DNA from: Paludibacter sp. | Lineage (GTDB): Bacteria > Bacteroidota > Bacteroidia > Bacteroidales > Paludibacteraceae | Length of the DNA stretch: 34,806 bases | NCBI GenBank assembly: GCA_010365115.1 | Contig: JAAFGX010000041.1 | Location: forward strand, 1 to 34,806 | Direction of reading: 5' to 3' | Shown: piece after piece, positions 1-34,806 of the stretch | Numbering within the stretch: position 1 is the stretch's first letter | Layout of the letters: each line of letters opens with the position of its first letter | Notes under the pieces: generated by a model | Seen by the model: the letters and a program-made list of their open reading frames with translations, nothing else | Databases searched by the model: none | What the model was told of the DNA's origin: nothing | Position numbers and translations under genes: made by a program

Positions 1-43
1 GGGGCTCTTTATTGATTTATTTAAAATATCAAACTATTATAAA

Positions 44-1477
44 TTAATCAACTAGAATAGGTTTGTACTTTGGAACTAATGTTTTCATAACAATCCAACC
101 AATCAGATATGCAACAGCACAGAAGGTGAAAACAATAGTATAACCTGGAGTTTTGCTGCCCCATTCAATCAAACTATAATCGAAAAGCATACCACTTCCT
201 TTGTTGATAAAGAAAGAACCCACGCCACCTGCCATACCACCAATTCCAACAATAGTTGCTATAGCCGATTTTGGGAACATATCACCAACTGTTGTGAAAA
301 TATTAGCTGACCAAGCTTGATGAGCTGATCCACCAATACCAATCAACAGAACTGGAACCCAGAAAGCATAATTCCCTAATGCAGCGATATGACCAAAAGG
401 TTGAGCAAGTAAAATTAATAAGGGGAAGAAAGCAATAATCAACATAGCTCTCATACGCCCGGCATAAGGATTCATACCCTTATTAATAAAGTAGGTTGGA
501 AATTTTCCTCCAAAAACAGATCCAAATACGGTGAGCGTATAAAGTACTCCAATAGGCAATGCAACTTCAGATGGTGCCATGCCATATTCTGCTTTCAGAT
601 AAGCCGGAGTCCAGAAAAGGAAAAACCACCAAACGCCATCCGTCATAAACTTACCAAACGCAAATGCCCAAGTTTGTTTGAACTTGAAAGCTTCTTTAAA
701 TGACATTTTCTTTATTTTGACTTTATCGTCAGATACTTTTTTGTCCATCTCATCATCCTGATGAATGTATGCTCTTTCAGCATCATTCACCAATTTGTTC
801 GATTCGATAGGTTTATAAAAAATAAGCCATGCTCCAAGCCATAGAAACCCAACAGCTCCGATGACTAAAAATGCAGTTTCCCAACCCCAAGCTTCAGCCA
901 TAAAGGGAACAGTAAGCGGTGCTAAAATGGCTCCTACATTTGCTCCAGAATTGAATATTCCCGTAGCAAAGGCACGGTCGCGTTTTGGAAAATACTCAGC
1001 TGTTGCTTTAATTGCAGCCGGAAAGTTGGCAGATTCTCCAAAAGCAAGTAAAATTCGTGCAATTACAAACATGACTACACTCACAACTGAAATAGTAGCC
1101 ATAACTGAACCTGTAGCATTTGTCAGTCCTTTGGCATCGGGTATTCCCGTCCACCATTCGGTAGCCAAACCTGCGAAAGCATGTAGCATTGCAGCCACCG
1201 ACCACACTGCAATAGCCCAAGCATATCCTTTTTTTGTACCCAATTTGTCAACAAATCTTCCTGCAAATAACATGGATATTGCATAAGCCAATGAAAATAT
1301 CGATGTAATTGTTCCATAATCACTATCCGACCAGTGAAACTCATCAGCCAAAATAGGCTGAAGTAAAGACAATACCTGACGATCCAAATAATTAATCGTA
1401 GTAGCCGCAAACAGTAAAGTACAGATGGTCCATCTGTATTTTGTCATTTGATTGTTGATTTTTCCAATTGTAGTCAT
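44..1477 (-). CDS. exuT: ExuT-like hexuronate transporter (MFS, ACS family)
   Basis: Predicted inner-membrane symporter of the major facilitator superfamily importing glucuronate and/or galacturonate. The 477-residue protein has a short cytoplasmic N-terminus and about twelve hydrophobic segments. After TM1 comes the motif NYLDRQVLS, typical of the anion:cation symporter group that includes ExuT, and the TM2-TM3 loop carries GRFVDKLGTKKG, the MFS loop signature. A charged central loop near residues 225-260 separates the two six-helix halves. It is the last gene of the minus-strand uronate operon and starts only 4 bases after the kdgA stop codon, so it is almost certainly co-transcribed and perhaps translationally coupled. 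The substrate is inferred from the neighbours; other sugar acids such as KDG or gluconate are possible. No terminator is visible in the 43 bases that remain downstream. Confidence 0.88.
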   Translation of the reverse strand: MTTIGKINNQMTKYRWTICTLLFAATTINYLDRQVLSLLQPILADEFHWSDSDYGTITSIFSLAYAISMLFAGRFVDKLGTKKGYAWAIAVWSVAAMLHAFAGLATEWWTGIPDAKGLTNATGSVMATISVVSVVMFVIARILLAFGESANFPAAIKATAEYFPKRDRAFATGIFNSGANVGAILAPLTVPFMAEAWGWETAFLVIGAVGFLWLGAWLIFYKPIESNKLVNDAERAYIHQDDEMDKKVSDDKVKIKKMSFKEAFKFKQTWAFAFGKFMTDGVWWFFLFWTPAYLKAEYGMAPSEVALPIGVLYTLTVFGSVFGGKFPTYFINKGMNPYAGRMRAMLIIAFFPLLILLAQPFGHIAALGNYAFWVPVLLIGIGGSAHQAWSANIFTTVGDMFPKSAIATIVGIGGMAGGVGSFFINKGSGMLFDYSLIEWGSKTPGYTIVFTFCAVAYLIGWIVMKTLVPKYKPILVD

Positions 1478-1481
1478 AAAT

Positions 1482-2147
1482 TTATTTTTTAACTTTTTTA
1501 ATTATTTCTAATGTGTCGCTACATAATTTTGATATTCCTGCCCAATCGCCTGCTTTCATCATGTGGGCAGGAAAAAGATTTGAACCCATGCCAACGCAAG
1601 TCACGCCTGCATCGAACCAACCTTTTAAATTTGATTCTTCAGGTTTAACGCCACCTGTTACCATTAAATTTGACCATGGCATTGGTGCTTTTAATCCTTT
1701 TACAAATCCGGTTCCCAATACATCGCCCGGGAAAACCTTGCATACATCGCAACCCATTTCCTGCGCATAACCAACTTCCGAAACCGATCCGCAACCCGGC
1801 GAATAAGGTATCAGGCGACGGTTTGCCACTTTGGCTACTTCTGGATTAAATAATGGCCCAACTATGAAGTTTGCGCCCAATTGAATGTATAATGCTGCAG
1901 TTGGAGCATCAACTATAGAACCAATACCCATAATCATTTCAGGGCATTCTTTTGTAGCAAATTTGACTAAATCGCCAAAAATCTCATGTGCAAAATCGGC
2001 ACGATTTGTGAATTCGAATACACGAACACCACCATCGTAACAAGCTTTTACAACATTCTTTGCAACTTCGATATCGCTATGGTAAAAAACCGGAACCATA
2101 CCGGTTTGTTTCATAGCCGTAAGTACCTCTATTTTTGAAAATTTCAT
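1482..2147 (-). CDS. kdgA: KDPG aldolase (2-dehydro-3-deoxyphosphogluconate aldolase)
   Basis: Cleaves 2-keto-3-deoxy-6-phosphogluconate to pyruvate and glyceraldehyde-3-phosphate, the final step of uronate breakdown, in the cytoplasm. It is 221 residues, the usual length of the class I KDPG/KHG aldolase family (TIM barrel). The Schiff-base lysine is K137 in CDVCKVFPG, the family active-site motif; the general acid/base glutamate is probably E45 in VRVFEFTNR, and the phosphate loop is likely VTGGV. The start ATG is preceded by a degenerate member of the CCCCTTTAGGGG repeat family. It lies between kdgK upstream and the transporter downstream, all on the minus strand. Members of this family may also act on 4-hydroxy-2-oxoglutarate, but the context favours KDPG. 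Confidence 0.93.
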
Positions 2148-2154
2148 ATAAAAA

Positions 2155-2299
2155 TAATATTACCCCCAACTCTTAAAGAGAAGGAAGAGATGTTAGTATT
2201 AATTAATTTTGTTTCTTTTGTTCTGTTAATTATGAATGTATTTAGACTAAAATTCAGAACCGATAGTAACTTAATTCCCCTTTAGGGGCTAGGGGTTCT
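2155..2299. repeat. Inverted pair of CCCCTTTAGGGG-family repeat, kdgK-kdgA gap
   Basis: Two copies in opposite orientation fill most of the gap between kdgK and kdgA. The clear copy is at 2273-2299 (AATTCCCCTTTAGGGG, then CTAGGGGTTCTT). The partner at about 2160-2190 is degenerate (ACCCCCAACTCTTAAAGAG). In the minus-strand transcript the order is the same as in the plus-strand operon: reverse copy after the stop codon, forward copy before the next start codon. Confidence 0.7.
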
Positions 2300-2324
2300 T
2301 AGTGGTTTTTTTTTTTGTTTTGTC

Positions 2325-3368
2325 TTATCTTGACACCCTGCCACTTCCATCTCCACCCATTAAAGCTTCCACTTCTGGAACGGTTGCAAGGTTATAATCC
2401 CCATAAATAGTATGTTTCAAGCACGAAGCTGCAACAGCGAATTCCAACGCTTTTTGGTCACTATCTGCATATGTAAGTAGTCCGTAGATTAATCCGCCCA
2501 TAAATGAGTCGCCACCTCCAACGCGGTCAACTATGTGAGTGATATCGTAACGTTTTGATTGATATAAAGTTCCGTTACTGTAGAGTACGCCGCCCCAGGT
2601 ATTATGATTGGCATTAATTGAACCACGAAGTGTGATAATTACTTTTTTAGCACGTGGAAATTTAACCATCATTTGGGTACAAACCGATTCAAATTCTGTG
2701 GCATTTACTTCGCCACCGGTGTGAGCCACATCGAAACCTTCAGGTTTTATTCCGAAAACTTTTTCAGCATCTTCTTCATTTCCCAAAATAATATCGCAAC
2801 CTGCAGTTAAAGCAGGCATCACTTCGGAAGCTGATTTACCGTATTTCCATAAGTTTTTGCGGAAGTTCAAGTCAGTAGAAACTGTAACGCCCATTTCATT
2901 TGCAATTTGAATTGCTTCCAAACATGCATCGGCAGCACCTTGCGAAAGGGCAGGAGTGATGCCTGTCCAGTGAAACCAATCGGCATCTTTGAATACTTCG
3001 CGCCAGTTAACCATCCCTGGTTTAATGTCAGCAATTGAAGAATTTGCACGGTCGTAAACCACTTTACTGGCACGGGCAACTGCACCTGTTTCGAGAAAAT
3101 AGATACCAACACGGTCGCCACCTCTTAAAATTTCTTTGGTTCCAACTCCGTATTTGCGCAAATTCATGATACAAGAATCTGCGATGTCGTTTTTAGGTAA
3201 ACGTGTTACAAATTCTGTGTCCATTCCGTAGTTTGCCAACGATACGGCTACATTTGCCTCGCCGCCTCCAAAGGTAGCTGTAAATTGTGTAGCCTGACTA
3301 AAACGTTCGAAGCCGGGAGTAGCCAATCGAAGCATAATTTCTCCAAATGTTACAATCTTTTTACTCAT
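2325..3368 (-). CDS. kdgK: 2-keto-3-deoxygluconate kinase (PfkB family)
   Basis: ATP-dependent kinase converting KDG to KDPG, directly before KdgA in the pathway. The 347-residue protein has the two PfkB signatures: FGGGEANVAV at residues 33-42 and DRVGGGDSF at 281-289, with GGGD as anion hole and D287 as catalytic base. DLNFRKNLW at 166-174 contains the arginine (R170) that in characterised KDG kinases contacts the substrate carboxylate. It has its own likely promoter in the uxaC-kdgK gap and lies in the same minus-strand operon as kdgA and the transporter. A second, more divergent PfkB kinase sits in the plus-strand operon at 10499-11575; of the two, this one matches canonical KdgK better. 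Confidence 0.92.
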   Translation of the reverse strand: MSKKIVTFGEIMLRLATPGFERFSQATQFTATFGGGEANVAVSLANYGMDTEFVTRLPKNDIADSCIMNLRKYGVGTKEILRGGDRVGIYFLETGAVARASKVVYDRANSSIADIKPGMVNWREVFKDADWFHWTGITPALSQGAADACLEAIQIANEMGVTVSTDLNFRKNLWKYGKSASEVMPALTAGCDIILGNEEDAEKVFGIKPEGFDVAHTGGEVNATEFESVCTQMMVKFPRAKKVIITLRGSINANHNTWGGVLYSNGTLYQSKRYDITHIVDRVGGGDSFMGGLIYGLLTYADSDQKALEFAVAASCLKHTIYGDYNLATVPEVEALMGGDGSGRVSR

Positions 3369-3418
3369 TGTTCTTTTGTGGGTTTGTAATAATAAATGTT
3401 TTTTTATAATTGGTTGAC

Positions 3419-3453
3419 CAAAAGTACTGCTTTTTTTTTAAATTCAGGTCAAA
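3419..3453 (-). promoter_or_regulatory. Possible promoter upstream of kdgK
   Basis: On the minus strand TACTTTTG (plus 3419-3426) fits the Bacteroidetes -7 consensus TAnnTTTG, with TTTG at plus 3450-3453 as a possible -33 element. The spacer is 23, at the long end of the accepted range. It would give a leader of about 45 bases and allow kdgK-kdgA-exuT to be expressed apart from uxaC. Confidence 0.4.
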
Positions 3454-3518
3454 AATAGTTCATTTTAAGAATAATTTTGTTCAAAAAATGACTTATTTAT
3501 TGGAATATTTGTTTGTTT

Positions 3519-4925
3519 TTAAAAATTAAAAAACGATTTTGCATTATTGTAACTGATATCCTCTACCATTTTACCAATAAATTCAAGTTCTTGATGTGGT
3601 AGTAAGCCATTTTCTACATCATTACCTATCAAATTACAAAGTGTGCGACGGAAATACTCGTGGCGAGGGTAGGAAAGGAAGCTCCGCGAATCGGTTAACA
3701 TCCCTACAAAGCGACTCAACAAACCGAGCACAGATAGCGAATTCATTTGTTTTTCCATACCATCTTTCTGATCGAGGAACCACCATCCTGAGCCGAACTG
3801 GATTTTCCCTGGAACAGTTCCATCCTGAAAATTTCCAATCATAGTGGCAATCATTTCATTGTCGTTTGGATTCAAATTGTATAAAATGGTTTTAGTCAGT
3901 TTGTTTTGCGAATCCAAACGGTTTAAAAACTTAGATAACGCTTTAGCTGTATTAAATGTACCAATTGAATCAAAACCAGTATCAGCACCTATTTGATTAA
4001 ACAAGCGTGAGTTATTGTTTCGGATAGTTCCGTAGTGGAATTGTTGTGTCCAACCTTTTTCCCAATCCATTTCGGCAAAAATAACCATCATGGCCGATTT
4101 GAATTTAAGTATTTCATTTTGTATAAGTTCTTGTCCTCCATATACTTTGCTGAAAATACTTTTTATTTCTGTTTCGGTATAATCTTCGGCGTAAAATTCT
4201 TCAATACCATGATCGGAAAGCTTGCAACCTACTTCTGCAAAAAAATCCTGACGTTTGCGTATTGCCATAATCATATCATCAAACGATGAAATAGAAGTTT
4301 CGGAAACAGTAGCCAATTGATCAACATACGCTTTGAAGTTAGCTGCATTTTCCACTGCCATAGCTTTGTCGGGACGCCAGGTGGGGAGCATTTTTATTTC
4401 AAAACCATCCAGTTTTGTTTTTATATGATGTTCGAGTGAATCTATTGGATCATCAGTTGTACAAACAGCTTCCACATTATATTTACGCATTAGGTTACGT
4501 GCTGAATATTCCGGAGTTTGAAGTTTGGCAGTGCATTCATCGTAAATTTCCCTTGCAGTGGCTGGCGAAAGCAATTTGTCAATCCCAAAACCGGTTTTAA
4601 GTTCCAAATGTGTCCAGTGATACAACGGGTTACGCATGGTGTAGGGCACTGTTTCTGCCCATTTTTCAAACTTTTCCCAATCAGAAGTGTTTCTTCCAGT
4701 GATAAATTCTTCATCAATACCATTGGTGCGCATGGCTCTCCATTTATAGTGATCACCACCTAACCATAATTCAGTTAGGGTTTTAAATTGATGATCGTTT
4801 GCTACCATTGATGGTACTAAATGACAGTGATAGTCAATGATTGGCATTTTTGCCGCATGATTATGATACAAGTTTTGGGCAGTTTCGGTTTGCAACAAAA
4901 AATTTTCATCTAAAAAGTTTTTCAT
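3519..4925 (-). CDS. uxaC: Glucuronate/galacturonate isomerase
   Basis: Isomerises D-glucuronate to D-fructuronate and D-galacturonate to D-tagaturonate, the entry step of both hexuronate pathways. The 468-residue length is normal for UxaC, a member of the amidohydrolase superfamily (TIM barrel, metal site). The N-terminal metal-binding HxH is seen as H33/H35 in DYHCHLVPS. Further family stretches are LTDSRSFLSYPRHEYFRR near residues 411-428 and the C-terminal VEDISYNNAKSFF. It is the first gene of the minus-strand operon, with a leader of about 200 bases from the promoter/operator at 5125-5166. A 150-base gap separates it from kdgK. Confidence 0.96.
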   Translation of the reverse strand: MKNFLDENFLLQTETAQNLYHNHAAKMPIIDYHCHLVPSMVANDHQFKTLTELWLGGDHYKWRAMRTNGIDEEFITGRNTSDWEKFEKWAETVPYTMRNPLYHWTHLELKTGFGIDKLLSPATAREIYDECTAKLQTPEYSARNLMRKYNVEAVCTTDDPIDSLEHHIKTKLDGFEIKMLPTWRPDKAMAVENAANFKAYVDQLATVSETSISSFDDMIMAIRKRQDFFAEVGCKLSDHGIEEFYAEDYTETEIKSIFSKVYGGQELIQNEILKFKSAMMVIFAEMDWEKGWTQQFHYGTIRNNNSRLFNQIGADTGFDSIGTFNTAKALSKFLNRLDSQNKLTKTILYNLNPNDNEMIATMIGNFQDGTVPGKIQFGSGWWFLDQKDGMEKQMNSLSVLGLLSRFVGMLTDSRSFLSYPRHEYFRRTLCNLIGNDVENGLLPHQELEFIGKMVEDISYNNAKSFFNF

Positions 4926-5124
4926 GATATGTAATATTTATAATTAGGGCTTATATTAAGTGAATATCTCAGGATTATTTAATATTTATCTGTTTTGTTT
5001 GAAATAGAATTATTGTTAAATCCATACAAGTTTTATGTAAAGAATTCTTTATTCATTAAAATGATTATGTTTTATTGAATAACAGAACAATAACTTTGTA
5101 AAAAGAGTAGGCAGTGTGATTTCC

Positions 5125-5136
5125 GTGTGCGCACAC
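5125..5136. promoter_or_regulatory. Operator O1 (perfect palindrome GTGTGCGCACAC)
   Basis: A perfect 12-base palindrome overlapping the predicted -7 element and start site of the minus-strand uxaC promoter. Two close variants lie at 5439-5450 and 5510-5521. Such palindromes with a central CG are typical LacI-family binding sites, and the adjacent gene at 5544 encodes a LacI-family protein, so this is its likely operator. Confidence 0.8.
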
Positions 5137-5166
5137 AAAGGTAGAATATTATTTTTAATTACCAAA
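5136..5166 (-). promoter_or_regulatory. uxaC operon promoter
   Basis: On the minus strand, TTTG (plus 5163-5166), a 19-base spacer and TACCTTTG (plus 5136-5143) match the Bacteroidetes sigma consensus exactly. The -7 element shares a base with operator O1, so repressor bound there would block initiation. The predicted leader before the uxaC start is about 200 bases, AT-rich, with no recognised riboswitch. Confidence 0.7.
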
Positions 5167-5438
5167 CGAAATAATTTATTTAAAAATGTCACACATATTA
5201 TATTTAATTTTATTTAACAGAGGATATGTAAATCAAATTTATCACCATAATTATCAAATAACGTAAAAATTGCAATATTTTCAATATGAATTTCAGGGAG
5301 TTATTTACGTTTATAATAAAACTATTTAAAAAGTATTTCTTTTGAATAATTTTATATATTTCTTTTTCAATAAATTAACAATTAAGTATAAGTATATCAG
5401 CAAAATACTTTGGTAATTTACACAATCCAATAGTTACC

Positions 5439-5450
5439 GTGTTCGCACAC
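5439..5450. promoter_or_regulatory. Operator O2 (GTGTTCGCACAC)
   Basis: Same motif as O1 with one change breaking perfect symmetry (GTGTTC/GCACAC). It lies just upstream of the -33 element of the regulator promoter and is paired with O3 downstream of it. Confidence 0.78.
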
Positions 5451-5464
5451 AACTATAAAAAAGT

Positions 5465-5494
5465 TTTGCACATTCAAAATATGTATTACTTTTG
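5465..5494 (+). promoter_or_regulatory. Promoter of the LacI-family regulator
   Basis: TTTG at 5465-5468, an 18-base spacer and TACTTTTG at 5487-5494 match the Bacteroidetes promoter consensus. The predicted start is near 5500, leaving a leader of about 45 bases. O2 and O3 flank it, which suggests autoregulation. Confidence 0.7.
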
Positions 5495-5509
5495 TAAGAA
5501 AATAATACT

Positions 5510-5521
5510 GTGTTCGCACAC
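5510..5521. promoter_or_regulatory. Operator O3 (GTGTTCGCACAC)
   Basis: Identical to O2, located just downstream of the predicted transcription start of the regulator gene, where bound repressor would act as a roadblock. O2 and O3 centres are 71 bases apart. Confidence 0.8.
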
Positions 5522-5543
5522 GGGATATTAATTTTCGAAGTAA

Positions 5544-6617
5544 ATGAGTGATTTAGCCACAAAAATACGAATAAAAGACATTGCTACTTTAGCAGGTGTA
5601 TCCGAAGGAACTGTAGATCGTGTACTTCATAATAGGGGCGATGTTTCCGAAAAGAGTCGCGATGCCGTAACAAAGGTATTAGAACAGATGAATTATACGC
5701 CCAATCTTTTTGCCCGATCATTAGCTTCAAAAAAACAATATAGGTTTGTGTGCATGATACCAACTTATCAATCAGAAGATTATTGGGAAAGTGTTGATAA
5801 AGGATTTGATAGTGCCGCTCTAGATTTCGTACACCATAATGTGTTGATAGAAAAAAACTTTTTCAACCAATACGATGTGAATTCATTTATTGAAGTGTCA
5901 AATAAAATTCTTGAGAAAGAAGTTGATGCAGTATTTTTAGCCCCAATTTTCAAAGCAGAATCAATTGTATTTACCGATAAACTAACCAATCGTAATATCC
6001 CATTTTCATTTATCGATTCCTTGATTCCTGAAGCAAATTATCTGACTTATTATGGTCAAAACTCATTCCAAAGCGGTTATATTGCAGCAAAATTATTGCT
6101 AAGTTCATTGTCAGAAGGAAGCCAGATAATGATTATCAGAACTCAACGAAAAGGTTCAGTTTCTAATCAAACCATTTCTCGTTACAACGGTTTTATAAAT
6201 TATTTTCACCAGAATGGTCTTTCGGGTATTTACCAAATTATTAATGTAGAATTAAAAAATGATGATGAGGACTCAAATTTTAAAGTACTCGAAAATATAT
6301 TTGCAATGCATTCTAATATAAAAGCGGCTATTACTTTTAATTCAAAAGTTCACCGGTTGGCAAATCATCTAGTTTCATTGAGACAGGAAAAAATACGATT
6401 AATTGGTTACGACTTGCTAAAAACGAATGTGGAATATCTGCAAAAAGGAGTAATAAACATTTTGATTGCTCAACGCCCAGAGAAACAAGGGTTTTTCACT
6501 GTTCGTGATATGTGTCGGGAGCTAATTTTCAGGCAGGAAGTAAAAAAAATAAATTACGTGCCAATAGACATATTGCTCAAGGAAAATATTGAAGATTATA
6601 TGAATTTTAGCGAATAA
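5544..6617 (+). CDS. LacI-family transcriptional regulator of uronate genes
   Basis: Cytoplasmic DNA-binding regulator, 357 residues. The N-terminal LacI helix-turn-helix is at about residues 8-33 (IRIKDIATLAGVSEGTVDRV), followed by the hinge helix region near NLFARSLASKK. The rest is a periplasmic-binding-protein-like sensor domain with the usual effector-binding cleft. The gene sits between the divergent uronate operons and its upstream region carries three copies of one palindrome, placed on its own promoter and on that of uxaC. The effector is not visible from sequence; fructuronate, tagaturonate or the uronates themselves are reasonable guesses. It may be a repressor that also controls itself. 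No operator copy was seen before uxaE at 6884, so control of the plus-strand operon is unresolved. Confidence 0.9.
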   Translation: MSDLATKIRIKDIATLAGVSEGTVDRVLHNRGDVSEKSRDAVTKVLEQMNYTPNLFARSLASKKQYRFVCMIPTYQSEDYWESVDKGFDSAALDFVHHNVLIEKNFFNQYDVNSFIEVSNKILEKEVDAVFLAPIFKAESIVFTDKLTNRNIPFSFIDSLIPEANYLTYYGQNSFQSGYIAAKLLLSSLSEGSQIMIIRTQRKGSVSNQTISRYNGFINYFHQNGLSGIYQIINVELKNDDEDSNFKVLENIFAMHSNIKAAITFNSKVHRLANHLVSLRQEKIRLIGYDLLKTNVEYLQKGVINILIAQRPEKQGFFTVRDMCRELIFRQEVKKINYVPIDILLKENIEDYMNFSE

Positions 6618-6883
6618 TTTTGAATTTATTATAGAATAAAATGGATTAATTAAAACTCATATCTAACAAAAATTTACAAGCAATTCAATTTTATGAGTTT
6701 ATGTTAGTTCAATTTTTCACTAAATCCATTAATAGCTCTCTTAAAGTACCTCTTCAGGGGATTTACAGGGCTGCTTTAAACTAATTTTCTTACTGTAACG
6801 TTTCAATTAAACAATAGTTTTAAAAAAGAATTTTGGTTGTATTCATAAAGCTTAGGGGCAATTAATTATTAAATATTAACACC
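6618..6883. other. Non-coding gap before uxaE
   Basis: 266 bases without a gene. It contains an imperfect inverted arrangement: AAACTCATA near 6653 pairs with TATGAGTTT near 6693, and AATGGATT near 6640 pairs with AATCCATT near 6724. A weak -7-like TAGTTTTA lies near 6813, without a good -33 element. No operator palindrome of the GTGTkCGCACAC type was found here. The promoter of the plus-strand operon should lie in this gap but cannot be placed with confidence. Confidence 0.4.
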
Positions 6884-8131
6884 GTGAAATTAGGGAAATT
6901 CAGTTTTGGTACAGGCGACCGCTTTTCGCATCAGGGCGAAGCTCAACTTAGAGCAATTATGAAAGCAAATAAATCCGGTTTGGATATTAGTCCGGTTTGG
7001 AACAAATCGAATCGCGAGCACACCTATGTTCACACCCATCCAGGAGATGTACGTATAGAAGCTGATGAGGCAGTGGCTAAACTAGGTTATAAAGGAAAAT
7101 ACTTTGTGGATGCCGATCACATTAATTTAAGCAATGTAGCTGCATTTGTGAATTCTTCTGACTTTTTTACGCTTGATGTGGCCTCATTCATTGGCAAAGA
7201 AAGCAAAGAGGCAGAGGTAAATGAATTTGTATCTTCTAGCCAGAAATATATCGGAAATTTGATGATTCAAGGTATCGAACGTCCTATCGTTGTTACTGAA
7301 GAATTATTGCACCAAATTGCTGCAAAATTTTTAGCTGCAACACAACAAGCAGCCGATATTTACAATTTCCTTGTAAAGAAAAAAGGTAAAGGTAACTTTA
7401 TTACAGAAGTTTCGATGGACGAAGTGGAAACACCACAGACTCCGGTAGAATTGTTGTTTATTTTAAAAATGCTTGCTGATAAAGGCGTTCCGGCTCAGAC
7501 CATTGCTCCTAAATTTACTGGCCGTTTCAATAAAGGAGTAGATTATACTGGTGATGTTGACCAGTTTGCAAAAGAATTTGAAGAAGATGTATTGGTGATT
7601 GACTTTGCGATTAAAGAATTTGGACTGCCCGAAGAATTGAAATTGAGTATTCATTCAGGTAGCGATAAATTTTCTATTTATCCGGTTATGGCTCTAGTAA
7701 TTAAGAAATACGATAAAGGATTGCATGTAAAAACTGCCGGTACCACCTGGCTCGAAGAAGTAATTGGATTGGCCATTGCGGGTGACGATGCGTTGGTAGC
7801 AGCAAAATACATTTACGAACATTCAATTGGCCGTAAAGATGAATTGTGTGCTCCATATGCTGATGTAATTGATATCGATGATACAAAACTACCTTCAGTA
7901 GAAGAAGTAAATAGTTGGACTGGTGAAAAATATGCAAATACGCTTCGTCATATTCCTGGACATCCCGATTACAATCCAAATTTCCGCCAATTAATTCATG
8001 TGGCATATAAAGTTGCAGCTGAAATGGGTAAAAACTATGCGGATTTATTAGAAAAATACTCTGAAGTGATTGGCTCTTGTGTTGAAGAAAATATTTACGA
8101 TCGTCATTTAAAACGGTTGTTTAATTTATAA
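6884..8131 (+). CDS. uxaE: Tagaturonate/fructuronate epimerase
   Basis: C4 epimerase interconverting D-tagaturonate and D-fructuronate, which lets galacturonate enter the fructuronate-mannonate branch without the altronate enzymes UxaB and UxaA. The family was described in Thermotoga maritima. The 415-residue protein shows the stretches I associate with it: SFGTGDRFSHQGEAQLRA at about residues 7-24, DADHINLSN, IHSGSDKFSIYP, HVKTAGTTWLEE and RQLIHVAYK near the C-terminus. It starts directly at the FGTGDR region and lacks the N-terminal extension that I recall in the Thermotoga enzyme. The start is GTG at 6884; no better in-frame ATG fits. It is the first gene of the plus-strand operon. Confidence 0.88.
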   Translation: MKLGKFSFGTGDRFSHQGEAQLRAIMKANKSGLDISPVWNKSNREHTYVHTHPGDVRIEADEAVAKLGYKGKYFVDADHINLSNVAAFVNSSDFFTLDVASFIGKESKEAEVNEFVSSSQKYIGNLMIQGIERPIVVTEELLHQIAAKFLAATQQAADIYNFLVKKKGKGNFITEVSMDEVETPQTPVELLFILKMLADKGVPAQTIAPKFTGRFNKGVDYTGDVDQFAKEFEEDVLVIDFAIKEFGLPEELKLSIHSGSDKFSIYPVMALVIKKYDKGLHVKTAGTTWLEEVIGLAIAGDDALVAAKYIYEHSIGRKDELCAPYADVIDIDDTKLPSVEEVNSWTGEKYANTLRHIPGHPDYNPNFRQLIHVAYKVAAEMGKNYADLLEKYSEVIGSCVEENIYDRHLKRLFNL

Positions 8132-8138
8132 AAACGAT

Positions 8139-8237
8139 CCATAACTCCTAAAGGGGAAAAGAAAATAGTAATTTCTACCTGTATTATAAATTATGAGACG
8201 AAAGGAACTAAATTCCCCTTTAGGGGTTAGGGGTCAT
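8139..8237. repeat. Inverted pair of CCCCTTTAGGGG-family repeat, uxaE-SDR gap
   Basis: The forward copy at 8211-8237 is clear (AATTCCCCTTTAGGGG, then TTAGGGGTCA) and ends about 15 bases before the next start. The reverse copy at about 8139-8160 is shorter and degenerate (ACTCCTAAAGGGGAAAAG), beginning 8 bases after the uxaE stop. Confidence 0.8.
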
Positions 8238-8251
8238 AAAAACAAAAGAAA

Positions 8252-9061
8252 ATGAAAAACTTATTCGATGTAAAAGGTAAAGTGATTGTTATCACTGGTG
8301 GTGCCGGTATCCTGGGTAGTGGAATGGCTGAATATATGGCTGAACAAGGCTGTAAAGTTGTTGTTTTAGATAGAGCAGATGCAGGTGTCTCATTAGTTGA
8401 GGAAATCAAGTCAAAAGGTGGTGAAGCGCTTTATCTAAATACTGATGTTCTTAACAAAGAAGCATTGCAACAAAATGCAAAGGATATTGTTGCTGCTTTT
8501 GGTAGAATTGACATTTTAGTAAATGCCGCTGGTGGTAATATGGCAGGTGCAACAATTGGTCCTGACCAAACAATTTTCGATCTTCAAATTGATGCATTTG
8601 AAAAAGTGGTGGATCTGAACTTGTTTGGAACCGTATTGCCATGTATGGTATTTGGAAAAATTATGGTTGATCAAAAAGAAGGAAGTATTATTAATATTTC
8701 ATCTGAATCGGCTATTCGTCCCTTGACACGTGTGGTTGGTTACGGTGCCTCTAAAGCTGCTGTAACAAACTTTACAAAATTTCTGGCTACTGAAATGGCA
8801 AGCAAATTCAGCGAAAAAATACGGGTTAATGCAATGGCTCCTGGTTTTTTCTTAACTGAGCAAAACCGTGCGTTAATGACAAATCCTGATGGAACTCCAA
8901 CTCCGAGAGGAAAATCAATTGTTGCTCATACGCCATTTGGTCGTTTAGGAGAAGCAGATGAATTATTTGGTACACTTCACTGGTTATCAAGCGATGCCTC
9001 CAAATTTGTAACAGGAACACTCACTGTTATTGATGGTGGTTTTGACGCATTTTGTATTTAA
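8252..9061 (+). CDS. Fructuronate reductase (D-mannonate oxidoreductase), SDR family
   Basis: Short-chain dehydrogenase/reductase, 269 residues, predicted to reduce D-fructuronate to D-mannonate with NAD(P)H. The coenzyme glycine motif TGGAGILG is at residues 15-22, NAAG at 91-94, the catalytic serine in NISSESA near 150, and the Y164/K168 pair in YGASK. The acidic VVLDRAD at the end of beta 2 suggests a preference for NADH. It is not related to classical UxuB (a long-chain mannitol-type dehydrogenase), but SDR enzymes replace UxuB in many bacteria, and its position immediately before uxuA supports the role. A gluconate 5-dehydrogenase-like activity is the main alternative on sequence alone. 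Confidence 0.85.
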   Translation: MKNLFDVKGKVIVITGGAGILGSGMAEYMAEQGCKVVVLDRADAGVSLVEEIKSKGGEALYLNTDVLNKEALQQNAKDIVAAFGRIDILVNAAGGNMAGATIGPDQTIFDLQIDAFEKVVDLNLFGTVLPCMVFGKIMVDQKEGSIINISSESAIRPLTRVVGYGASKAAVTNFTKFLATEMASKFSEKIRVNAMAPGFFLTEQNRALMTNPDGTPTPRGKSIVAHTPFGRLGEADELFGTLHWLSSDASKFVTGTLTVIDGGFDAFCI

Positions 9062-9203
9062 GAACCCCTAACCCCTAAAGGGGAATAAGAGTTGTGAAAG
9101 TTAATTTATAAAAGTAGATATAAGTTTTTATTAAAAAAATCCTTTGATTTATCTAAATGAGAATGGACATGCTTCATTCCCCTTTAGTGGTTAGGGGTAA
9201 ATA
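9062..9203. repeat. Inverted pair of CCCCTTTAGGGG-family repeat, SDR-uxuA gap
   Basis: The reverse copy at 9062-9089 begins right after the SDR stop codon (ACCCCTAACCCCTAAAGGGG). The forward copy at 9175-9203 (ATTCCCCTTTAGTGGTTAGG) ends about 6 bases before the uxuA start. The arms can pair over about 25 bases around a loop of about 85 bases. Confidence 0.88.
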
Positions 9204-9208
9204 AGATT

Positions 9209-10378
9209 ATGCATTTATGTAAACAATCGTGGAGATGGTACGGTCCGAATGACCCTGTATCATTATGGGACATTCGTCAGGCTGGTGCAACTGATATTGT
9301 GACGGCATTACACCAAATACCAAATGGTGAAGTTTGGACGGTAGAAGCAATTTTATACCGAAAAAGAATGATTGCAGAAGCCGGTTTAATATGGTCGGTA
9401 GTGGAAAGTGTTCCTGTACATGAAGATATTAAAAAACGAACTGGGAATTATAAAGAATATATCGATAATTATAAGCAAACAGTGAGAAATCTGGCAGAAT
9501 GCGATATTCGTATTGTGACGTATAACTTCATGCCAATTCTGGACTGGACACGTACTGATTTGGCTTATGAAATGCCCGATCGCTCAAAAGCACTACGCTT
9601 CGAAATGGCCGCATTTGTAGCTTTTGATTTATATATTCTGAAACGTCCTCATGCAGAAAAGGATTATACTGTAGATCAGATTTCGAAAGCTAAAAAACGT
9701 TTTGATGATATGAGCGAAGCTGAAAAGGAAAAGTTGACCCGCAATATGATAGCCGGACTTCCGGGTGCGGAAGAAAGCTTTTCGTTGGAGCAATTTCAAA
9801 CAGCATTGAATACGTATCAAGATATTAATGAAGATCAATTGCGAAATAATTTATTTTATTTCATAAATGAAATTACTCATGTCGCCGATGAGGTTGGTAT
9901 TCAAATGGCAATTCATCCCGATGATCCTCCGCGTGCAATTCTTGGTTTACCCCGTATTTTGAGTACAGCCGAAGATGTTCGGAAACTTTTTGCAGCTGTT
10001 CCAAGCAAAGCAAACGGAATTTGTTTGTGTACCGGTTCTTTTGGAGTTTCGTCAACCAATGATTTGACGTCCATGTTGCGCGAATTTGGCGAAAGATTGT
10101 ATTATGTGCATTTTCGCAGTACCCATCGTAATGATGAAGGCGATTTTTACGAAGATAACCATTTGGAAGGCGATGTGGATATGTATGAAGCCATGAAAGC
10201 ATTGCTTGTTGTTCAATATACTTATAAGCGCAACATTCCAATGCGACCAGATCACGGACATCAAATGTTGGACGATTTGCACAAAAAAACTAATCCGGGT
10301 TACTCTGCTATAGGCATGCTTCGTGGTATGGCCGAATTGCGGGGACTAGAACTGGGAATATCAAGAACGCTTTTTTAG
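9209..10378 (+). CDS. uxuA: Mannonate dehydratase
   Basis: Dehydrates D-mannonate to 2-keto-3-deoxygluconate in the cytoplasm. The 389-residue length is typical of UxuA, a metal-dependent TIM-barrel enzyme of the xylose-isomerase-like superfamily. Family stretches are [20 protein letters not shown] at residues 9-28, [14 protein letters not shown], the metal-site histidine in [25 protein letters not shown] and the C-terminal [10 protein letters not shown]. It lies between the fructuronate reductase and a PfkB kinase, with repeat pairs in both flanking gaps, and belongs to the plus-strand operon. All expected conserved blocks are present and there is no sign of truncation. Confidence 0.96.
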
Positions 10379-10382
10379 AAAC

Positions 10383-10490
10383 AAGCCCCTAACACCCTAA
10401 AGGGGGAATTTGAGATTGAAATTAAAATATATTGTATAACTTTTAAAATCGCCTGCCGAAAATTCCCCCTTTAGGGGGTTAGGGGGCTTC
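10383..10490. repeat. Inverted pair of CCCCTTTAGGGG-family repeat, uxuA-kinase gap
   Basis: The reverse copy at 10383-10411 (AGCCCCTAACACCCTAAAGG) starts 4 bases after the uxuA stop codon. The forward copy at 10461-10490 (TTCCCCCTTTAGGGGGTTAG) ends 8 bases before the kinase start. This gap uses mostly five-C/five-G runs instead of four. Confidence 0.88.
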
Positions 10491-10498
10491 TAATTATT

Positions 10499-11575
10499 AT
10501 GATAACACTAAGAAAAGATTGCAAATACTCCCTGATGGTCGCAACCAGTATGGGAGTTCGTATTACTCCAGTTAATGGTCAACCAGTTCATAGCAGTCAC
10601 CTGTACGAAATGCAGGCTTCAAGTGCTGAAACTAACGTGGCTAGTATTTCATCATTCCTTGGACTACCAGTAAAAGTTCTTACCACATTTGTAAAAGACA
10701 GTCCGATTGCTCAATTAATCAAAGCCGACTTGCGTAGTCGAAACATGGATTATGAAGGACCAGAAGTGGCACAAGGAGATCCATGGGGTTATCGTCACCA
10801 GTTTAATATTGCTGACAGTGGTTTTGGCAGTCGCGGACCACGTGTGTTAAACGACCGTGCCGGTGAAGTTGGACGTACGTTGAATGTAAAAGATTTCGAT
10901 TTAGAACGTATCTTTATAAAAGAAGGTGTTCAGATTCTACACTTATCAGGTTTAATTGGCGCTTTGTCAGCCGAGACAAGTAATTTCTGTCTGGAACTGG
11001 CTCGTTATGCTAAGAAAACAGGAACACGCATTTCGTTCGATTTAAATTACCGTGCATCTTTTTGGAAAGGTCGCGATAAAGAATTACGTGATATTTTTAC
11101 TGAAATTGCTTCTATTGCTGATATTTTAATTGGTAATGAAGAAGATTTTCAACTTTGTTTGGGAATAAAAGGCCCCGAAGCCGGTGGAAAAGGGATTGAA
11201 GCCGAAATTGATGGTTTCAAAGGTATGATTGGTCGAGTTAAGCAGGCTTTCCCTAATGCCTCTGTTTATGCCACCACATTGCGTCAAGTAATCAGCACCA
11301 ACGAACATCTTTGGGGTGCTATTATGCTTGATGGCGATACTTGGAATGTTATTGAACCTCGCAAAATTAATGTTCTCGACCGTATTGGTGGTGGCGACGG
11401 ATTTGTGGGCGGTATGCTTTACGCCATTCTCAAAGGTTGGGAATCTGAACAATGGGCACAATTTGGCTGGGCTTCAGGTGCACTTGCAACCACATTTTTG
11501 ACCGACTATGCACAACCTGCTGACGAAGAACAAATCTGGAGTATCTGGGGTGGAAATGCGAGAGTGAAACGATAA
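10499..11575 (+). CDS. PfkB-family sugar-acid kinase, substrate uncertain
   Basis: ATP-dependent carbohydrate kinase of the ribokinase/PfkB family, 358 residues. The C-terminal signature DRIGGGDGF is at 294-302, with GGGD at 297-300. DLNYRASFWKG at 181-191 matches the KDG-kinase-type motif whose arginine (R185) binds a carboxylate, so the substrate is probably a sugar acid. The N-terminal PfkB motif is atypical: SSAETN at 41-46 replaces the FGGGEAN of the neighbouring kdgK. A second KDG kinase is the conservative reading. Since the same operon carries a LarA-type epimerase and gnd, gluconate or another aldonate is an alternative substrate. It is followed directly by a repeat arm and a four-helix-bundle gene. 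Confidence 0.82.
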   Translation: MITLRKDCKYSLMVATSMGVRITPVNGQPVHSSHLYEMQASSAETNVASISSFLGLPVKVLTTFVKDSPIAQLIKADLRSRNMDYEGPEVAQGDPWGYRHQFNIADSGFGSRGPRVLNDRAGEVGRTLNVKDFDLERIFIKEGVQILHLSGLIGALSAETSNFCLELARYAKKTGTRISFDLNYRASFWKGRDKELRDIFTEIASIADILIGNEEDFQLCLGIKGPEAGGKGIEAEIDGFKGMIGRVKQAFPNASVYATTLRQVISTNEHLWGAIMLDGDTWNVIEPRKINVLDRIGGGDGFVGGMLYAILKGWESEQWAQFGWASGALATTFLTDYAQPADEEQIWSIWGGNARVKR

Positions 11576-11617
11576 ATTCATTTGCTATTTTTTTATTTAC
11601 TATTTACCATTTCTGGT
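11576..11617. repeat. Left arm of TAGTAAATGGTAAAT-family repeat
   Basis: TTTACTATTTACCATTT and flanks fill the 42 bases between the kinase stop codon and the preferred start of the four-helix-bundle gene. Its reverse complement matches the right arm at about 12044-12079 over about 36 bases with few differences. Confidence 0.75.
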
Positions 11618-12004
11618 ATGACAGCAGATGAATTAAAAAAGAGATTAAAGGGTTTTGCTTTAAGAATTATTAAACTCTCGGAGGGTTTTCCCAATAATAT
11701 AACTGGTAAAACTTTAGGGAATCAAATTATTCGTTCGGGAACTTCACCAGGAGCAAATTATAGGTCTGCATGTTTGGGTAAATCTGATAAGGATTTTCTC
11801 AACAAATTGAAAATGGTTGAAGAGGAATTGGATGAAACAATGTATTGGTTAGAATTAATTATTGAATCAGGACAAGTAAAAGCAAATTTAATAGACGATT
11901 TGATGAAAGAGAATCATGAATTGTCGAAAATCATTGTGAGCTCAATAACCACAATGAAGAAAAAACTGAACTCTCCCAAAAAAGACTCAAATGAAGGAAA
12001 ATAG
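11618..12004 (+). CDS. Four-helix-bundle protein (23S rRNA intervening-sequence protein family)
   Basis: Small helical protein of 128 residues from ATG 11618. It resembles the S23/IVP four-helix-bundle family: FALRIIKLSEGFP near the start, the conserved IIRSGTSPGANYRSA block, then EELDETMYWLELIIESG. I chose ATG 11618 over the upstream TTG at 11582 because the extra 12 residues would be encoded entirely by a repeat arm and because family members begin shortly before the FALRI helix. The cellular function of this family is not settled; some relatives lie in 23S rRNA intervening sequences and a related fold serves as accessory protein in diversity-generating retroelements. It interrupts the uronate operon, its stop codon TAG lies in the opposing repeat arm, and it has no evident metabolic role there. 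Confidence 0.85.
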   Translation: MTADELKKRLKGFALRIIKLSEGFPNNITGKTLGNQIIRSGTSPGANYRSACLGKSDKDFLNKLKMVEEELDETMYWLELIIESGQVKANLIDDLMKENHELSKIIVSSITTMKKKLNSPKKDSNEGK

Positions 12005-12076
12005 TAAATGCTAAATGAAAACTAGTCAGTTTTTTGGTTTTAAATAGTAAATGGTAAATGAAAAAATAGTAAATAT
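12003..12076. repeat. Right arm of TAGTAAATGGTAAAT-family repeat
   Basis: The 74 bases from the four-helix-bundle stop to the epimerase start carry AATAGTAAATGGTAAATG and two further AATAGTAAAT units. It is the inverted counterpart of 11576-11617, so the pair encloses the four-helix-bundle gene. Confidence 0.78.
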
Positions 12077-13366
12077 ATGATGTATTACTCAATTGGTTCA
12101 ACAGAACTGGAACTCAATGCCGAAGACTTGAAAAAAGGTCTTTTTGAAGCATTTGAAAAAATGGGAAAAAAGCACAAAGTGCTTGCTATTCCTCCTGATT
12201 ATACACGTTTGCCAAGTCGTGCTGGCGAACTTACCGAATTTACTTGGCAGTATTACCGGGAAGCACTTACTGATGTTTTACCGGCTTTGGGCACGCACAC
12301 TCCGATGACCACTCATCAAATTTCACACATGTTCGGTTCGATGCCTGCTTCGCTCATTCGAGAACACGACTGGCGCAATGATGTGGTGACGGTTGGAATT
12401 GTACCAGCCGAATTTGTAAAAGAAGTTTCGGGTGGTGCAGTGGATTTCCCTTGGCCTGCTCAGGTTAATAAACTATTGTTGGAAGGAAAATTCGATTTAA
12501 TTCTTTCTATTGGACAAGTAGTACCCCACGAAGTGGTTGGTATGGCTAATTACAACAAGAATATTTTTGTTGGAACAGGTGGAGTGGAAGGAATCAATAA
12601 AAGTCACTTTGTGGGTGCTGCTTACGGAATGGAACGTATGATGGGACATGCTGACACGCCTGTTCGCAGGATTTTTAATTATGCTTCGGAACATTTTACC
12701 AATAATTTGCCTATCGTCTATGTTCAAACCGTTGTTGGGTTGGATAAAACCGATGGTAAGATTAAATGCCGTGGTTTATATATAGGCGACGATTTTGAAG
12801 TGTTCGATAAAGCTGCTAAACTGGCTTTGTTGGTAAACTTCGAAATGTTGGACAAACCATTGAAAAAAGTAGTTGTGTATCTCGATCCTACAGAATTCAA
12901 AAGCACTTGGTTGGGTAATAAATCTATTTACCGTACACGAATGGCAATTGACGATAACGGAGAATTGATTGTTTTAGCTCCAGCGCTAAAAGAGTTTGGC
13001 GAGGACAAAGAAATAGACCGCTTGATTAGAAAATACGGTTATTTCGGAACTCCAGCGACTTTAAAAGCCTGTGACGATAACGAAGAATTGAGGAATAACC
13101 TGAGTGCAGCTGCACATTTGATTCATGGTTCTTCCGAAGGCCGTTTCAGTATAACATATTGTCCGGGAAAAGGAACTGAAAACCTGACACAGACAGAAAT
13201 AGAAAGTGTTGGATTTAACTACGCCGATATTGACGAAGTAACAGCTAAATACGATCCAACCAAACTACGTGATGGTTTCAATATTATGCCCGATGGAGAA
13301 GAGATATTCTATATTTCTAATCCTGCTTTGGGATTGTGGGCGTTTAAGGATAGGTTTAAATACTAA
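12077..13366 (+). CDS. LarA-family (nickel-pincer) 2-hydroxyacid epimerase, probably acting on an aldonate
   Basis: 429-residue member of the lactate racemase (LarA, DUF2088) superfamily. DYTR (41-44) matches the LarA DHTR motif and GTHTPMT carries H74, equivalent to the catalytic His108 of Lactiplantibacillus plantarum LarA. H151, K161 and H177 have spacings of 10 and 16 residues, exactly those of LarA His174, Lys184 (cofactor attachment) and His200 (nickel ligand). These residues suggest that it binds the nickel-pincer nucleotide and epimerises C2 of a 2-hydroxy acid. Mannonate to gluconate is the natural candidate, since mannonate is made by this operon and gluconate epimerases are known among LarA homologues. 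The cofactor genes larB, larC and larE are not in this window. ATG 12080, three bases on, is an equally possible start. Confidence 0.82.
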   Translation: MMYYSIGSTELELNAEDLKKGLFEAFEKMGKKHKVLAIPPDYTRLPSRAGELTEFTWQYYREALTDVLPALGTHTPMTTHQISHMFGSMPASLIREHDWRNDVVTVGIVPAEFVKEVSGGAVDFPWPAQVNKLLLEGKFDLILSIGQVVPHEVVGMANYNKNIFVGTGGVEGINKSHFVGAAYGMERMMGHADTPVRRIFNYASEHFTNNLPIVYVQTVVGLDKTDGKIKCRGLYIGDDFEVFDKAAKLALLVNFEMLDKPLKKVVVYLDPTEFKSTWLGNKSIYRTRMAIDDNGELIVLAPALKEFGEDKEIDRLIRKYGYFGTPATLKACDDNEELRNNLSAAAHLIHGSSEGRFSITYCPGKGTENLTQTEIESVGFNYADIDEVTAKYDPTKLRDGFNIMPDGEEIFYISNPALGLWAFKDRFKY

Positions 13367-13455
13367 TTTTTTATTTGCCATTTCTTCATTTACTATTTAC
13401 CGTTTTCAATAATGGCAATAAATAGTAAATGGTAAATGGTTAAATAGTAAATGAA
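13367..13455. repeat. Inverted pair of TAGTAAATGGTAAAT-family repeat, epimerase-pdxB gap
   Basis: The gap is wholly made of two facing arms: CATTTACTATTTACC near 13387-13401 and AATAGTAAATGGTAAATGG near 13421-13439, plus TTGCCATT/AATGGCAA next to them. It looks like the empty form of the element that encloses the four-helix-bundle gene upstream. Confidence 0.82.
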
Positions 13456-13458
13456 TTG

Positions 13459-14577
13459 ATGAAAATAATTATCGACGACAAAATACCGTACATACAAGGC
13501 GCATTCGAAAATGTTGCCCACGTTGTTTATTTGCCGGGTTCAAAAACAACTCCGGAAATAGCCAGAGATGCCGATGCGATTGTTACTCGTACCCGAACTA
13601 TCTGCAATGAAAAATTGCTCGCCGGTTCATCGGTAAAGTTTATTGCTACGGCAACCATTGGTTACGACCATATTGATACTGATTATTGCGATGCTGCTGG
13701 AATTAAATGGACAAATGCTCCCGGCTGCAATTCTAAATCGGTGGAGCAATATATTGCTTCAACATTAATGGTGTTGGCTGAGCGAAAAGGTTGGAACCTG
13801 TGTGAAAAATGCATCGGTGTAGTGGGAGTAGGGAATGTAGGAAGTAAAGTGGCGCATATATGTGAAATCTTTGGTATGAAAGTATTGCTGAATGATCCAC
13901 CTCGGGAACGTGCCGAAGGTTCCGAAAAGTTTGTGAGTTTGGAAACTGTTCAGCAACAAGCAGATATCATTACTTTGCATGTTCCATTGAATATGAAAGG
14001 CGAAGATGCCACATTTCATTTGGGAAATGAAGCTTTCTTAAACTCATTGAGTCGCAAACCTGTTCTTATTAATTCCTGTAGAGGTGAAGTGATTGAGACC
14101 AATGCCGTTAAGGAAGCTTTAAAATCGGGACAACTTTCCGGTTTTGTGTGCGATTGTTGGGAAAATGAGCCGGATTTGGATTTAGAATTATTGGATTTGG
14201 CCGATTTAGCCACACCGCATATTGCAGGTTACTCCAAAGACGGAAAAGCAACAGGAACTCAAATGAGCGTACATGCTATCAGTAACTATTTTGGACTTGG
14301 TTTGGAAAACTGGCAACCCACAGGGGTTGAATCTCCGTTGAATCCTGTTATAGAAATTGATGGTGCTGGTTTAAATGAACAGGAAATTATTTCAAAAGCC
14401 ATTTTGCATACTTATGATATTCGGAATGACGATTCAGATTTAAGAAAGGATATTACTCTGTTCGAACAACTTCGTGGCGATTACCCAACGCGCAGGGAAT
14501 TTCCAGCATATACAATAAATGCGAAGAATGTGAGCGATATTACGTTGAATAAACTTAAAGAATTGGGATTTAAATGA
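13459..14577 (+). CDS. pdxB: 4-phosphoerythronate dehydrogenase
   Basis: NAD-dependent D-2-hydroxyacid dehydrogenase of the PdxB type, which oxidises 4-phosphoerythronate in pyridoxal-phosphate synthesis. Counting from ATG 13459 it has 372 residues. The Rossmann motif GVGNVG is near residue 124, and the catalytic triad is seen as R208 in SCRGE, E237 in WENEP and H254 in TPHIAGYS (approximate). The C-terminal domain after about residue 285 is the PdxB dimerisation type, which separates it from shorter 2-hydroxyacid dehydrogenases. ATG 13459 is preferred to TTG 13456 immediately before it. A pyridoxal-phosphate gene in a uronate operon is unexpected; the alternative is a dehydrogenase for another aldonic acid phosphate. 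Confidence 0.88.
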   Translation: MKIIIDDKIPYIQGAFENVAHVVYLPGSKTTPEIARDADAIVTRTRTICNEKLLAGSSVKFIATATIGYDHIDTDYCDAAGIKWTNAPGCNSKSVEQYIASTLMVLAERKGWNLCEKCIGVVGVGNVGSKVAHICEIFGMKVLLNDPPRERAEGSEKFVSLETVQQQADIITLHVPLNMKGEDATFHLGNEAFLNSLSRKPVLINSCRGEVIETNAVKEALKSGQLSGFVCDCWENEPDLDLELLDLADLATPHIAGYSKDGKATGTQMSVHAISNYFGLGLENWQPTGVESPLNPVIEIDGAGLNEQEIISKAILHTYDIRNDDSDLRKDITLFEQLRGDYPTRREFPAYTINAKNVSDITLNKLKELGFK

Positions 14578-14578
14578 C

Positions 14579-14700
14579 CGACCCCCAACCCCCTAAAAGG
14601 GGCTTTAAGACTTGATCTTTGAAGAATATATAAAAAAATGAATGAGTTAAACAATTAATACTAACTAAAAATTTCCCCTTTAGGGGATTAAGGGGTCTTA
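14579..14700. repeat. Inverted pair of CCCCTTTAGGGG-family repeat, pdxB-gnd gap
   Basis: The reverse copy at 14579-14607 (ACCCCCAACCCCCTAAAAGG) starts 1-3 bases after the pdxB stop. The forward copy at 14671-14700 (TTTCCCCTTTAGGGGATTAA) ends about 3 bases before the gnd start codon. Confidence 0.87.
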
Positions 14701-14702
14701 TT

Positions 14703-16157
14703 ATGAAACAAAAAGCAGATATCGGATTAATCGGGTTGGCCGTAATGGGCGAAAACCTGGTATTGAACATGGAAAGTAAAGGTTTTACTGTTGGCGTTTT
14801 CAACCGAACAGTAGCTCGGGTTGACGAATTTATGGCAGGTCGTGGTGCCGGTAAAAACTTTATCGGAGCACATTCTATCAAAGAATTATGCGATTCGTTG
14901 GAAAAACCGCGTAAAGTAATGATGCTTGTAAAAGCAGGTAAACCGGTAGATGATTTTATTGAACTGATAATTCCTCATTTGGAAGAAGGTGATATAATTA
15001 TTGATGGTGGTAACTCGCATTTTCCTGACACCATTCGTCGTTGTAAATATGTTGAAAGCAAAGGTTTATTGTATATTGGTACAGGTGTTTCGGGTGGCGA
15101 AGAAGGTGCACTTCTCGGACCTTCCATGATGCCGGGTGGTTCGCCTGCTGCATGGCCTGCTGTGAAAGAAATTTTCCAGGCAGTAGCTGCTAAAGTTGAT
15201 GACGGAACTCCTTGCTGCGACTGGGTTGGCGAAGGTGGAGCCGGTCACTTTGTGAAAATGGTTCATAATGGAATTGAATATGGCGATATGCAGATTATTT
15301 GCGAAGCTTATCAGGTTATGAAAGACTTGTTGGGATTGAGCGCAGACGAAATGCACGATGTTTTCAAAACCTACAACGAAGGCGATCTGGATTCGTATCT
15401 GATTGAAATTACACGCGATATTTTAGCTGTAAAAGACGAAGATGGTTCTCCATTGGTAGAAAAAATTCTGGATACAGCAGGACAAAAAGGAACAGGAAAA
15501 TGGACTGGGGTTACGGCTCTCGACCTTGGTATTCCATTGACCTTGATTGGCGAATCGGTATTTGCACGCTGTTTGTCGGCTCAAAAAGACATACGCGTAA
15601 AAGCTTCGAAAGTAATCAGCGGACCTGAAGCTAAATTCTCAGGCGACAAAAAGCAAATGATTTCCGATTTGAAAGATGCTTTGTTCGGGGCTAAAATTAT
15701 TTCGTATGCACAAGGTTACAACCTAATGATGGAAGCTGCCAGCGAATATAAATGGAACCTGAACTATGGTGGCATTGCTTTGATGTGGCGTGGTGGTTGC
15801 ATTATTCGTTCTACGTTTTTGGGTGATATCAAAAAAGCTTTTGACAAAAATCCGGAACTCGAAAACCTTTTGTTGGATCCTCATTTCAAAGATATTGTTG
15901 AAAAGGCTCAGGCCGGATGGCGTAGGGTTTGTGCTACAGCATTGACTTATGGCGTACCTGTACCTGCTTTGACTTCCGCATTGTGTTACTTCGACGGACT
16001 ACGCAGCGAACGCTTGCCTGCCAACCTGCTGCAAGCTCAACGCGACTACTTTGGAGCACATACTTACGAACGCATTGACAAGCCTCGTGGACAATTTTTC
16101 CACACCAACTGGACTGGACGTGGCGGAGATACCGCTTCTACAACCTATGTAGTTTAA
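14703..16157 (+). CDS. gnd: 6-phosphogluconate dehydrogenase (decarboxylating)
   Basis: Converts 6-phosphogluconate to ribulose-5-phosphate, CO2 and NADPH. It is full length at 484 residues. The N-terminal coenzyme motif GLAVMGENLVLNM is at about 11-23, and FNRT at the end of beta 2 suggests NADP. The catalytic GGAGHFVKMVHNGIEYGDMQ holds K185, with HNG following, and the C-terminal tail ends in HTNWTGRGGDTASTTYVV, the usual substrate-covering segment. It is the last gene of the plus-strand operon. No zwf or pgl follows; instead a strong terminator lies 35 bases downstream. This placement with uronate genes rather than with the oxidative pentose phosphate genes is notable. Confidence 0.97.
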   Translation: MKQKADIGLIGLAVMGENLVLNMESKGFTVGVFNRTVARVDEFMAGRGAGKNFIGAHSIKELCDSLEKPRKVMMLVKAGKPVDDFIELIIPHLEEGDIIIDGGNSHFPDTIRRCKYVESKGLLYIGTGVSGGEEGALLGPSMMPGGSPAAWPAVKEIFQAVAAKVDDGTPCCDWVGEGGAGHFVKMVHNGIEYGDMQIICEAYQVMKDLLGLSADEMHDVFKTYNEGDLDSYLIEITRDILAVKDEDGSPLVEKILDTAGQKGTGKWTGVTALDLGIPLTLIGESVFARCLSAQKDIRVKASKVISGPEAKFSGDKKQMISDLKDALFGAKIISYAQGYNLMMEAASEYKWNLNYGGIALMWRGGCIIRSTFLGDIKKAFDKNPELENLLLDPHFKDIVEKAQAGWRRVCATALTYGVPVPALTSALCYFDGLRSERLPANLLQAQRDYFGAHTYERIDKPRGQFFHTNWTGRGGDTASTTYVV

Positions 16158-16161
16158 AAAA

Positions 16162-16186
16162 ACACTCAAACCCTAAACGGGGATGA
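16162..16186. repeat. Single degenerate CCCCTTTAGGGG-family copy after gnd
   Basis: CAAACCCTAAACGGGGATG follows the gnd stop codon in the reverse orientation, as in the other gaps, but has no forward partner because the operon ends here with a terminator. Confidence 0.5.
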
Positions 16187-16191
16187 AAGAT

Positions 16192-16228
16192 AAAAGCCCT
16201 TCGTTATTTTTTAACGAGGGGCTTTTTT
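16192..16228 (+). terminator. Intrinsic terminator after gnd
   Basis: 15-base stem AAAAGCCCTTCGTTA (16192-16206) with TAACGAGGGGCTTTT (16212-16226), one T-G wobble, a TTTTT loop and a T run to 16228. It ends the uronate operon. A near-copy lies at 16975-17009. Confidence 0.92.
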
Positions 16229-16316
16229 CAATATTTAAAATCTTCGCTAGTGTAGTTTTGTATTTTGGTTACAAGTATGTGTATTTGCAAAGTGTTTGTA
16301 TTATAAACAGAAAACT

Positions 16317-16615
16317 ATGTATATTGACCAGTATAAAAAGCTATTAACGACTTATGTTTGCAATATAACTTGAAGTCATTGTACGTGTTTGGATCCGTGC
16401 TGACAAAGCATTTTAATGCTAAGAGTGATATTGATTTAATCGTGGATATTGATTCAATTGATCCGATGGTTTATGCCGATAATCATTTTAATTTGAAGTT
16501 TGCTTTGCAAGATCTTTTTCAACGTAAAATTGCTTTATTGGAAAATAAAGCGATAAAAAATCTATATTTACGAAAGAATATTGACCAGTCAAAAGCTCTG
16601 CTATATGGAGAATAA
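16317..16615 (+). pseudogene. MNT-domain antitoxin (MntA-like nucleotidyltransferase), apparent frameshift near the start
   Basis: Minimal nucleotidyltransferase of the HepT/MNT toxin-antitoxin class, which inactivates HepT by AMP transfer. The main frame (85 residues from TTG 16358) has FGSVL followed by SDIDLIVDID, the GSx10DxD active site. The family N-terminus, MYIDQYKKLLTT, is encoded by a different frame from ATG 16317, and the two would join smoothly as LLTT-LCLQYNLKSLYVFGS if one base near 16351 were restored. I therefore read a one-base deletion. Translation from TTG 16358 could still give a protein lacking the first helix. The 3' end overlaps hepT by 11 bases. A -7-like TAGTTTTG lies at 16253-16260. 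Confidence 0.68.
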
Positions 16616-16955
16616 GAAGTGCTTTGATAAATTTGCCTGCCTCAGTGATATTGAACAAGCAATTGCTGAAATCTATGATTTCTTACCAGTTGAAAGTGAT
16701 TTCTTCGCTTTTTAAAAGGACTTGAAAACGCGAAAAGCCATTGAACGCAATATTGAGATAATTGGTGAAGCAATGGACAGGCTTTTGAAAAACGAACAGG
16801 AGATCGAAATTACTGATTCACGCAAAATAGTAGATACTCGAAATCGAATAATTCACTGCTATGACAGTGTTTCCGAAGATGTAATCTGGTTAATAGTGAA
16901 TCGCTACTTGCCTGTATTAGATAGGGAAGTCAAAGAATTATTAGAAAATAAATAA
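16605..16955 (+). pseudogene. HepT-family toxin (HEPN ribonuclease), interrupted by in-frame TAA
   Basis: From ATG 16605 the frame reads 36 residues ending ESDFFAF, then TAA at 16713-16715, then continues in the same frame with KDLKTRKAIERNIEIIGEAM. HepT proteins normally have DF..FL.D.KTR..I.RN.EIIGEA here, so the stop replaces the expected leucine and a single change from TTA to TAA explains it. The HEPN catalytic motif RX4HXY is intact as RNRIIHCY in the second half, which also contains the tyrosine modified by MNT antitoxins. A 77-residue product from TTG 16722 would lack helix 1, so loss of function is likely. The pair is probably a decayed accessory module. Confidence 0.75.
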
Positions 16956-16974
16956 GTTTTATAACAAAACAACC

Positions 16975-17010
16975 AAAAGCCCTTCGTTATTTTGTAACAA
17001 GGGGCTTTTG
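16975..17010. terminator. Bidirectional terminator between hepT and the DUF4256 gene
   Basis: AAAAGCCCTTCGTTA (16975-16989) pairs with TAACAAGGGGCTTTT (16995-17009). It has A- and T-rich flanks on both sides and lies between convergent genes, so it can serve both strands. Its left arm is identical to that of the gnd terminator at 16192. Confidence 0.85.
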
Positions 17011-17030
17011 TTTCTTGTAATAATTGCTGT

Positions 17031-17600
17031 TTACACCCTTAGCGAGCCACGAAATCCTCTGACAACATAATAGGAATCAGCTCCATTGTGATATTTAAAA
17101 ACAATTTCGTATCGGTAATCGCAAAAAATAGCACCACCAAGTTTCCTTATCTCAACAGGTGTTTTCACCCAGCTGGATGTTTTTAAATCGAAGTTTCCCA
17201 GTTCTTGTAATCCTCTATATTCTTCTTCTGTGAGTAGCTCAATGCCCATAAAATTTGCCATATCTATAGCACTATCTTTTGGTTTAAAATCTTTTCTTGA
17301 ATCGAGCCCCTCTCGATCGTAACAAATACTTCGCCTGCCTTTGGGGCTTTCTGCAGAACAATCATAGAAAATGTATTCGCCCGTAATCTCATCCATTCCT
17401 ACAACATCAGGCTCGCCACCGGAAACTTCCATTTCATTTAACGACCAAAGTTTTTCTAAATTGGCATCCAACTTTTCTTTTATTTTAGCCCAATCCAATT
17501 CTTTATGGCGGCTCATGTTTTTTTCAAATCGTACTTTTAAAATTTTAAGTAGTTCTTCTGCATATACCGGCGACAATTCTTTAATTTTTCCATTAGTCAT
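17031..17600 (-). CDS. DUF4256 domain-containing protein
   Basis: 189-residue cytoplasmic protein of unknown function that I recognise as DUF4256. Typical blocks are LLKILKVRFEKNMSRHKELD near the N-terminus, LEKLWSLNEMEVSGGEPDVV, EYIFYDCSAESPKGRRSICY, LTEEEYRGLQELGNFDLKTS and the C-terminal DSYYVVRGFRGSLRV. It is complete, without a signal peptide or membrane segment. It stands alone on the minus strand, convergent with the broken toxin-antitoxin pair and divergent from dapF. No function should be assigned from this context. Confidence 0.85.
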   Translation of the reverse strand: MTNGKIKELSPVYAEELLKILKVRFEKNMSRHKELDWAKIKEKLDANLEKLWSLNEMEVSGGEPDVVGMDEITGEYIFYDCSAESPKGRRSICYDREGLDSRKDFKPKDSAIDMANFMGIELLTEEEYRGLQELGNFDLKTSSWVKTPVEIRKLGGAIFCDYRYEIVFKYHNGADSYYVVRGFRGSLRV

Positions 17601-17986
17601 AATTTTTCCTTTTTAATTGTCCTTGTTAATTCTATTTTTCCTTTTTTTTTAATGTTACAACAAATCTAATTATTATTAGTTTATCGGGTCAACCCGCTAG
17701 CGAACTCTTTTAAATTTTAATAAATATCAATTTGGGAGTTGACTTAAACAGTTATTTGATATTTTTACATTAATTCTTACTGTTTCGACCCTTCAAAATG
17801 ACGTTTTGAAATAAATATGCATAAAAAAATGTGAATATGTAATTCGTTCTAATGAAAATGAACTATATTGATATTTGATCGTTTTATTTGGATACAATTG
17901 TTTATAATTCATGATTTGAACTTTCATTCTGCTTATATTTGCAAATTATTTAAACCAATCTGACTAACAGATAATAACATAACAGT
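17601..17986. other. Divergent intergenic region between the DUF4256 gene and dapF
   Basis: 386 bases, very AT-rich. A minus-strand -7-like TAGATTTG lies at plus 17661-17668 for the DUF4256 gene, with no convincing -33 element. CGGGTCAACCCG at 17685-17696 is a short palindrome next to GCTAGC. The likely dapF promoter is listed separately. No gene was seen. Confidence 0.45.
17915..17941 (+). promoter_or_regulatory. Probable dapF promoter
   Basis: TATATTTG at 17934-17941 matches TAnnTTTG, with TTTG at 17915-17918. The spacer is only 15, shorter than usual, so the -33 assignment is weak. It would give a leader of about 40 bases. Confidence 0.42.
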
Positions 17987-18820
17987 ATGAAATTCACTAA
18001 AATGCATGGAATCGGTAACGATTATATTTACATAAACGGATTTGTTGAACAAATTGAAAATCCTGAAGAATTTGCCATACGTTGGAGCGATCGTCACAAA
18101 GGCATCGGTTCCGATGGGTTGGTGTTGATACTGCCTTCGACATATTGCGACTTTCGTATGAGGATGTTTAATGCAGATGGTTCTGAATCGGAAATGTGTG
18201 GAAATGCTTCACGATGCATCGGTAAATATGTTTTCGATAAAGGAATGACTGATAAAACCGACTTAACGCTCGAAACATTGGCTGGAATAATGAAGCTGAA
18301 ACTCTTTTTGGGCAATGACAAATTGGTGGAAAGTGTGACGGTGGATATGGGTGAGCCAATATTGGAATCAAGCCGAATTCCCACTACAATTAATAAACCA
18401 AATGTAGTTAATGAATCTGTAGTGTTCAAAGCACCCATTCAATACAGAATCACTTGCGTGTCAATGGGGAATCCTCATACAGTGATATTTACAAAAGACA
18501 TTGATAAACTAAACCTACCAAAAATAGGTTCGTTAATCGAAAATGCCCCGATTTTTCCCCGTCGCACAAATGTGGAGTTTGTTGAAATTCTATCGGGCGA
18601 CAAAATGAATATGCGTGTTTGGGAACGTGGCTCAGGTGAAACAATGGCGTGTGGTACAGGGGCTTGTGCTGCTGTGGTAGCCGGAGTTTTAAATGGATTG
18701 TGTGCCAGAAAAACGACTGTTCAATTACTTGGTGGTGAATTGACAATAGAATGGAATGCATTTGACAATCATGTATACCTTACTGGTGGAGCAACCACTG
18801 TATTTGAAGGAGAAATATAA
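17987..18820 (+). CDS. dapF: Diaminopimelate epimerase
   Basis: Cofactor-independent epimerase converting LL- to meso-diaminopimelate for lysine and peptidoglycan. It has 277 residues, the normal length. The two catalytic cysteines are C71 in [10 protein letters not shown] and C222 in [12 protein letters not shown], and the N-terminus [14 protein letters not shown] is the family signature. It is followed after a 122-base repeat-filled gap by dapL, whose product makes its substrate, and the two form an operon ended by the terminator at 20196. The start ATG fits the family N-terminus. Confidence 0.97.
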
Positions 18821-18942
18821 AGAAGTATATGGTATATAGTTAATGGTAATAAAAAACTTCCGACTATACTGTTGATTATTAATTAACTACAAGCCGTTAA
18901 CTATAAACCGTTAACTATAAACTAAAAACTACAAACTAAGAT
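18821..18942. repeat. Inverted repeat of GTTAACTATAAAC family, dapF-dapL gap
   Basis: The right side carries CCGTTAACTATAAA twice and AACTACAA variants. The left side carries the opposite orientation, GGTATATAGTTAATGGT. The arrangement (left arm after the stop, right arm before the start) parallels the other gaps but uses a different sequence family. Confidence 0.7.
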
Positions 18943-20166
18943 ATGGCACAAATTAATGAAAATTTCTTAAAAATTCCGGCAACTTATTTATTCTCGGAAA
19001 TTGCAAAACGCATTACACAACATAAAGAGGCGAATCCAACTGCCCCAATTATCCGCATGGGAATTGGAGATGTAAGTCTTCCTTTGCCCGATGCTTCGGT
19101 GGATGCGATGATTAAAGCGGCAGACGAACAAAGAAATGCTGAAACTTTCAGAGGTTATGGTCCGGAACAGGGATATGCATTTTTGAGAGAAGCTATAGTA
19201 ATTAACGATTTTACAAGTAAAGGAATCAATATCGAGGAAGATGAGATATTTGTAAGCGATGGTGCCAAAAGCGATACAGGCAATATCGGCGATATTTTTG
19301 ATGTAAACAATCGAGTTGCCATTACCGATCCAAGTTATCCGGTTTATGTGGACACTAATGCCATGGCGGGTCGTGCAGGAGAACCATCGGTAACTGGCGA
19401 ATGGACTAATCTGGTTTATTTGTCGTGCAATGCCGACAATAATTTTGTTCCGGCACTTCCAACCGAGAAGGTGGATTTGGTTTACTTATGTTATCCGAAT
19501 AATCCTACAGGTACTACATTGACTAAAGAACAATTGGCCGTTTGGGTGGAATATGCTAAGGCCAATAAAGTAATTTTACTTTTTGATGCTGCTTACGAAT
19601 CATTTATTACTGAAGAAAACGTGCCTCATAGCATATATGAAATAGAAGGTGCAAAAGAGGTAGCAATTGAATTCCGTAGTTTTTCGAAAACAGCTGGATT
19701 TACCGGAACCCGTTGTGGATATACAGTTGTGCCAAAGCAATTGATGGGATATACCAAAAGCGGAGAACCTGTTGCTTTGAACAAACTATGGAATCGTCGC
19801 CAGTGTACAAAGTTTAATGGTACATCTTATATTGTGCAACGTGCAGCCGAGGCAACTTATAGTCCTGAAGGTAAATTGCAGGTGCAAGCGTTAATTAATT
19901 TTTACACAGAAAATGCGAAAATCATTCGCGAAGGATTATTAAAAGCCGGTTATACAATTTTTGGTGGTGTGAATGCGCCTTATGTTTGGGCCAAAGCACC
20001 CGTAGGCATGGGCAGTTGGGAATATTTCGATTATTTATTGAAAGAAAAGAATATCGTTACCACTCCTGGTGCCGGATTTGGCGCAAGTGGTGAAGGATAC
20101 GTACGATTTTCTGCTTTTGGAAGCAGAGAAAATACTATTGAAGCTATGAAACGGTTGGAAAAATAA
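18943..20166 (+). CDS. dapL: LL-diaminopimelate aminotransferase
   Basis: Pyridoxal-phosphate aminotransferase turning tetrahydrodipicolinate directly into LL-diaminopimelate, bypassing the succinylase/acetylase route. The 407 residues fit DapL (class I/II fold). The Schiff-base lysine is K249 in [24 protein letters not shown] and [12 protein letters not shown] are the usual substrate and cofactor stretches, and the C-terminus has [17 protein letters not shown]. With dapF directly upstream it supplies meso-diaminopimelate in two steps. DapL occurs in Bacteroidetes, which fits the rest of the window. Confidence 0.96.
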
Positions 20167-20195
20167 TCATCATTTTTTATTTATGCGTATTCTAT

Positions 20196-20223
20196 AACGC
20201 CCGGGATTCCCGGGCGTTTTTTT
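20196..20223 (+). terminator. Intrinsic terminator after dapL
   Basis: Ten-base GC-rich stem AACGCCCGGG (20196-20205) with CCCGGGCGTT (20209-20218), an ATT loop and a T run to 20223. It ends the dapF-dapL operon. Confidence 0.93.
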
Positions 20224-20320
20224 GTTTTGTATCTCCAATATAAGTAGTACGAATAATTAAAAGTTGTGTTTTTTCAACCACATAAGTAGTGTACAGAATA
20301 TAATGTCGTATTTATAAAAA

Positions 20321-20515
20321 AAGAATAGAACGCGGATTTTACGGATTTTACGGATAAAGACGGATTAAATTTGTATGTATTAAAAACAGATATCAGTCAT
20401 GCAAGCATGACTGATAATTCATAAGTTATTGAAAATCAATTCGGCTTGTCGAAATTAAAATCCGTTTTTAAATCCGCTATATCAGCGTTTATCCGCGTTC
20501 CATTCTTTTTGTTTT
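20321..20515. repeat. Inverted-repeat element with CGGATTTTACGGATT arms
   Basis: The left arm starts AAGAATAGAACGCGGAT (20321-20337) and continues with ACGGATTTTACGGATAAAGA. The right arm ends ATCCGCGTTCCATTCTT, matching the left arm at 16 of 17 positions. The arms also share the ATCCG/CGGAT units. The interior is about 90 bases and non-coding, with a perfect hairpin at 20391-20416. Confidence 0.8.
20391..20416. repeat. Perfect 12-base hairpin inside the inverted-repeat element
   Basis: TATCAGTCATGC, loop AA, GCATGACTGATA. No T run follows, so it is not an ordinary terminator. It sits near the centre of the element at 20321-20515. Confidence 0.85.
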
Positions 20516-20529
20516 TTCTCGAAATATAG

Positions 20530-20737
20530 GACATTATTTTATTCCTAGTACTTAGTTAAACATAGTGGAATTGAAACACAGAGTTTTTTTCGAAGACATA
20601 GCACACTTAAATGCACTAACGAGACTATGTGACCCTATGTTTGTTTGCTCTTTTGCTTGTTTTTATTCCTATGTGAATACTATGTCACTATGTTTAACTA
20701 TATGGATTATCCTTTTTAAGAAATAAGACATTATTTT
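20530..20737. repeat. MITE-like element with 14-base inverted arms
   Basis: AGTTAAACATAGTG (20554-20567) and CACTATGTTTAACT (20686-20699) are perfect inverted repeats enclosing about 118 bases rich in CTATGTGA/CATAG units. An 11-base direct repeat GACATTATTTT occurs outside both arms (20530-20540 and 20727-20737), 13 and 27 bases away. No open frame of note lies inside. Confidence 0.72.
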
Positions 20738-21181
20738 GTTTTCATTACTTAATTCAGGAATTGGCTTAAATTATCCTTCCGAAAATTTAAAATAGCTTAT
20801 TTGAGATTTAATTTGAATACGTTTTTTTGCCTTCACCGCTTTAATTAACAATTTGTATATCAGTTTCATTCATTCAACTCATTTAATATACTATTTTTTT
20901 TAGAAATAATTTATACTTCATCATGTCAATATGAAAGTAAATATGCATTATAGATTTTATATTGAAAGCAATTATAATATATAAGTAACATTATGCGAAT
21001 ACACTCAAAATAATACTATCTTTATGATATTAATTATTCCACAACAATGACATTATGATTATTTTTGCAACGTATTAAAAACATTATGTCACGCATTATT
21101 CGATATATATATCTATATGATATATGACAAGTCAGTTAAGAAACAATTTATTATAAAAACAACAATTAAATTTTTTAAGGT
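20738..21181. other. AT-rich region upstream of the porin-glnK-amtB genes
   Basis: About 440 bases without a gene. A -7-like TATTTTTG lies at 21060-21067, about 115 bases before the first gene, without a clear -33 TTTG. I looked for a sigma-54 element (GG-N10-GC) before these nitrogen genes and saw none that convinced. Confidence 0.4.
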
Positions 21182-21874
21182 ATGAGAAAGATTAAAGTTT
21201 TAGCAATTTTTGTGATTGCAGTTTTAGCGACAACGAGCGTAAAAGCACAAGGTTTTTCAACAGGAGCTGATATTGTAAGTTCTTATGTTTGGCGTGGTGT
21301 TCCACAAGAAGCTACAAAAGGAACTCCAAATATCCAACCTTATGTATCTTTCAATACAGGTGGTTTGACTGTTGGAACATGGGCTTCAAGTAGCTTTCTT
21401 GGGAACGTAAAGGAAGTAGATTTGTATGCAACTTACGCATTTTCAAGCGCATTGTCATTGACCTTAACTGATTACAACTGGGGATTTAACAACAGTTATT
21501 TCAAATATAGCAAAGGTGGTGATCACATGTTTGAAGCAACATTAGCGTATGCAGGTGGTGAGTCTTTCCCAATCATTGCTTCAGTAAACACCTTCTTTGC
21601 TGGAGCCGATACACTCTCGACTGGAAAAAATGCATTTTCAACTTATGCAGAATTAAGCTATCCAATTACTGCTAACGCAAAAGTCTTTTTGGGTGCTTCG
21701 CTTACCGAAAGTGCAATGGTTTATGGTACTACAGGTTTTGGAATTACCAACGTAGGTATCAAGGTGAGCAAATCTATTGCTATAACAGACAAATTCAGTC
21801 TTCCGGTTTATGGTATTCTTTCAGCAAATCCTTACTCTGGCAATGCATTTTTTGTTGCAGGTATTACGTTGTAA
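21182..21874 (+). CDS. Outer-membrane beta-barrel protein (TorF-like putative porin)
   Basis: 230-residue secreted protein. The first 22 residues are a signal peptide (MRKIKVLAIFVIAVLATTSV, then KA, with probable cleavage before QGFS). The mature part alternates hydrophobic and polar residues in short strands, starts with STGADIVSSYVWRGVPQ as in TorF-type porins, and ends VAGITL with no soluble domain, consistent with an 8- to 12-strand barrel. It lies 60 bases upstream of a PII gene and then amtB, so it is probably co-expressed with ammonium uptake and may let small nitrogen solutes through the outer membrane. The substrate is unknown, and the family name rests on overall resemblance. Confidence 0.75.
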   Translation: MRKIKVLAIFVIAVLATTSVKAQGFSTGADIVSSYVWRGVPQEATKGTPNIQPYVSFNTGGLTVGTWASSSFLGNVKEVDLYATYAFSSALSLTLTDYNWGFNNSYFKYSKGGDHMFEATLAYAGGESFPIIASVNTFFAGADTLSTGKNAFSTYAELSYPITANAKVFLGASLTESAMVYGTTGFGITNVGIKVSKSIAITDKFSLPVYGILSANPYSGNAFFVAGITL

Positions 21875-21934
21875 AAACACATTTAAAAGAAAGTAATTTT
21901 AAAACAATTAGTTCATTGTTAAAACTTAAAAAAA

Positions 21935-22279
21935 ATGAAGAAAATTGAAGCAATTATCAGAAAATCAAAATTTGAAGATGTAAAACAGGCATTATATGAT
22001 GCCGGAATCGACTGGTTCTCTTATTGGGACATTACTGGTTTGGGAAAATCGACCGAAGAACAAGTCGTTCGTGGGCAAGTTTTTAAGTCTGGTTATATTC
22101 AGCGCCGTATGATTTCTATTGTTGTACGCGACCAAAATGCTGAAAAGACCGTAAATGCAGTACTTAATTCTGCTTGGACAGGTGAAACTGGCGATGGAAA
22201 AGTTTTTGTTTATGATATTCAAGAGACATTCCGTATCCGAACAAAAGAATCGGGACCTGATGCACTTTTCAATAAATAA
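21935..22279 (+). CDS. PII-family nitrogen regulator, GlnK-like, divergent T-loop
   Basis: 114-residue PII protein that should bind AmtB and 2-oxoglutarate/ATP/ADP to gate ammonium uptake. The N-terminus MKKIEAIIRKSKFEDVKQAL, TGETGDGKVFVYD at about 77-89 and FRIRT near 96-100 are the standard PII framework and nucleotide-binding parts. The T-loop is unusual: GLGKSTEEQVVRGQVFKSGY. The residue at the place of Gln39, which helps bind 2-oxoglutarate in classical PII, is serine, and the position of the uridylylated Tyr51 is phenylalanine (F50). It lies directly before amtB, the classical glnK-amtB order. Control by uridylylation is therefore unlikely. Confidence 0.93.
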   Translation: MKKIEAIIRKSKFEDVKQALYDAGIDWFSYWDITGLGKSTEEQVVRGQVFKSGYIQRRMISIVVRDQNAEKTVNAVLNSAWTGETGDGKVFVYDIQETFRIRTKESGPDALFNK

Positions 22280-22318
22280 CTCAGTAATACAAATATGTAA
22301 TATTAAAAGGTATTAAAG

Positions 22319-23680
22319 ATGAAAAAAAATATATTATTTCTCACCGCTTTTTTCTTGTTGATTGCTTCTGCAATCTCAGCTCAAACAGTTGTTCCAAAAA
22401 TTGACACTGGTGATACGGCTTGGATGATTGTTGCAACAGCATTTGTTTTGTTAATGTCCATTCCTGGCCTTGCTTTGTTTTATGGAGGTTTGGTTCGTCG
22501 CAAAAACGTGTTAAACGTGTTTATGCAAGTATTTATTCTCGTAGCAGTAATAAGTGTTGAGTGGGTTGTTGTTGGATACAGCAATGCATTTGGGTCTAAC
22601 TCTATCGAATTTCTTAAGCCATTTATTGGTGGATTCGATTGGGCTTTTTTGAATAATATTGGAGTTAATGATTTAAGTCCATACTTTATTTCGCACTCAC
22701 AATTAGCTGCGGATGGAAGTTCAATTGGAACAATTCCTCACATTGTTTTTATAATGTTTCAGGGAATGTTTGCTGTGATAACGCCTGCATTAATTGTAGG
22801 AGCTTTTGCTGAGCGTATTAATTTTAAAGGCTTTCTTTTGTTTTCAATTTTTTGGACATTTTTTATTTATAATCCGGTTGCACACTGGGTTTGGTCTGGA
22901 GATGGATGGTTGTTTAAATTAGGAGCGTTAGATTTTGCGGGAGGTACTGTTGTGCATGTCAATGCCGGAGTCGCCGCTATAGTAACAGCTATTATGTTAG
23001 GAAAACGTCGTGATTATAAAGGACATGCGATACCAGCTCACAATATTACTTATGTTGTAATTGGTGCCGGATTACTTTGGGTAGGTTGGTTTGGTTTCAA
23101 TGCCGGAAGCGGTTTAGCTGCTGATGGACTTGCGGCTAACGCATTGATGGTTACGCATATTGCAGCGGCTGCGGCAGCATTAACATGGGCATTACTCGAC
23201 TGGATTATTGATAAACGCCCAACCGTTGTTGGAATTAGTACAGGAGCCGTAGGTGGATTGGTTGCTATAACACCTGCAGCTGGTTTTGTAGGAGTTGGTG
23301 GTGCATTGGTAATTGGTATTGCAGTGTCATTAGTGTGTTTTGTTATGGTTGCTTATGTTAAGCCAAAACTCGGTTATGATGATTCGCTTGATGCATTTGG
23401 AGTTCACGGGGTTGGTGGTATAATTGGAGCAATTTTAACTGGTATTTTAGCAACTCCAGCTATTCAATCGGCTTATAGTGGCGCATTGTATGGTAACTTT
23501 CATCAATTATGGGTTCAGTTAATAGCAATCGGTGCAACTATCTTGTATTCAGGAGTTGGAACATATATATTGTTTAAAATTACCGATAAATTAGTTGGTG
23601 TTCGAGTTTCCGACAAATTGGAAGCAATAGGATTGGATGAAACTCAACACGGTGAAACGGCATATACTAAGTTTGATTAA
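22319..23680 (+). CDS. amtB: Ammonium transporter
   Basis: Inner-membrane ammonium channel of the Amt/Rh family, 453 residues including a signal peptide ending near ISAQT (residue 22), followed by eleven hydrophobic segments. The twin histidines of the pore are H213 (GGTVVHVNAG) and H363 (FGVHGVGG). NVFMQVF and GAFAERINF are family stretches. The short charged C-terminal tail after GVGTYILFKITDKLVG is where PII normally acts. The gene starts 39 bases after the PII gene. Confidence 0.97.
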   Translation: MKKNILFLTAFFLLIASAISAQTVVPKIDTGDTAWMIVATAFVLLMSIPGLALFYGGLVRRKNVLNVFMQVFILVAVISVEWVVVGYSNAFGSNSIEFLKPFIGGFDWAFLNNIGVNDLSPYFISHSQLAADGSSIGTIPHIVFIMFQGMFAVITPALIVGAFAERINFKGFLLFSIFWTFFIYNPVAHWVWSGDGWLFKLGALDFAGGTVVHVNAGVAAIVTAIMLGKRRDYKGHAIPAHNITYVVIGAGLLWVGWFGFNAGSGLAADGLAANALMVTHIAAAAAALTWALLDWIIDKRPTVVGISTGAVGGLVAITPAAGFVGVGGALVIGIAVSLVCFVMVAYVKPKLGYDDSLDAFGVHGVGGIIGAILTGILATPAIQSAYSGALYGNFHQLWVQLIAIGATILYSGVGTYILFKITDKLVGVRVSDKLEAIGLDETQHGETAYTKFD

Positions 23681-23969
23681 AATTTAATGTAGGTTCATTC
23701 CTTATCACATTGAGGAAAAAAAGACATATCATTTGAATTATTTGTTAAGTTGCTTTTTTAGTGATGTAATTAAGAATTTTCAAATTGAATGTCATTGAAT
23801 CAAAACAAATAGGGTCTATTGACATTTTATATTCTAAAAGTGAGATTGAATAATTTGACATAATGTTGTAATAAATATATTATTTCAATCATATTGTTAT
23901 AAAATATATAAGTATTGAAATAATATGTTTAAAATAGACTCAAATAACAATTAATTTATATATTTTTGT

Positions 23970-24072
23970 CAGCTTAAAAATATGGTTGAGGTTCACATAA
24001 GAAAAAGTAAGTCTGAAGGATCTGAAACCCACTTACACGATAGAATTATTTATAACTAATCGTGTGTTTTTT
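23970..24072 (+). ncRNA. Candidate small structured RNA between amtB and glnN
   Basis: A -7-like TATTTTTG lies at 23961-23968 (no good -33). About 100 bases downstream is a terminator: ACACGAT (24035-24041) with ATCGTGT (24059-24065) followed by six T after one G. Between them GTAAGT (24007-24012) can pair with ACTTAC (24031-24036), which shares two bases with the terminator arm, so the two stems compete. CTGAAGGATCTGAAAC contains two CTGAA units, and either could pair with GTTTCAGAC at 24082-24090. It has no long open frame. I do not recognise an Rfam family. It could be an sRNA, an attenuator, or only the amtB 3' end. Confidence 0.4.
24035..24072 (+). terminator. Intrinsic terminator of the candidate RNA
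   Basis: Stem ACACGAT/ATCGTGT, extended by AG/CT past a bulge, with an AT-rich loop of about 12 bases and a TTTTTT run at 24067-24072. Confidence 0.6.
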
Positions 24073-24086
24073 AGTTTTATTGTTTC

Positions 24087-24125
24087 AGACAGGCTATCTC
24101 GTGACGAAATGGCCTGTCTATTTTT
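24087..24125 (+). terminator. Second terminator-like hairpin
   Basis: AGACAGGC (24087-24094) pairs with GCCTGTCT (24112-24119), with a small inner palindrome TCGTGACGA in the loop, followed by ATTTTT. It may back up the terminator just upstream. Confidence 0.6.
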
Positions 24126-24245
24126 AAAATGAAATACTTTATTTAATTTCAAAGCTAATACAGAATGATTTTTAAAGTGTATTTGATTTTTAATTTAGTC
24201 TTAACAATCAACTGCAAACTAATGAAATTTCATAATATGGAAAAA

Positions 24246-24274
24246 TTGTTTAAGCTTACATTGTGTTATATTTG
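24246..24274 (+). promoter_or_regulatory. Upstream glnN promoter candidate
   Basis: TTG at 24246-24248, an 18-base spacer and TATATTTG at 24267-24274, followed by TAGACA. It fits the Bacteroidetes consensus and would give a leader of about 200 bases. Confidence 0.5.
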
Positions 24275-24366
24275 TAGACATATATGTTTCAATATGTAAT
24301 TATTGTGCTTATTATTGTTTTATATTGTAATTTTTCAATTCTTTTTTTATAAAGAACTCTAAAAAA

Positions 24367-24398
24367 TTGCTAGAAAAATATCATTTTTATTATTTTTG
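24367..24398 (+). promoter_or_regulatory. Proximal glnN promoter candidate
   Basis: TTG at 24367-24369, a 21-base spacer and TATTTTTG at 24391-24398, followed by TAGTCA. It would give a leader of about 75 bases. It resembles the upstream site, suggesting tandem promoters. Confidence 0.55.
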
Positions 24399-24479
24399 TA
24401 GTCATTTTATATCAATCCGATAGAATTATGTTGCAATTATCAAGAAATAACTAAAAAATAACCCTCAAAAAATAGATTT

Positions 24480-26675
24480 ATGTCATCATTAAGATTTAAT
24501 GCAGTAGAAGAAGCTTTCAAGAAAAAAGCACTTGAAGTAACTGCACCTTCGAAATTTACTTCTGACTATTACGGCAAGTTCGTTTTTAACAGTGCTGCAA
24601 TGGTTAAGTATCTATCCAAAGATACAAACAAGGCATTGAAAAATGTAATCAACAAAGGTGCAACATTGGACATTGCCCTTGCAAATCAAATTGCTTCAGG
24701 AATGAAACTTTGGGCTACTGAGCTAGGTGCTACTCATTACACACACTGGTTTCAACCATTGACTGACGGAACTGCTGAAAAACATGATTCATTTATTGAT
24801 TATGCTGGTGCTCCTGGAGAAACAATAATTGAAGATTTCTCAGGAAAACTTCTTGCTCAACAAGAACCTGATGCATCTTCATTCCCTAACGGTGGTATCC
24901 GTAGCACATTTGAGGCTCGTGGTTATACAGCTTGGGATCCTTCATCTCCGGCATTTGTTGTTGATGACACATTAGTTATTCCAACTATATTTATTTCATA
25001 TACTGGTGAATCTTTAGACCTGAAAGCACCTTTATTGAAAGCATTAGGTGCAATTGATAAAGCAGCTGTTGCAGTTTGTCAAATGTTCGATCCAAACGTT
25101 AAAAAAGTGGTTGCTTATTTAGGTTGGGAACAAGAATATTTTCTAGTTGACGAAGGCTTATACGCAACTCGTCCTGACTTAGTTTTAACAGGTCGTACGT
25201 TGATGGGACATGATTCAGCAAAAAGTCAACAATTAGACGATCATTATTTTGGGTCTGTTCCAAGTCGTGTGGCTGCTTATATGAAAGACATCGAATTCGA
25301 AGCATATAAATATGGTATTCCGGCCAAAACTCGTCACAACGAGGTAGCTCCAAACCAATTCGAACTCGCTCCAATTTATGGCGAATGTAATTTGTCGGTG
25401 GATCAAAACTTATTGATGATGTCCATCATGAAAAAAGTGGCTCGTCGTCACAGCTTCCGATTGTTGTTACACGAAAAACCATTCGCAGGAATTAACGGTT
25501 CAGGTAAACATAATAACTGGTCGTTAGGTACTGATACTGGAGTAGTTCTTCACAGTCCGGGAAAAACTGCTGAAGAAAATCTTCAATTCATTACTTTCCT
25601 TGTAAACACATTAATGGCAGTTTATAAACACAATGCATTATTGAAAGCTTCTATCATGACAGCTCAAAATGCACATCGTTTAGGAGCAAATGAAGCACCT
25701 CCGGCAATTGTATCTGCTTTTCTTGGAACTCAACTTACGGCAGTTCTTGATAAATTGGAAAACAGTACAAGCGAAGAAGCTATCATTTTGGATGAAAAGA
25801 AGAAACTTCACTTAGGCATTCCTCATATTCCAGAAGTATTCCTTGACAATACCGATCGTAACCGTACTTCTGCCTTTGCATTTACCGGAAACCGTTTTGA
25901 GTTCCGTGCAGTAGGCTCTTCAGCCAACTGTTCTTCTGCTATGACAGTATTGAACACTGCTATGGCAGCTCAATTGGTTGAATTTAAAGCCGAAGTAGAT
26001 GAAAAAATTGCAGCTGGTTCTACCAAAGAGAAAGCAATTTTTGATGTTATCAAATCATATATTAAAGCTTCTAAAGCAATTCGTTTCGACGGAAATGGCT
26101 ATTGTGATGAGTGGAAAGTAGAAGCTGCTAAACGTGGTTTGGATTGTGAAACAAGCGTTCCAAAAATCATAGAGGCATACACAAGTAAATCAAGTGTTGA
26201 ATTGTTTACTAAAGTTGGAGTTCTTTCTGAAAAAGAATTACATGCCCGTAACGAAGTGAAATGGGAAACTTATGTTAAGAAAATTCAAATTGAAGCTCGT
26301 GTTTTAGGCGATTTAGCTATCAATCACATTATTCCGGTTGCTACACGTTATCAGTCTCTTTTGTTGGACAATGCATTTAAAACTAAATCTGTATTTTCGG
26401 CCGAAAAAGCTGCAAAAATATCAGCTGATGTTTTAAGCCTGATTGAAGAAATTTCTGAACACGTTTCGATTATTAAGAAAAATGTTGAAGATATGGTTGT
26501 TGCGCGCAAAGTGGCAAACGTTATTGAACACGAAGATGTAAAAGCAAATGCATATCATGATTCGGTATTGCCTTACTTTGATGTAATCCGCTATCATATC
26601 GACAAACTTGAATTGATTGTTGACAATGAAATGTGGACGCTTCCTAAGTACAGAGAATTGCTTTTCATTCGCTAA
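24480..26675 (+). CDS. glnN: Glutamine synthetase type III
   Basis: Cytoplasmic enzyme making glutamine from glutamate, ammonium and ATP. The 731-residue length is that of GSIII, clearly larger than GSI or GSII. Recognisable blocks are the N-terminal GSIII region (ATHYTHWFQPLTDGTAEKHD), GWEQEYFLVD with metal-binding glutamates, KTRHNEVAPNQFELAPIYGE, GINGSGKHNNWSLGT as the GS nucleotide/ammonium loop, and NRTSAFAFTGNRFEFRAVGS. The C-terminal helical extension after about residue 560 is specific to GSIII. GSIII is common in Bacteroidetes. It lies between amtB and gltB, so GS and GOGAT are neighbours. A terminator-like hairpin follows at 26706. Confidence 0.97.
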   Translation: MSSLRFNAVEEAFKKKALEVTAPSKFTSDYYGKFVFNSAAMVKYLSKDTNKALKNVINKGATLDIALANQIASGMKLWATELGATHYTHWFQPLTDGTAEKHDSFIDYAGAPGETIIEDFSGKLLAQQEPDASSFPNGGIRSTFEARGYTAWDPSSPAFVVDDTLVIPTIFISYTGESLDLKAPLLKALGAIDKAAVAVCQMFDPNVKKVVAYLGWEQEYFLVDEGLYATRPDLVLTGRTLMGHDSAKSQQLDDHYFGSVPSRVAAYMKDIEFEAYKYGIPAKTRHNEVAPNQFELAPIYGECNLSVDQNLLMMSIMKKVARRHSFRLLLHEKPFAGINGSGKHNNWSLGTDTGVVLHSPGKTAEENLQFITFLVNTLMAVYKHNALLKASIMTAQNAHRLGANEAPPAIVSAFLGTQLTAVLDKLENSTSEEAIILDEKKKLHLGIPHIPEVFLDNTDRNRTSAFAFTGNRFEFRAVGSSANCSSAMTVLNTAMAAQLVEFKAEVDEKIAAGSTKEKAIFDVIKSYIKASKAIRFDGNGYCDEWKVEAAKRGLDCETSVPKIIEAYTSKSSVELFTKVGVLSEKELHARNEVKWETYVKKIQIEARVLGDLAINHIIPVATRYQSLLLDNAFKTKSVFSAEKAAKISADVLSLIEEISEHVSIIKKNVEDMVVARKVANVIEHEDVKANAYHDSVLPYFDVIRYHIDKLELIVDNEMWTLPKYRELLFIR

Positions 26676-26705
26676 GTCCGAAGGTTAAAAACCATCATAT
26701 TTTAA

Positions 26706-26744
26706 AAAATAGTGGGAGAGACTTTGAGGTTTTCCCACTATTTT
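26706..26744 (+). terminator. Terminator-like hairpin after glnN
   Basis: Perfect 12-base stem AAAATAGTGGGA (26706-26717) with TCCCACTATTTT (26733-26744) and a 15-base loop. The T run is only four bases and is part of the stem, so termination may be partial. Confidence 0.68.
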
Positions 26745-26821
26745 GCAACTAAACAATAAACAAAAAACACAAAGTACAGCTGAAAAAAATGCTGTTAATA
26801 GCGTATAAAAAAGATTAGACA

Positions 26822-29800
26822 ATGAATATTTCAAGTCCATTATTATCAGATGAATATGAGCAGAATTCGCTCTATTCTCCGCAAAACGAGCACGATGCCT
26901 GTGGTGTTGGCTTGGTTTTAAACCTTCATGGAGAGAAATCCCATGATATTGTAGAAAATGGTCTACAAGTTCTCGAAAATATGGTGCACCGTGGAGCGGA
27001 AAGTGCCGATAATAAAACCGGTGATGGTGCCGGTATCTTAGTTCAAATTCCCCACGAATTTATTCTTCTTCAAGGAATCCCAGTTCCAGAAAAAGGAAAA
27101 TACGGAACAGGTCTTGTTTTTCTTCCTAAAGATGCAAAAAAAGCAGAACTTTGCTTAAACGTAATTAAGGAAAATGTTGAGAAGGAAAATCTTACTCTTC
27201 TTGCAATACGTGATGTACCTGTAAACAGTGATATTCTTGGCGAAATTTCAGCTTCGAATGAACCACAAACCAAACAAATATTTGTTACAGGAAATTTATC
27301 GCAACAAGAATTGGAACTTAAACTTTATGTGGTTAGAAAGAAAATTGAGAACTCAATTTTTAAATCAAATATTTCAAAAGATCGAAGTTTCTATATTGTT
27401 AGTTTGTCAACAAAACAAATGATTTACAAAGGAATGCTTACTTCACTTCAATTGCGTGAGTATTACCCCGATTTGTCTGACAATAACTTTACTACCGGAA
27501 TTGCATTAGTTCACTCCCGGTTTAGTACTAACACCTTTCCTACATGGGATTTGGCACAACCGTTTAGACTATTGGGACATAACGGTGAAATCAACACCAT
27601 TCGTGGTAACCGTCAATGGATGGAATCGCGAGAAAGTGTTTTGAAATCCGATCAACTTGGAAATCTAAATGAATTATATCCAATTTGTCAACCAGGCATG
27701 AGCGATAGTGCAACTCTTGATAATGCGCTTGAATTCCTTGTTATGTCAGGGAAAAGCTTGCCTCATGCAATGGCTATGTTGGTGCCTGAAAGCTGGAATC
27801 AAAAGAATCCAATTTCGGACAATCTGAGAGCTTTCTACGAATACCACAGTACTTTTATGGAACCATGGGACGGTCCGGCTTGCTTGCTTTTTAGCGATGG
27901 TCGTTACGCCGGAGGTATGTTGGACCGAAACGGTCTTCGCCCGGCACGTTATCTTGTAACACATGATGACATTATGATTATTGCATCAGAAACTGGTACA
28001 ATTGAATTTGAACCATCAAACATAAAAGCAAAAGGACGCTTAAAACCGGGCAAAATGCTTATGGTTGATACAGAACTCGGTCAGATTTTTTATGATAATG
28101 AATTGAAAGAAGGATTGGCAAAAGCTTTCCCATATCGCGAATGGTTAAACAGAAACTGTATAAACCTGGATGATATTTCTTCAGGTCGCAATATAAAAAA
28201 CGATTTGGTAAACTACCCTACTTTGCTTCACGCTTATGGATATTCGAAAGAAGATGTTGAAAGACTTATTCTTCCAATGGCAATTGATGGTTTTGAACCA
28301 ACATCTTCAATGGGTAACGATGTGGCATTATCGGTATTCTCAGATAAACCTCAACGATTGTTCAATTATTTCCGTCAACAGTTTGCTCAGGTAACTAATC
28401 CACCGATTGATCCAATTCGTGAAGAGTTGGTCATGTCATTAACAGGATATATTGGTTCTGTGCATCAAAACCTATTGCAAGCTGCTCCTGAAATTTGTAA
28501 AATGGTTAAGCTTAAAAGTCCTGTTCTTACAAATAATCAGTTCGACATATTAAGCAATTTGCAATATAAAGGATTTTATACCATTTCTTTACCTATGCTT
28601 TTCGATCCAAAATCGGGAGCGGCAGGGCTGGAAAAAGCAATTCAGGAACTTTGTTTATCAGTAGAAAAAGCAGTAGATGATGGTAAAAATTACATCGTTT
28701 TAAGTGACCGTGGAGTGGATGCGACTCATGCACCATTACCATCACTTTTGGCTGTATCGGCGGTACATCTTTACTTGGTTCAAAAGAGAAAAAGGATGCA
28801 AATCGACATAGTAGTTGAATCTGCTGAACCACGCGAAGTAATGCATTTTGCTTTGCTGTTCGGTTTTGGTGCCAATGCGGTTAATCCATATATGGTTTTT
28901 GCCATTATTAATGACAGAATCAAAGCCGGTGAAATTACGATGGACATGGAGACAGCTAAGAAACATTATATTAAAGCTGTTAACAAAGGTTTGATGAAAG
29001 TGTTGTCGAAAATGGGAAATTCTACATTACGTAGTTATCGTGGAGCACACATTTTTGAAGCAGTTGGTATTTCATCTTCTTTTTTAAACAAATACTTTAA
29101 AGGCATTTCTTCTGCTATAGAAGGTATTGATATGGAAGATGTTGCGAACGAAGTATTGAAACCTCATTATGAAGCATTTTTCCCACAAGAAGGAGAAGAT
29201 CCTACACAAATGGAAAATCTTGGTGAATATGCTTACCGTATTAATGGAGAACAACATGCATGGAATCCTGAGACAGTTGCACGTTTGCAGATTGCTACTA
29301 AAACTAATGATTATGAAAAGTTTAAAGAATATGTAAAAGCGGTTGACGACAAGCCAACACCGATATTTATTCGTGATTTAATGGATTTTAAACGGAATCC
29401 GATTGATATAAATGAAGTAGAGCCGGTTGAAAATATCATGAAGAGATTCGTGACAGGTGCGATGTCTTACGGTTCAATCAGTCGTGAAGCCCATGAAGCA
29501 ATGGCAATTGCTATGAATATAATTGGTGGACGAAGCAATACCGGTGAAGGTGGCGAAGATCCTGAGCGTTATAAAATTCGTGAAGATGGATTAAGTACTC
29601 GAAGCGCTATCAAACAAGTTGCTTCCGGACGATTCGGCGTTACTTCCGAATATTTGGTGAATGCTGATGAAATACAGATTAAAATTGCTCAGGGAGCTAA
29701 ACCTGGAGAAGGTGGCCAATTGCCGGGACATAAAGTCGATAAAATTATTGCAAGAACCCGTCACTCTATTCCTGGTATTTCGTTGATTTCACCGCCGCCT

Positions 29801-31354
29801 CATCACGATATTTATTCAATTGAAGATTTAGCTCAGCTAATTTATGATTTGAAAAATATTAATCCAACGGCTACAATTAGTGTGAAACTGGTTTCTGAAA
29901 CTGGTGTTGGAACAATTGCTGCCGGAGTTGCAAAAGCAAAAGCCGATTTAATATTAATCAGCGGTGCTGAAGGTGGAACAGGGGCAAGTCCTTCAAGTTC
30001 TATTAAACATGCAGGCTTACCAGTAGAAATTGGATTAGCCGAAACTCAACAAACATTGGTACTGAACAACTTACGTGGTCAGGTTCGCTTACAAACTGAT
30101 GGTCAGTTAAAAACAGGTCGCGATATTATTATCACTGCACTGTTGGGAGCTGAGGAATATGGTTTTGCAACAAGTGCATTGTTAATTCTTGGTTGTGTGA
30201 TGATGCGTAAGTGCCACTTAAATACTTGTCCGGTTGGCGTTGCTACCCAGGATGAAGTATTGCGCAAGCACTTTACCGGAAAACACGAATATCTTGTGAA
30301 TTTCTTCCATTTTATTGCTCAGGATGTTCGTGAACATTTAGCTGAAATGGGCTATCGTAACCTCGATGAAATTATTGGACATGCAGAATTACTCGAACGC
30401 AAAAAGGTTACTGGCAATTCAAAACTTGAAAAAGTAGATCTATCGAAAATCATGTTCGTACCGAGTCAAAAATCAAACTCGCCGTTGCGTCATGTGAAAG
30501 ATCAGGATCATAAAATTGATTCTGTTTTAGATCGCACATTAATCAAAAAATCCCTACCGGCACTCGATTTATGCATGCCGGTTCAGATAAAATCTAAAAT
30601 TAAAAATACCGATCGTACCGTTGGAGCAATGCTTTCGGGCGAAATTGCAAAACGTTACGGACAAGCCGGTTTACCAACAGATACAATCAAAGCTTATTTT
30701 GAAGGTTCGGCCGGACAAAGTTTTGGTGCATTTTTAAGTAGAGGAATGTTCTTCCATCTTACAGGTGAAGCAAACGATTATGTTGGTAAAGGACTTTCTG
30801 GTGGAAAAATTGTTATTGTAGCTCCAAAAGAAAGTACATTCAAACCCGAAGAAAATATTATTGCAGGTAATACCATTTTGTATGGTGCAACTTCTGGAGA
30901 AGTCTATATTAATGGAGTTGTTGGCGAACGTTTCTGTGTGAGAAATTCAGGTGCAATTGCAGTTGTGGAAGGTACAGGAGATCACTGTTGCGAATATATG
31001 ACAGGTGGACGTACTGTGGTTCTTGGACCAACAGGACGAAACTTCGCTGCCGGTATGAGTGGTGGTGTAGCTTACGTTTTGGACGAGGCTGATAATTTTG
31101 ACTTCTTTTGTAATATGGAAATGGTTGAACTTTCTCTTATTGAAGACAGCATGGACAGCAAAGAAGTTCAGGGCTATATTGCCAATCATTTAAAATATAC
31201 TGGAAGTGCAAGAGCAAAACAGATTTTAGACAATTGGAGTTTTTATGTTGATAAATTCAAGAAAATTGTTCCAATTGAATACAAGAAAGTTTTGCAAGAG
31301 GAAAAAATGGAAGCTATCAACAAGAAAATTGCTCAAGTAGAAAGAGATTATTAA
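26822..31354 (+). CDS. gltB: Glutamate synthase large subunit
   Basis: Ferredoxin- or NADPH-dependent glutamate synthase alpha chain, 1510 residues, full length. The N-terminal glutaminase nucleophile is C27 in EHDACGVG, so a 26-residue propeptide should be removed. The glutamine amidotransferase domain covers roughly residues 27-430, followed by the central domain, the FMN-binding synthase barrel (about 840-1210) with ISLISPPPHHDIYSIEDLAQ and SGAEGGTGASP, and the C-terminal GXGXG beta-helix. The 3Fe-4S cysteines are C1125, C1131 and C1136 in CVMMRKCHLNTCPVG. With gltD downstream it should form the NAD(P)H enzyme. No clear promoter was found in the 77 bases after the glnN hairpin. Confidence 0.98.
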   Translation: MNISSPLLSDEYEQNSLYSPQNEHDACGVGLVLNLHGEKSHDIVENGLQVLENMVHRGAESADNKTGDGAGILVQIPHEFILLQGIPVPEKGKYGTGLVFLPKDAKKAELCLNVIKENVEKENLTLLAIRDVPVNSDILGEISASNEPQTKQIFVTGNLSQQELELKLYVVRKKIENSIFKSNISKDRSFYIVSLSTKQMIYKGMLTSLQLREYYPDLSDNNFTTGIALVHSRFSTNTFPTWDLAQPFRLLGHNGEINTIRGNRQWMESRESVLKSDQLGNLNELYPICQPGMSDSATLDNALEFLVMSGKSLPHAMAMLVPESWNQKNPISDNLRAFYEYHSTFMEPWDGPACLLFSDGRYAGGMLDRNGLRPARYLVTHDDIMIIASETGTIEFEPSNIKAKGRLKPGKMLMVDTELGQIFYDNELKEGLAKAFPYREWLNRNCINLDDISSGRNIKNDLVNYPTLLHAYGYSKEDVERLILPMAIDGFEPTSSMGNDVALSVFSDKPQRLFNYFRQQFAQVTNPPIDPIREELVMSLTGYIGSVHQNLLQAAPEICKMVKLKSPVLTNNQFDILSNLQYKGFYTISLPMLFDPKSGAAGLEKAIQELCLSVEKAVDDGKNYIVLSDRGVDATHAPLPSLLAVSAVHLYLVQKRKRMQIDIVVESAEPREVMHFALLFGFGANAVNPYMVFAIINDRIKAGEITMDMETAKKHYIKAVNKGLMKVLSKMGNSTLRSYRGAHIFEAVGISSSFLNKYFKGISSAIEGIDMEDVANEVLKPHYEAFFPQEGEDPTQMENLGEYAYRINGEQHAWNPETVARLQIATKTNDYEKFKEYVKAVDDKPTPIFIRDLMDFKRNPIDINEVEPVENIMKRFVTGAMSYGSISREAHEAMAIAMNIIGGRSNTGEGGEDPERYKIREDGLSTRSAIKQVASGRFGVTSEYLVNADEIQIKIAQGAKPGEGGQLPGHKVDKIIARTRHSIPGISLISPPPHHDIYSIEDLAQLIYDLKNINPTATISVKLVSETGVGTIAAGVAKAKADLILISGAEGGTGASPSSSIKHAGLPVEIGLAETQQTLVLNNLRGQVRLQTDGQLKTGRDIIITALLGAEEYGFATSALLILGCVMMRKCHLNTCPVGVATQDEVLRKHFTGKHEYLVNFFHFIAQDVREHLAEMGYRNLDEIIGHAELLERKKVTGNSKLEKVDLSKIMFVPSQKSNSPLRHVKDQDHKIDSVLDRTLIKKSLPALDLCMPVQIKSKIKNTDRTVGAMLSGEIAKRYGQAGLPTDTIKAYFEGSAGQSFGAFLSRGMFFHLTGEANDYVGKGLSGGKIVIVAPKESTFKPEENIIAGNTILYGATSGEVYINGVVGERFCVRNSGAIAVVEGTGDHCCEYMTGGRTVVLGPTGRNFAAGMSGGVAYVLDEADNFDFFCNMEMVELSLIEDSMDSKEVQGYIANHLKYTGSARAKQILDNWSFYVDKFKKIVPIEYKKVLQEEKMEAINKKIAQVERDY

Positions 31355-31356
31355 TT

Positions 31357-31384
31357 AGTTACAAGTTACGAGTTACAAGTTACG
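31357..31384. repeat. Tandem 14-base repeat after gltB
   Basis: AGTTACAAGTTACG occurs twice without a gap, immediately after the gltB stop codon, followed by further AC/GAG-rich variants to about 31400. It is another short-repeat family filling an intergenic spacer. Confidence 0.85.
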
Positions 31385-31501
31385 AGTGAACGAGGAAACA
31401 AGTAAACAATTTGACAATAGAGAAATTGAGTAGTAAACGATTAATTGGTTAAAAGACTCAACAATAAAATTAAGTAATAACTATAAATACAGCTAATCCT
31501 A

Positions 31502-31531
31502 AGTCCCCCCTTCGGGGGATTTAGGGGGCTT
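31502..31531. repeat. Forward CCCCTTTAGGGG-family copy before gltD
   Basis: AGTCCCCCCTTCGGGGGATT, then TAGGGGGCTTC, ends about 7 bases before the gltD start, the same position relative to the start codon as in the uronate operon. No reverse partner is seen; the left side of this gap holds the GTTACAAG tandem instead. Confidence 0.78.
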
Positions 31532-31538
31532 CAAAATC

Positions 31539-32957
31539 ATGGGAAATCCAAAAGCATTTATAACCATACCCCGCAAGGATGCAGGTTACCGACCTGTAAA
31601 CGAGCGAATCTACGACTTTGGGGAAGTTGAACAAACATTGAATCGCGAAGACAGAAAGCTACAAGCTTCACGTTGCATGGATTGCGGCATTCCATTTTGT
31701 CATTGGGGATGTCCACTTGGCAATAAAATGCCGGAATGGCAAGATTTGATTTACAAAGGACAATGGAAAGAAGCAGTAGAAAATCTTCACGAAACAAATA
31801 ATTTTCCTGATTTTACTGGGCGTATTTGTCCTGCACCTTGCGAAAAATCTTGTGTGTTGGCATTGCACGATGCTCCTGTTACAATTCGTGAAAATGAAGC
31901 AGCAGTAACAGAAGTTGCCTTTATTGAAGGCATGATCAAAGCTCAACCGCCAAAAACTCGAACTGGAAAAAAAATTGCTATCATTGGTTCTGGTCCTGCC
32001 GGATTAGCTGCCGCACAACAATTGAACCGTAAAGGCCACAATGTAACTATTTTTGAAAAAGACAATACATTGGGTGGTTTGTTGCGTTATGGTATTCCAA
32101 ACTTCAAGTTGAATAAAAACATTATTGATCGCCGATTGTCTCAATTGTTGGAAGAAGGTATTGAATTTAAGCCAAATACTGAAGTTGGTAAAGACATTGC
32201 CGGAAAAGAAATAATGAAAAATTACGATGCAGTTTGTTTAGCTGTTGGTTCAGGTCAACCTCGCGATATAAAACCCGAAGGTCGTGATTTGAAAGGGATC
32301 TATTTTGCAATGGATTTCCTTAGTCAACAAAACCAAATCATTATGGGTGAAAAAGTAGATGAAAAATCTATTATTTCTGCAAAAGACAAACATGTTTTGG
32401 TTATTGGTGGTGGCGATACTGGTTCCGACTGTGTTGGTACTTCCATACGTCAGGGTGCAGTAAAAGTAACTCAAATTGAAATTTTACCACAACCTCCGGT
32501 TGGAAATAATCCTGAAACTCCTTGGCCTTATTATCCAACTATTTTAAAAACATCAAGCTCTCATCAAGAAGGTTGTATTCGTAAATGGAGTTTGAATACT
32601 AATCAGTTTATTGGTGAAAATGGTAAATTAAAAGAAGTTTTGGTAGAAGAAGTTGAATGGTCAAAGGACGAAAAAGGTCGCATGACTATCAAACCTACTG
32701 GAAAAACAGATGTTATTAAAGCTGATTTGGTTTTCCTTGCACTCGGTTTCATTCATCCAATTCACGAAGGTTTATTGGATGAATTAGGAGTTAACTATGA
32801 TGCTAGAGGCAATGTAGCAACCGATAAAGAAAGTAAAAGCAGCGTTGCTAATGTATTTGTTACAGGCGATGCAGCTATTGGTGCAAGTTTAGTAGTCAGG
32901 GCAATTGCGTTAGGTAGAAAAGTAGCTGAAGATATTCATAAAACATTAACCGTTTGA
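31539..32957 (+). CDS. gltD: Glutamate synthase small subunit
   Basis: Beta chain of glutamate synthase, 472 residues, passing electrons from NAD(P)H through FAD and iron-sulfur clusters to GltB. The N-terminal cluster cysteines are C46, C49, C54 and C58 (CMDCGIPFCHWGC) and C97, C101 and C105 (CPAPCEKSC). The FAD motif GSGPAGLAAAQQL starts at residue 150, VIGGGDTGSDC near 285 is the NAD(P)H site, and VFVTGDAAIGASLVVRAI near the C-terminus completes the FAD site. It follows gltB after a repeat-filled gap of 184 bases. Confidence 0.97.
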   Translation: MGNPKAFITIPRKDAGYRPVNERIYDFGEVEQTLNREDRKLQASRCMDCGIPFCHWGCPLGNKMPEWQDLIYKGQWKEAVENLHETNNFPDFTGRICPAPCEKSCVLALHDAPVTIRENEAAVTEVAFIEGMIKAQPPKTRTGKKIAIIGSGPAGLAAAQQLNRKGHNVTIFEKDNTLGGLLRYGIPNFKLNKNIIDRRLSQLLEEGIEFKPNTEVGKDIAGKEIMKNYDAVCLAVGSGQPRDIKPEGRDLKGIYFAMDFLSQQNQIIMGEKVDEKSIISAKDKHVLVIGGGDTGSDCVGTSIRQGAVKVTQIEILPQPPVGNNPETPWPYYPTILKTSSSHQEGCIRKWSLNTNQFIGENGKLKEVLVEEVEWSKDEKGRMTIKPTGKTDVIKADLVFLALGFIHPIHEGLLDELGVNYDARGNVATDKESKSSVANVFVTGDAAIGASLVVRAIALGRKVAEDIHKTLTV

Positions 32958-33045
32958 CGTGTGAAAGTTTGAGAATTTATTCATATTCTCAACATAAAAC
33001 TTTCAAACTTATCAAACATTTCAAACATTTCAAAATCAAATAATT
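32958..33045. repeat. Repeat-filled gltD-asnB gap
   Basis: GAAAGTTT (32963-32970) pairs with AAACTTTC (32997-33004), and GAGAAT (32971-32976) with ATTCTC (32985-32990), forming a stem-loop right after the gltD stop. The right half carries CAAACATTT twice, ending with the asnB start. Confidence 0.7.
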
Positions 33046-34713
33046 ATGTGTGGAATTGTATGTGCATTTGATATAAAACAGCAAGCACAGGCTTTAAGGC
33101 CTCAGGTATTAAAAATGTCCAAACGTATTCGCCATCGTGGACCCGACTGGTCGGGAGTTTATTCTGATGATAATGCTATTTTAGCACACGAAAGATTGGC
33201 AATAGTAGATCCGGAATCTGGTAAACAACCGCTTCTTAGTAAGGATGGTAAATTGGTTTTGGCAGTAAACGGAGAAATTTACAATCATCAGGAAATTCGC
33301 AATCGATTTGAAGGAAAATATGATTTCCTTACTAAATCCGATTGTGAAGTTATTTTGGCTCTTTATCGTGAAAAAGGTCCTAATTTCATGGAAGATTTGA
33401 ATGGTATTTTTGCATTTGCTCTTTATGATATTGAAAATGATATATTTATGATTGGTCGTGACCACATAGGTATTATTCCACTTTATCAGGGTTGGGACGA
33501 GAAAGGTACTTATTATGTTGCTTCTGAGTTAAAAGCACTTGAAGGGTATTGTACAAAAATTGAGGAATTTTTACCAGGACAGTATTTTTACAGTCCTGAT
33601 AAAAAAGCAACTCAATGGTACAAGCGTGATTGGGAAAATTATGATGCAGTAAAAGACAATACTTCTGATATTGCTGTTTTACGTGATGCGTTGGAAGCAG
33701 CGGTAGAAAGGCAGTTGATGACCGATGTGCCTTATGGTGTTTTGCTTTCGGGAGGTTTGGATTCTTCAATTATTTCAGCAGTAGCAAAAAAATATGCTGC
33801 AAAACGAATCGAATCCGGAAATATAGAATCTGCCTGGTGGCCTCAACTTCATTCATTTGCCGTAGGATTAGATGGTTCGCCCGACTTAATTGCTGCCCGC
33901 AAAGTAGCTGATCATATTGGCACTATTCACCACGAAATTCACTTTACTGTTCAGGAAGGATTGGATGCTGTGCGAGATGTGATTTATCATGTTGAAACTT
34001 ATGATGTTACTACTATTCGTGCCAGTACGCCAATGTATCTTTTATCGCGCGTTATCAAATCGATGGGTGTAAAAATGGTGCTTTCGGGAGAAGGTGCTGA
34101 CGAGATTTTTGGCGGATATTTATATTTCCACAAAGCTCCAAATGCCGAAGAATTTCATAAAGAAACGGTACGTAAATTAGATAAATTACATTTGTATGAT
34201 TGCCTTCGTGCTAATAAATCATTGGCTTCGTGGGGTGTCGAAGGTCGTGTGCCGTTTCTGGATAAAGAATTCATGGATATTGCCATGCGCTTGAATCCAA
34301 AAGATAAAATGGCTGGAAAGGGAAAAATGGAAAAATGGATTCTTCGAAAAGCATTCGAAGATTATTTACCAGAAAGTGTAACATGGCGCCAAAAAGAACA
34401 GTTTTCTGATGGAGTTGGTTATAACTGGATTGATTCATTGCGCGCTTTGACTACTGAAATGGTGACTGATGAGCAAATGTCTAAGGTGAATGAAACTTAC
34501 CCAATACATCCTCCAATGAATAAAGAAGAGTATTATTACAGGACAATATTTACAGACTTTTTTCCTTCGGATGCAGCTTCATTGTGTGTGCCTTCTGTTC
34601 CATCGGTGGCTTGTAGCACTCCAATTGCTTTAGAGTGGGACGAAGCTTTCAAAAATCTGAATGATCCTTCTGGACGTTCGGTGAAAAGCGTTCATGAAGA
34701 TGGATATAAATAA
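33046..34713 (+). CDS. asnB: Asparagine synthetase B (glutamine-hydrolysing)
   Basis: Makes asparagine from aspartate, glutamine and ATP. It has 555 residues, the usual length. C2 of MCGIVCAFD is the glutaminase nucleophile after removal of the first methionine, with RHRGPDWSG and the glutamine-site stretches LAHERLAIVDP and AVNGEIYNH. The synthetase domain has the ATP pyrophosphatase loop SGGLDSS at 235-241, and VLSGEGADEIFGGY and EGRVPFLDKEF further on. It completes the nitrogen island, using glutamine made by GlnN. It is complete to its stop codon. Confidence 0.97.
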   Translation: MCGIVCAFDIKQQAQALRPQVLKMSKRIRHRGPDWSGVYSDDNAILAHERLAIVDPESGKQPLLSKDGKLVLAVNGEIYNHQEIRNRFEGKYDFLTKSDCEVILALYREKGPNFMEDLNGIFAFALYDIENDIFMIGRDHIGIIPLYQGWDEKGTYYVASELKALEGYCTKIEEFLPGQYFYSPDKKATQWYKRDWENYDAVKDNTSDIAVLRDALEAAVERQLMTDVPYGVLLSGGLDSSIISAVAKKYAAKRIESGNIESAWWPQLHSFAVGLDGSPDLIAARKVADHIGTIHHEIHFTVQEGLDAVRDVIYHVETYDVTTIRASTPMYLLSRVIKSMGVKMVLSGEGADEIFGGYLYFHKAPNAEEFHKETVRKLDKLHLYDCLRANKSLASWGVEGRVPFLDKEFMDIAMRLNPKDKMAGKGKMEKWILRKAFEDYLPESVTWRQKEQFSDGVGYNWIDSLRALTTEMVTDEQMSKVNETYPIHPPMNKEEYYYRTIFTDFFPSDAASLCVPSVPSVACSTPIALEWDEAFKNLNDPSGRSVKSVHEDGYK

Positions 34714-34722
34714 TACCAACTG

Positions 34723-34756
34723 TACATTTAAAACAGTCCAATCTGTTTTAAATGTA
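34723..34756. repeat. Perfect 14-base hairpin after asnB
   Basis: TACATTTAAAACAG (34723-34736), loop TCCAAT, CTGTTTTAAATGTA (34743-34756), with CAACTG/CTGTTG extending it imperfectly. No T run follows. It may act as a transcript end, or be one of the dispersed inverted repeats. The last 50 bases of the window hold nothing else I can name. Confidence 0.75.
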
Positions 34757-34806
34757 TACTGTTGTTAATGCCGATTGCAAATTCCGCCTGCGGAAGGCTT
34801 TCAAAC

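Follow-up and report, generated by a model that had tools for sequence, protein, structure and literature searches.

We analyzed a window of 34,806 nucleotides from Paludibacter sp. (assembly GCA_010365115.1, contig JAAFGX010000041.1) in which a minus-strand operon and a plus-strand operon diverge from a common intergenic region. The features of the window, in window coordinates, are as follows.

44..1477, minus strand: MFS sugar-acid transporter, in the divergent operon (best match TIGR00893, D-galactonate transporter family, 202.8 bits, under the cut-off of 395)
1482..2147, minus strand: presumably KDPG aldolase (named from family features of the translation)
2325..3368, minus strand: KdgK, 2-keto-3-deoxygluconate (KDG) kinase (PF00294; 326.6 bits to 2AFB, residues 3-347)
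3519..4925, minus strand: presumably the uronate isomerase UxaC (named from family features of the translation)
5125..5521: three near-palindromes GTGT(G/T)CGCACAC (at 5125, 5439 and 5510) in the region between the two operons, candidate operators for LacI
5544..6617, plus strand: LacI-family regulator (PF00356, PF13407)
6884..8131, plus strand: UxaE, tagaturonate/fructuronate epimerase (PF16257, 199.2 bits)
8252..9061, plus strand: SDR-type D-mannonate oxidoreductase, in the UxuB/UxaD role (NF006132, 360.4 bits, cut-off 281)
9209..10378, plus strand: UxuA, mannonate dehydratase, accessory (TIGR00695, 577.9 bits)
10499..11575, plus strand: PfkB-family sugar-acid kinase other than KdgK, predicted gluconate (or mannonate) 6-kinase (PF00294, 67.8 bits)
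11582..12004, plus strand: four-helix 23S-IVP protein (PF05635, TIGR02436)
12077..13366, plus strand: LarA homologue of group 18, predicted D-mannonate/D-gluconate C2 epimerase dependent on the nickel-pincer nucleotide (NPN) (NF052594 NPN_18_hexonate, 655.5 bits, cut-off 500)
13456..14577, plus strand: PdxB, 4-phosphoerythronate dehydrogenase (NF001309, 457.1 bits, cut-off 434)
14703..16157, plus strand: Gnd, 6-phosphogluconate dehydrogenase (TIGR00873, 754.2 bits, cut-off 426.7)

An earlier note on this DNA had placed a PfkB-type kinase, a LarA homologue and gnd in one operon, and all three open reading frames were found where it put them, on the plus strand, downstream of UxaE, the mannonate oxidoreductase and UxuA. 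Two genes within the same interval had gone unmentioned there. The 23S-IVP protein, matched in 10 of 80 named LarA loci, is probably an unrelated passenger; PdxB, matched in 29 of the 80, has a possible role in metabolite repair that protects Gnd. The near-palindrome gave six strand matches at one mismatch or fewer, a number reached in 0 of 100 shuffles, and Rfam returned no match at gathering thresholds.

By both score, which lies above the curated cut-off, and residues, the LarA homologue is a member of group 18 (annotated in NCBIfam as a putative hexonate epimerase), and it likewise has the LarA fold. LarA binds NPN through R75, K184 and H200 and has the catalytic residues D72, H108, H174 and K298 (PMC7583248). 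The residues singled out before (H74, H151, K161 and H177) are present, the spacing of 151/161/177 being that of LarA 174/184/200, and D41, R44 and K282 correspond to D72, R75 and K298. All seven are invariant in the 66 sequences compared, and the same 66 keep E152, V153, A346 and H347, the E, V, A, H signature of D-gluconate 2-epimerase (GntE; PMC11770544). Lactate racemase LarA, with its LarB, LarC and LarE, has a different substrate signature. Behind the A-H of the signature, group 18 carries a near-invariant cluster (H350, S352, S353 and R356) at which 13 more distant LarA sequences differ.

The kinase is distinct from KdgK, as had been claimed: against 2AFB, the KDG kinase of Thermotoga maritima, it scored 105.6 bits and the KdgK of the window 326.6 bits, and it has other residues in place of the GG in the N-terminal motif of KdgK (GGGEANVA to ASSAETNVA). 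Among its closest relatives, chosen at >60% identity and 74-94% identical, the GGGD motif is invariant. A PfkB-type kinase was missing within 4 kb of LarA in 14 of 58 well-flanked loci, in two of which a phosphofructokinase-type gene (PF00365) and a HAD-type gene fill the slot; that the kinase is not constant counts against the pathway proposed below. The gnd of the window is the only full gnd above the TIGR00873 cut-off in its assembly, a second having been sought in vain. That gnd occurs without zwf or pgl holds at the locus and fails for the assembly, where contig C190 carries zwf (L049:5991-7529; PF00479) and a pgl-like open reading frame (L049:7642-8370; named by eye).

Gene order, families, residues and conservation, the one full gnd and the lack of detectable lar genes are observed; the individual catalytic steps in this organism, whether the kinase or the epimerase acts first, and where the cofactor comes from are inferred. 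The operon probably channels hexuronates, sugar acids of plant origin, to ribulose-5-phosphate via mannonate, gluconate and 6-phosphogluconate, in an organism that seems not to make NPN itself. UxaC and UxaE would yield fructuronate, which the SDR would convert to D-mannonate; the LarA homologue would then invert C2 to give D-gluconate, by a hidden hydride transfer on NPN, the PfkB-family kinase would phosphorylate gluconate at C6, and Gnd would decarboxylate 6-phosphogluconate to ribulose-5-phosphate with formation of NADPH. UxuA, KdgK and KDPG aldolase would give this organism a second exit via KDG. Since NPN seems not to be made here, the cofactor or a late precursor would be acquired, or made by unrecognized enzymes.

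The conversion of mannonate to ribulose-5-phosphate put forward in the earlier note is thus supported by context, by signature residues and by homology to a proven gluconate 2-epimerase, but not as a new route: it has already been proposed for Thermotoga maritima, and citing papers (PMC7583248, PMC6978723) credit it to Rodionova 2012. The epimerase step was demonstrated in vitro for groups 19 and 20 (Desguin 2020, PMC7583248). The function of group 18 has so far only been hypothesized, the literature surveyed contained no assay of a group 18 enzyme, and the substrate pair suggested here is argued from context. The KM of GntE2 for D-mannonate is given as 17 mM (PMC7583248), so the true substrate may differ.

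The UxaR-regulated operon of T. maritima is described as aldH-pelB-gnd-uxaRED-gntEK (PMC3750489, PMC5673643, PMC7583248), in which UxaD is the mannonate oxidoreductase (PMC5673643), and as described there it covers the same reaction set as the window: UxaE, UxaD, a LarA-type GntE, a gluconate kinase and Gnd. However, GntE2 belongs to LarA group 20 and the window protein to group 18, with 26% identity over the structural alignment, and larC has matches in T. maritima, used as a search control, but none in the window assembly. The kinases also differ, being PfkB-family in the window and, as we take it, FGGY-family in T. maritima GntK.

The galacturonate-phosphoketolase pathway of Lactobacillus suebicus is alike in leading from uronate via mannonate and 6-phosphogluconate to ribulose-5-phosphate through UxaC, UxaE, UxuB and 6PGD, but there phosphorylation, of mannonate, precedes epimerization, and no gene is given for the epimerase (PMC6978723). 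Because the L. suebicus kinase works on mannonate before the epimerase does, context does not fix which of the two steps comes first in the window. It is conceivable, though rather unlikely, that 6-phosphomannonate is formed and then epimerized by the LarA homologue to 6-phosphogluconate: both activities were detected in L. suebicus cell extracts, with no genes assigned (PMC6978723), the window gene order of SDR, kinase, LarA and Gnd suits this sequence, and a phosphate site is one reading of the H350/S352/S353/R356 cluster. The signature residues, however, are shared with enzymes whose demonstrated substrate is unphosphorylated D-mannonate, and the T. maritima operon, as written in the sources above, has the epimerase ahead of the kinase.

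The preferred route, with epimerization of free mannonate, would depend on NPN. The earlier note had held that a genome without lar cofactor genes would refute it, and none was detected in the window assembly: larC had no match, and the best scores for larE and larB were 32.3 and 50.2 bits (cut-offs 150 and 175, respectively). This weakens the claim of a self-made cofactor, but not membership in LarA. We considered whether the window contig is an intruder in an assembly of mixed origin (7.2% contamination). In favor of this, 10.6 kb of the window align at 77.8% with the corresponding locus of a Paludibacter genome, while from 0.37 Mb sampled of the same genome just 3.3 kb are matched by other stretches of the assembly; a metabolic locus is, however, a biased yardstick. 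Against a foreign origin, the tetranucleotide correlations of the window with 20 other stretches lie at 0.93-0.98, and six of these 20 also carry the CCCCTTTAGGGG-type motif found in the operon gaps.

Absence of the cofactor genes extends beyond this assembly, with larB, larC and larE all missing in 11 of 16 sampled carriers of the phylum, and larB and larC missing in 24 of 50 named carriers (a search for these two genes only, covering 50 of the 80 named loci). Such counts would suit a LarA that is inactive in orphan genomes (those without cofactor genes, such as that of Draconibacterium aestuarii) or that has lost NPN and taken another function, which we regard as improbable: all 35 orphan sequences retain D41, R44, H74, H151, K161, H177 and K282, dN/dS is 0.025-0.070 where finite, the operon is no less intact in orphan than in equipped genomes, and an all-orphan group of ten rows stands behind a supported branch. 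Furthermore, eight of the 16 phylum carriers have neither UxuA nor larB/C/E, and in four of these eight the SDR, Gnd and a kinase of PfkB type still accompany LarA. Another two have phosphofructokinase-type and HAD-type genes where the kinase would be, one shows no kinase, and one has Gnd on another contig. So many orphan carriers, with LarA under strong purifying selection, argue less for a dead enzyme than for a cofactor source still to be found.

The division between orphan and equipped genomes is not clean, as genomes G097 and G240 have LarC although neither LarB nor LarE reaches its cut-off, and G339 and G342, both from Phycisphaerae, have LarB without LarC. A divergent LarC overlooked by the model was considered and rejected: three Marinilabiliaceae-type genomes encode a short LarC and a LarB above its cut-off (adjacent in one of the three), and these short proteins were still matched at 82.9-89.7 bits, so a similarly divergent LarC would have shown. 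In 15 loci of the phylum, 10 of them orphan and five equipped, we likewise looked for neighbors confined to orphans that might supply the cofactor, and no family pointed to supply; the families present in at least three loci without an equipped member, named by eye, were one unknown family (six loci), a second UxaC-like cluster (four loci) and two dehydrogenase- or reductase-like families (three loci each). No residue clearly separates orphan from equipped LarA. We tentatively suggest, as a possibility to be taken seriously, that NPN is a public good: in many Bacteroidota and Ignavibacteria an NPN enzyme would carry out a step central to uronate breakdown, yet these bacteria would not make NPN and would import it, complete or as a late precursor, from neighbors via an unknown importer. 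In its weaker form, this suggestion becomes an unrecognized second NPN pathway.

The SDR, LarA and Gnd, mostly with the PfkB kinase, recur across related loci, but UxuA was matched in only 7 of 80 LarA loci, many of them truncated. At the genome level UxuA had matches in 29 of 62 LarA carriers and was not found in the other 33; of the 16 sampled carrier genomes, 11 lacked it (the search, for mannonate dehydratases of the UxuA type, covered 46 of the 50 named carriers). The window does hold UxuA, KdgK and the aldolase of the KDG pathway, but with UxuA so rare elsewhere the proposed route appears less a side branch than a recurring core. Reverse flow, in which gluconate is epimerized to mannonate and leaves via UxuA as KDG, would use these three enzymes and the reversibility of epimerases, but is very improbable given the scarcity of UxuA and the recurrence of Gnd and the kinase.

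The route from mannonate through gluconate to ribulose-5-phosphate would carry the Thermotoga scheme over to further bacteria, supply a testable substrate for LarA group 18 and name a PfkB-type kinase for it. The main point is that enzyme and cofactor do not match: strong selection acts on a conserved nickel enzyme in genomes that lack the known cofactor-making genes. If true, this would mean either a new NPN pathway or an organometallic cofactor that passes from one bacterium to another, both of which are testable with culturable strains.

The PfkB kinase, LarA homologue and gnd reported in the earlier note do lie in one plus-strand operon, at 10499-16157, within the following arrangement:

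5544-6617, plus strand, LacI regulator
6884-8131, plus strand, UxaE
8252-9061, plus strand, SDR (D-mannonate oxidoreductase match)
9209-10378, plus strand, UxuA
10499-11575, plus strand, PfkB kinase
11582-12004, plus strand, 23S-IVP four-helix protein, between kinase and larA
12077-13366, plus strand, LarA homologue
13456-14577, plus strand, PdxB, between larA and gnd
14703-16157, plus strand, Gnd
divergent operon, MFS transporter, aldolase, KdgK and UxaC (aldolase and UxaC named from sequence alone)

The operon likely converts mannonate to gluconate, 6-phosphogluconate and then ribulose-5-phosphate, and this pathway is a variant of one already published: the available text of PMC6978723 and PMC7583248 credits Rodionova 2012 with a route that takes mannonate to 6-phosphogluconate by way of gluconate, and that of PMC3750489 makes the T. 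maritima operon aldH-pelB-gnd-uxaRED-gntEK part of a pectin/galacturonate regulon. Palindromic elements of ~100-150 bases occupy four of the operon's gaps (8132-8251, 9062-9208, 10379-10498, 14578-14702); their ends resemble CCCCTAACCCCTAAAGGGG ... CCCCTTTAGGGGTTAGGGG. Of 20 other stretches of the assembly, 6 carry the core motif too, as do several loci of Paludibacter type. The elements resemble members of a small family of mobile or REP-like repeats. Between the divergent operons, the near-palindrome GTGT(G/T)CGCACAC occurs three times (5125, 5439, 5510), likely as operators of the LacI regulator; of 204 loci retrieved, 6 contain it in identical form. The IVP protein was matched in 10 of the best 80 of at least 585 relatives.

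In a scan of genome contigs, these best 80 of at least 585 relatives, many of them incomplete loci, matched the window's SDR in 62 cases, Gnd in 56, the kinase in 48, LacI in 37, UxaE in 32, PdxB and UxaC in 29 each and KdgK in 22. Surveyed for co-occurrence beside uxuA, the genes recur as a core (SDR, PfkB-type kinase and Gnd all within 4 kb and on the strand of LarA in 39 of 58 well-flanked loci), but uxuA is mostly missing (7/80 loci). Among these 80, the core set is repeated in Bacteroidota, Ignavibacteria and one Planctomycetota locus (L139), other phyla having parts only. Since UxuA (PF03786) was also found in only 29 of 62 carrier genomes, i.e., those with a related LarA (5/16 in the phylum sample), it seems to have been added to the core in the window and certain relatives.

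The kinase is indeed other than KdgK: against the KDG kinase of T. maritima (2AFB) it scores 105.6 bits, and the window's KdgK 326.6. It was matched over >80% of its length at >60% identity in 36 of 66 carrier loci, window counted, and 20 of these kinases, when aligned, were 74-94% identical to it with the GGGD motif invariant, a similarity partly due to preselection at >60% identity. In other loci the kinase is more distant (31-36%) or of a non-PfkB type. A PfkB-type match is absent within 4 kb in 14 of the 58 loci that have this much sequence on either side; two of these, L170 and L172, carry a phosphofructokinase-type gene (PF00365; in L172 also above the NF010675 cut-off) and a HAD-type gene between SDR and LarA. 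Relatives of the HAD protein (52% and 41% identical) immediately precede LarA in two loci from Planctomycetota. This conserved protein of ~300 residues, just 5′ of LarA, is found at:

L170, 10641-12896, and L172, 7138-9326, Ignavibacteria-type, with phosphofructokinase-type gene
L106, 9089-9991, and L130, 9090-9989, Planctomycetota, without phosphofructokinase-type gene

A phosphotransferase in this slot is common and its family variable; its substrate is one that we infer. The rival order, phosphorylation of mannonate before C2 epimerisation, is that described for L. suebicus extracts in the available text of PMC6978723.

The claim that gnd occurs without zwf or pgl holds for the operon but not for the genome: a different contig carries zwf and a pgl-like ORF, so the operon gnd, the assembly's single copy above cut-off, probably has a second role in the ordinary oxidative pentose phosphate pathway. 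One such copy was found in 19 of 20 genomes tested and two equal copies in the other. PdxB may be protective for Gnd; the B. subtilis 6-phosphogluconate dehydrogenase is inhibited by 4-phosphoerythronate, according to the available text of PMC12445079.

No larC, and no larB or larE above cut-off, was found in the window's assembly, an absence weakened by draft quality (207 contigs, 4.79 Mb, the window being the entire contig C149; completeness 100) and contamination (7.2). Support for their absence across the group comes mainly from the phylum sample of 16 carriers. larC was enriched among carriers (5/16 vs. 14/280, P = 0.0018), as it should be if the LarA family uses NPN as its cofactor, and was matched in both control species, T. 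maritima and C. glutamicum, the GntE of each having been demonstrated in Desguin 2020. The available part of PMC11796402 describes genomes that lack larA yet carry larB, larC and larE. No report of the reverse case was found in the open-access collection searched or the available text of PMC12611868, a search outside which Desguin 2014, the likeliest source, falls; we do not claim the case as unpublished. A short divergent LarC of 262-271 residues occurs in two Carboxylicivirga genomes and one Marinilabiliaceae genome (L162:1102-1899, L163:1114-1902, L164:1492-2307), in L164 adjoining larB and what looks by eye like the end of a larE-like gene. A second LarA class, confined to a single family of the phylum sample, f38 (L020, L021, L023, L024, L026, L027, L028) lacks larB/C/E in 7/7 genomes and adjoins a distant Gnd-like dehydrogenase in the four loci viewed.

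To judge from their sequences, orphan larA (those in carriers without cofactor genes) are not dead genes. Key residues are retained in 35/35, and orphan-orphan dN/dS is 0.025-0.070 (9 of 12 pairs with finite dS); the corresponding range for Gnd, from 10 of 12 such pairs, is 0.029-0.063. Synonymous sites are close to saturation. In a maximum-likelihood tree built from 66 sequences, the orphan/equipped label requires 12 changes, of which well supported branches force 8; the mean after shuffling is 22.2. The ten rows behind one supported branch are all orphan, nine being from the phylum sample, and the root is a midpoint only. SDR, kinase and Gnd occur together in 24/29 orphan and 15/29 equipped loci. 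UxuA and the cofactor genes are both missing in 8 of the 16 phylum carriers, and LarA is therefore their sole identified mannonate exit, the search for mannonate dehydratases having been confined to UxuA (PF03786). Four of the eight have SDR, PfkB-type kinase and Gnd all at LarA; the others have a PFK-type gene instead (2), no kinase seen (1) or Gnd on another contig (1). This mismatch between LarA and its cofactor genes is the part of the finding worth following.
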